NCBI GenBank assembly: GCA_002118135.1
Contig: BDIU01000020.1
Coordinates: forward strand, 124,001-188,000
Direction of reading: 5' to 3'
DNA: 64,000 bases
Source of the DNA: Trebouxia sp. TZW2008
Lineage: Eukaryota; Chlorophyta; Trebouxiophyceae; Trebouxiales; Trebouxiaceae
The notes under the pieces were generated by a model. It saw nothing but the letters and a program-made list of their open reading frames with translations. It ran no database searches and was not told the DNA's origin. Of this stretch, positions 1-64,000 are shown piece after piece (within the stretch, counting starts at the first letter, position 1; every line of letters starts with the position of its first letter). Both the position numbers and the translations under genes were made by a program.

Positions 1-521
1 CTACTCCATGAGAGGTGGGGCTTGAAAAGAAGGCCTCCTAGTGGGAGACGGTCGCCGCAACAATTGGGAAAATCTCAGGACCACTGGGAAGGGCCCAAAC
101 CAACTGAAAAAGAACATGCATGGGCCATGGGAAACAGCAGGCAGTAGACTTGAGACCAGCTTGTACCTGGTGCCACTCCATTAGAGGTGGGATCTGCAAA
201 GAAGGCCTCCTGCTGCTCATCATGGCTCAGCAGGCTGCTGCCCTCGTCCACAGCTGCGGCTGGCGCCGCCACCGCTGCTGTTGCAGTCACAGCAACAGCT
301 CCACCGCTGCCTGCGCCTATACTGATCAGGCCTTCATCATCCTGTAGTACGGAACGCCCTTTTGATGAGATGTGAACAAGTACTCCAAGGTAAGTTGCCT
401 GCACAAGCAGCTAAGCAGGCAACAAGGCCACAATTGCAACCGACGCCGCCACCGCTGCCGGTGCAGTCACAGCAACAGCACCACCGCTGCCTGGTTTTGT
501 ACTGATCAAGCCCTCATCATC
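1..521 (-). CDS. Edge fragment of an unrecognised minus-strand gene with duplicated exons
   Basis: The best candidate exon is 341 to 167 on the minus strand. It is bounded by an acceptor (CTACAG) and a GTACAAG donor, and encodes an acidic start (DDEGLIS), an Ala/Val/Thr-rich middle and an acidic end (VDEGSSLLSHDEQQEAFF). The same exon start recurs at 521 to about 405 after CTGCAG, again beginning DDEGLIS, but reaches a stop after ALLPA. The exon end recurs, eroded, at about 1-38. So one exon is present as one open copy and two decayed ones. The gene would continue left of the window. I do not recognise the protein. A plus-strand reading of the same bases is also open but lacks well-placed splice sites. 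Confidence 0.3.
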
Positions 522-541
522 CTGCAGAATGCAAAATGTCA

Positions 542-1009
542 TGTGATTGCTCTCAATTGCATTGACAAGGGCCGATTCAATCAAACCTCTTGATTTCACC
601 ACAGAGACTGATGCCCGGTGGGAGTCTGGCATGTGTTTAAAGCTTGTACAGGTGCAAAGCGTCCATGGAGTCAGATTTATGTAGTGGGTCAAGCAGCACC
701 GGGATGAAGCAAATGCCGTGCTGGTGCGAGGTGCTCAAGACTTTTACAGCAGGTCGCCTGAAGGAACAGCCATGTACTCGACAAGCCATTGGTGGCAAGC
801 AACTCATTTTGGATGTTCAAAGTCCAGCAGTAGGGGTTGGCGTTTCAGAGCCGCACAGGCAGGCTCTCAGGCATGTCTGGCAGCTGCCTGAAGGTGTCCT
901 GATCCATGTTATATACATATACAACCAGCAGCAGGGACTGTGATACTGTCAAATGCTGGTGCTTGACTTGGATCAGTAGCATGTCAGGGCAAGTCGCCTG
1001 AATGGGCAG
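542..1009. other. Intergenic stretch, nothing assigned
   Basis: Short open frames occur on both strands, but none has recognisable similarity or convincing splice signals. It separates the left-edge gene fragment from the satellite array. Confidence 0.5.
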
Positions 1010-2640
1010 CTATGTGTTTGCAAACACCTCAGTGACAAGCATGGACAAAGTCACAGTGACAAGCAACCGCTGCTGAGTCTTCCACATCAAGCAGCAGCAG
1101 CTGTGACGAGTGCCAACTACTCTTGACAAAGGTGCAAGACCCAGCAAAGATATGCCTGATGACCAACGTGACCAGTAGCTGCTGCATGGAGCGTGACATT
1201 CCAAGCAAAGGCTGCTAGCATTGCATACCGCAGTTGGACAAGGCCACAGTAACAAGCAAACGCTGCTGGGTGCTCTACGTCTAGCAGCAGCAGTTGTGAT
1301 ACGTATCAACTGCTGCTAAGCAACGGAGCACACCCAGCAAAAATATGCCTGTTGGCACTGTAAGCATGATTCATTCATTCATTTCGCACGCATTCTAGGC
1401 AGGCTCAGCAGGCCCAACTAGGTATGTACAGGTGCAATCAACTTTCTCCAACCGGTTCTGTCTTGTGCTAATCTAAACCATCTAAACTGACAGTGGAGGG
1501 CGGAGAGACTGTTGTACACAGTTGACTGCCAAGTGTCCCTGGGTCTACCCTTTGCATTTGTGCCTGAGAGCTGTCCAAACATACACTGAAAGGGCAGTCC
1601 GTCCTGTGACATGCGTGCTGTGTGACCTAGCCACCTAAGTAAGGTGACCACTTGATCAAGACTAGGCAGCTTGCAGAGGGACCTGATGCTGTCATTGGTT
1701 TGTTTGTCACCCCAGCTAAACCCACACAAGGATCACAGGCAGTTCATCTGGAAGACTTCAAGGCGATTCATGTGGCCCTTCAAAGCTAGCCACGTCTCAC
1801 AGCCATACAGCAGCACAGACAGCACGAGCTGCTGCATGAAGCTTGGCATTCCAAGATAAGGCTGCTAGCAACGCGCACCGCAGTTGGACAAGGCCACATT
1901 GACAAGCAAACGCTGCTGGGTGTTCTATGTCAAGCAGCAGCAATTGTGTTGATGCCGACTGCTGCTAAGCAACGGAGCACGACCAGCAAAGATACAGCCG
2001 TTGGCAATGTAAGCATGAGCTGCTGCATGAAGCTTGGCATGCCAAGGTAAGGCTGCTAGCAATACATACCGCAGTTGTCCAAGGGCACATTGACAAGCAA
2101 ATGCTGCTGGGTGTTCTACGTCTAGCAGCAGCAATTGTGTTAAATGCCGTCTGCTGCTAAACAACGCAGCAAACCCAGCAAAGATACGCCTGTTGGCACT
2201 GTAAGCATGAGCTGCTGCATCGAGCTTGGCATTCCAAGGAAAGACTGGTGGCAATGCATACCACAGTTGGACAAGGCCACAGTGACAAGCAAACACTGCT
2301 GGATGTTTCACGTCAAGCAGCAGCAGTTGTAATAAATGCCGACTGCTGCTAAACAACGCAAAATACCCAGCAAAGATACGCCTGTTGGCACTGTAAGCAT
2401 GAGCTGCTGCATGAAGCTAGGCATTCCAAAAAAAGGCTGTTAGCTCTGAATGCCGGTAATGGACACAGTGACAAGCAAACGCTGCTGGGTTTTCCACGTT
2501 AAGCAGCAGCAGTGGTGCTACGTGTCAACTGCTGCAGGGCAGCATGGCACAGCCAGCAAAGATATGCCTGTCAGCATTGTGCACATGAGCTGTTGCATGA
2601 AGCTTGCCTTTTGAGACAAGGCTGTGAGAGCTGTATGGTG
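1010..2640. repeat. Satellite array, unit about 192 bp, six copies
   Basis: The landmark CACAGTGACAAGCAAACGCT recurs, with variants, near 1050, 1246, 1895, 2086, 2278 and 2464. A second landmark, AGCTGCTGCATGAAGCTTGG, recurs near 1177, 1827, 2018, 2210, 2402 and 2588. Spacing within the array is 186-196 bp. The gap between the second and third copies is longer because LINE-like sequence lies there. Copies differ by point changes and small indels. Because the unit is close to a multiple of three, it creates a long open frame on the minus strand at 1925-2356, which I read as a by-product of the repeat. Confidence 0.85.
1418..1846 (-). mobile_element. Decayed non-LTR retrotransposon (LINE) 3' fragment
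   Basis: Read on the minus strand from about 1846 to 1418, the translation shows the hallmarks of a LINE reverse-transcriptase C-terminus, in order: a thumb-like segment with LSVLLYGCETW, then LKGHMNRLEVFQMNCL, an in-frame stop, LLRWLGHTARM, KGRPRDTW and a final RLAQDRTGW. The internal stop and the absence of any upstream RT core show it is dead and truncated. Its upstream edge (GMPSFMQQLV) is shared with the flanking 192-bp satellite units. The satellite was therefore either derived from this element or captured its end. I cannot assign the clade. Confidence 0.75.
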
Positions 2641-3143
2641 CAAAGCATGCAGCATGTTAAGACCGTACGTGTTTGTTGCTTGCTGTTGCTAGTGGCAGCT
2701 GCATGAGCACTGCATAGCCAACAATGCCAAAGTCACCTGAAGCTAATGTCGATGGCATGCTGAGTACAGCTGGAAGACTTGCATCAGCAGTGTTGCCAAG
2801 CCTTCAGTAATGCAAGCATTGCTCTGGAGTGCTGTGAAGTACTGCCCCTCGTCTATCTCACAGCATAGACAAGAAGCTTGCATACCATTTTTGCATGCAT
2901 CAACAGCATATGCAAGATCAGCAACACAGACAAGAAGCTACAAGCTTGACCTCGTGATGCCCAGAGAGTGTGGTGCTGAAGGAGGAAGAAGATTACCCAG
3001 ACACAACTACCGATATGCTGAGTCCGGCATCTGTCGCGTTCCTCGCGTGAGGAACAGACTGAACAAGGACAAATGGCGCAGAGCATTGACTGTTTGTATC
3101 ACTTGAACTGCGATCACACTGCAACAGACTACAAGCCAGCATG
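2641..3143. other. 3' flank of the AP-4 beta gene, no gene seen
   Basis: It lies between the satellite array and the stop codon of the minus-strand AP-4 beta gene. I searched the minus strand for the missing hinge and ear of beta-adaptin and found nothing similar. Confidence 0.5.
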
Positions 3144-6100
3144 TCACTGATCTGGTATGCAAGAGCAGCTGAACAGGTTGATCAGGAGCCTGACCTCTTT
3201 GTGTGCAGGGACTGTGGTGGTGAAGGAAGAAGAGGGCTGCCGGTAGACAACTGCCAAGGTGTTGAGCTCGTCAAAGATGCGGTCCCGCTGCTCGGGTGAT
3301 TGCTCTTCAGCAAAGCGGGCTATGGCACCAGCAGGCGCTGCCACAATGCGCTTAGCTTCTTGAACATTGTAGTGCAGCAACCTACAAGGAAGGTCAGAGT
3401 GTCACTTTGCTTCCTGAACATTGGAGTGCAGCAAGCTGAAGACAGGGCTCAATAGTCTCCATGCTGCAGCCAGAAGGCTAAGTGCATCCTTCTGAAACGT
3501 CATAGTGTGGCAAACCTTCGAAGACAAGGGGCAGGGCGATGGACAATCTCCATGACTGCGTTGACTGGATGCAATGCAGCTTGGAGCTGGCAAGGGTCTG
3601 TCAGCTTTTGTGACCTTGAGGACAAGCTGACCTGACAGGTTAATGCTTGGTCACAACAAGGCATCACAACAAGGCAGAGTTACCTGGAGTACAGCAGAGC
3701 TCTGTCATTGACGTCTCGTCTGGACTCGGCTGAGGCAGCAGCCGCTGCTGCAGCAGTGACATTTGACATTTATTGATCATGCCACCTCATTGTTATGACC
3801 AGGATAAGCTGACCTGGCAGGACAAAAGTTGGAGTGCATGCGCCTCACCCCTGTGCCAGGATGTTGTCATGACACTGCAAGTCATATGAGTGGGGATACC
3901 TGTAGTACAGCAGAGCTCTGTCATGGACATCTTGGGTGGACTCTGCAGAGGCAGCAGCCAAGGCAGCACCCAGCAGCTGTTGGCATTCAGGTGGACGCTT
4001 GAAGAAGAGCTTCATGGCAGCTGTCAGCAAGGCCAGCTGCACTTGATCTGGCTCATCTGCAAAGCCCTGGGCACAAGCTTCCAGCAAGTAAGGTGCGTCC
4101 TGCAATCAACATTGTGATCAACATTCCAGCAAAGGTTTTGGCGTTTTCATGCTTGGTACAAGACCATGTGCATCAGTATAGTATTTTTCTATTTCTTGTT
4201 GACAATGTGTGCTTGGTAAATCAGGAGTGCATTGACATGTCAGAACTGCTTGAACATGCCTCGCCTGGCGTATGCATTTTGCATGCTGGGAATGTGTAGC
4301 AGCAAGGGACAGCATTGCAAAGGACAGTACGAGTGTACAGCTGACTTTCAGCAGAAGGGTGTCTTGAATGCACAAGCCACAGCAGCTCGTGTCTTAAAAC
4401 TGAGCCATTGTCATTGACTGACATAGCTGATCCTGCAGATAATGCATCAACGGCTGACCTGAATGCCCTGTCCATGCTCTCCCAGAATCCAGATGAAGGC
4501 TGCCCTCGCCTCAGGCTCCTCCACGTCCTGCAGATGCCCATTCAAAATGTTTTGACGACGTCAAGTGACCCGGTGCTTTTATGTTTTTGCAACTTTTGCA
4601 GGGGCTTGGTATTGCTGTGTGCATCATATGCGCTGCTACAGACACTGGAGAAGTTGTTGTCATCAGCATCGGTTGGGCGTGGAGGTACGTAGACCATTCC
4701 ACATCTTCACGTTTGAGTGCAGCTGCTGACTGAATGGTTTATGTAGCCTACAAGGGCCCTGACCTGCAGCATGCTGCCTCATCTGTTGTGTCGATTGCAT
4801 GGACAAACTGCAACAAAGTATGACGGCAGAATACACAAGCCCTCAGGCAGGCGTGGTCATCCATTCTACCCATGCTAGCCGGATTTGTCACACTGAAGGG
4901 ACCCAAGCCAGCCTGGACAGCACGATTGATCGCGTCTGCCTGACAGCTTGTGAGCTCTGCCTGCATGCTTAGTATCAGCACACAGCATCTATCACAGCAT
5001 CAACAAACTCAACATGCTGCAAGGCTGTTGCATCACACAAAATACTGTGCTCAGATGCTAAGGCGCTTGCAGCATTACTGAACACAAGATGCTGTGTTCA
5101 GAAACCAAGACTTTTGTAGCATTGCTGAACTCCAGATACTGTGTTCAGGAGCTAAGGCCGTTGCAGCATTGCTGGACACAGGTACTAAGCTCAGGTGCTT
5201 GCTGAACACAAGATGCTTTGCTCAAATGTTTAGGCTGTTGCAGCATTCCCAAAACCCAGATGCTGTATTGAGATATCGCAGCTGTTGCAGCATAGCTAAA
5301 AGCTGATTAGGTGCTGTGCTCAACTCCATCACAGACCTCAGTTGTGTGTGGTCTGATAATCTGTAATCGTTCCCTGACATACAACTGTACTCACAGCATG
5401 CCCAGTTTCAGCCTCTCCATGCTCAATGTCACCAAAGACGTACCTCCAAGCTGATATTGCTGACAGAGCCCACACAGACTTCAGCGATGTCTGGGTACTT
5501 GCGCGCAAGGTCCTTGACTTGCACAATGGTTTCAGCTGTGACAAAGTCCTTACCAATATCTAGGAAGCCCAACAGGCGCTCCACAAGACCAGGCACATCT
5601 TGCACCTGTCGTCACAAGGAATGTCTTAAAGGGAAACAATTGGTCATCACTTGGCAAACTGCACTGTGTCTGTTTGTTTGTGTCAGACAAATGGAAAAGA
5701 AGCGGTCATCTGCCTGAGCTGCTGAGCTAAGTGCATGAATGATCTCAGCTGCAATTAAGCATTCTGAGCTGTGCTTTGCTGACTGCTGTGCTGCCGCTGG
5801 TGGAGTGCACTTCTGTTTGGCACGGTGCCTTTTCACCAATTCAGTCACCAAGATAACAAAGAGACAGCATGTGCATGGAAACGGCATGTGCAATCGGGGC
5901 AGGAAACATCGACCTGGATGCTGAGCAGAGTTGCTGTCCATTTTCAAAAGCAGTAAAAGTCCAGCTTTGATGTGGGCATGAATTTCTGCCTCAAGTCTGC
6001 ATATTCGTGTAGTAGACAGCGTGCTGCAGAGCCTGACAGCACAGCACAGCATGCAGCCAACTCTGATGGTCAACACACCTCAAGTGCAATCTTGCCAACA

Positions 6101-8402
6101 GTCCTGATGGCCTTCCTGGCTAGCTTCTCATCAATGTCATTGACGTACTCTGTCAGCTCTGTGGCAATATCATATGCATTGGTTTCATCTGCTATGGCAG
6201 CCAAGATGTCTAGCTTGAGGAACTTGATGTATGATGGCTCATTGATGCGGCAGTAGAATGTGGTGTATATCTGCAGAGAAAGGCCGAGTCAGAAAAGGCA
6301 TACATGCACACCTTGTGCCACACTTGGGACTTGAAAAATGCATCTTTTGTATTGGATTGATTCACAGCTAGGCATGTGGTGTTGTCACGTGAGCATAAAC
6401 AAGAACAACAGCAATTGAGGTAGTTGAGCCATTGACTGCAGTACAGGCAAGTCATGAGCTCCTGCAAGGACTCATGCAAGCTGACAGCATGACGCAGACT
6501 CTGCACCTGAGAGAAGATGATTGGGGCCCGCTGTGCTATGAGGTGGAAGTGACACAGCACAGCATAGGCAGTTTCAAAGTGGTCTCTGGACAGCAGAGTC
6601 ATCAAGGGATCTTTGATTCTCTCAAGCACCTACATGAGACACGCTGATGAGATCAAGCCTTATCAGCCTGGCATTTGACTGACATGCTTGACATCTGTAA
6701 GGCCTGCCCATGATGCAAATCAGGTTTTTTCCTTGCCAACTTGTAGCGCTCCACTGGGATCCCATGCAATATGACGCCCCAGTGTGACATGAGCCCAAGG
6801 TTGTGTTCACACAAGCAAGCGCTGCGTACCAGCTACAGGAGATGGCATTTTCCTATGACCATTTGTGCCAGTCACACAGCCTGTCATAAAAATGGACATA
6901 AAGGTGTTCATCACACCAAGCGCACCTCATGTCATGTGCTTATGCATTACGGTTAATATTGCATGCATCACAGCAAGTGCACCACAAATCACCTGTTGAT
7001 GTGTTGCGGGCATGGTGAGAGTGTAGTGAAGGAACATCTTGACGGTGGCCATGACCACAGCAGAGTTGGAGTGGCTGAGCCTGTCATCCAGAACATTCAT
7101 GAAGTCATACACTTCCTGCTCATCAGACGGTCTGTAATGTGTGGCAAACTCTAGCACTTGGCACTGAGCCCACTCTGAGAACTCCTGTAGTGGCAGCGTC
7201 AACATTGTTTACATGCTTGCAGGTGAGCGTTTATGATCCTGCTAGATACAACAAGAGCAGTGAACTGCTTTTATGCATGCTAGTGAGTTTTGATGGCCCT
7301 GCCAGGTGCATGCAGAAGCAGTGAAACTACTTTCAGACGATTTTGCATTATGCAACAAATGTGAGCTCAGCATGCGTGCTTCCTGGGTTTGTAAGACGCT
7401 GATGACCCACATGAAGGTCAGCGGAAGAGCCATGGGCAGTGAGTAGCAAGTGGGATCTAAGCTTGAGTGCTATGTACCTTGATGCGGTTCAGAAGTGAAA
7501 TGACAAGAGCCCTTGTCACCAAACTCTGCCCTGCTCCAGTCTGCATGATCGAGATGATAGCTTAGCCAAGGACAACACGCAGAGTTTGGGATAACAGCAT
7601 GGAGCATTGGCTGCTGGCCTTGAGGACAAGTGTCAGCGTGCAGGCAGACTGTGACTCATTGAGAATTGCTGTGCTTGCACTGCCTTACCTCTAGCAAAAC
7701 AGACATGCAGTTGGCAACTACTTGGGCGTCTGGGTCCTTTTGTAGCATGTCATGCAGATCATCTAGCATACCTGCAGCAAAGAATGACAACATGTCAGAC
7801 ATGATCAACAGAACATTGCTGCTACTGTGGAACTTTGCTTGCCTGCATTTCTGACTGCCGCTGCATCCAGATTGTAAATTTTCAACACACCCAATACTGC
7901 TGTACGCCGCACATAGGGGTTCCTGTCTTGCAGCGCTAACGACACAGGGGACACCTGGATGCAAAATCTGTCTAGAGCAGCTGGATTTTCTGGAAGATAA
8001 AAGAGCTAGTGAAGCACATACGATGTATTCGATCAAGTTGGCCACCCTCAGCGAGCACAGACTTCTCAGTGCTAAGCCCCTGATTGTGGGATCCTGATCT
8101 TTGCAGTCCTTGTTCAGCAAGTTGATGGTCAGCAAAGTCAGGTCCGGATTGGATTGGGCATACGTGCAGATGAACAGGTACAGCATCTTCTTGAGAACCA
8201 CGTCTTCGGCATTCGACATGCCTGCCGTCATGACTTGCATGAACAAGCTAGACATGTCGATGCCGATGGTCATGCAATTGATGACTTTCTTGAAGAGCTC
8301 TTTCTTAGCTATTGCTGCCTCCGGCCGGCCACCGGAAGCGCTTAGAGCGTTCAATTGTGTTCTGATTTCACCGATCTCTCCACGACTTTTCTCACCCGTC
8401 AT
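3144..8402 (-). CDS. AP4B1: AP-4 complex subunit beta (beta-adaptin), trunk only
   Basis: Large subunit of the AP-4 coat adaptor, which sorts cargo at the trans-Golgi. Eleven in-frame exons on the minus strand: 8402-8022, 7954-7843, 7771-7689, 7540-7478, 7184-6993, 6629-6507, 6270-6079, 5605-5444, 4527-4459, 4099-3900 and 3381-3144 (about 604 aa). The start region KKVINCMTIGIDMSSLF, then LLTINLLNKDCKDQDP and RGLALRSLCSLRV, fits AP-4 beta better than AP-1/2 beta. Later signatures are PDAQVVANCMSVLLE, FIWILGEHGQG, APYLLE and VHDRALLYYR. The second exon ends at a GC donor. The first ATG (8402) begins MTGEKSRGE. The protein ends soon after a segment matching the end of the trunk, so the hinge and ear (roughly 240 residues in plant relatives) are not seen. 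A donor-like GTCAGG at 3194 leaves room for a missed exon. Confidence 0.88.
3400..3960 (-). repeat. Decayed duplicate exon pieces in the last AP-4 beta intron
   Basis: At 3400-3440 the start of the last exon recurs (LLHSNVQEAK followed by a stop, against LLHYNVQEAKRIV in the real exon). At about 3685-3780 the end of the preceding exon recurs (GTACAGCAGAGCTCTGTCAT, against the true end at 3900-3930). Confidence 0.7.
5060..5325. repeat. Intronic tandem repeat of about 35-60 bp
   Basis: Variants of GCAGCATTGCTGAACACAAG plus a GATGCTGTGTTCAG-like segment recur at least five times with drifted spacing. It lies in an AP-4 beta intron and encodes nothing. Confidence 0.7.
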
Positions 8403-8711
8403 GATGCGCACGCTGTGTGCAAAGAACTTCGACAGGGCAGATCAGCACATGCTTGACTGCACTCGGATCCCTCAGTGGGACATCGGTAGCGACTGTTTTC
8501 GTTTGCGCAAAAACAAGTTAACGCTCGCAAGGCTCGTTCTTCTTCTCTGCCCACGGCCTGTTACAGCTCAAGTCTTTGACGCATGTCCAGCGCCTTTGCG
8601 GGCGATATACCGTCACCTTCGCAATGGCGTCGTTTTGGATGTGCGTCACGCAGCGTATAAGGCAACTCCATATTACGCGTGAGTAGTGATTTTGGGACTG
8701 ATCACTGAAAG
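8403..8711. promoter_or_regulatory. Divergent promoter between AP-4 beta and the TFIIIC90-like gene
   Basis: The start codons of the two head-to-head genes lie at 8402 (minus) and 8712 (plus), so 309 bp must hold both 5' UTRs and both promoters. No clear TATA box is visible. This stretch is less repetitive and richer in CG dinucleotides than the introns around it. Confidence 0.6.
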
Positions 8712-11700
8712 ATGGCTGCGGTGAACGGGGACGTCGTTGAAACGCTCGGCCGGCCTGAGTATTCTTCAGCCGTGCAATGGTCCGAGGACAACCTGCTAGC
8801 TGTTGCTGCTGGTCCAGCGTTATACATCGTCAATCCTAGTTGCGTCACCGGGCCTCGAGGATCAACCGCTTTGCCGGAGCCCTCGCTTGACCTGCTGCAA
8901 GTCGACGGGTACCCGCGCGAGCCCAAAGACAGCAGTACTTACGCATCAAACTACATGCGCACAAGGGGCATGTGCTCGCAGCGGACCAGCCAGATGGCCA
9001 GCAGCAAGCTCGGCATTCGCAGCATCTGCTGGTCCCCTCTGGGATGCGATATGTCAGGCAATGCACTGCTGACATCCATCACAGAGAACCATCAGGCAAG
9101 GCAATGCAACCGATTTGACCACGCCGAATGAAAGTTGCAGCGCGCTTGTGCCAACACCAACGCGCTGCTGTGACTGCAGCTTCGTATACATAGCCCGCCA
9201 GCAGGAAGTCAAGCGCAGTGGAATACAGTCACCGAGCTATGCAATGGCCTGAAGAGAGCACTGCAACAGGACCAATGGCAGGTCAGCTCTCCAGTTCTGG
9301 TTTTCACATTGTCATCATCGCCCATGCGCAGAGTGCATCACAACCCTCTGCATGGTCAGCATAGCACACAGTTTCTATTGTCATCCAATACATTGCTGCT
9401 GCTGCAGTCAGTAGACAACCCGCCAGGATTCAACAACAACAGTGCACACGATGTGCCTGTGCGCTTACGTGGCGGAGGTCAGCCCAAAAAGTCAAAGCAG
9501 GAAGGCAATCAGCGTCAAGATTCATCTTCCAAAAAGGCTGCTAAAGGCAACGCTGCAGCAGCAGCCAGTCCAGCAACAAAAACAGAACCTCCTGCAGAGA
9601 TGAAGGATGACTCACCACATCAGCAGGCTGGCAGCAGCATGCAAACGCCATTTGAGTATTATGCGGGGGATCATATCGAGGTGAATGCTTGCGTGCCACT
9701 GTTGCGCAAGGCCCTATGTGTGCAAGTATGATTTAAAAATTGGCTTGCAAAGCATCAGCGCTGAGTGCTGCATGATGGTCGGTACCAGTAAAAGACAAGT
9801 ACCAGGCAACAGCTGTGTTGATGGCGCTGTGATGTTCAAATCAAAACAACCAATTTTAACAGACTGATGCCTTGTGAGGATTCTATTCATGGCTGAGCGC
9901 TGCACACCTGCTGTTGTCATTTTGTGCTTACAATTGCTTTGGGGCTGCATGAAGGGGCTAGTTGCATTCATGTAGTGGTGGCAAGCCATCAGTCTTTGGT
10001 CAAGCCATGAGTGTCTGGCATTGGATCAGCTGCACATCTCTTCTGAAGTTGCCCACTGAATGCAGCAGTACACTGGGGTTGGGCCATCACTTCCATTTCA
10101 CAGTCAGGCCATAGGCTTTGAGACACGAGTCTGCTTCAACTCCCTCATGCCATACCTGCATGCTCGAAGAGTAGCTCTCTCATATTGCTATCACAGGGCC
10201 ATGAAATATCAACATACCTGCTGCAATGCACAGGTCATGAACGCTGAGGAGGGTCTGCAAGGCAGCTGGTTCACAGGCAGCATTACAGAGCTCCAGCATG
10301 GCTTTGCCCTGGTGACCTATGATGAGCTCATGGTTTCAGAGGACACAGATACCAAGCTGCAAGAGTGGTTTCCATTGCCACAAACAATAGAAGACAAACG
10401 GGCTGAGCTGCAATCTGACTATGATGCCCATTTTGGTCCTGGGTTCAAGTTGAGGCCAATCCCTTCCGCTGAGGTGAATGCTGGCTTCTGCCCTCGCAGG
10501 CAAAATCAACTGTCTGCTGATCAGCGCTTGCATGTCAGTGTCCAACAGCACATATCAGTCAGTAACTGTCTGGAGCAGCACACAGTCTGCTCAAGAAGAT
10601 AAACGGTTTCAAAGAACATAGCCAGGCCCTGGCTGAGGTGCTGAAACTGGAATTGCAGGATGGCATGGTCCAAGTGGATCCCTTGCATGCAGCTTTATGC
10701 ACTCATCTTGACGCCCATCTTCTCGTCATTATTATTGGCCGCATGTTGGCTAAAGCGTTATGTTGTTCAGCTTATCAAAGACATCTGCTGTCTGTCAACT
10801 TCAGCCCTGCATGATGCAACTGGCAGTACGTGGAGGAGTCAGGGCAGTTTATAATGATAGGAATGCCTGTCCAACCCAATGTGACATTCAACTTATCAAG
10901 TCCTGCAAATCACTGTAATGTTTAGGGCATCAAGTCCTGCTGGTCATCTATGGACTGCATAGCAGTTTCCTCTAGGGCATCTCCTGACTGCTGACCTCAT
11001 CCCTGAATGATGCAGCTGGCAGTGCGAGGAGGAGCTAGGGCAGTCGGTGATGATGTGGATGCTTGGGATGATGGGGCTTGGTGGGAGGGCTGCATCACAC
11101 AAGCCCTCAAGGCGCGCTACAAAGTGCAGCCCTTTGCCAGCACCAATGTGCTGACTGTGAAGAAGGACGATGTGCGCACTGGCGTGGTGTGGGATGGGCA
11201 ACAGTGGCAATCCAGACAGCCTCGAGGTGATGCTAACACCAAGAGCAATGGGAGAGGGAGGGAAGAAGTCAGCAGCAGGCTGAAAGCTTCTATGCAAGTG
11301 CAAAGCAGTGCTCTGACACCTGCATGTCTGCAGAGACCAAGAGCAAGGCAGAGGCCAAGCAAGCCAGCAGGAAACGCAAGACTCCGATGCAAGAAGAGCA
11401 GGAAGCAGCAGCAGACCCAGAAGCTGCAGAAACTTCAGCCAAAAAGGGACCAAAAGCAGAGGGTTACAAGCTACCAGAGGTAGGGTCTGTCATCAAGCGT
11501 TTGCTCTCTGGTATTCCAACAACTGCCAACATGATGGGCAGCCTCCCATACCAAGCGTGAGAAGCAAGCTTCCACCTAGGCCTTCAAGCGTGCAACAGAC
11601 ACGACAGCTGCTAGCAGGTCATGCAGTCTCCCGGACCAACAGTCTGACAGGTAAGCATCCCTTCAGGCCTGCTGAGCATGTAGCAGCCATGACAGCTGTG

Positions 11701-14700
11701 AATGGTTCATGCAGCCTTGCATGACAGCAGTCACAGGCAGACATCCCTTTAGGTCTGCTGAGCAGGCACCTGCTGTATAAGCTATGCCTTTGTGCTGTCG
11801 GAGGCTGCGTCTGACACAAGCATAAGCATGCATAGATTCAGGCTAGTGTCCTGTTCAAGTCACAACCTTGGACCTATGCCAACAATAGGTCGCCTGGCTG
11901 ACTTTGTACAATCTTGCATCTCAGAGGCAGTGCTCAAAAGGTGTGGTACTAGCAGTCACCAAAATTGCAAGTGCACCCTTCTGTCTTGCCACTGAACACA
12001 ACAAGTCTATGCCATGTGGATGAGCATTCATGAATGTCAATGTACACACCATCTGCTGCTGAGCTGTTTCGCTTGCAGGGCTTGTCTGTGGCTGATTCAC
12101 CAGACACTGAGGTGACTGTCAACAAGACTCAACAGCTGGATGTCACCAACATCACTGAAACAACGCTAACTCTCTGTGTGAGGGACGTCTACCTGAACCG
12201 CTGATTAGCTGGCAGGACTTTTCTGCAGCTGACTTGCCAGACATTGAGCTGACTGCCAACCAGACCTAACAGCTTGATGCCACACATACCATTGACAAGC
12301 TTCTGAGTCTCTGACTGGCATTCCCCTGAATGGCTGTTTGGCTTGCAGTGCTTTGCTGCAGCTGACTTGCCAGACTCTAAGGTGGCTGCCAGCAAGACTC
12401 AATATTGGATGCCACACATACCATTGACAAGCTCCTGAGTCTCTGTGCGACAAGCATTCCCCTAGACGGCTGTTTGGCCTGCAGGGCTTTTCTGCAGCTG
12501 ACTTGCCTGGGGCTGAGGTGACTGCCAACAAGACTGGGCGTGCATCTCTGGCAAGAGCCAGCGCTGCACAGTTCTTCGCTCTACGCCAAGAGGTAGGAGA
12601 TAGAACACTTTGTGTTTTTTACTGCTTTGCACTGGCACTATGTGGCTACAGAGCTTCTCTTGTACTAACCTTCATGAGACTGCTCAGCATTAGTTGTCCT
12701 GTCGCTTGATTAAGCATGAAGCTCTGTTACATTGAGCTTGCATTTTGCATGTGCTGAGCACAAACCACATGCATGTCCAGTGTACACCAGAGAGGTGACG
12801 TCCGCCACTTGCATGCGTCACAGTTGCTACCAAGCTTGCAATGCATGTACAACTGCCAGCTTTGCTGGCTTCAGCACGGGTCAACAGGTAGCACGCAATG
12901 TGCTCACATGCAATCACCCTTTCCGCTTGTTACCCGATCTGTCATGAGCTATGAGGTGTCTTGTCCATCCACTGTCTTGCTTCAGGTTTTCCACGGATCA
13001 GCTGCCAGCCTACAAAAAGTCACAGACACCAGCACCCGATCATTCTGTTACTTAGTCTGGCATCAGTCTTAGATCTGTTAATCACCCAGGGTGTTGCTTC
13101 AGGTCCCTGCTGATCATCTACCCAAATACACATTCCACAAATATCAGCATCCCTTCACCAGGTCACTGACTCTGATGTCAGGCGTAAGATGTCTTGTCCC
13201 ACCAAGGTGTTGCTTCAGGTCCCTGCAGAGCAGCTACCGAGCTACAAGAACCACAAAGATCAGCTCGCAGGGGTGGACGCCAACCTCATTAATCGCGTCA
13301 CAACAGAGTTTGCGGCAGCCTATGCTGACGCCATGGCTGAGCATGACATCAGCAAGCAAGCTTATGTGAAGAACTTCAGAGACAAGTGAGATTTTGCCAA
13401 TGCCTGTGCTTTGTTGTCTGCTTCTTTGATGATCAGCTGTTTGGCCAGCCCTGTCAGTCACACTGAATTGCCTTTGTGTTTACCCTGTAGCCTCAAGAAA
13501 TACTTTTCTGATCACCTTACAGCCTCAGAAACATAAGGAGGCACAGAACTTGCATACCTTGCACAGCTGCACCAACTCATGTCCATCCTAGCTCTTGTCA
13601 ACAGTCACCAGATGCATTGCATGGTCTATCACTGCAGGCTGCGGTTGTGTTGGGACAGGGTGCTAGATCCGACAGCTCAGCATGTGCAGCTGGACAAGAG
13701 GGTCAGGGGCGCTCAGGCCAATGTGGACCTCAGCCACCTGGCCTCTCCCTCCCCCTCCCCCCACCCCAATGAGGGGGGCGCAGACAGCGGTCAAGACTCT
13801 GGTGACAAAGTCAGCTGCTCTCAGCAGACAAAGATATGTGCTGTGATTTCAAATTTGGGCGTTGTGTCTGCTGGATGGGTGCTGTCATCTCAGTACTGAC
13901 ACCTAAACAGAAACTGGCATGCTTTGCACTTGTTCATATGTGAAAGTGCATGCCATTTGCCGCAGATGCAGAAGCAGTGCTTCATGTCTCATACCTTGTG
14001 AACACCTCAGCAGTAAATGTGCACTTTGCCCTGCATTGCCAAAGTGATGCAGGGGAGAGACAAGAGCAAGACGGGAGGCAAGCGTGTGGGTGAAACAGTG
14101 AGCATGCGGTTTGGGTAGCGAGCATCAGCATGTCTTATCAGTGCATGGTCTGTAGCTTCTTGATATTGTTGTGTTTGGTCAGCTTCAGATGACAGTCAGA
14201 TTTTATATTTGCGCTGCAGACGGCGCCTCAAGGCGCAACACTAAAGCCAGCACATTCCAGGTGCCAGAGTCCTTTGACTGTAGTGTTCTGGGAGAGGTTG
14301 ATGTGAGCAGCAAGGAGTTGACACTACATGTTCTGCAGCTTTTGTAGCACTGTTGCCTCTGCTTAGCTACCTGTGTCTGCTGCAGAAGGCAACTCAGACC
14401 TTGAAAGTCAAGCCAGCGCCGTACCAGGTGCCAGAGTCCTTTGACCGTAGTGTTCTGGGTGAGGTGGATGTGAGTAGCAAGGAGTCGACAGAGGCTGGCT
14501 TGGCCAATGCCTTCTGGCTGAGATGGATGCACCTCAGGGAACAGGTCATGGATTCTTTCACCACATGATATGCAAGTGACAGCAATGCAGCATTTTGCGC
14601 TGAACACAGGCCTTGCATTGCAGCGCTGCTTTGTGCTGGCATTCATCTGCAGTGCGTGCTTGGGAAGACTGCAATCGCAGAGCACTGTCTTGCGCAAGGA

Positions 14701-17700
14701 ATGTAGTTGATAGCACTCCACATGTCCATTGGGAGCCTGACAGAGAAGTGTGTACAGTCACAGAGCATTCACCCTTGGCATGTTCTCAGCTGTCTGAGTC
14801 CACATCCCAAACTGCTGGAAGTATCAGAATTGCAGCACTCATGTCAGCATTGCAGCATTCATTTCAGCACGTTCTGCTGCCCCTGCACGGTTTACCACCA
14901 ACAAATCCCTTTGCACTGCTGCGACATCTGCTGCACAGTCATTTCATGCCCTACAAAGCTTTGCTCACATCTTATGCATGCTGCTCAGTGCTGCTCAGCC
15001 AAATGCCCTCTACACAGTTGCGCTGCAGCTGTCTTTGTCTGTCCACAAAATAAAAGCAACCTCTGCTTTGGGTTCACCAGCTTCAGAATTAGCTCAAGGG
15101 TAAAAGCTTCATGCGTACATGAAATTTTTGCTTCCGGAGGTCCAGCTGCTGTCCTCAAAGAGCAAAGCACTCAATAAGACATGTGGGTTGCAGATTCCTG
15201 AGGAGAAGAGAGAGTCGTATGCCAAGGGGCAACATTTGCGTGGAGCAGACGCAGTCAATGCTGACAGGACCCGAGCAGAGATTGTGAGTAGCAGCAAACT
15301 TTGGATTGAATTTCAGCACATTCACCTTGCCTTGATGCATATGTGAAGTGGTTTAGACATGTGCATGCCTGACTCGAAAACGTGTCATCCATGTAGCAGC
15401 TCATTAGTCCTTATGTATCATCTTGAGTAATGTGCAAAGGTTTGTTGCCTGAAATCGCGTCTGGCAAGCTGTAATGATGTGGCAGGGTCTACAAGCAGTG
15501 ACAGGCCTGTACAGGTTGCGGCATTTGGTGACAATATGAAGCGGCATGGGATGGGTGAGAAGCAGCTGGTGATGCTGGGCAAGCAGCTGATCTGCAGCCG
15601 CAGCATTCAGACCCAGGCTGTGTTTTGCAGTAGCTCCTTGCAGTCAAAATGAGCGTCTGTTGCAGGTGGCAGCTTTTGGTGAAGACATGAAGCGGCATGG
15701 AATGGGTGAGAAGCAGCTGGTGATGCTTGGCAAGCAGCTGATCCGCAGCCGCATCATCCAGACCCAGGCTGTGTTTGCCAGCAAGCCCAAGAAGGAGTGG
15801 ACGGGGCAGGAGGAGCAGCAACTGCGTAAGCTGGCCAAGCGAAGGCGTCAGCCTACTGGCATGTCTGATGACGACGCCTTGGTACTGCCCCAAATAAGCC
15901 CTGAACAACATGAGTGATGCTCACAACATGACTCACATAACAAAGGACACTTGTGCACTGCAGCCCACTGGCATGTCTGATGTCAATGTCCTGGTATTGC
16001 ACTCAACACAGTCAACAGGTTTTGTCAAATCAAGGCATCGAAGCAAGGCTGAATTATAGCATGCAGCAACATGAGTAACAGAGCATGCATGGTGACAACA
16101 GAGTTGAAGGAAGTTTCATGCACTGCAAAGGGCAGCATTGGCACAAGTCTACTGGCATGACTGATGACAAAGCACTGGTACCAAGGCCCCTTCGACAATC
16201 GCACTCAATTTGAGGGTTGCAGACATGGTGACCACAACATTGTCGAAGAACATTGGCACGTCTGCTTTCAATGCACTGGCACAACAAAAACACCGACCTA
16301 GGCACAGCATGCAAGAGCAAGTTGGGTCTGCTTGTCTGCTAACGACACTCTGCTAATGCAAGTGCCCCTTTGAAGAAAGTCTTGAACACAAGAGCAATGT
16401 GGAGATGGGCGTGGACATTTCCATCAACCTTGCTTGTCAAGTGTTTGCTGTTAGACTTGTTACATGCTGCTGCAACTGCAGACATGGTGTGCCCATCATT
16501 TAGTTCATGTAAAGAGAAGAATGAGTGTGCTGTCAGTAGGAGGAGGTATCTGCCTACACTTTTTCACAAAGTCATGAGAACCATGATTGTGATCACAGTG
16601 TCTTTGTCATTTCAGTGATGCTTGCAATGAGAGGAAGCGTCTACACTTATCTCAGCATGTTTCAGTCGCTCTCAATGTAGACACAAAGTAATGATCACTG
16701 CATTGGTGCTTGCAGTGGGAAGAAGTGCCTGCTTACACAGTCTCAGCAGACTTTGACAAAGCTTGCCTGGGCGATGTGGACATGACTAGCGAGGACAAGG
16801 CACGCAAGAGCCTGCCTCGGGCATTCAAGCATAGGTGGCTTCATTTACGCTCCCAGGTAGTCTGAAGCACACTTTGTGCTGGGGACAAATAGGGGCCAGC
16901 TTGTCATATTGTGTCTATGCATTCAGAGGGCAAGAAGAGCAGCTTGTTTTCTCTACAGAGATGTATATCTTTGCATGTCTGACCACTGATGGTGTCTTTT
17001 CTACATAGATATATATATCTTTGCATGTCTGATTAGTGTTGGTGTCTTTTCTACATAGATATATAGCTTGTTTTCTCTACAGAGATGTATATCTTTGCAT
17101 GTCTGACCACTGATGGTGTCTTTGCATCGAGAGGGGGCTAGAACAGGCCAGCAAGGGCAGATATAGGCAAGGCCTGGCGCATACAACAAGCTTGGTGCTA
17201 ACAGAAGGTTGCCGACTCTTCGTGAGCGCCAAGCTTGTAGCATGCACCACACCTTGTGTCTGTCTGAGCCTGCTGGCCTGCTCTGGAAGCCATCAATGTC
17301 ACTTGGTCAAGCTCTTCAAGGTCAGCATGGAGTTGACGCAGCACTAACAAGCCTTTGATTCTTGCTCCTTTGACAATCCTCAACATCTTCTGAAGCAGGC
17401 CGCACTGTTGCCATTGCTGCTGACGCATATATGTAATTGCTGCTGTCGCTGATGTTGATGCTGACGTTTGTGTTAATGCTGCTGCTTGTGCTGTGCTTGC
17501 ATGAGCAAGCTGTGCTGTTTGTCTACACTAGGGTGGTTGACTTGGTGCAGATGTCACAGTCCCTGATTCCAGTCTACACCATCAACGACCATTTCCAGGG
17601 GGTTGATGCACAGAATGCAGAGCAGACCCGAGCTGAAGTGGTGAGCTCTACACACCTAACGGCTGCTGTTGCCTTTTTTTCGCATGACACAACCACGTGC

Positions 17701-20700
17701 ATGTCTCTAGTGGCCATTTGAATACTCTCTGCAGGCTCACTTGATGGGTGGCAGCTGGTGCATGCACGCTGACAAAGCGTGTTATCATCATCATTGTCAA
17801 CGAGTGTGTCTGATGAAAGAGCAGTGTACTGCTGGCGTTTCATCTGGCCTTGACAGTTTTGTCAGAGCATGTGGCACTCAGCAGCAAGCTTGGTACAGCT
17901 CATGCACACCTATCTGACGTCCAGCTGCAACACCTGTGTCGAGTGTTATAAACATTGCTGGGTAAAACCCCAGTGCTTGTTGCAGATGTCAGCCTACAGT
18001 CCTGAGATGCAGTCACTTAGCTTGACAGAAGCCTGGCTCATGACAGCCGACGCTTGCTAGATGATCTGCAAAAGACCTGTGAGCACTTTGATCAGCTTGT
18101 TTGGTGATGCCTCATTGTCTGCTGCAGATGTCTGCCTGTGGTCCTGAGATGCAGTCACTGGGCTTGACAGAAGCCTGAATCAACATGGCCAATGCCGGCT
18201 TGATGCCTAGTACACACTTAGCTGACTAGGTGTGGACTCTGCATATCCGTAGGCCCTTGTATCAGCTTGACACCAGCTCTTCTTGCAGATGTCTGCCTAT
18301 GGTCCTGAGATGCAGTCACTGGGCTTAACAGAAGCCTGGCTCATGACAGCCGGCAAGCAGCTCATCTGGCAGCGATTTCTGCAAGCTAAGCTCAGAAGAT
18401 CAAGCTCAGAAGCTGCTTCGCCAGCTGCAGCAGCAGGCGCCTCAGCGACTGCTGCTGCTGCTTCAGCAGATACTGTGTATGAAGTCCCAGCTGATTTTGA
18501 CCCTGCTGTGTTGGGGGAGCCCGACTTCAGCAGTCAAGCCTCAGGGGAAAAGGCTCTGGCTGTGATGTTTGTGAGGCGGTGGTGGGAGCTTAGGGATAAG
18601 GTAGAGTCCTGACGCTGCCCTCCAGCAAGATGCCCTCGCCCTGAGGGCTTGCATGGAGGGGCCTGCCCAGAGGATTTGCAGGGGCTGGCTCTGCCTTGGG
18701 GCTTTGCATGGGAACCGCCCTGCCCTGAGGACTTGATTGGGCTGGCCCTGCTTTAAGAGTGTGCACAGACTGCCCTGCCCTGCTGTGCCCGCTTGCAGGC
18801 CATGTGAGCCCTTCCTGTTTTCTGTCTGTGCCACTGGCATGCTGCGATGCACTGATGTCAGCTTGTGTTAAATAACTTTGCAACAGTGTCCAGACGTAAT
18901 GTATAGGGTACAAATTCATCACGCTGTAGGCACATACTGTCACCTGACAGACTGTGCAGGGCTATGGCAGTGCTGATGAGACCTCTACTGCTGCAGGGAC
19001 CAGAGGCACAGCATGAAAGCTACAAAAAGGGGCAGCATCTGAAGGGCGTTGATGCTGCCAATGCAGAGCGAGTCAGAGCAGAGATGGTACAATACGTTTT
19101 AGCTGTCTCGATTTCTTCGCTCAACATCTTTGCTTCCTGCGACCTTGTCTGCATGCATTGTGACGGCAAGCGCAGTCTGCTGTATGCCTGATGCTGTGCT
19201 GTGCCGTGCTGTGCTGTGTCGTGCTGTGCCCTGCTGTGCCGCCCTGTGTTGTGTTGCATGGCTGCAAATCCTGATGATTATGACCGCTTCGATGCTGACC
19301 TGCATGTGCAGATGTCAGCTTTTGGGGAAGAGATGCAGCGCCTCAACATCACAGAAAAGGTTCTGCTAAGGGATGGGAAGCGGGCGATTCGCGCTGAGCT
19401 GAATGCAGCTCAGCGGGCTGACGCTGAACCAGAGACTGATGACCATGTACAGGTCAACCTTTTTTTTGATGCTGCTGTGCTCTCACGTGGACCCTCAATG
19501 CTGTTTTGAGCGAGATTTTGTGTCTGTGCTTGTCAGCAAACATCAGTCGCAAGTCAATACTCCATCTTAATACAGATAACTTTTGGATGCTCGTCTGCCT
19601 CAAACTTAATAGCCCTGCATATCAATCCTAGATGGGCATCACACAGAGCTGCCCACAAAGCATTAGGGCTCAAGCAGTACGCTTCATGCTTTCATGGCCC
19701 TGATGCTGAGATAAGTTGCATCATGGACAGGGCCGGTCTGCTGGCAATGAAGTTACTCACGGCAAGCGCCAAAGGCGCAAAGCTGCAGCATCGGCGTCCA
19801 AAGCCATGAAGGCTGCTCAGGACAGCCCTGAGGGCCCTTCCTCAGATGATGAGTACAAGGGGGATACAGAGCAGGAGGATGATGCCTTGAGCCTTGGAGT
19901 TGATGCGGACAGTGGCCTTGAGGCAGAAGATGGCATGTAGGATCCATGCTGCTGCCATGTAAATTGTACTTAGCATACACTCTGACGCAGCGCTGGGTTG
20001 TGACCTTTGAAATTTCAAAATTGTTTGGCGCTCTGAAGTGTATGCTCACATAACCACATCACATCGACATGCATTTGTACGAGCTTGCTGATCAGCAGGG
20101 CAAGGTATCCGTTGAGCAGAATGTTCATATGATGTTGATGTATTGTGCAAGTTTGAAGTACCCAACCTTTCTGATGTATGCAGAGATGGTCACCAAGGGA
20201 AAGTTGCTATCAAGCCCAAAAGGAAGAAGACTCGCACGTCAAACAAGCTGGTAGGTGCTAGTGATGCTGTTTCCGTCAGCGTTTGAATCGTTTTGCGTGG
20301 CATCCTGACAGCTTTGTTCCAGCTACAAATTCATGCATGTTTGACGTGCTGCTACGCGGACAGTCTGCAAGCAATTCTGCTGCCATATCTATGGTCACTA
20401 CTGCACTGGCAGATTTGCATTGAACCGTGTCAATGCAAAGCAAAGGACCACCCAGGACAAGTCCAGATGCGCCTGCACAGTAGTTGTCAGATTTTGGTTC
20501 ACTCAACTTTTGCTGTAGTGGCTATGAAGACAACAGCATGCAGCATCAACATTGTGGAACAATGCAAAAGAGCTTGTAGGAGATTGCAGGGCTCTTCTGA
20601 CAAATTTACAAAGATGACTGCAGATCATGCCATGCATCAGCAAATTCAGGGGGTGCGACGTGAACAGATCAACATCAGCCTTGTGCAATGCACTCTCCCA

Positions 20701-23700
20701 CATCTTCTGCAACAAAGTTGCATATGCATATGCAGTGCTGGTGTGGTAACTAGGCCAGTGTCAGCGGCAGCGGTTTCTGATAGTCTGCGCCCATCAATGC
20801 AGGCCAGTGTTACTGACAGCATTGTCTGACAGTCTGACAATCATGACATTCTGTAGTTATGACTACAGGCCAGTGTAGGCGGCAGCAGAACTGGACCAGA
20901 CAAGCCTGTGCCCCTCAACATGTCTGCTCAGCAATATCTGGGGCGCATGGATGCACTGGCCCTGTTGCAAGCGGCCTGGTCCCCCGTATGCCACCTACCT
21001 GATGGCCAAGGTGCGCTTTGCATGCTTTGCAGGCGCTGCAAGCTTAGCGCTGTGCATGCTTTGCATCAGTGACGTATGCGCCGTTTGCATGCGTCACTGA
21101 TCCTCTGCATGCTTTGCAGGTCCTGCAAGCTGTGCATGCTTTGCGTGAGCGACATGCAAGGCTGCTTTCCTTCCTGCTTTACTGCCAGTTCTGTCATTGC
21201 TTGCACAAGGCAGAGACATGTCACAACGCAGATGTCAGAAGATGCATCAGAAGCCATGCATGCAGATCCAAGGCAGTGTGAGTAAGGTCAATACTGAGCC
21301 AGTGTGACTGATGCAGGACACCAGAGCTTTGCACTACTGGCTGCGGGGTGTAAGGCTGGCATTGTGTGGGTATGGAGGTATAGCCTTCCCCCTCAGTATG
21401 CCCCTCTGGGCCATCCCTCTCCTAATGCCTTCACCCTGGTAAGCTGTGCCACTTCTGGTTGCAGCACCATCATCATCATGTTGACTGTTGAGCTATGGTC
21501 AGCTCTGCCAATTTCCATAGCATCATCATCATCACCTACACATTTGATTGTGAGCTATGGTAAGCTTTAACAGTTTCTGTGGCAGCATCAGCGTGTTTGC
21601 TGGGCAGCTATGACATACCTTTGCCTGTGCTGCGGTCTGTCTCATCTGGGACACGGCATCAATTCAAAGTTGCGACCTTCACACAGTCAACATTAGTCAG
21701 AAGCTTGACAGTCTCAACACTTGAAATCAGGCACCTCTTGTCTTGCTGCAGATTGGCGGTTTCAGAGCCCAAAGGTCCCATGTGACCGCTCTAGCTTGGG
21801 CCACATTGCAGCCACCCGCATCTGACGCCGCACCCCAACACAACCCACAGCCCACCCGTCACAAAGGGCCACAGACTCAGGACACACAATCACAACTTCA
21901 GCAACAACCCACAAGCCAGCTAATGCTTGTCACAGGCAGCTCTGATGGCTGCTTGAGGCTTCATGGGCAGTCTGTTGAATCGCTTGCCACTGCCCAACTG
22001 GGCAAGGCTGGTTCAGCGCAAGCGCAGTCTGTTGAGTCGCTTGCCACTGCCCAACTGGGCAAGGCTGGTTCAGCGCAAGCGCAGTCTGTTGGGGCTCCTG
22101 GTGCTGCCCAAAAAGGCAAAGCTGCTTCAGTGCATGAGCAGTCTGTTGAGGACCTCGCCATTACCAAACTGGGCAAAGCTGATTCAGTGCAGGGGCAGTC
22201 TGTTGAGCCCCCTGCCACTGCCCAAATACGCAAAGCTGGCCCAATACTGACAACTGATCTCATGCAGCTGCTTAAGACGCTGCATGACGTGGATCTGCTG
22301 GGCGTGACGTGCGTCAGTGTGAAGCCTGCAGCGCCCACATCTACAGGTCAGTGCTGCAACGAGTGTGTTCCTGAAGTGGATGACTTACACCTTGGTGGCC
22401 TATCGTGAATGATCTTTTGTTCACAGCATGATCTTACTGTGGTGTGCCATGCTAGGTTGTCCTTTGTGCTTCCTTCTTCACATGACAGTTTGCCAACAGA
22501 GATTCCGGCTCATTGCAGTGAAGACCTCAGTCCATCTGATGACGATGTTGTAAAATTGTGTGCGTAGTTCCCAATGATCAGATTTTGGTCTTCCTTGCAG
22601 ATGCTCCAAGGCTGTTGGTAGCTGCTGGCAAGTCTGGTGGTGCTTTGCTGGTGTGTAGCATCAGCCCTTGCAAGCCTTCATCAGGCGGACCCAGTGCCAG
22701 CCCAGCACAATTACATCTGCAGTACAGCCCAGTACAGCTGCGGCATCAAGCACACTCTACCAGGCACGTCACCAGCATTGCTTGGGCTGCCACTGATCTG
22801 CTGAACATGCAGCAGCAGCAGCAGCAGCAACATGCTGCTCACCGCTCAAGTCCATCACAGCAAGCACAGCAGCAGCCCCAGCAGCAGCAGTCACATCCTC
22901 AGCAGCACTCAGTGCTAGCACAGCACGCACAGCAGCAGCAGCAGCAGCAGCAGCCTGCAGCAATGCTGTTGAGTACCGGAGCAGATGGCAAACTGAAACA
23001 ATGGCGAGTGAGCTGGCCAGAAGGGCAGAGCCTGCAGCTGATGGAAGTCAACTGCCCCAAGGCTTGGAACAGCCCCTCCCTGGAGAAAGACTCAACCTTC
23101 CTGCCAGGCGGCTTGGCTGTGTCTGGCAACAGTCTGATGATGGCCGTGGCTGTGGACAACGGCACAACAGCTGTGGCTGCAGTCCAGTAAATGCACTTTA
23201 TCATCGCTGCATGGTGTCTTTGCTGGTGTCCACAGGCTTCATTGAGTAAAAGCATGACAAGCATCATTGATTTTACTCAATTGAGCCTGAGCAGTTGCCA
23301 AGCCAAACGTGCATCTCTGCAGGCAATGCATGCCCTTTAACAGCCTGCATGCTGATGTGCAACTTGGGCAAGCTGGTCCCAATGTCAACAATCATCATTG
23401 AATTCCTTGACAGTCCTTTGCTACTTGGGCAACGGTCACAGTCGGAACAGCATTCAGCTCAATTATTCCACAGAAGCATTCGAGCAAGGTGCACAAAGTA
23501 TCTGCTGCTGTTGTCTGTGCTTTAGCAAGAAACACAGTCAGGGGCATGCTCAGCCCTTTGAATGGTCATCACGTTGAAGCCAGGCTCTGCTGCTGCTGTT
23601 TCGTCTTGGGCAAGAGACGCAAGCAGGTCATGTTCAGCTCTTTCACTGTGTCACAGCCCTGGTCATAGATTCTGCTGTATTCACAGCAGGCAGGAAATGA

Positions 23701-26700
23701 TCTAGAAGAGACTAAACAATGGCAATTCGTTGCTCCACAGCCTGCCCTGCCCTGTTGACAGCCACCGCACTGCCGCAGCTGTGGCCGCTCAACTGGCCAG
23801 ATCGGGAGTGAATCCAGCTGACTTGCTCACAGACTCTGCTGCTGCTGTTGCAGGCAAGACATGATCTACAAGAGGCTGTACAATGGGAACCTGGTGCTGC
23901 GTAGCCTGTGCGGCAGCCTGCCCTGCACCCTTGACAGCCACCGTGCTGCCACAGCTGTGGCCGCTCATTTGGCTGGATCATCAGTCAGTCCAACTCAACT
24001 CTGGGATCTTGCCCGCATGCTAAAACAGCATGCACAGGCTGCTGTTGATGCGGCATCTGCTGCTGCTGTTGCTGGTCATGGTGCTGGTGATGATGATGAT
24101 GACACTGGTGCTGCTGCTGGTGACAGTGCTGCTGTGGCTACTGCATCTGCTACGCCTGGTGCTGGTGCTGGTGCTGGTGCTGGTGCTGGTGTCAGTCATG
24201 TAAATGGTGATGGTCGGGATGACAATGCTTTTGAGAGAGGTCAAGGCGATGGCGTGGCGTTGGACGCTGATGACAAAGGGCTGAAGTTGGTTGATACGGT
24301 GGTGCAAGCTGCAGCAGAGGGTCCTGAAGGTCTTGATCAGAACAAGGATGGGCAAAAATCACATGGCAATGCAGTGTCATCACGACTCACATCAGTTGCT
24401 TCTTCAGGTGGGGCTCATGTGTGACTCCACAAAGCTCACGCTGCGAAAAACCTGCCAGCAATGGCGGACAGACTCGTTCACCCTGCAAAATCTCACGTGA
24501 ATGACAGTGGCTGGGTCAAACCATAGTATGCCAGCAGAGCCATGTGAAAGCTTGCATTACGGAGCCAGTACTCTGCGCTGTCAGCAAGCCTGTAAGTGCA
24601 GTAGCATCCTGCCTGCAACAGCTGCCTGCAAGATCTGACAAAGCTTGTGTCACGATTGGCAGGTATGGAAGAAGAAGAATTAGTGCCAGGGGCGCAAAGA
24701 GCAAAAAAGCCTGGAGTAGCTTTGATCTCTCTGAGGCATGCAGACAAGTCTGATGAACATGAGAGCAGCAAGGATTGCCTGTCCCTGGACCAGGCTGTGG
24801 CCCAGTCTTCGCTTGTTCAGGTACGGGCATTCAAGGCAGAACAACGCTTGCACATTGACCCACTCAGGGTGAAGTGCAGGATTCTTGACTTAAAAACAGC
24901 TGTGATGTTACCAAGCAAAACAACACTCAAGGGCTCGCCATTGATTCATGGCAGAAGCATGAGACTCTGCCTGTACAGCAGCTGTTGTATGATGCTTGCT
25001 GTGCAGACGCAATGCATAGCAATTGTCTCGCTTGTATTGTAGGTTGTCACAAGTGCTTCTGCAGTTGAGTCTGACTGCTGCCTGGTGGCTGCATCAGGCT
25101 ATGCACCTGATGATATGCGGGGAAGGGGGGCAACTTTGAATAGCTGTCCTTGCTGCTGTGCCTTACACTCCAGCTCACCAGCATTGCCAGTTGCGAACGG
25201 CGCAGTCAGATTTGTTGCAGCAGGTTTCTCATGCCAGCCAACCATCATTTGTGTCATGCAGGCTGCCCTTGATGCCTTGGAGCAGCCATACTACCAGCTG
25301 ACACGCCGCCAGGGCATAGGCCACCAGCACCTGCCCAGAGCTGTGCACCAAGACCTGCATTACGCACCTGTTTCATGCTGCCAATGTCAGTATCTGGTGC
25401 AGGCTGTCCTTGACTGCTTGGAGCAGCCATACTACCAGCTAGCAGGCAGGCAAGGCGCAACAGATCAGCCCCTGCCCAGCGCTGTGCACCAGGGCTTGCA
25501 GTACGCAACTGCCCTGCGCCATCTGCTGCACCCTGCCAGGCTTCTGCCCTCTCACCATGAGGTGAGCTGTTTAAACATTCAAGTCTGCCATGCATTGGCT
25601 CCAGTGCTCAGGTGTCTTCAGGTGTGCCTTGATTCAGGTTTGTAGGTATGTTCAGGTGTGCCACATCTTGGTATAAGCTTTCAGGCGTGGTGAAGGGTGC
25701 CATGCCTCGGTCGCATGCTGGCAGCTGATTGCCGATGTGTCCTGGCAATCTTTCTCACAGCTTTGCACACTGGACCTTGCAATCCTGTTGGAATTCAACT
25801 CAAAGGTTCCCCTGATGTGGTAATGTCTGCGACATAGCACTGACGCCAGGTTTATGCAAATGCCAAAAATTGTGACAATTTGAGGTCTGGTGTGGCCTAT
25901 AGCTGAAGCTATATATCTGTTGCATCTGAGCTCCGTAATGCTAGATGCTAATTGCTGACCGCGGGCGCCAAAAGCAAGCATGCACTGTCAATGACATGTG
26001 GAGCTGATAAATAGGCTACCTTGAAAATAACAAGCCTGTTGGGATAGGGGAGGGCGTTCAGAACTGAGGCTTTGTACGCAGTCTCTCTATTCACCTGAAT
26101 AGATGTTGAGACCAGACGTGCAATTCAGCTGGGACAGTGTGTGCATACTTGGCTAGGATCTGCCTGTACTGCACTCAGATTGTGTGTAGACTCGTTTAGC
26201 TTGTATGGTTGGAAGCTGACCTGCCTGACACACTGTGACCTATGTTCGACATGTTACTGCTCTGCAGATACATGATGAGCCTCCATGGCAGCAGCCGGCA
26301 ACAGCAACCCATGCCGCCCAACCTCAACCCCCCACCAACCCCACAGAAGCCCCCAACACCAAGCCTTGGACGAAGGACTGGGAGCAGCAGCTAGAGCGGA
26401 ATGAACTGCAGCTACTGCAGTTGCACATCATGAAAGTTCTGCGAAAGCCGCGAGGTACTTTTCTGCTCTGCACGCTGTGTGATTTGATGAGAAGACTGCT
26501 CACCAAAATGTGAAGCATTGTGCACAGTATGCATCTGAGCAGTTCAATAGCTGCTTTGCCATATAATGCATCAAAGCTGCAGTCCTGCGTTACTGGGCAT
26601 GCCTGCAGGGTAACGAAAGCATTGTGCCTGTTTCTGCGTTCTGAATTGCTGTTTGGATGCAGATGACGAATCTGGGAACATGCACAGGCAGGTGAGCGAG

Positions 26701-27821
26701 TTGTTGCTGGCGGATTGGGTGTCGATGCATGACGGACAGTCCTGGCTGCTGCCTGGATTGATGAACCTGGCTCAACAGGTATTTCAAGTCACACTCTTTG
26801 GACTGCACTTCAACGCTTTGCTGCTGTGGCTGGCACATTGTTTACTAGTGTACCTCTGTAGGACTCAGTGCGGCGCAGGTGCTGCCAGACCACATACCCC
26901 AAGTTCATGTCTGCCTGCTCCTAACAATGAGCGCAAGTTATTGAATGCTCGATGCATAATGCTCAGGTTGAAGTGCCGTGTGCAGTCTTGCATCGCTAGC
27001 CTTTGCTGACCATGAGCATCACCTTTGTTTCAGCACAGGCTGATGTAAGCTTATCAGTGAAGTACAGCGCGTTATCACAGCAAGAGCTCATGTTTGGCAT
27101 GTCAGGATTCAGGCAAATCACATCCTGCCAGCATTTTCAAAGCAAGAGCTCATGTTTGGCATGTCATGATTTAGGCAAATCACATCCTGCCAGTGATGAG
27201 CACAGCATACCTCACGCTGAAATGCTTGATCTCAGCTGATGCTTGTCAGTGCAGGTGTATGCTAGGTATGAGCTGCCAGCTGTTACACCAAATAGTCAAG
27301 CACCATCCAGAGAAGTGTCTGACTGGTTTGGCGTGGAGCTGCTCTTGGCAGGGTCCCCTTTGGGGTCTGCTCAATTTGTGCCGGCATCCAAGGTTGGTCT
27401 GCACCTGTTCCTTATGTATTATGAGCATATGCAAACATACTTTGCAGATAACCAGACATGGCTTCTGGAGCAAGCGCCACTATTGCTCTGTTCAAATGCA
27501 TGCTCAGCAAGCCTGTAACCATCTTTGTTCATGTTGCATGCATCATTGTGTATGATCTGTGTTGCTAGCTTAGCAGGTAAACACTAACAACACTGTGTGC
27601 ATGGTGTCTTGCAGGATGTGCCAATCTGCTTGCAGCGCTGTGCAGCAAGCTTGCTGATATGCGAGACCACACAAGTGTGGCGTTGCCAGCTGTGCAGCAG
27701 GCGATACAAGCACCTGCAGCTCCATGCTTCAACCACGACATTGCCGACCTGCCTGTGTTGCGGCATCAACTTGGGAGTGACGGCAGCTGATCAAGCACTC
27801 CGACCGCCAGCCATGCTGTGA
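8712..27821 (+). CDS. GTF3C4: TFIIIC90/GTF3C4-like WD40 protein with Agenet and Q-R-P insertion
   Basis: Predicted subunit of the RNA polymerase III factor TFIIIC. I find 32 in-frame exons (about 2,224 aa): 8712-9095, 9180-9281, 9408-9680, 10234-10473, 11016-11226, 11334-11479, 12485-12592, 13219-13385, 13638-13809, 14053-14089, 14220-14260, 14428-14544, 15194-15283, 15666-15881, 16716-16856, 17551-17640, 18289-18600, 18997-19086, 19312-19452, 19731-19936, 20184-20250, 20869-21010, 21317-21438, 21752-22346, 22601-23186, 23854-24407, 24663-24820, 25043-25561, 26268-26454, 26663-26778, 27255-27392 and 27615-27821. Residues 1-162 match the plant family's first blade (SAVQWSEDNLLAVAAGPALY, then LRIHSPPAG). 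The family resumes at SAQQYLGRMDALALLQAAWS, ALLAAGCKAGIVWVWRY and LMLVTGSSDGCLRLH. The end (WRCQLCSRR, then LCCGINL) is the TFIIIC zinc finger. Roughly 950 residues lie between the halves. The first intron is GC-AG. Exon choices around 14220-14544 and 23854-24663 are the least certain. Confidence 0.85.
9408..11226 (+). other. Tandem Agenet (Tudor-like) domain coding region
   Basis: Three exons (9408-9680, 10234-10473, 11016-11226) encode the plant-type Agenet pair, about residues 245-404 of the TFIIIC90-like protein. The first half has GDHIEVMNAEEGLQGSWFTG, a VTYDEL strand and a LRPIP end. The second has GDDVDAWDDGAWWEG, a YKVQPF strand and VWDGQQW. This matches the family pattern (GxxVEV, EEGxxGxWF, RPxPP, GDxVDAxxxDGWWxG). 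Agenet domains bind methylated histone tails or other chromatin marks in plants. A reader function here is inferred. A Lys/Ala/Ser-rich linker precedes it and a KRKT-containing basic stretch follows it. Confidence 0.85.
12068..12592 (+). repeat. Exon 7 of the TFIIIC90-like gene in four tandem copies
   Basis: Units of about 133-139 bp each carry a TTGCAG-type acceptor followed by the start of the exon. Starts are near 12079, 12217, 12349 and 12485. The readings are GLSVADSPDTEVTVNKT, FSAADLPDIELTANQT then a stop, FAAADLPDSKVAASKT, and the intact FSAADLPGAEVTANKT. Only the last continues in frame to a GTAGGA donor. Confidence 0.85.
12975..13260 (+). repeat. Start of exon 8 in three copies
   Basis: TTGCTTCAGG followed by a VPAEQLPSY-like reading occurs near 12982, 13094 and 13211, about 113 bp apart. 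The first two copies are frame-broken. The third is the real exon. Confidence 0.8.
14230..14510 (+). repeat. Duplicated P-module start, about 176 bp apart
   Basis: CAGGTGCCAGAGTCCTTTGA occurs at 14258 and 14425, each followed by a similar GEVDVSS reading. The first copy runs into a stop. The best in-frame model leaves the first copy at its CAG|GTGCC and re-enters the second at the identical CAG|GTGCC. Confidence 0.8.
15512..15785 (+). repeat. Duplicated R-module exon start
   Basis: AAGCGGCATGGGATGGGTGA (15540) and its near copy (15688) are about 148 bp apart. The first copy has lost its continuation into the lysine-rich part. The second is the coding exon. Confidence 0.8.
16940..17125. repeat. 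Intronic duplication with internal 62-bp repeats
   Basis: GCTTGTTTTCTCTACAGAGA followed by ATGTATATCTTTGCATGTCTG is present near 16942 and 17067. Between them are two shorter units starting CTACATAGATATAT. The copies are nearly identical, so the event is young. Confidence 0.85.
17975..18360 (+). repeat. R-module exon 3 in three copies
   Basis: TGCAGATGTCTGCCTATGGT-like starts lie near 17983, 18125 and 18284. The readings are MSAYSPEMQSL (then a stop after TADAC), MSACGPEMQSL (then a stop) and MSAYGPEMQSL (open). Spacing is about 142 and 159 bp. Confidence 0.85.
19193..19260. repeat. TGTGC-type pentanucleotide repeat
   Basis: Imperfect (TGTGC/CGTGC)n run inside the intron between Q4 and R4. 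Strand-shifted readings give artefactual Arg/Ala/Cys frames. Confidence 0.85.
20745..21160 (+). repeat. Short duplications flanking the conserved WD40 return exon
   Basis: AGGCCAGTGT plus variants occurs near 20751, 20801 and 20868; the third begins the coding exon at 20869. Downstream, a CATGCTTTGCAGGCGCTGCA-like unit recurs at about 21020-21160 in the following intron. Confidence 0.65.
21968..22252 (+). repeat. In-frame 57-bp repeat, five exact-length copies
   Basis: Starts at 21968, 22025, 22082, 22139 and 22196, always 57 bp apart. Each encodes 19 residues of the pattern QSVESLATAQLGKAGSAQA. The first two copies are essentially identical; the later three diverge (QSVGAPGAAQKGKAAS, QSVEDLAITKLGKADS, QSVEPPATAQIRKAGP). 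It lies in a WD40 loop of the TFIIIC90-like protein directly after SSDGCLRLH. Confidence 0.95.
22808..22960 (+). repeat. CAG-rich polyglutamine tracts
   Basis: Several CAG runs encode glutamine stretches of up to eight residues within one exon of the TFIIIC90-like protein, between SIAWAATDLL and LLSTGADGKLKQW. They form a loop between WD40 strands. Confidence 0.9.
23680..23995 (+). repeat. Duplicated exon start, about 167 bp apart
   Basis: A unit with GACAGCCACCG and GCTGTGGCCGCTCA occurs near 23757-23795 and 23933-23969, each after a CAGGCAxGA acceptor-like start. The second copy is open and is the coding exon at 23854. Confidence 0.75.
24148..24193 (+). repeat. GGTGCT hexanucleotide repeat
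   Basis: Perfect (GGTGCT)n run encoding alternating Gly-Ala within a low-complexity, Asp- and Ala-rich stretch of the TFIIIC90-like protein. Confidence 0.9.
25259..25520 (+). repeat. In-frame 141-bp duplication (47-residue repeat)
   Basis: GCTGxCCTTGAxxxCTTGGAGCAGCCATACTACCAG starts at 25262 and 25403, 141 bp apart. Both copies are open in one frame (ALDALEQPYYQL and VLDCLEQPYYQL). The first may be translated as part of a 519-nt exon, or skipped by using the second copy's GTGCAG acceptor. Confidence 0.85.
27075..27200. repeat. 62-bp direct duplication in an intron
   Basis: CAAGAGCTCATGTTTGGCAT and its continuation to ATCACATCCTGCCAG occurs at about 27080 and 27142 with few differences. Confidence 0.9.
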
Positions 27822-28169
27822 TCATGATGCCACAACACAATGCATAAAATTTGGATCAAGCGGTGAATGCGTCTTAAATTTGGTGAAGCTCGCATGCATG
27901 CAGCCCATCTTTTTCTGTATCGTGGCGTTTGAACTTGCAGTTGTCTACAGAGTAGCTTGCATGTATGCAATTTTGCAGAGGTTCTATGACGCTGTTAGCG
28001 ATTTGTCGACAGGCACAGCAATGCAACAAAGGCCATATCTTCTGCTTCTGTAGATTTCGCCTGCGCACGTGGCCAGACCACGTGTTGAAACTCTGCGCCA
28101 AGCCACAGGACTGACACCGTTTCATCTTCTGATTCGCAACAGCAAACGCAGGCATACACTTTGCCGGCA
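27822..28169. promoter_or_regulatory. Intergenic: TFIIIC90-like 3' flank and dehydrogenase promoter
   Basis: 348 bp between a plus-strand stop and the next plus-strand start. CG dinucleotides become common after about 28000. No distinct motif is assigned. A minus-strand open frame here is a shadow of the dehydrogenase exon. Confidence 0.5.
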
Positions 28170-30262
28170 ATGTTGCAGTCGGTGATCAACAAGATCAGCG
28201 GTAATACTATGGCATCAGCAATCTCACTAGCAAACAAGACGTTCATTGTGACCGGCGCTAACTCGGGGCTTGGCTTTGAGACGGCCAAGGCTCTAGCAAA
28301 GCAGGATGCACACGTCATACTTGCAGTGAAGACCAAGGCGAAAGGAGATGAAGCCATGCACCACATTCGAGAAGTCGCCTCAAAGCGTGCTAAGCTAGAA
28401 TGTAGGCAGGTCGATCTAGCATCGTTTGGGTAGGTCAAGCCGTGCACCTGACCGATCACTCCATATGTCGACGTCGGTGTACTTGAAAGACTTCGAAATG
28501 TCAAGCATCCTCAACAATCTAGACGCTCATGCTCAGGTCAATAAGAGATTTTTCGAACCGCTTCCTTGACGATGGCTCGGGTTTGCACTGCTTGGTCAAC
28601 AACGCGGGGGTGTTCATCCCTCCTGATGACAGAACAGAAGAGGACTTCGAAGTCACCATGGGCATCGACCATTTTGCACCGTTCTACATGACACACCTGC
28701 TGCTAAAGAATCTGGAGCAAAGCGCGCCGTCTCGAATTGTAAACCTTGGGTAAGCACTGCTGCAGAAAGTCTCACTTCATTGCAAGTATGCACTGCATGA
28801 TGCAAGACATCCATTCTGACTCACAGCATTCTCTGAACAGCAGAAATCCATTGCTCACTTGCCGTAGACTCCAGTCTTGTGAAAATACAACTAGCACAGA
28901 GTCAGTCAGAATCAAAATGCAGGTCAATGGCAGAGTCATATGCACCCCCAGATTGGAAGGGTGCCCTCACAGGCAGACAGTTTGAGCGAAGTGGCATGCA
29001 AGCCTATGGAGCGGCAAAGCTCTTCAACATCATGCTAGCAAAGGAGTACTCCAAGAGGCTCAAGGTGAGCTGTTCCCAATAGTAGTCACTTTACCAAACT
29101 CTTTTGCAAAGTGTGCAGGAATTCTTTGTGTTGTTTGTGCTGGATCTGCTGTTGTCAATGTGCAGCAATTGCACTCTGCACATGAGTGATGGGTGTATGT
29201 GTGCATTGCCATCGGGGCTGCTGATCTGGGTTGTATAGTGCTCAAGATTGTGATGTGATGCAGAGCAAACGCATAGATGCCTTCGCAGCGCATCCTGGCA
29301 CAGCCAAGACAGCCATCTGGGACAAGATGGACAAGAACAAGGTGGAGGGAGTAGCCTTTGACCTGACTGCAAAGGTAAGCTCAGCTGTGTATCAATGCAG
29401 CCCGTTTGTCAACCAGCACTTCTGAGGCCAATGAGGAGGCAGCTTCATTATGGCAAAGCTGTTTCATTCAGGGCATGGTGCTGCATTGCTACTCACACTG
29501 CTGCATTTGACAATAGGCTTTGTAAGGCACTTTATTGAAAACTTGTTCAATAGCTGTTGAGATGATGCAGCATCAACAACCAGTATTCTTTAGCATCAGT
29601 TTGCAATCATGCATGCATCTGTAAGATCTTGAACAGATTTGATGGTCATGGTGCTGGATGTTCCATGCAGCCAACCTCACAAGCGCAAGACACTGGAGCG
29701 TTGCCTGTCATCAGGGCTGCAACGGATCCCACATTGACAGGGGGCGGCTTCAAGTACTTTGGCCCCTTCTACAAGGGACCTATCAATGCCAACATTGGCA
29801 ATGAAGGTAATGCAGCCGCAGTTGCCCTCAGCAGAAAAGCACGCACATCTGTTGAGGCTGTCAAGACCTGATGCGTCAAACAAGAGTGTGCTGTTACACA
29901 CATTAAGCCCAAGGTCTTGTCATTGCACACATGCTATAGCAGGGCATTGAATGTGCGCAGCAATGCATTTGTCAAAGGTGCACACCTCTGACATGTCACC
30001 AAGACTGGTTTCCGCTCATTTGTCGAAGACCGCAGCCTGCTCATCACAGCCTGCTACTGAGATTAGTACATCATGACTCATTCATGGGCAGCATTTCCTG
30101 CAAAAATTGCTCAACGTCTTGCCTGCCTTCCTTGTAGAGGAGCGAACTACCACCAACCCAGTTGCAGATGACATGAACGCATGCAAGGAGCTGTACGAGA
30201 TGACACTAGAGATTGTTGGGAAAAAGGATCCAAGCATCCTCAAGTTGGCCATGCCAGCTTAG
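28170..30262 (+). CDS. Short-chain dehydrogenase/reductase (retinol dehydrogenase/WWOX-like)
   Basis: NAD(P)-dependent oxidoreductase of the classical SDR fold. Substrate unknown. Six in-frame exons (328 aa): 28170-28429, 28537-28749, 28923-29064, 29264-29374, 29671-29806 and 30138-30262. The cofactor motif TGANSGLG is at residues 28-35, NNAG at 108-111, the catalytic Ser in VNLGS (159) and the catalytic YGAAK at 186-190. HPGTAKTAIW and a GGGFKYFGPF stretch match the C-terminal part of the retinol-dehydrogenase group. The catalytic Ser follows a junction (28749/28923) that supplies GG plus G, which fixes the exon choice. The ATG at 28170 is the first in frame. No signal peptide is evident. 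Confidence 0.9.
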
Positions 30263-31006
30263 TGTTTCAAACTCTGTACGCCATTGAGCTGCATTGTGTA
30301 CAGTTCTTGATGTGCCTGAGTGGTTCGTATTGACAGGCAGCTATTGTTCGTCTGTTCATGTGCTGCTGGCAGTCATTGTTCCCTCAATTCTTGTTACAGA
30401 TGTTGATCAACACATGACCAGCCCTAGGCTATGTTGACAGCTCATGAGACTTTACATCAGACTTTACAGTGTGAATACGCACGCATTGATATTGAATGTT
30501 TGCCACCCAAGTCATCTCGAGGACTGCACTGCACGCCTGTGCAGGTAAGAGCGTTGTTGAGCCTCAAGCCGTTGCATGCAGGACGACACAAGCTTGTGCT
30601 ATTGCGGGACCTTATGCATGGGCACGATCCAGTATCTGGTTTCTTGACAAATTTATCAGTTACATGTACTTTTTTTGCAAGTTCAAGCACCGCCTGCCTG
30701 GACTTGTATTCCGGCAACGGCGTTTCCCCGGGACAGTTTGTGCTGCATGGGTGTGAGCCTTTTAGCAGTCCCGCTCCGGAACCAAACGGGTGTCTGTGTG
30801 TTGGTGTGAAGGCCCATTTAGCTTCCTCGTCAAAGCCTCGCACTTGCCGTACTCACAACTCTCGATGCTTAGCGCGAGCTACGGCAACAAGAACAACTGC
30901 AACCACTTTGTTGACACAGACGCAGTGGCTCGTCCGTCGCTGAATCGTGGAGAAGTCCGCCTGAGACAAGGCGCTGCTTCTTGAGTGTGCGTCGTCTCCG
31001 TCTCCG
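30263..31006. other. Intergenic: dehydrogenase 3' flank and kinesin promoter
   Basis: 744 bp. Overlapping open frames lie on both strands (plus about 30431-30943; minus about 30457-30843), the minus one starting MRGFDEEAKW. Neither resembles a family I know. Sequence after 30700 is CG-richer and less repetitive, fitting the promoter and 5' UTR of the kinesin-like gene. A small unrecognised gene is possible. Confidence 0.4.
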
Positions 31007-34000
31007 ATGCCGACTCCTGTGACCGACGGCACGCAGAAAGCCCCGCAAGCGCCGCGAGTACTCACTGGTGCGCGCGTCAAAGGCACTGACGATTGCGTTG
31101 CCGGCAGCGTCGGCAGAGTCAGAGGCCAGGTCAGCCTTCCTTGCGTGTCATGCAGCTCAGGGCATGCTAAAAAGTTTACGAGGTTGAGCGATTCACCGCT
31201 TCTGCAGTTCGGCCAGTTCGAGTTCGACTTTGTCCACGATCAAAATTGCGGCCAAGAGGATGTGTTCTACACGACAGTCCGCCCCCTTGTTCACAAGCTG
31301 CTTGAGGTCAGACCCTATGCCTGTTGCTCAAGCCTTCTGCTATGCTGGCGTTGTAACAGCAGGCAAACAACACTGCTCTAGGGCATGCATTAAAGCAACG
31401 TATGAGTCCATGTCACATTGCCTTGTCATGTTCTGCAGGGTGAATCCAGCGCTGTCCTTCTGTATGGTGCTTCCAAAACAGGCAAGACCTACACAATTGA
31501 GGTAAGTCACAGCACTTTTCTGCAATCACATGCCTGCCACCTTGCTGTCAGAAAGGCTTTCCATGCAACTGAACAACATGGCAATCAGGGTGCAAGTATC
31601 AGCAGTTACTGCAACCATATGCTTGTCATTAGCTGTCAGAACGAATAGTTGTGCAACTTAAAAAGGTGGGAATTAGGGTCTGCGTGCCGGTGAAATTGCA
31701 TGTGCATGCCTAAAATCTTGCGACCTGGGTCAGCAACTTGATGCATTTGCCAAATGGACGCTCAGGGTGTGGGTGATGTTGAAGATGCGTTTTCATGCCC
31801 GACATCTTGCTGTGAGACAGCAAGTTGATGCAAATTGTTCAATGAAAATTCAGGGTGTGGGTGCTGTTGGAGGACACAAAGAGGGCCTTGTGCCCCGTGC
31901 TGTAGCACTATTGCATCATCTGGTGCAAACCAGCCAACACAAGGGCGCACTCACAGTCACTCAGAGCGGTAAACACTTTTACTCAGCCTCTCCAAATGCA
32001 TTTCAGTCTGTGTTACCACGACGGAAAATTGCAGTCAGCATTGTTCTGCTGCTGCTGACATCGCTAACGAGGTCGGCCTCGTCTCTGATGCCACTCGTTT
32101 TGCTTGTGTATATTGTGTGGGCATCAACAGCTAGCAATGCTGTTGCTGTTGCAACTGCTGTGGCCGCTGATGCTGTCATTATTGCCAGAAATCCTGCCTG
32201 GTAGTGCTGCTGCCCTTGCTTGAGTGCTCACTATTTCTTTGCTATTTCAGTTGCTGCATGCTGACCTGCTCTTCTGCTGTTACACATGCCAACCAGGCAG
32301 TAGCTGACTCCACACATTTCACACACAATACGTGCACTGGTGTGTGCATGCAGCCTTGACAGCAGCCGCAACAGCTCAGGTGCTAGACTTGCAGTGTCCT
32401 GGAGCAGCTCCACAGAAGCTGTCTCAGAGCTGTGACCAGTGCACGCCAGCTCACCCCCACCTCCATCTGCATCCAATCAGGTGGGCCTCCTAACAATTGA
32501 CTGCATACCCCAGTCTCTCATGCACCTGCTTGCTGTCCTGGCATCACCTGTTAGTGGCAATGCTGACGATGGTCTGTTGTGCGTGTGCATGACACCGCAG
32601 CAGAAGCACTCTTGACATCTATGTGCTGTGCTTTGGTGACTGCTGATTGCTGTTGCTGTGTCATTACATATGCTGCCACAGCAGACAAAATGCCTGTGCC
32701 TATGAGTTCTAAATGGACAGCAGCGACATGTGCCTAGACTGAACGTGAGTACATCAGGATGGTATAGCAAAGCTGAGTGGATGTGTTATGCTACATTGCT
32801 TGTTGAGTACTGTTGCTGTTGATCTTGTGTTCTGGGACAGCATGCATGATGCATCTGGCCTCTCAGCAACAACAGCAACCACTGCTGCCTTGACTGTGCG
32901 TCAGGCCCCCACCTGCTTTGCAAAGAAGAGTTGCACCCAAATGACATCTTCCAGATGTAAGGCAGTGGCAGGTTGGTGAAGAGTTTGGGCAGTCCTGTTG
33001 CCTTCACTGCAATGTTGTACGCTATACGACATAAATTGCAAAGGCATGGCAACTGCAGGCACTCAAATGATAGGTTCAGGTGCGTGGCAGCAGCAAATGG
33101 GTGATTTGGTTGGGAAGCCCTGTTGCCTTGACTGCAACGGTGCATACCACGGGATATTGATTGCAAAGGCATGGCAGCTGCAGACACCCAAATGACATCT
33201 TTCAGGTGCTTGGCAGCAGCGATTTGTGAACAGCCTGGGCAGCCCTGTTGCCTTGACTGCAACGGTGTTCACTACAGGACAATTGACTGCAAAGACATGA
33301 GGCAACTGCAGGCACCCAAACGACATCTTTCAGGTGCTTGGCAGCGGTGATTCATGAACAGCCTGACCAGCCCTGTTGCATTGACTGCAACGGTGTACAA
33401 TACAGGACATTGACTGCATGACAACTGCAGGCACCCAAACGACAACTTTCAGGCGCTGGGCAGTGGCAGCTTTGTGAACAGCCTGGACAGGCCTGTTGCC
33501 TTGACTGCGACGGTGTATACTTCAGGACATTCATTGCAAAGGCATGGCAACTGCAGGCACTCAAATGATATGTTTCAGGTGCATGGCAGCAGCAAACTGG
33601 TGAATTGGCGGGGCAGACCTGTTGCCTTGACTGCAGCGATGTACACTACAAGACTTTGTCTGCAAAGGCATGGCAACTGCAGGCACCCAAACGACATCTT
33701 TCAGGTGCTTGGCAGTGGCAAATTGGTGAACAGCCTGGGCAGCCCTGTTTCCTGCAGCCCTTCCTCACAGAACTGGGGGGGCCCTGCCCTGCCAGTGGGC
33801 CCAGGCACAGCCCATACCATCCTCACTGTAGCCTTCACAAGATCCTGCTGCAGTGACTCGGTCAGTAACCTTCTTGTGAATGATTTCTGCTGCTGAAATG
33901 ACACAGTCAGTGATCAAGTTGTGATTCCATCCTGCAGCAATGATGTTGTCAGTAACACAGTGTCCACAAGATCCTGCTGCATTGACTTGGCAGTAGGTCA

Positions 34001-37000
34001 GTCTGAAAGCTGTGATGGGTTTCTGCTGCAGTGACTCAGTCAGTAACAAAAGTGTGACTAGATCCTGCTGTAATCAAGCAGTCAGTAACACAGCTGTGAC
34101 TTGCCAAGAACCCAGTCATCTAAGCATTGCTGCTGAATGCCCCAACTGCAGCATTCTTGGGCAGCTCTACCTCAATGGTATGCCAGGTTCTCTGCTATCT
34201 CAGCATTGCACCTGACCGCATGTGGCCATGACAAATCACTTATCCAAGCTGTTGCCTTGGTCACGTTACCAGAACACTGATAGCAGCTGCCATTATGCGT
34301 GAGCCAATGTCAGTCTGTCACATGCTGCATGTTTACTTGTCGAGTCATCATTGCAACGCAGTCGTTGTGCAGTGTCCTTAATATCATGGGTGTTACCAAT
34401 AATGCCTGTGGTGAAACTGTTATGTGCTAAGGCACAGGGTGTGCCACAGACTGCCAAGCTGCATTTTGTGGAGCTAGCAGCTCCCCCCAGCAAACAGAGC
34501 AGGAAAGAGGGCAACCCCAAGGGCAGTGCAGCGCAGGCCCAGGCCCTCTCCAAAGCCTACAGCAGCCTGACCAGCGTATTGCTGGCCCTCAAGCACCAGC
34601 GCCGCAAGCAGGAGCAAACTGCTCCAGGGTCAGTTACCCCTCCTGAGTTTTTGCATGCATGTTTTGACTACAAATCTACTGTACACTGTGCCAGGGCAGA
34701 TGCAGCAGCTGTTCCTGACCAGCATGCTGCTGACCATCAAGCACCAGCGCCGCAAGCAGGAGCAAGCTGCTCCAGGGTCAGTTAGCCTTTGCCCCTTGGA
34801 CATGCCTTTTCAATGATTTCACAGTATTGATGGGCAGATGCAGCAGCCTCTGACCCATGCTGTGCACACGCGCAAATGATGTGTAAGCACCAGCACTGCA
34901 AGCAGGAGCAAACTGGTCCAGGTTTATTTAGCCTTCCTGGCAGGTGTGCATGCAATGATGAAGCAGTGTCAATGGGTAGGTGCAGCTGTTGCTGACCCCT
35001 GTTGCTGGCCACCAAAAACTAAGGTTGCAAGCAGGAGCGAGCTACTCCAGGGTTGGTTTACCCTCCTGATCCTTGTCCATGCGTATTCAGCAGTGGTACA
35101 CTGTTGATGGACAGATGCAGCAGCCCCTGACCCACGCTGTGCAAATGCGCAAGTGCTGTACTAATTCAGGTTGTGTGCCCCTGTGCCTTCTTGGCGGGAA
35201 TGCCCTCTGACCAGATGGCTTCAGGAGCCTCTTGCTGGCTCCAGCTATGTGGTGCTGATGGGCACAGTAGCAGCTGAATCTACCAACGCAGGAGACGTTG
35301 TACCTTGAGCAAGCTGTTGACTCCTGTTGAGTGCCAATGTGCAGAGTACACATTCCTTGGAGGGAATGCCCTCTGACCAGGTGGCTTCAGGAGCCTCTGG
35401 CTGGCTCCAGCTATGTGGTGCTGATGGGGACTGTAGCAGCCGGGTCTACCCATGCAGGAGACACCTTGGCCACCCTCAACTGGCTGTCTAGATTCAGGGC
35501 TGAGGGCAGCCCACGCTGCGAGGCTGTGTGGCTCAGCCCTGGCGGAGATGTGGAGGGCTCCCCGCACTGCCATGAACGCAGGCAAGATATGAAGTACAAA
35601 TTTGTTTGGCATGTCAAATTGTCTTTGATGTTAGAATGTTGTTTCCTGACCACAAGTCATGACTTTGATCATGCAAAGCTTTGCATGGTACAAGCACAGC
35701 AGAGCTCAACGGTCAAAGTGCTTGTATTCATGCATGCAAGCACCAGCTTGGGTCTTTGCCTGCAGACAACCTAAACGCTTCATGCATCTGTGCAGATTGT
35801 CGTGTACCTTGTGAAGTTCAAGTCTGTATTCATGTGGCTGCCCAAGTATCTGTAGTATAGCCCATCAAAGTGCAAATGTCTTGGTGCTGCCAGTGCATTG
35901 TGCCTTTGTGTTGAGCACCTTGTCGTTGGTCGGCTTCATGCATAAGCGATTTTCAGGTGGCCGCTTGGGTACAGCTTGAGCGCTCTAAGTGCTTGCAAGA
36001 ACGTACCGCTGTTGCATCGCACCTCTGCGCACTCAGCACTTTGCAACTGATCAGCTTCCTTTGTCATGTCCAGGTGGTCACTAGGTTACATGCAGTGCAG
36101 GCAGCATGAGCACTCTCGCTTGCACACAGATATTGTCATTGCCTTGTGCTTTTGTAATCACCGCCCTGAGACTGGTCAGCTGCATCCCTGTTTGATGTTT
36201 AGGTGGCCGCCTGGGTACATGCAGTGGAGGCAGCATGAGCACTCTCGCTTGCAGCGGGATGGCATGCTTGCCAACCCTGACGATGATGGATCCCAAACCC
36301 TGGCAGATGATGATGCGTGCCCCGTAGCTGGCCACCACTGCTGCGGTGCTGAGTGCCCTGAGGAAGATGAAGAGGCCATCGCTCACAAGGTGAACCTTAG
36401 CTTGGCAATTCTGCTGTTGCGCCGCAAGAATCAACTTGGCACAGGCAAAGCAATGATTTGTACATGCACAAACCTTGCACCTCATGCTACAAACTGAGTT
36501 CAGTGACTTCTCTTGAAAATGAATGCTTTGGTAAGCAAGAGATGTCCTTATATCATCAAGACTGTTGTTGCATCAAGATTGTATTTGCATTGAATGACCT
36601 TATAAGGAGCAGGTACTGTAGCAATCAGGTTGTTTGTCCTTCTGCAATGACAAGCTTGATCACCTTCATCTTCCAAAATCATTATTGACCTGTGGCCTGT
36701 GCATGCAGCGTGAATTGAGAAAAGCTCGCAAGGCACTGAAGCAGAGTCTGAAGGAGCTGGACAGCGCACAGACAGACAAGTCAAACCTGCAGCACCAAGT
36801 CAACAAGCTCTCTCGCACCTTGCAGGTCAGCTCATGCTTTGCACAGGCTCATAACTGTGTCATGACAAACCAATGACGTGTGCGTCAAGATGGCCCACAA
36901 GCTTTGCATGAGCGCGTGACACAGTCATTGTGGGCTCATGATACAGTGCACCAAGAAAGTTTGCGATCAACAGCGCCTCATCAGATGCAGCAGCACTCAG

Positions 37001-40000
37001 CTCTTTGACTGCTGAGCTGCAGTCTGCTTGCATAGCCTTACTCATGACTTGCTGCATTGCCAAAGACAAACCTTGCTGTGTCATGTTGTGTGCAGGTTGC
37101 CACTTGTGGGCTGTAGGGCTTGCTTTGGCAAACAAGCTTCTTTACAACAATGGACCTCATGCACGCTAAGCTGGTGACTTGTTGTTGCAGGTGCAAGTGA
37201 CAGCTTTGAACAGAGAGGCTGCACGCATCAGGGCGTACAATGAGGTCCATTCCGCTGTCAAGTGAGTCCTTGCATGAACAATAGTTTGTGTGGATCACGC
37301 TCAACTCATGTCCAGCATAGGCATTGCATCACTGACACGTCTGCTGCTGCCGACCTGACACTCAAAGGACAAAAGTTTCCTGCTTCCTTTTTGGCACAAC
37401 CACAAGCGTCACTTGACGGGATTTGACATGTGTAGCATGCAGACCAGACCCTGTATGCCTTGCAAACATGCCTGCCAGTTGACTTTCACACACGAATTGG
37501 TGCACAGCCGTGCGTCACTGACAGTCAGCACAATCTGCAGGCAGCAAGAGCACCAGAAGCAGATGCAGCAGCTCAGCCAGCAGCTGCAAGCTGCAGAAGA
37601 GGAGCACTGCAGCCTGCAAGCAAAGTTGGAGGCCAGCATAAAGGCTGCAGCTGACAAGGAAGCTGAAGCTGCTGCAGCATCCAGGGCAGAGCAGGCAGCC
37701 TTGCAGGCAGCTGCTCGTGCAGCGCAGCAGCGGCAGTCATCAGCAGCTGCTGCAGCAGTTGCAGGGGCACAGCCACAGATGAGCTGCCCTGGCTTCCAGC
37801 CCTTGCCCCAGCAGCAGCCCCTGCAGCTGCCTGAGCAGCAGGTCTGGCAGGAGTTTGAGGGCCAGAGGTTACTCAACTCAGCAGCAGCTGCTGCAGCTGT
37901 TGCCCAGCCGGCTGTGACGACTCACCGACACAGACAGACTGCTGCTCAGCCTGCTGTGACGGCTCAGCGGCATGGACAGACTGGTAGCAATGAGCGTCAC
38001 AGCGTATCCAGAACATGCTTCAGCCCTGTTAGAGATGCTAGCCCTACCTATGCTTCACGCATGCGTCACATGCAAGATCACATTGACGCACTGAACAGGT
38101 CGCTGTCAGCCGGCCGGCACCGCAGCCCTCACAGCAGCCCTAAGAGGCGACATGCTGACAAGGCCGGCAAGCATGTGGGCAGAAGAAGACAGCAGGAGCA
38201 GGAGCACAGCAAGAGGGCCAGGTCTGTGTCTCCTGTGGAGAAGAGGAAAGGTGACCAGGCTCATCTGCTGGACCTGTTTGACTCAGATGCTGAGTCTGTG
38301 GATGGCGTTGAAAGCAGCAGCAGTGTGAGCGCTGATGACGCTGCCAGCTCTGATAGGTATGCGCTCTTGCCGTCTGCTATACTTTTGTAGTACTGCACAA
38401 GACATGGGACTCACAACAGTGCGCCTCCAATCTGGTCTGAGACAGACTGACTTTACAAGTGTAATATGCAATACGTGTTGTCAATAGAAGGATCTGCCCG
38501 GCGCAGCTTGACCTGTTGTCTGATGGCTTACTTTGAGATGCCGCTTGCAACAGTGTGCAAGCCAGTTACAGAGTGGGTGGCTGTGTGATGGTCTGCTTTG
38601 AGGTGCCGCTTGCATCAGCAACAGTGAGCAAGTCATATCTAGAGTCACTTGCTGTGTTGTGGACAGTTTCACCTTGTGACTTGCATTGGCAATGTTGCGC
38701 GAAGCTTTGGGGAAGGCTTGATGTTGTGGCTTGAGTCAGCTGCTGAGTGTGCAAAGTGTTGTGTTAAGGCTTGATGTGATGATGCAGTGACAGCCTGAGT
38801 GGTGGTCGTCACCGGCTGAGCCGCAGGAAGCTGACAAAGAAGTACCGGCAGCTGCAGCAGCGTTCTCAGCAGGTGTTGCAGCAGTTTGGCGCCACCCAGC
38901 AGCAGTGCAGCCAGCTCCAGAGCCAGGTGGCTGCCCAAGCCCAAGATGTTGCCACCCACAAAGCCAGGTCAGCTTTATCCCATGTCCTCATTGTCCTTTT
39001 TCCCTTGTATGTGTGGAGCAGCTATTCATTGACCCACATTTCTTGCAAAGTCCTCGCTCTGTTGCCTCAGAAAAGTCATGGTTGTTGTCTAGCAGTACCT
39101 GATGTTGTGACCCAGCTTGACTCATCTCTTGACAGGTGAAGCACAGAACAGTTGCCTCAGACGTACACCTCAAAAAAAACTTGTTCAGTCACTCATCAGT
39201 CACCTATAAGTGATGTTGTATGCAGGGCCGATGCTGCAGAGAGGAGCTCCTGTGCCGCACAGGAGTCACTAGTAGACAGCCGCAACACACTGACTCAGCT
39301 ACAGACGCACCACGCCGTACTCAAGCAGCATCTAGAGCGAGCTGAGCAGCACAGCTCAGACTCAGCAACTCAAGCTCGCGAGTTTGCGGCCCGAGTCAAG
39401 GAGCTCACCACTGACAAGGAGGCTCTGGTTTCAGAGCTGCTGGCTACCAACAAGTCAGCAGCATATGTGAAGCAGGACTGCAAGCATTTGACGAAATGCT
39501 TGAAGGCCTCGGACCCCGTGAGAGCTCTGAGCACTCTGCTGGAGGAAGCTGAGCCAGACTCAGGGAGCAAGACTCACAGCTCAGAGCTCGTGCTGGTCAT
39601 GAAGCGCCTGAGTGATTACCTGAAGCACAGCTCAGGTTGGTTTTTGCTGCCTCCCTATCACCTTATCTGAAATGCCTCGTCACCCAGATGCTCTCTACTG
39701 CTTGACCCTGCAACACATGTTGTGTGTTTCTAGAGTCAAGTCATCCTATGTTTGCTGTGATGCTCACAGCTGCTTATGCATACACTTCTTGGATCACATC
39801 AATTGTCAATTCATTTCATGTTCCAAGCTGCTCAACATTGGCATGCATGTCAATTTGAGACATTTGACGCATCTTGTCAGCAGGGGATGTCTGTCAGAAG
39901 GTATGTCACCTTCAACAACTTCTTAATGTGTGTAGGCACTCAGCAGCAGACTGCAGCAGCACAGGAGAGGCTCACCAAGCACCTAGAGGCCTCTCAAGCC

Positions 40001-43000
40001 ATGCAAACTGAGCTTCTCACGCTCCAAGGAAAGGCAGCCAAGAGCGAGGCAGCACTGCATGAGTCACAGATCCAAGTGCAGCAGTTGACTCAGGAGGTGG
40101 AGCAGGTGAAGAAGCAGAAGGGCCAGGCTGAGCAGCAAGTTGGGGAGCTGAAGGGCGTTGAAGGGCAGTTGGAGTTGGAAGTGGCCCGCCTGCAGCACCA
40201 GCTTCAGGGTGTGGAAGAGCAGTTGCAGGTATGCTGGCCTTTCTGAAAAACATTGCTGGCAAAGTGCTTCCAGACATTGTTGACAGCCGAAAACAGTCTC
40301 CAGGTATCAGACTGCATTGAGTGTGAATTGCCCACTTGCGCCATCAGCTCCAGGGTGTGGAAGGGCAATTGCAGGCATGTTGGCCCTTTCAGGAAGTACT
40401 GCTGTCAGGCGTTGTGATTCCAAGATATTGACATTGATAAAGATCGTTGATCAGAATTCCGGTGACTAAGAAGGTGTGTACAGCTTAGACGTACTGTGTA
40501 GCCGTTCTTCTGGACTGGTATTTCTTGGCTTGCACAGGTGCATGTCCACGGTCAAAAGACGGAGGTGCTGGGGGACAGGCTCTGATATTACATGCATCAG
40601 TAACAATGTGTGGCATTGTGGCCGCATCTGTCCCCCGCTCCCCTCACCTTGTCCCCCTCTCCCTTTCCAGGTCACCGCAAGTGAATCTCATGAGTGCTGT
40701 TTGTGCAGAGTGAGGTGAGTCAGCTTCAGGGGCAGCTGCAGGCAGAAGTGAAGCGGCTGCAGGTGCAGCTTCAGCAGGCCAGGGCCGAGGAAGAAGAGGC
40801 TCAGGAGCAGCGCCATGCCCTCAAGCTGCAGCTCTCCAAGGTGTGACTCTTTTCTCGGGTGATGACACCGTGTGCTTCGTCAGCATTGCTTCATTCGTGA
40901 TTCTCTCCATAATTGTAGCTTAAGGTCTATGGCCTCAGTTGGCAATCACCCATTCTGCATGCATCTTCAGCAAAGTTGCATTGAACATATCACAAAAACA
41001 AACGCAATCTGACAGCAGCATGTGACCTGAATGCTGTGAACAACAGGACAATGTCGATGTTGGCACAGGGTCACTGCACGGCTGCTTTGCTCATTCTGAT
41101 TGTGTGCGAGCCTGACAGTGGGCTTTGACACAGCTGGCATAATGTGCTGTTGAAGGCTCAAGAGGTCTTGTTGAATGCAATCCACCAGCTCTCTGTTGAC
41201 TGAATGTCAGCATGCATGTAAGCGTCTTGATGCCAAGTCAACACCCAAAGCTATTTCGGGACCACAACAAGTGCATCAGTTCAATGCCATCATTTCCTTT
41301 GATGTCTGCACACAGCCTTGCTTGTGTGCTTCCGCCAGAAAATGTGGCTGTTGACGCCCATCATATCGCACCAATGCCTTGCAAAACAGCAGTGTTGATG
41401 CCCTTGTCATGCAATACATGTATACAGCAATATTTTGCACAACAGCAGATCACAGGAGATCTTGTTTGCAGACAACACAGCATACCAATGCCCTGCAAAA
41501 TGGTGATTCACACAAATTCTTGCTTGCAGGCAACACAGCAGCTGGGTGCATCAGCTTCAGATGCTGCAGAGCTGGAGGAGAAGCTGAGCGCGGCCCAGCG
41601 CAGGATTCAAAAGCAGGCAGAAGAGCAAGAGGAGGCTGAGGCAGCCAGAGCGCAGCAGGGGCTGCACTTCACAGCCCTGCAGCAGGACATACAGGCCCTG
41701 CAAAGTGCCTTGGACCGCACGAAGCAGGATCGCCAGCAGGTTGGCAATGACTGCGTTACAACCCTGGCATGTGAAGTGCATCTTCTGCGTCTAAGCTCAC
41801 TTATGGATCTCAGGCCTGGCCTGGCTGCTCCAATGTTCACAGATTCCATGCCTTTATGATGCAAGACAGTTGCTTGGATCTGGAATGCACGTTCAACGCA
41901 TGCTTTGCAAATATGCACCTCAGCACGTCATGTTGTCACAGCTGTACGTGAGCACAGAGGTCTTCTGCCATATCAAGACACATGACAGCCTGGCCATAAC
42001 ATTCTTTGACAATTGCAGGCGTATGAGGAAGCAGGTCAGGCGAAAGCGAGGCTTGGAGTGTGCGAGCGTGAGCTGGCGGTGGCGCGACAGGATGCCGACG
42101 GCAGCAGCCGGTCGGGGCAAGCCCTGACGGCGGAGGTGCACACAATCGGCCGCCAGAACTCGGCCTTGCAGCAGCAGGTGGTGTCGCTGCAGGCTCAGCT
42201 TGAAGAGACTCTAGATGCCCGTCAGGCTGAGGTATGCCCTTGCTTCACTGTTTTGAGAGTAGAAAGAGCCACATCACTCAGCGCTTGCAGGTGGCCTTGA
42301 CACACAAGGCAGAATCTGGTTTGTTCTTCTGCTGGGTCGCTGTCCCATCCCTGCCACCTAAGTGTTAACTCTGCCTAGGAGTCATGACATTATGGTAGAG
42401 GGCTTGACACTGTGCTAAATATCATGTCTTGCTTCAGGGACGCAAGCAGGAGAGAGTATGGAAGCAGGCCAATGATGAGCATGCCACTGCCATGCTGGCA
42501 ATAGAGGCAAAGCTGGCAGGCAAGCAGCGGGAGGTGGCAGGGCTGCAGGATTTGAATACCCGCCTCTTTGGCCGCTTCCAGGACATGAGGCAGCAGCTGG
42601 CGCGCACAGAAGACAAGCTGTCCCATGAGAAGCTGCGAGGTATGGCTACTGTGTCACCTGTCCGCTGTCACAATTGTGGCATATGCTCTCTCAAGCTGTT
42701 TGATGTAAAGCCACGATGTGCTTCCAGATTGCTCATGATGCAAGTAGTGATGAGTACGGCTGTCAGTAGGGACACTTTCATGATGTCATGCCACGATGAT
42801 CATGCATGGTGACAGCGGCCATATTATACAAAGCAGAGGAAAAGTGCTAAGCAGACCCTGTAAAAACTGTTGCCAGCCCAACACAATCACAGCAGCAGTC
42901 TTGTCAATGCGCACTGCACGTACCAAGCAATACAAGAGCATCAGCACGGGAAGCCGTCACCATTCAAGGGAGTCCATGACCTCCCTTGTGTTTGCACAGA

Positions 43001-44150
43001 GAGCACGCGCCAAGCAGGCCGATTGCCCAGGCTATACACAGTCACAAGCCACGTGTTTCTGCTTTGTCTGAGGATATGTGCTCCAACACAGGGCTTTTGA
43101 GCTGTCTCTGGGGGGCCATCTGCTATTGAGCCTAGTCAGCCTTGCCTTTGCTTGTAACAAGCCTTTTGCATGCAATTGTAGGGTGGCTCGATGGAATGCT
43201 GGAGCAGTTTGAGGAGGCCAGACAGCATAATGTGATGCACTCAGTGCTGCGTGCTGATGAGCGCTGGGACTCTCTGCAGGCACCTGCCAGGTATCTTTTG
43301 CCGCAGCACACATCATTATTGAATTGCGATGTGTCACCTCTAATGCTCAGGGTTTAGGACATAGGGACCCTCTGCAGGCATCTGCCAGGTGTTTCATACT
43401 ACATTACATGTCATCACAACCAGTGAAATGTGTGTACAGTGAGACCTGCACAAAGATGCAGCTTGAGCCAGTGCAGTTGCCCCAGCTCTGCCTTGTTGTG
43501 CTTGTGCTGCCTCCATGGGTCACAGTAGCCTAGTCTTGTCACAAGGCCTTTCAAGCCAGAAGTCATGCTTTTGCAACATGACATTCTGGATAAAGAGGAA
43601 GACACACACAGATATGCGTTTGCCATCATTCTCCTTGACATGCACACAACATAGTGTCTAACATCAGATCAAACTCATGCATCAGAAAAGAATCCATCAA
43701 TGTGCCTAGCCTGTATACATGTGCTTACTCTTGTGCTTGGTAGAGCAAGCGGACAGGCTGCAAGCTGCCAGCGGCATGGTCTCACCAGTACTGACCTTGA
43801 TGTGCACACTGTGCTGATATTGTGCTGTGCGTTGCAGGCGGATTGACAACAAATCACCCCTGGGACGCAGCAGTGCAAATTTGCCAATGCCCATACAGGA
43901 TACAACCCTCAGCTCTCCTGTCAGAACAAGCAGCAAGGTGTACGCTGAACTCAGTCCCTTGCAGACCCAGAAATCAGGGTTGGGCAACTCCTTTCTGACC
44001 CCTGCCAGGACAACTTCGTATGTTCCTACCACACCCCTAGGCAAGCAAGTTGCTGCTTCAGCTGACGCCATTAGACGGCGTTTGCTGCAGACGCCAGGGG
44101 CAGAAGCTCGTCATGCAGCCAGTCAGCTTGAATCAGTTGCAACAATGTAG
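31007..44150 (+). CDS. Kinesin-like protein with degenerate motor and long coiled coil
   Basis: Assigned exons: 31007-31129, 31208-31306, 31439-31501, 31854-31968, a gap, then 34438-34628, 35363-35581, 36203-36389, 36709-36825, 37191-37261, 37541-38356, 38788-38967, 39226-39635, 39936-40228, 40709-40840, 41530-41739, 42019-42231, 42438-42639, 43182-43290 and 43838-44150, giving at least 1,350 aa. Motor marks are the P-loop LLYGASKTGKTYT (nucleotide site complete), GLVPRAV, and ECPLTRWLQEPLAGSS with a kinesin-like VVLMGTVAAG. Where kinesins have the switch II DLAGSE, this has VELAAPPS. The switch I region (NxxSSRSH) was not found; one or two exons between 31968 and 34438 are unassigned, and a weak candidate is 32354-32480. 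From about 36709 on it is a near-continuous coiled coil, interrupted by an Ala/Gln and Arg/Ser-rich stretch (37541-38356), with a Pro/Ser/Thr-rich tail. The exon ending at 35581 uses a GC donor. Confidence 0.8.
31740..31880 (+). repeat. Duplicated motor exon start
   Basis: CAGGGTGTGGGTGATGTTG (31764) and CAGGGTGTGGGTGCTGTTG (31851) lie about 88 bp apart. The second begins the coding exon. Confidence 0.75.
32930..33770. repeat. Seven-copy intronic repeat of about 125 bp
   Basis: The block CGACATCTTTCAGGTGCTTG, followed by a CAGCCTGGGCAGCCCTGTTG-like half, recurs near 32942, 33066, 33191, 33322, 33440, 33567 and 33692 (spacing 118-131 bp). Each unit carries a potential acceptor followed by CTTTCAG|GTGC. 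It sits inside the kinesin motor in the gap where no exons could be assigned. Confidence 0.85.
33838..34110. repeat. Short decayed repeats, GATCCTGCTGCAGTGACTC type
   Basis: At least four loose copies of a CAGTCAGTAACA/GATCCTGCTG unit follow the 125-bp array in the same kinesin intron. Confidence 0.6.
34585..35460 (+). repeat. Tandem duplications of two kinesin motor exon ends
   Basis: The end of the exon at 34438-34628 (AAGCACCAGCGCCGCAAGCA) recurs near 34736, 34886 and 35020, increasingly eroded, at 130-150 bp intervals. The following exon start (GGAATGCCCTCTGACCAGGT) is present near 35197 and 35363. The first of these ends in a stop after STNAGDVVP; the second is coding. Confidence 0.85.
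36070..36260 (+). repeat. Duplicated kinesin exon start, about 128 bp apart
   Basis: GGCAGCATGAGCACTCTCGC occurs near 36101 and 36229, each after an AGGTGG acceptor region. The second copy is the real exon (YMQWRQHEHSRLQ). Confidence 0.85.
38515..38660. repeat. Intronic duplication of about 68 bp
   Basis: TTTGAGATGCCGCTTGCAAC and TTTGAGGTGCCGCTTGCATC lie in one kinesin intron. Confidence 0.65.
40187..40400 (+). repeat. Duplicated coiled-coil exon end
   Basis: CAGGGTGTGGAAGAGCAGTTGCAGGTATG (40204) and a near copy with GCAGGCATG (40352) are about 147 bp apart. The first is the coding exon end. Confidence 0.8.
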
Positions 44151-44676
44151 CAATCTGGCATTGAGTCCTGGCCATATCAGACTGAAACAGAAATGGTTCT
44201 GCCAGACTGAGTGGTAGTGACACTTTAGTACCGTAGCGCCCGAAATTCACCGCGAGGGCCTCGAAAACACAATTGTTTTTCAGCATCGCGAGCGGTCCAC
44301 CGCGAGGGCACGTCATGTAAAAGCGGTAGTACTAGTGTGAGTGTAGTCCTTGTTCTGGTCAACAAACCAGTGTCAAGCAGAGATTGCAGTCAAGTAAAGC
44401 GCCGCTTGCATGTTGATGCGGTGAACGCCATGACGCTAGCAAGCTTGAAAACTGGAATAGCGCTTGCAATGCTGGCGCTCAGAACTGCATGGACTTCACG
44501 GGAGAAAGTGCAGGCGTTTTGGTTTCAGAGCCTGCACTCCACAGCACAAGAGGAGGCCTGCTGCATTGAAGCGCTTCGGCGCGTGCGGCCACCGTAATTG
44601 TAAGCGCAAATCTGCAGTACATGATCCCTCTCATCTGCACATAGGCAACTGACTCTGTCGCTTGGGCAGTCTCTGC
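44151..44676. promoter_or_regulatory. Intergenic: kinesin 3' flank and DDX31 promoter
   Basis: 526 bp between two plus-strand genes. It contains the CACCGCGAGGGC element at 44225-44337. The part nearest the helicase start (44560-44676) is CG-rich, as at other gene starts here. Confidence 0.5.
44225..44337. repeat. Compact CG-rich element with repeated CACCGCGAGGGC
   Basis: CACCGCGAGGGC occurs at about 44249 and 44299, separated by an AT-rich core (AACACAATTGTTTTT). The outer ends (TAGTACCG and CGGTAGTACTA) are imperfect inverted repeats. Composition differs from the neighbours. It could be a small non-autonomous DNA transposon or a regulatory element. Confidence 0.4.
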
Positions 44677-47600
44677 ATGGACGCAGACGACGATCTTCAG
44701 CTAAACTTGGCCGGCTTCGAGCAGCCCGCAAGCAGATCGAGCTCGCGCGCAAAAAGTAGTCGTCATACAGTCTCGTTTAAGAAACAGCAGAAGGTACGAC
44801 GCGCCTTGATGTCAAGACTGCCGCTGTGACTGCAGCTGCACCTACTGCGGAAAACAATGCTGCAGAAGCAGAAGCAGTCGCAACGGTCAGGTCGGCGCTT
44901 TGAAGCCTTCGCAAAACAGGACAGCAGCAAAGATACAGCACCTTCTGCAGCGGCCGAGGCCCTCAAAGGCTACAAGCTGAGCACAGATGCTACTGAGGCC
45001 AAACCCAAGCCTGCTGGGGCTAAGCAATCCCAACAGGGGGTAGTGCAGTCATCCACGCATGATTTCAACGCAGAGCCAAACAGCAAACCTTATTCTCAGC
45101 CTGTTAGCCAAGCTACCCAGAACCATGCACATCAGCAGAGGCAGCAGCAGGCTAATGAGTTGCCTTCATACACCAAAGCAGCAGTCCCAGATCATGTGGT
45201 TGCCAAACGAGAAGAGATTGCAAGGAAGGCGAAGAGGAGCAGAGCTGCCTTTGAGGGTACAAAACGTTCCATCTCTGGCGACAAAGATCATGCAAGGAAG
45301 TCTACAATTCTGCAGCGTGCTGATCACTAATGGCCGTCATTTGCTCTGTGTAGCATACATCAGATGAATTGTCCATTCACGCCATTGACGCTTTCTGTAC
45401 ATCACAAACAGCAGCGACAATATAAACTGCTGACAGCAGCTGGCATGCAGACGATGAATTTGATGACGTGGCCTATAAGAGTGACGATGAGGAGGGAGAT
45501 GTCATGTCCATTGTAGCAGCCATTTCAAAAAGGGATGCACAGCTGCAGTCACAGCTGCCAGAAGCATCTACTGCTGCAGCTGATGACAGCACAAATCACA
45601 AGTCCCCAAAAGCCATTTCAGGCAACTTTGAGGCAAGTCTCTATCCCTGTTGGCAATTTAATTACGGTCATGGTCGTAGCGCTGCTCAGCTTTTAGCTGC
45701 AGTCAGTGTCACCTCAGCAGCACAACTTCTGGTCATCACAATGCAGCTTAGCATTCATTCAACCCTGTTGGCAAGCTGCTGACACGTACAGCAGCATCCA
45801 AGCCTGCCTTCAACAATGTTCTCGCTACAATGCACTAGTAAAGTGAGTACAGCACCCAACAGGCTGGCTGAACACTGCGTGAGGCCCCTTCTGCAGAGCT
45901 ATGGTTCCTCCCCAACCCTACACTACATTTGATACCCTTGCAGGCTGGTGATGACACAGATGATGAGCAACCTGCTGGAGTTGTCAACTTTGTTCCCCAC
46001 AGCGCAAACAAGTACCCAAAGCCGAAGAAGGCTAGAACTGCCCCCAGCACAGACAAACCTCAGCATGGCAAAGCACCTCAAGCCCCTCGTACACTTGTAA
46101 GAGCGGGAGAATTGGTGCATGTGGCCACTGATGTGCCTCTGGCTGCACAGCATGACATGTTTGGAGCTGTAGACAGCTCGACCTTCCAGGTGAGAAGGCT
46201 GTGTGCAGTCTTTGTACTTGAAGGCTCTGCAAAACTTGAGCGCAGCAAAAGCTGTGGCTGCACAGCATGACATGTTTGGTGCTGTGGACAGCTCAACCTT
46301 TCAGGCAAGAACAACTATATTTGGTCTGTTTGCTGTCACCTCCTGCAACAATTGTGGAAAGCAGGCGAGCTTGTGCATGTGGCCTCTGACATGCCTTTGG
46401 CTGCTCAGCATGACATGTTTGGGGCTGTGGACAGCTCAATCTTTCAGGCAAGAAAAGCTGTATTTTGACTGTTGGCTCTCATGCTCTGCAAACTTTGTGG
46501 AAAGCAAGCAAGCTTGTGCATGTGGCAACTGATGTGCCCCTGGCTGCACAGCATAGCACGTCTGAGGCTGTAGACAGTCCAACATTTCAGGCAAAGACAG
46601 CTGGATTTCATGAGCTGACGTCAGTGTGAAGCTGCCTTGCATGCTTTGTATATTGCAGTTGCCGCTTGGTTGATACGCTGTGAACACAATAGCAAGTCAG
46701 CTTGGATTGCATGCAGGGTTTGGGGCTGTCGCCTGTGTTGTGTGAACATCTGGAAGCTCTCAACTTCACAGCACCCACTCGCATACAGCAAGCCACTCTC
46801 CCTGTGCTGCTGGTAAGAGCCATTCTTGCTTGTGTTCAAGCTCATGTGCACAGTCACAGGCTTCCCTTTGCTTATGCAAATATGGCATCATATATCATTG
46901 GGTGCATCTTACATTTCATAACATCCTGAAAGGTGAAGTAGTGCTCAAAGTGCAAAGCCACATGAACAGTTGGCTCAAGTATGACGTCTTGAACGTATCT
47001 GCTGGCATTGTATTATTCACACCACTGTGGTATGCTAATTGCTGTTGTGAGAGCAGCAATCCTGGCTTGCCTATCTGAATAAACAGAGGCTCGCGTTGTG
47101 ACGCCTAAGAGCCTTTTTTAGGCGTTTGGGTTCATTCCCACAGTGGTGGCATTTCAAGACCAGAATGTTTCAAATGTGTGTGCGTGTGTGACAGGCAGGC
47201 AGAGATGCACTGGCAAAAGCTCCCACAGGCTCAGGCAAAACCCTAGCCTACCTGGCTGCTATTATCAACGACCTGCAAGCGCAACAGCCCCACCTGAGTA
47301 GGGCTGAGGGCACTTTCGCCATCGTCATGGCCCCCACCCGCGAGCTGTGCATCCAGATCTGTGATGTGCTCACCCTCATGCTGCGCCGCTTCATCTGGCT
47401 GGTCAGTGCATTTCAAAATGCTGTCTCTCTGACATGTTTGAGAGTTCTTGAGTGGTGTGGTGTGTTGCTCATACTCCACATTACGCAATGTCAAGCGACG
47501 GCAGCGCTCTGTTGCCCCCAGCAAGTAGTGGTTGCTTTGCAGCACATGCATGGATGCGCCATCTGCATCATCAACTGCACAGTAAGAGATCATGCTCTGA

Positions 47601-50600
47601 AGGCTCAAGATCTTATATTGATCTTCTGACACCGTGACACCTGGCATCCTGTTTTGAACTGATCCTGCCACCTGTTTACAATTCTCTGCAGCAACACATG
47701 AATGCACTGGATTGCACACAAAGCTGACAGCTTGGGAGTGTGGTTCAGGTGGGAGGGAGCATACTTGGCGGTGAGCAGCGCAACAAGGAGAAGGCGCGTT
47801 TGCGCAAGGGCGTCACAGTGCTGGTCGCCAGCCCGGGCCGCCTGCTGGACCACCTTCAGAAGACCGCCGCCTTCCGGACCGACGAGCTGCGCTGGCTGGT
47901 GCTGGACGAGGCCGACCGCCTCCTCGACATGGGCTTCCACCAGAAGATTGGTATGCCTGCTTGCTCTGATCAGCACACATCTGTTATTCATTCTGACTGC
48001 ATGCCCATGAGCTTTGAATGCCTGTGACACAAGGTTTCTAGCTGCAAGCTGCATTAGTGTTGGCATGTTGGCTGTACTTGCGAACTGCTGATGCTTTATC
48101 TAGAGCTTTCAAGTCTAGCAATTACATTGGCACCGGCTGTTTGCACACATGTACATCAATGGTAGACCCAACAGGCACGTGGGCATTGGCTTGTAATTTG
48201 TCAGTTGTTCACCTTCATCAGGCATGGCTGCATTCAGAAGCAGCAACATGACAGCCATTCGGTCAAGCAGGCAATCGCATTCACCCAGCGCATTCCTTGT
48301 CCATCACTGCAGGCAACATTGCCTTGACAAGCGACCGGGACTGCTGCTCATCGGCCAAACACTGCTTGTCTATCAATGCAGGTGACATCATCGCCATTCT
48401 GGACAAGCGTACAGAGCTGTCACGCAACAGACGGCGCCAGACAGTGTTGCTATCCGCCACTCTGCATGCCAATCTGGGTCAGCTGGCCACCCTCAGTCTC
48501 ACCAACCCTGTCTCAGTTGGCATCAGGTCTGCACCATTGAATGCTGGCTCAATGCCTGCTGCCATTGCATGTGTGACTCCCAACCCATCAAGCATATCAT
48601 GAAATGCCCTGTCTTGTTTGAGAACAGGTGTGCAGTACGTGTGCTGCTGTTGCCTGAGCAGTGCTGAGTGCTGTCTATACGGTCTGCTCCATGCCTGCTG
48701 CCATTGCATGAAGTCTGTGTGCTTCATGATGCATGTGCTGCCATCATTTGATTGGCATGTGTACGCTGGCATGAGCCTGGCCAACCCTGTCCTACTGGCA
48801 GTCATCCTGTTATATCACAGCTGTCAAGTTGGGCACTGTCTTGCTCACATTGCAATGCATCACAGTGCTGATGATCAGCATACAGTGCCAAATTTGATCT
48901 TGCATGGTCTGGATTTTGGTTGTCACAGTCATGTGCATCTGTCAAGACAGTTGATTGCTCCAGTACGTACCTAGCTGGGCCTGCTGAGCCTGCCTAACAT
49001 ACCTTTAGAATGAAATGAACAACTGAAATACATGATGCAGGGCTGAGGTTGTAGATGGAGCGGTACAGGTAGCAGGGGCCACTGCCCCAGGGCAGTCAGC
49101 ACAGCCCCAGGCTGCAGGACAATCTACCCCAAAGGAAGACTTTGAGGTGCCAGCACAGCTGCGCCAGCAATTCATTGAGGTATTCCCTCAGCCTAATTGG
49201 CATTCAGCTGTTTCGGCTGCTGATGCTATCTAGGCAAGCCGCTGCTATTGGAAATCTCTGTTCCAATACCAATCTTGTTGATATCTGAGGCTCTGCCCTG
49301 GCGTCTTGAAAAGAGAACGGTCAGGACAATTCAGAGTCACAGCTGACTTGCTGCAAACCTTAGCCATCCTGTGCACCCAGGTGCCAGGGCGTTTGCGGCT
49401 TGTGGCCCTAGCAGCAGTGCTTAGGTCTCAGTGCGGTCTTGATAAGGGCCCTTCGGGAGGCAAGGGCGTGGTGTTCCTGTCAAGCTGTGCTGGAGTGGAT
49501 TTTCACTATGCCCTGCTCGGCCGCGTCTATGAGGGCCTCATGGAAGAGCCCCTGTTGCCCTGCCCCTTGTTCAGGCTGCATGGCAATCTGAATCAGGTAT
49601 TTCAACCTTGCATTGAGGCAGCATATCCCTGCCCATACATTCAAAGCACTCAGACCATACTTGTGAAATGCACAGTGTTGTAATGAGTTTGCTGGATCTT
49701 CACATCACACTCTGCAGTGCCTAGCACTTTGTTGTGCTTGCCTGATGTCAGAACGTTGGCTTTTCTGTGATGCTATTTTGGCGTCAGGCATGATGTAATT
49801 CATCCTTGATGCTCACATGTCATCATTCTATGTTCTTCTGACTGTCACTCACCATCTTTTGAGATGTGAGTTCTCAGTTGCCACACCCTTGGAGCTGCAT
49901 GTTGGACAAGCAAACGCTCGCACTGCAGGCGGAGCGCACCAAGACCTTCCTGGAGTTTTCACGCAGCAGCTCAGGATTGCTGCTCTGCACAGATGTGGCA
50001 GCTAGGGGTTTGGACTTCTCAGGGGTGTCAGTCATCATTCAATTTGATCCTCCAGGAGAGCCAACTGAGTAAGCCTGCTGCTCCCATGCCTGCTTGCTGC
50101 ACTCAAGCACGAGCATCATTCAGCATGGTTCAGCATCGTTCAACCTCATTCAGCACTTGAAGCATTATTGAGTCCAGTTCCTCCTGACCCAGCATGATCC
50201 AGTATGACTCAGCGTAAATCAGCACTGTTCAACATGATTCAGCGGTGCCCGCCATGTTTCAGACAGCCCAGCAATTATCAGCATGGATCAGCATGTTTCG
50301 TCGGGCACTTCAGAATGACAAAGCATGACTCATCATTGCATGACTCATCACGTGCAACACAACGTCATTCCTATAAGCACAATTCATGTAAGCTGACCAT
50401 GGCATGTCCAGGTATGTCCATAGAGTAGGGCGGACAGCACGTATGGGGCAGCAGGGCAGGGCGCTTCTGTTCCTGCTGCCCTCAGAGAGGGAGTATGTGG
50501 ACAGACTGAAGGGCCACGGCGTGCAAGTCCAACAGGGCAACCTCATGCAGCACCTCATGCACCTCAACAGCCCTTTTGATGCCCCTGCTCAGGTCAGGCC

Positions 50601-52287
50601 CTTTGCCCTTGGCAACTGTATTTGGCACTCAGCTCTGTTGATTTTGCCGTTGGCTTGCCTGTGCTTTGAGCCCATGCAGCCAGTTTCCAAAAGTTTTGAC
50701 CCCCTTTCAAGGGCATTTCTCCAACACACAAAGAATATCTTGTGCAGCACCTCGTGCACCTCAACACTCCTACCAATGCCCCTGCTCAGGTCAGGCCCTT
50801 GAGCAAGCCTGCGCTTTGCATGAAATGCTCCCTGCAGTGTTTGTGTCCTTGCAGGCTGAAAGGCCATGGCGTGCAGGTCCAGCAAGGCAACCTTATGCAA
50901 CACAAGCAATGATGACACAGGCCAGCCTGGTAGTCTGTCAGTTGGTGTGAAGGTGCAAGAGCTGCTGACAGCTGCCAGTACAATGGTGCCTTGGATGCGG
51001 CTGCATGCGTGCTATCAGCTACACCCTCATGCACCTCAACAGTCCTACTGATGCTCCTGCACAGGCTGGAACCTTGGTCAGGCATTTGTTGACGGCCCAC
51101 AGCCAGTGTTGATGGTGCATGACCCCAGATGAGGGTCAGCTATGAACTTTTCCCCGATTGTCACTCAGTACCTGATGCACCTGTCACAGCCCTGCTGATG
51201 TTGTCCCTGCGCAGGTCAGGCCTTGCAAGCATCTAGCAGTGAGACCAAAGCCTCCGGCAAAGCCATTAGAGCAGTACTGAAGTCTATCTGTTAAGCCTTT
51301 CAGGACTGACCAGCACCCCATCTAGAGGCTGCATCTAAACTTAACTTTCCCGAACACAAAGGCTAACCTTGTGAGTTTCTGATGCTGCAGCACAAGAAGG
51401 GGCAGCCAGCTGAGGACCACCCAGCAGCAGTGGAGCTGCAGAAGCAGTTCATGACAGCCGTTCAAGAGACGCCTGAGGTGCACCGCTTGGCCGAAGAGGC
51501 CTTCAGATCATTCACCAGAGCATATGCAGCACATCCAACCTCCATCAAGGACGTTTTCCACGTCAGGAAGCTGCACCTGGGTCATGTTGCCCACAGCTTT
51601 GCTCTCAGGTACAGTCACTGCATTGACACTCTTCTCTGTACATTTTTGAGTTTTCTGTTCATTCACTGCTTGGCTGAGGAGGCCTTCAGGTCATTCACCA
51701 GGGCATATCCGGCGAACCACCTGTATCAAGGACGTTTTCCGCATCAGGAAGCTGCATTTGGGCTACATTACCGAGAGCTTTGCTCTCAGGTAGGATCAGC
51801 ACTCAGTAGCAGCACTCAGGACTGCTGCGTAAGACTGGAACACTGTCCTCCTGCCTCAATGAAGGATCTGCTTTGCTCCCAGGTATGACTGCTGCGTTGC
51901 AACTGTTGTGCTGTTTCTGTTCCTCGCTTGTAGGATGTGCTGCATGCCAAGATGAAGCAACACCCTGTTCAAGAAGCTGCATCTAGGTCATGTTGCCAAC
52001 AGGCTTGACCTCAGGTAGAGCCGCCGCCACAACATTGCAAGTTTGACATTTCTGCATGCTTCTTAGTGCCAATCTTAGGTCTTCAATTGACTGTCTGTAG
52101 TTGGCCAATACAATAGCATGCAGAGTGCTTAGCTTGCGGTGAGGTTGTTTGTGCCCCACCTGCTGATCAGCGCATGTTGCTGTAACAAATGACTGCTTTC
52201 TGCAGGTCTAACCCCACAATGATAGGGCAGTACAGTGCTGGTCACAGTAAGAAGTCAAAGCCTCGAGGATTCAAGCAGAGACGGTGA
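44677..52287 (+). CDS. DDX31: DEAD-box RNA helicase, DDX31/Dbp7 family
   Basis: Nucleolar ATP-dependent RNA helicase of 60S ribosomal subunit assembly, by family knowledge. Fourteen in-frame exons (873 aa): 44677-44793, 44866-45316, 45451-45632, 45944-46189, 46717-46812, 47195-47401, 47749-47950, 48382-48526, 49041-49179, 49381-49596, 49929-50068, 50412-50592, 51391-51608 and 52206-52287. The first third is charged and low in complexity with KPKKAR-type basic clusters. Then come [16 protein letters not shown] (motif I), APTREL (Ia), SPGR (Ib), DEAD (II), LLSATL (III), ARGLDF (V) and [10 protein letters not shown] (VI). The Dbp7-type tail [14 protein letters not shown] and a lysine-rich end support DDX31 over other DEAD families. 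The third exon ends at a GC donor (GAG|GCAAGT). The donor at 45316 is weak. Confidence 0.92.
46110..46605 (+). repeat. DDX31 exon 4 end in four tandem copies
   Basis: GCTGCACAGCATGACATGTT, leading to GACAGCTCxAxCTTTCAG, recurs near 46142, 46258, 46400 and 46542. The first copy ends CAG|GTGAGA. The other three end CAG|GCAAG, which also fits a GC donor. Copies 1 to 3 read [32 protein letters not shown] and [16 protein letters not shown]. The fourth has decayed to [16 protein letters not shown]. Confidence 0.9.
48290..48800 (+). repeat. Duplicated segments around DDX31 exon 8
   Basis: An acceptor and exon-start-like piece at about 48300-48345 resembles 48370-48420. The exon end (CTCAGTCTCACCAACCCTGT) resembles 48772-48800 (ATGAGCCTGGCCAACCCTGT). 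ATGCCTGCTGCCATTGCATG occurs at about 48553 and 48692. Confidence 0.65.
50095..50365. repeat. Degenerate CAGCATGATT short repeat
   Basis: About 20 loose copies of a 9-12 bp unit (TCAGCATGATTCAGCA type) fill a DDX31 intron. Confidence 0.75.
50505..51240 (+). repeat. DDX31 exon 12 end in about five decaying copies
   Basis: The exon end CAGCACCTCATGCACCTCAACAGC...CCTGCTCAGGTCAGG (50548-50592) recurs at about 50742-50793, 51022-51066 and 51170-51218. The preceding part (GGCCACGGCGTGCAAGTCCA) recurs at about 50862. Only the first copy is in frame with its neighbours. Confidence 0.8.
51545..52020 (+). repeat. DDX31 C-terminal exon in three to four copies
   Basis: GACGTTTTCCACGTCAGGAAGCTGCACCTGGGT...GCTCTCAGGTA (51551-51610) is followed by a frame-shifted copy at 51670-51796, a fragment near 51860-51885 and another at 51970-52018 (AAGCTGCATCTAGGTCATGT). 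Confidence 0.85.
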
Positions 52288-53100
52288 TGTCATGAACAAC
52301 CTTGCAAGTACAGTTGCAAGGACTAGCTGAGCGCTTCCAGAATGCGCGCAATCAATCGCTGCCTCCTTCAGACCAAGCCAGTTGTTAGAACGTTAACCAG
52401 TTGACCCACAAGAATGAACCATTCAATGCATGTGTATAACATATCATGCTCGCCTATGCAGCATGTGATGAGCAGCCAGCTTTGTTGTTTTCGCCACAAT
52501 GCCATGCTGCCGCAAGTCCTAAGAGTGTATGACCACGAATCGTGACAGTAGTGTTGAGATTGCTAGTGCTGACAGCCTTGCAGCACTCTTTTATTGTATG
52601 AGCTTTACAGACAAATCAATCCTGTCAACGGCATGTTAGTACACTTTTCACAGAATGGCCTGCTTGACGTTGAAGTCTTTACGCATGATCATAGCTGATG
52701 CATTCAGTCTGCGGGCTTCTTATCAGCACGATCATGACGCTATGTTGAGCAAGTCATGGCATGCACACACAATAACGCACGTTGCGCTATCTAGGCTGAG
52801 TCCTTGATTGCGCTGCGTGCAACCTCAAAGTCATGCATTAATGTCAAAGACTATTCGTGAAGCACTGGGAAGCTGTCGGACTAGATGCTGAGCATCTCCA
52901 AGGTGTTTAACGCCAGCGTGCTGCACAACGATCATGATGATTTCAAACTAATGAAATGTGCTGCTGTTGCAACCAAAAAAAGCTGTACCATTGAAGTGTC
53001 CATTGCTGAGTCCATGTCAAAAAGAAAGAGAAGCTGCTGCGAGGACTAAGTGAGCCTTTTGCACACAAAATAGCAATGTCATCCTGCATGTGACACATGT
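52288..53100. other. Tail-to-tail intergenic region, no gene seen
   Basis: 813 bp between the stop of the plus-strand helicase and the stop of the minus-strand ankyrin gene. It must contain both polyadenylation sites; no distinctive signal is assigned. Confidence 0.6.
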
Positions 53101-56100
53101 TCATTTGTTTGACCACACTGCCTGCCCAGCATCACCATTGGGCAGCAAAGGTTGACTGTAGCGCTGTTCAGACAAAGATTGTGACCCTGCACTGTTGAGC
53201 TGGTCATCTGACCCAATACCAAGAAAGTCAAGGACATCATTCGGAGCAAGACCCGAGGTTTCATGCTGATCAGCATCCAACACACATGGAGTTGCGTCTA
53301 CATCATGCTGCAAGGTTGGGTGCAGTGTTTGCTGCTTTGGGATTTGCCACTGCAGCATGTTTGAGTGGACGCCCACAGAGACTGGAGGCTGATTAAAGGG
53401 CCCTGACAGAACGTGCTCTGCACCGTGGCCATTACTTGCAAGAGCCCATTGACCAGTAGCAAGATTAGCGTGTTGTGTCACCTTCTGCCCTGTTGTGCCA
53501 TATCTTTGCCCAGGGGCAGAGCCATTAGGATGCAGCATAGCATGAGAATGATTCTGACCACCAGTCATGCTTGTAGGCAATTTGACGTGTTGTTCATGCA
53601 GCATTGATCTAGGCCATGCGGCTGACTGAACCTCTGGTCTGCTGCTGTTGCTGCTGCTGGTGGCGGTGGTGGATGATATGCTTTGCTGTGGTGTGAATGG
53701 CTTTGCAGCGCCGTCCAAGGGGCGTGAGAAGCCAGGAGGGGATCTCAGCTTGGGCTTGCGCTGCGACTGTGCTGCAGCGCCAGGCAGCGGCAGCTGCTGT
53801 GGATGCTGCTGTGGTAGCTGCTGAGGCAGCTGCTGCTGATCATGCTGCTGCGGCTGTGTGGCACCTGCTGGCGCTGAGTTTGCCAATTGGGTCGTGGCTG
53901 GTGCAGCTTGCAGTGGCTGGGAAGTGGACAGTTGCTCTGCTAGCCCCTCAGGCAAATGAAAGGTGCTAAGAGCCTCGCTATCTGTACCCGCTGGCTGCTG
54001 TTGCTCCTCCTGCTGTACAGCATTGCCTTGCTGAAACGGCAGACTGCCACCCACTTGGTACTTTGCGCTGCTTGGTGGGTGCTGATCAGCAGCTGGGGGT
54101 TGCGCACCACAGTGATTTGACTGGTGGGACTGTGAGGGTGTCGCCAGAGTCTCTGCACTAGTAAGGGCTGTGGTTGGAGGCGGTTGAATCCTAGAAGTAT
54201 GCAGCTGTGGCAGCAGACTGTGTGCAAAAGGCTGAAAGCTTGCATGCTGCTGTTGCGACTGGCCCTGCTGTGAAGATGAACGCTGATGACTCTTCCGAAC
54301 TGAGTTCTGCTGATGCTGCTGCTGCTGCTGCTGCTGGCTTGGGCTTGCCACAGCTTTGTCATGGGCAGTTGGCTGGGCTGGCACAGGCCACAGCTGTGGC
54401 ATGCCTATGGGGCCTTGAGGGGCCTGACTGGGGGTTGGCAAGGGATTTGATGGGGCAGCCTGGATCTGCTGCTGCTGCCACATCATTTGGACTGGATCCG
54501 TGATTGTGGTGGCTCCATGGCGTGAGCCACTGCTGGCCTGGGGTGTGGCAGCTGATGATGACACAGGCGATTGCACCTGCAGCTGCAACAGTAGTGCAAC
54601 ATCATCTCAGTACTTACTAAGGATGCAGGTGATGGCGTTTGCAGCTGCGACAGCAATGCAATGCTCAGCACTTGCTGTGTAAGGACACAGTATTGGTGAT
54701 GTCAGGGCAGCAGATGCTGATGTTGCACTCAACTGCTTGCACGAGAATGTTTGCAAGGCTAGCAGGCAGTGCTGTACATACTGGCTTGCACTCGAATTCC
54801 AAGTGCATGACTTGGCTGAAACCTTCAAACGGATTCTCTCTTGGTGCAGCACAAGCACTTAGGTCTTCTAGAACAGCACCTCAAACATGCTGCCAAGTAC
54901 AGAGCCAGCTGAACAATGAATGTACCTGATTACTAGACCTGTGTTTGGCAGGGACTCCCCAGGCATTGCCAGACTTGGTTCTGATGTGTGCTAAGGTAGC
55001 AGGAGCTTGCATCGCTTGCCCACCCAACGCTTGTGCCTTGTTCTGCGACCCATGCGGAACAGGCTGGCTGAGGGGAGGTGGAAGCGGCTGCCGTGGCGGT
55101 GGCGGCGGTGGTGGTCCCACAACACCAGAAGCTTGCAGGGGCTGGTTAGTTGCATGCTCATCATGCCCTTGCCTGGGCATTTGGCCCTGCCCTTGGCCCT
55201 GCCCTTGCTGATGCTGCTGCCGTGCAGAATCAGCACCACCAAGTGTTGATGCAGTTTTGGCAGTGTTTGGCTTGTGCTGTTTGGGTCCTGCCGTTTGCCA
55301 CTCCTGCTTTGGGGTGACTACCTTAGCTGCAGCAACGGAAGCAGCAGCAGCAGCAGCTTCGTCGCCACCGCAACCAGCTGACAGATTGACAGCTTCATGC
55401 AGCAGCTGCTGTAGGCGCTTCCTGACCTTCTTGCTGTACTTAGCTGAAACAGCATTTTCCACAGCATTTTGGATTGCGGCGTCAAGCTCGTCTAGCACTC
55501 TTTGAAGCACATCGTCCCCCGCTGCCACGCCAACCTCTATGGCGCTGTTGGCTTGAGTCACAGCTGCCTCTAGAGCTGCTCTGACAGCTTCTTGCCCAGC
55601 AGAATCAAATGCAAGCTCTGCAGCACTGGATTGGCTCTCTGCATCGGCAGTGGCGGAGGAAGCTCGGCTGTGGTGAGCTGTGGCCGCCGCTTTCCTCCGG
55701 TCAGTGGCATATGAGCTCTGACTGCCTCCGTCTTCACTGTGAGCTGTGAGATGATTGTGAGTCATGCGCTCAAGGCCGTGATCTGATGGATGATCAGCAG
55801 CTGAGTCAGCATCTATGTCAGACTCAAAGGCGGACTTAGGAGTGTTTGACAACTCAGTGTCAATGTCATCAAGCGCTGAGCTGTCATGAAAGGTGCGAGG
55901 CGTGCCATCCCCTGATAGAGAAGTGCGCCCATTCTTCTTTTTTCGCTTGGCCTTCTTCTTGGCAATGTCTGTCAGTTTCCTGCAGACCAAACATGTCTCT
56001 CGACAGAGCTGTCAGCAAATATTCCACTTCAGAACAAATGCCAACAATCACAGAAATAGCAAATGTGGTACAAAAATGGACGTTAGGGAGACTTCGTGGT

Positions 56101-59100
56101 GTTTCACCCAGCAATACAGTATGTGCGCATGACATGCAAGCAGGACATTTGCCGTGAATGGCAGCTTCGATATCAGATTGTCTAGCATCCAACAGACCGG
56201 CTCAAGTCTACATCAGCACCACTTCAACTGACAGCACGAGACATTGCTTTGCTGTGCATCAGCATGAGGACAAGCGTCCGAGGGAGACAGACAACATTAA
56301 GTCACCCTGCTTCCTCTTGCAGCAAAGCTGCGGCATTTGCATCAGCCTGAGCCACAATGAAGATCTTTGTTCTTGTTCAATCGTGTTTTCTTTATTGAGA
56401 GACGTGTTGCTAACTCACCCTGCTTCTTCTTGCAGCAAGGCAGCCATATTGGCATCAGCCTGAGCCACACTCAGCTCCTGCTCAGTTGTTCCACTTGCAC
56501 TGACTGCCTTGACAGCAGCAGCCGCTTGTTGTTCCTGACCACCGGCCAATTCTGCAGCTGCCTGACTGGGTGCAGGGTTTTGAACAGGAGCAGTGTCCTC
56601 TTGCAAGACATGGGGTACGGGAGCTGCTAGGGTTGCTGCCTTAGCCCTGAGCCGGTGGGTGGATGCTGCTAGCTCTGCAGCTAGAGGGTCTTGGCCTGCT
56701 GCGCGCGCTGCTTGACCTTCCTGGTAAGCGCGCTTCAGCTTGGCTTCAACCAACTGCAATCACACCATTTGCTGTTGAATGTTGAAGGTGGTTCAAGACT
56801 TGGCTTGACCTTGGGACTCAAACAACAGACAGGCACGCTTGTTCCAAATGCATGATCATCTTCTTGGTTACAGGAGGTGCTGAATACACAAGGAGAAGCC
56901 ATAGCATACACACATAGGCCATATTGCGACGCTCAAGACAAGCCTGCCTGGTGAGATAGGGCTTGTGCCACACATACGTAGCAGTATATGCTGGAACATG
57001 TGATTTTTGTTGTTATTATAGGCGGAGTCTGCCCTCTTGCATGGGTTTTGCAGAGGGGAACAGCTGACCACATGCACAAGCTGCACTGCCCATCAGCTCA
57101 GGGTCACAGTCTACAGAACAGTAGCTTGAGTGTTAATGAGATTATACATAATCACACCTGTTGGCGGGTTGTGCGGGTGTGTTGCCCACACAGCACAAAG
57201 GCTGCAGTGGCCCCGTCAATGCCCTCAGCCCTAGCGCGCCAATCACAACCCAGCCGCGCCAAGGTGAACATCATCTCCTTCTTGTTGGCCATTGCAGCAT
57301 GGTGCATGGGGGTGCCTGCAACAGGAGCAGCCCATATTGTCAATCATTTCCCGCACAAGCTGGGAGAGGGGTATCAGTCCAGTCAAATGGTTGCTCTAGA
57401 CCAGAAGGCTCCAAGGGAGATGGCAGCAGTAGCAAGCTGTCTTCACTGCCTATGCTTGCAGTAGCTAGCACTGCACAAGGCTCTCTGCTGTACCATTGCA
57501 GCAGCAATGTTGGCAGCATTGTCACAAGCGCAGCTGTATGCAGGTGCAACATTGCTGTTGCTGCAAAAACCGCTGCTACTGCCGCTGCAGCAGCATGGGC
57601 TGTGGCATTTCTTGCCGCCGTGGACCTCAGAAATTGAGTCACAATGCTAAGCCAAGGACCTGACTGATATCTCGATTAGCCAATTTTTGCCGTTGCCAGC
57701 AGCACTTGAGATGGCGCAGCAGGATCTGAGGTGCACCTCCTCAGGAGCTACTGGCAAGAGCAAAACTCAAGTTGGCGAGATACAAAAGAGATTCCCTGAC
57801 TTGGCATGAGTAGCTCAAACTCTGAGGTCTTTGCTAACATACTGAAAGCATCATGCCTGCAAAGATGCCAGCTTGAAAATCAACCCTGAGCTATAGACCT
57901 GTTTGAAAAGTGCACCAGAGCGATTGTAGTGAACACAGGCATGCTATGGGGGCTGAACGGGTCTTCATTGCCGGCTTGCCTCTTAGTAGCAGGCAGATGC
58001 CACCTCCAAGATTCATATATGCTGACAGTTTTAAATCTGACTTTGTCTTACGACACCAACTTGAAACCGGGACTGCAGAGAGACAGTGTAGTCTCACCTC
58101 CAACACTGTCTTTGCAGTTGACGTGCGTGCCCAGCGCCACCAGCCGCACCACCATGTTCTTGTCGCCGCAGCCCGCCGCCAGATGGAGCGCCGTGCGGCC
58201 TTCCATGTCGCGTGCCGCTACGTCCGCGCTCAGCTTAACCAACCGCTCCGCCACAGGAATGAGGCGGGCCCGGTCCTGCTCCATGCTGTTCAGCTGTAGA
58301 GCCTCTGTCTGTTTCAACAGAGCCTCGTAGCCGAGCTCTTTGCTAGCGTCAATGTCAGACTTGCTGCCTGCAGTGGCAAAGGCAGCCGAGGTGTTTGGCA
58401 GTTGCTGCAGGTCTGGAGCGAGCACAAGACTTGACAGCAAAGTAGCGCACTGAATTACGATGGCACACATGATGTCTTGCTGCATGCAAGCGCCAGGACT
58501 CAGCTTCCCTTACCCATGCAGATTGTGCAATACTGCTGGGACTTGCAAACCCTGGCGATATGCATGTTAATGTTTCAGCTTAGCCCTGACACCATGCAAC
58601 ACAATGGCACAGCAAGCGCATCGGTGGCACTGCACAATAGAAAACAGTGCCTACCAGCATAAGAATGAAGAGAGGACTGGACCCTGCCAGAAAGTCTTTG
58701 GTCTTGGCCTGTCTGGTTGTATGAGTGTGCATGCTGAGTGATGGAACAGCTCGAGGGCTTACCAGCATAAGCATGCAGTGAAGACTGTGCTCTGCCCAAA
58801 GGGGTTGAATCTTGGCTTGTCTGACTGTATGGGTGTGCATGTTGGGTGTTAGAGTTAGAGGAGGGCAGGTTGCCACCACCCCTTCGCCTGGAGGCTTTCT
58901 TCAGCAGTTGCAGCAAGCCTAGGTTGCGGTAATCAGCTGTTGGATCTGAATGTATGTCTGGGTGGACTGAGGCAGTACTAGCTTGTGTGTGCCCAGCTGC
59001 AACCAGAAACACATTGCTCATCATTCTTCGATGTCAACCAAAGCAGTGAAAGCTGCAAAAGTTTGGCTGATGCTGATTGAGGTTAACACTGGTGTAAGTC

Positions 59101-62100
59101 TGCACAATGCAATGCAATGACAGTTGGATGAATCACGTCTCAGTGAGCACTGCCATAAAGATAGGCTGCTTTGGTGTGGCACTGTGCGTCAATGGGGGAA
59201 GCAGTGGAATTCAGTGCATGCACCGTCAAACAGGCACGATCTAGTGCACATTTGGAACGCTTGCAGACAGCCAGATTTGATGAGGTATGTGCAGGTTTTG
59301 AGTTAAAATCAAAGAATTCGTGGGGAGTCATCGCATGCAACCCAGGCAAGGCCAGTGCATACAGGCAGCTTGCCATCCTGATGAGATGAGGACACACAAA
59401 AGGGTTTCTGTAGCACAGGGCTGAGGCTTGTGTATGCAGGGGTGTACCTAGGGCAGCCCAGGCCAGGCCAGTACGCACAGGAAGCTTGCCATCCTGATGC
59501 GTGGCAGGCGCAGTGATGGCTGCCTGCGTTGCTTGCTGAGCAGGAGTCAGGTGCTGCTGGTGCAGCGCATTGGGAGAGCCAGTCGTACACCGGTTGTTGT
59601 GAGCGCCACCTACGTGGGAATAACCACATAAGCTTGCGGTTGAACCAAAGCAGCGCGTATCCAGCGGGTAGAATGCTTGCTGGCTTGCCTCATGGTGTTG
59701 CATGCTCGGCGTGCAATCTCCACCAATACACAACATTGTCTTGAGAGGACAAGCACAACTATGACCACCAAACCTAGCAGAGCAATAGGCATCACACACT
59801 TGGCAGTGATGCCTCAAGCTGTTTGTCATGGGTGCTCTTCATTGGTGTGAGTGTACAAAAACGGTTGTGCCATGCAGCAGGTTGCAGGCACAGCAATATG
59901 CAAGGGCAGCAGCATGTAGTGGCAGCAGGACGCCAGTGCAGCAGCGCACCTGACGCAACTCCCTGGGAGCCATTCAGAGGCATGGTTGCTAGAGCAGAAT
60001 ATGTGCCATGGGCAGCGTTCTGCAACGGCGTGCACTGCGTCAGGTCCCTGGCATTCACATCAGCACCCAGCTTGATGAGCTGTGTCACTGTATCCAGGAA
60101 TCCACAGCCTGCAAAACGTTTGGCATACAGTCAAGGCACAGCAGTCAAAGGCACATACCCAAGGTACAGGAGACACGCAGGAAGGACATGTGGCACATGG
60201 GACTGAAAGCACGTGCGATGCTCTTTCGCAGCAAGAAGCAGCTGGTGAACAATCAAGCCTTGGTGCAGCAAATAGCAGGACAAACGTGTTCAATTAGACT
60301 TGTTGTGTAAGCTATCACATTATTACGCAATGCATGAGTGATGTGCAGCTTGCATCAGAGTGTGCACTGCATTGCAAGACACACAGTGATGAGAGCAAAT
60401 GATTGTATGTTGTAGCACAGGCGTTCAGTGCTAGAACAGGCAGACACAAGTGGAATCAAGTATGCTAGCTGGTCTTACCAGCAGCAAGGTGGAGAGGGGT
60501 GTTGCGTGCATCATCTCTGTTGTCCACAGCAATGCCAGCTTTTACCAGCGTCTCCAGGACGTGCGTCTGCCCAAAGGCAGCAGCATAATGGAGTGGGGTG
60601 CTCCCGTCCTGCGCAAAAAAGGTTCTTGTGACAAACTATACAGTAGAACCTTGATGTAACGACTGCATTTGTTCCCAAACAACATTGTCCCTACATCAAA
60701 AAGTCCCTACCCAGAGTCGCTAGAATGCAGTGTTTGCCTCCCAACTGCATTTCAATGAGAGTCTCAGTGCCAAGACTTTGCTGTGAGCTTTGAAATTGCT
60801 GATTGTAGCTGATGTGGTCAAAACAACTGTATGACAAAGCAGGGGAGGCTCACTACAGCTTAGGATTGCCACTATTGCTCTGGCCACTACATTTCAAGCC
60901 CCTAACCGCGAGTGTGCGCAATGCATCAGATGCTGATTGCTGACAACATCCGCCGATCTGGTACATAGAGGCTGCAAGAGCGCTTGTGGCATCAGTCAGG
61001 CCTGGCATATGTGGCTGCATATGCAGAGTGCAGCAGCATCAAGAAGCTGCAGTTTGAGTATTGACAGCATGCTCCTGTGCAAATAGCACTGCACCCTGCC
61101 TGCCAAGCCAAGTGAGCCTTAGCAGCCAAGAAGCACAGGCTATAAATGCGCGATGCTGCGCTAGCTGCGTCTCAGAAGCTGCAGTCATGGCTTGACACTA
61201 CATGCATCACGTGGCAATGGCACCGATGCACATCATGAAGTTGGTGGTGGACCCTTAGCTGTTCAACTGTTGATTGGTGCTCATAGATGTGGTGCTGCCA
61301 CGACAATCTACATAATTGGCACCTGGCATATGGCATGTGCATGATCAGGCTGTGCATGCCAGCTGACGAAGCAAAAGGCATGTGGCCTATACTCCTTTAC
61401 ACTCGGGCAAAGCAGGACATGCACCTTAGTCTTTTTGCTATGGTCAGCGCCACAGCGCAGCAGCTTCTGCACAATGTCTAGGCGGCCAGACCTAGAGGCC
61501 ATGTGCAAGGGCGTCTCCATGTCAGCGTCCTTCATGACTGACCACAGGTCTGCTCCTAGCTCCACCAGCAGCCCAATGGCATCCACATTTGCGGGACCCT
61601 GCAATCAAGAAGGCACCAGTACTAAGAACAATATTTAAGTGGCCAGACCTAGAGGCCACGAGCAAGGTCGTCTTCATGTCGGCAGTCCTCACGACTGACC
61701 ACAGGTCTGCTCCTAGTGCCACCAGCAGCACATGGCATCCACATTTGCTGGACCCTGCAGAAATCAGGCAGCTGGTTGCCATGCTCAGCTATAGGCCCTC
61801 ATGCTGCTATCAAGGTATTGCTGGACCCTATAGCCAAAGGGCAAGAGGCAGCTGGTGACTATGCTCAGCAATGCGCGCATATGCTGCTGTCAGATATTTG
61901 CTGCTAGGTACGTCAAAGCAGCCGTAGCTCATACATTTGTCAGGACCACTTCTTGTTATGTACCTTTTGCTACTTGCACATAGCGCACCAAAGCCCTCAA
62001 TGCCAGGCAAATGCTGCAGCAGCTCTTTGCAGAGAAGGGCTTCTTGAGCAGACACTATGCATAGTATATTTGTACAGCTTGCTGCAGCAGAACCTGGAAA

Positions 62101-64000
62101 AAAGCAAAACCTGAAGCAGTGGTACTCCCTTTAAGACTGCTAGCGGCTATATTGTCATGGTGTGTGATGTTGACCAGCATGTTGAGAGGGTCTGATGGTA
62201 ACCACATGTGATTCAGACTTCAAGGGTTTCACAGACCACAGATGCTAACTATTACAGCAGTCGGTCAATCTTGTGCTGACCCAATTTGTGAAAAGCCGGT
62301 GTAATAGATGTCATGATGGTTGCAAAGTTGACCGCTTGCCCCTTCTCACAGACAGGGTCGACACAGAAGCAATGCAACAGTCAGCAGCCTGCCGCATTCC
62401 GTACGAGTGACCAAGCATCAGGTCCAGGTGTTCCTTGTAACCTTGTACAGCCCAGAAGTCGCAGCCAGGTGCAGGGATGCATAGAGAAGCAGTGAAGTGC
62501 AATGCAACGCTCACCTTCATGTTTGCCAGGGCAAGGGGTGTCCACCCCTTGGTGCTGACAGCTTCTAGGTCTGCGCCCAATTCTAGCAGTCTTGAGATGA
62601 CCTCACACTGGCCAGCATCTGCAGCTAGGTGCAGGGGTGTATATCCACCCTTGTTGTCCCGAGCCCCATGGGCAGCCCCCTGCTTGACAAGTTCCTCAAC
62701 TGCTGCTGCTCTGCCATGCAGTGCCGCATAGTGCAAGGGAGTGCGCCCTGCAACCAATTGTACTGTTTTCAGGTTGTGAAGGCACACTTTTGGCTTCTCA
62801 CATGTTTCATTATGCTCTGCAAACGTGATATTACTGTGATGTGGCATGCATGGACAACTGGCACCAGCTGCATGTTGCGCAGCGATGTCTGGTGTCACAA
62901 CAGGTGCTCTCAGAGGTATGTCCCCTGCCTGGCCGTACAAGCTTGAAGAGTCGGATCCCAAGCTTGGTGGGTATCAGCATTGGAAGTCACAGTTCCTGCC
63001 AAGTGCAGACAATTTCATGCTTGTCATCGTGCGTATGGCTAGCTCTGCATGCTTTGCAATGCTCTCCAAAGGACCACAGACAATTGCACTCAGCATAGGC
63101 TTGCAGGCGGATGAACAGTGTGCTAATGCTCACCTAGATAGTCCCTGACATCCACGTCATGACTGAAGTGTATCAGCTTCTGAATGGTGCCCACATGCCC
63201 CCCATTAGCTGCAGAGTGCAGCGGCGTGAATTGATACGCATCCCGACTGTCCACTTTGTTACGCAGCTCCCTTATGAGCAGATCAATCAGGGCAACCCAG
63301 CCCTGTTCAGCCGCCACATGCACTGGGGTTCTGCCCTCTTCTGATCGGACCCATGATGGACAGCCTAGCTCGTGTAGCTTTCTGACTGCTGTTGGGCGGT
63401 TCCAGGCTGCTGCACAGTACAGAGGCGTGCAGCCGTCTCTGTCTTTTGCTCCAGGATCAGCACCCTGCCACAACAAACTATCCTTGGCTGATAATTTCAC
63501 GCAGTACTTTCAATGTATGCTGCTCTGTGAAGGAGTCTGCAGTTGGGCAGTTCCTTACCACATAAGTTGCTAGCTGTGGGTATAGATCCAGGGGTGCAAG
63601 AATAAAGGAAAGACAAAGCAATTGGCACGAGCAACAAGGGCAAGAAAGGAACAACAGGTACTCCTTGCTTTGTTGATCAGGCCAGATAAGTCCAGTGATC
63701 AATTGCCGCTCCTAGCTCAGGCTTGACATACGTTTTGGGCCATAGAGGTTTGTGTCCAAGCTTGGCAAAGCTGCAAGTGAGAGGTGCATGACTGCCGTGT
63801 TGCCTGTAATTTGTGCCCTGGTGGTTGCAAACTCAAGAGACAAATCTGTTCTGGTGAGCTGCACTGTGCAGATGACTGGTGTTATCTGGACTCACCAGGG
63901 AGACAAGCTTGAGTATTGCCTCTATGTGCCCCTCACCAGCTGCTACGTGCATGGGTGTGGACGACACAGAGTCTTTGCCGCAAGGGTCACAACCCAGCTG
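53101..64000 (-). CDS. Ankyrin-repeat protein with long Q/P-rich tail (5' end outside window)
   Basis: Thirteen in-frame exons on the minus strand, at least 1,608 aa: 64000-63896 (partial), 63464-63134, 62747-62515, 61598-61425, 60608-60479, 60108-59948 (donor near 59949), 59609-59448, 58996-58763, 58367-58098, 57315-57158, 56753-56419, 55979-54926 and 54582-53101. At least ten ankyrin repeats are visible, for example STPMHVAAGEGHIEAILKLV, RTPLHYAALHGRAAAVEELV and YTPLHLAADAGQCEVISRLL. A non-ankyrin linker rich in Gln, Ser and His (59609-58763) precedes two last repeats. Then come a basic segment (KKKAKRKKKNG, NLS-like), an Ala-rich helical part, a polyproline run, and a 494-codon exon rich in Gln, Ser and Pro. 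Ankyrin repeats bind proteins, and the tail looks intrinsically disordered. The partner and process are unknown. No KH, kinase or membrane segment is seen. Confidence 0.85.
56300..56470 (-). repeat. Duplicated ankyrin-gene exon end
   Basis: CACCCTGCTTCxTCTTGCAG followed by CATTxGCATCAGCCTGAGCC occurs near 56303 and 56418, about 116 bp apart. The second copy is the real end of the exon 56753-56419. Confidence 0.8.
58640..58865 (-). repeat. Duplicated Ser/Gln/His-rich exon end
   Basis: Readings QHAHPYSQTSQDS...SSLHAYAG (coding copy) and QHAHSYNQTGQDQ...SSLHSYAG (intronic copy) lie about 108 bp apart, both ending at a GTAAGC/GTAGGC donor. Confidence 0.85.
59335..59505 (-). repeat. Duplicated linker exon end
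   Basis: CAGGCAAGGCCAGTGCATAC...CTTGCCATCCTGATG (about 59343) resembles CAGGCCAGGCCAGTACGCAC...CTTGCCATCCTGATG (about 59459). The second belongs to the coding exon 59609-59448. Confidence 0.8.
60649..60725 (+). mobile_element. Possible pogo/Tigger-type DNA transposon terminus
   Basis: After a TA, the sequence CAGTAGAACCTTGATGTAAC resembles terminal inverted repeats of pogo/Tigger-like elements (CAGTxGAACCTCGATxTAACG). It is followed by a partly complementary GTCCCTACATCAAAAAGTCC. I could not find the matching right end within the following 600 bp, so this may be a one-ended remnant. It lies in an ankyrin-gene intron. Confidence 0.35.
61425..61765 (-). repeat. Duplicated ankyrin exon
   Basis: The exon 61598-61425 (VELGADLWSVMKDADMETPL) has a second copy at about 61762-61636 reading VALGADLWSVVRTADMKTTL. 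That copy lacks part of the first helix and is broken by an indel. Spacing is about 165 bp. A further short piece with GCTGGACCCT lies near 61810. Confidence 0.85.

Follow-up and report, generated by a model that had tools for sequence, protein, structure and literature searches.

TFIIIC90 is the WD40 subunit of TFIIIC, an RNA polymerase III factor whose sites of action are tRNA genes covered by nucleosomes as well as chromatin boundaries, and we take subunits of its GTF3C4 family to belong to the B-box-bound half of TFIIIC. For the additional domains described here, the closest known systems are the tandem Agenet cassettes of AGDP1/ADCP1 and AGDP3 (PDB 5zwx, 5zwz, 6ie4-6ie7, 7yta and 7yt9), and the BEN domain of BEND3 (PDB 7v9i) is also named among them. 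The parts of the published AGDP1 description on which we draw give three Agenet cassettes, an aromatic cage for H3K9me2 made of Tyr122, Trp127 and Phe144 with Glu149, and two residues, Glu45 and Glu89, that hold unmodified H3K4.

Our analysis of the window, by which we mean the whole 64-kb stretch of Trebouxia DNA, indicates that a TFIIIC90 gene at 8712-27821 carries a cassette of this type inside its propeller, together with four copies of a second, repeated module. Reconstructing the gene from the raw sequence one exon at a time gives a single unbroken frame of 30 exons on the forward strand, running from the ATG at 8712 to the TGA at 27819-27821, with a predicted product of 2,092 residues. 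This is the outline of the original prediction, whose continuous frame is recovered; its 32 exons become 30, and its insert of about 950 residues measures about 943 (approximately residue 163 to 1105). Exon 26 was set shorter after comparison with a relative's protein. The first intron is GC-AG and the other 28 of the 29 are GT-AG, with lengths from 84 to 1,005 bases and a median of 396. Between 10800 and 25400 we also observe that eight of the 28 internal exons are preceded by an intron containing decayed copies of the exon's 3' splice site and 5' part (exons 5, 7, 8, 10, 12, 15, 24 and 26, with three copies for exon 7 and two for exon 15), and we find short downstream copies for two exons; these could be a source of alternative acceptors, or possibly the remnant of tandem duplications in which the downstream copy was retained.

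Used as a protein query, residues 1 to 1,105 returned two relatives; a window/Trebouxia profile returned seven, all of them predicted proteins: those of Trebouxia C0005 (P0001), A1-2 (P0002) and C0004 (P0003), Myrmecia bisecta (P0004), a metagenomic protein (P0005), Chlamydomonas schloesseri (P0006) and Dunaliella salina (P0007). Their taxonomy was looked up for three. By tblastn the C0004 protein matches every one of the 30 exons except 3, 6, 19 and 30 (26 in all), in their order along the gene and with additional cross-hits between modules. Exon 1 (8712-9095, GC donor at 9096), placed by this search and by Pfam, encodes the TFIIIC90 N-terminus, and exon 2 (9180-9281) the end of the N-terminal propeller part (LRIHSPP...AQWNTVTEL) to residue 162, in agreement with the C0005 alignment. 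The insert starts in exon 3 (9408-9680), which holds a low-complexity linker and the first strand of Agenet domain 1. The remainder of that domain lies in exon 4 (10234-10473; Pfam, and tblastn with the C0004 and Myrmecia proteins) and domain 2 in exon 5 (11016-11226; Pfam and tblastn), followed by a basic linker in exon 6 (11334-11479, from the C0005 alignment). The modules, found by a module profile and by tblastn, occupy the next eleven exons. Module 1 (residues 448-546) starts in exon 6 and continues, with a linker, through exons 7-9 (12485-12592, 13219-13385, 13638-13809); module 2 (residues 614-711) and its linker take up exons 10-12 (14386-14544, 15194-15283, 15666-15881); the first two thirds of module 3 (residues 763-860) lie in exons 13-14 (16716-16856, 17551-17640); exon 15 (18289-18600) has the module 3 end, a linker and the start of module 4 (residues 897-994), which is completed in exons 16-17 (18997-19086, 19312-19452). 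An acidic linker in exon 18 (19731-19936, matched by tblastn at 19761-19922 and by the relatives) and a basic linker in exon 19 (20184-20250, from the C0005 alignment) bring the insert to its end at residue 1105. The remaining propeller is encoded by exons 20-24 (20869-21010, 21317-21438, 21752-22346, 22601-23186, 23854-24407), the C-terminal part beyond it by exons 25-28 (24663-24820, 25403-25561, 26268-26454, 26663-26778; C0005 alignment and tblastn) and by exons 29-30 (27255-27392, 27615-27821), where the protein finishes in a cysteine-rich, zinc-finger-like end matched by the Myrmecia protein at 27624-27755. Within exon 22 (21962-22246) we note about five tandem 57-base units, that is, 19-residue repeats in the propeller part, a stretch that is mostly gapped in Trebouxia C0005.

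We are highly confident that the gene product is TFIIIC90, of the GTF3C4/tau60 family. Pfam TFIIIC_delta (PF12657) matches residues 23-162 over profile positions 1-136 (45.6 bits, E 7.6e-12, cut-off 27), and removing the insert turns the match into one stretch over profile 1-312 with 81.9 bits (7.6e-23). All three insert-free members match the family, the stretch being known for the window member only. For the C-terminal half by itself Pfam reported no TFIIIC_delta match, a result that speaks against the simplest view of a split domain; among the C halves of three relatives, that of Myrmecia reached 24.5 bits (profile 158-266) and that of C0005 22.4 bits (profile 154-338), both below the cut-off of 27, and the metagenomic one gave no match. 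With a three-species insert-free profile, human GTF3C4 (PDB 8cli chain B) was the best of four PDB matches (E 4.4e-11), its alignment spanning residues 71-394 and passing directly over the insertion site. Because the insert-free match forms one stretch and human GTF3C4 aligns across the site, we place the insert within one propeller domain, at a point that by eye is the loop that follows the first complete WD-type repeat, and the predicted interruption after the first blade is thereby borne out. The insert-free protein search had no plant protein among its returned matches.

The window, metagenomic and Chlamydomonas proteins share a C-terminal W-x-C-x2-C then C-x2-C-G pattern, the Myrmecia protein has its first half only, and the C0005, C0004 and Dunaliella models stop or diverge ahead of it. 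The original prediction had proposed matching TFIIIC_delta, Agenet and zf-TFIIIC profiles: the first two were found, and for zf-TFIIIC Pfam reported no C-terminal match in the whole or the insert-free protein, with a weak Vps36-NZF-N match only. In the genome, TFIIIC_delta has this single match and Tau95 is encoded, while a six-frame search did not find B-block_TFIIIC (PF04182).

The architecture extends well beyond one alga. Pfam places TFIIIC_delta and then Agenet in the proteins of C0005, C0004, Myrmecia, Chlamydomonas and Dunaliella, the Dunaliella TFIIIC_delta match being barely above the cut-off (28 bits against 27); Agenet is above the cut-off in the same five and slightly below it, at 26.8 bits, in the metagenomic protein. 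The sequence of N-terminal propeller, Agenet, modules and C-terminal part is thus found in both Trebouxiophyceae and Chlorophyceae and recurs in several green algae, more widely than the original prediction knew. The arrangement was already visible in databases, where Agenet is given for these proteins in precomputed Pfam annotation and in some UniRef names; a literature search limited to open-licence papers brought up none that describes a TFIIIC subunit with an Agenet domain. The relatives' models have irregular ends: that of A1-2 is truncated and begins within the N-terminal part, those of C0005 and C0004 have no zinc-finger end, the C half of the Dunaliella model aligns poorly, and the C0004 and Myrmecia models are merged with a short-chain dehydrogenase (SDR) gene and with INTS7, respectively. 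These oddities are likely prediction faults. In the Myrmecia protein, residues 1516-1726 match INTS7_N (Integrator subunit 7, 8e-38), which is probably a case of two merged gene models. Around the window gene, a divergent neighbour lies about 300 bases upstream on the reverse strand (7656-8411), presumably a beta-adaptin of an AP complex, judging by eye, and a short-chain dehydrogenase gene lies downstream (28269-30259); because the C0004 model, in which both genes run together, matches on through 28269-30259, the window and Trebouxia C0004 have this gene order in common.

The four modules detected by profile in residues 448-994 are the same as the four 'Q-R-P modules' first noticed in the sequence. 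The module is predicted, with high model confidence, to be a helical domain, and the modules are near neutral in charge; no known family matched in the libraries searched, and the module is a candidate new domain. Querying the own genome with module 4 returned three matches, all in the module 2 and 4 exons of this gene, and since modules 1 and 3 were missed the query is not a sensitive one.

Ahead of the Agenet pair, in an otherwise poorly conserved linker, six of seven proteins have an [L/M/V]RLRGG motif that starts at residues 167-190 (in the window at 9459-9476, residues 180-185, as VRLRGG). Trebouxia C0005 has LRLHGG, the metagenomic protein, whose N-terminus is missing, has no motif, and in Chlamydomonas and Dunaliella the motif recurs about 50 residues further on. 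In the six frames of the window RLRGG occurs at this site only; we take it to be the same as the C-terminus of ubiquitin. On the return side the linkers are of opposite charge, with 16 acidic and 2 basic residues in 1040-1085 and 8 basic and no acidic residues in 1086-1106. Measured by identity between the window and C0004 proteins, the insert domains are conserved no less than the propeller: 67% for the Agenet pair and 70, 80, 71 and 74% for modules 1-4, as compared with 68% for the N-terminal part, 63, 57 and 61% over three C-propeller stretches and 52% and 49% over the C-terminal parts. The linkers stand at 26, 37, 55, 42 and 44%, and that between modules 2 and 3 at 84%. Overall, domain identity is 57-80% to Trebouxia versus 32-50% to Myrmecia, as would suit a member of Trebouxia or of a close genus.

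Pfam Agenet (PF05641) matches residues 249-330 and a second stretch with 52 bits (cut-off 27), the pair as a whole taking up residues 246-401, and in the predicted fold the two domains are packed as an AGDP1/ADCP1-type cassette, in line with the tandem Agenet of the original prediction. The only other Agenet match reported in the genome has 26-27 bits (C253:58450-58572, frame 4405-4635); by eye it resembles a different, single Tudor-type protein. By sequence and by predicted fold the nearest relatives of the pair are H3K9me readers, and the pair is acidic (26 D/E, 14 K/R), which makes H3-tail binding plausible; we put the chances that the pair binds the H3 tail at about even. No specific methylation state follows, since the K9me2 cage, as given in the AGDP1 paper, is kept only at Trp127, and we doubt that the pair reads a specific methyl-lysine. 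The predicted sensing of histone state is thus plausible as tail binding and doubtful as the reading of a mark.

How could such an arm work? The model we lean towards is a green-algal TFIIIC90 whose arm of about 943 residues, comprising the RLRGG motif, the AGDP-like cassette, four helical modules and the charged linkers, and leaving via a loop near the propeller's N-terminal end, would bind the H3 tail and partners. The propeller would dock in TFIIIC at the B box of a tRNA gene, and the flexible arm would swing outward from it. The acidic Agenet pair might then take hold of the N-terminal tail of H3 on an adjacent nucleosome while the modules, roughly neutral in charge, bind protein partners, and TFIIIC binding or barrier function would come to depend on nearby chromatin. 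Alternatively, with distinctly less than an even chance, the insert is a scaffold in the fused protein that does no histone reading, the Agenet pair binding a non-histone ligand (for example a partner's methylated arginine or lysine, or the protein's own RLRGG stretch) and the modules binding Pol III or TFIIIC partners. However, both sequence and fold place H3 readers closest to the pair, and the equivalents of the residues that hold H3K4 in AGDP1 are kept: Glu45 in six of seven proteins (the metagenomic one has Gly) and Glu89 in all seven.

We consider it quite unlikely that the Agenet pair genuinely reads H3K9 methylation in the manner of AGDP1/ADCP1 and brings TFIIIC to silent chromatin or senses it. 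H3K9me1 and H3K9me2 complexes are indeed among the top fold and sequence matches, Trp127 is kept in six of seven proteins, and the window and Trebouxia proteins have a Phe one residue past the Phe144 position. However, Trp127 is the sole conserved residue of the cage as given in the AGDP1 paper; Tyr122, Phe144 and Glu149 are not kept in the aligned proteins, Tyr122 being replaced by Asp, Thr, His or a gap, and Myrmecia and Chlamydomonas have no aromatic residue near position 144.

Both alternatives, like the arm model itself, presuppose one fused gene for the TFIIIC90 parts and the insert, which we regard as almost certain. Of the junctions that matter, the weakest joins exon 18 to exon 19. 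The donor after 19936 has a score of 4.6 bits, the eighth lowest among the 29 and a level that 12% of the gene's 1,106 GTs reach; without it (the GT at 19937 lies inside ATG-TAG) the frame stops at the TAG at 19938-19940. Weak alone, the junction is accepted because the relatives' proteins run on through it: modules continue into the C-terminal part in the predicted proteins of Trebouxia C0005, C0004 and A1-2, Myrmecia, Chlamydomonas and Dunaliella and in the metagenomic protein of 1,464 residues. That an Agenet and module gene (about 9408-19940) instead lies within a TFIIIC90 intron or between two TFIIIC90 pieces is extremely improbable. In favour of this reading, the frame can end with an acidic tail at 19938-19940, the donor avoiding that TAG is weak, and TGTAA, presumably an algal poly(A) signal, comes shortly past the stop. 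Against it, one stop-free frame (9174-9728) covers exons 2 and 3, insert and TFIIIC90 parts occur together in seven proteins, the metagenomic protein, itself without the N-terminal repeat, unites Agenet, two modules and the C-terminal part on one short contig of 5,390 bases, and the module query, for all its misses, found no copy elsewhere.

More generally, and only tentatively, we propose that core chlorophytes built a chromatin-reading arm into TFIIIC, in which the Agenet pair would read the H3 tail (its K4 state, and perhaps K9 mono- or dimethylation via a remodelled cage) alongside 2 to 6 copies of the new domain, histone state would directly set the transcription of tRNA genes and SINEs or the boundary function of TFIIIC, and the ubiquitin-tail-like RLRGG would be a further conserved control point. 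With a cassette of histone-tail-binding type built in, chromatin reading by TFIIIC can be put to a direct test in Chlamydomonas through the mutation of a few residues.

Compared with known systems, the module has a weak and not significant profile resemblance to HMG box B of TFAM (E 0.41; nine of the 12 matches listed are TFAM), and HMG boxes and TFAM are absent from the matches listed in further module comparisons. The tandem Tudor (Agenet) domains of FMRP/FXR match the Agenet pair with lower Z than the AGDP entries and 15-19% identity. The algal insert has one cassette, whereas AGDP1, as described in its paper, has three. Human TFIIIC90/GTF3C4 shows collinear propeller homology with the algal protein (E 4.4e-11), yet in the alignment it has no more than a short stretch at the site where the alga carries about 943 residues of Agenet pair and modules.
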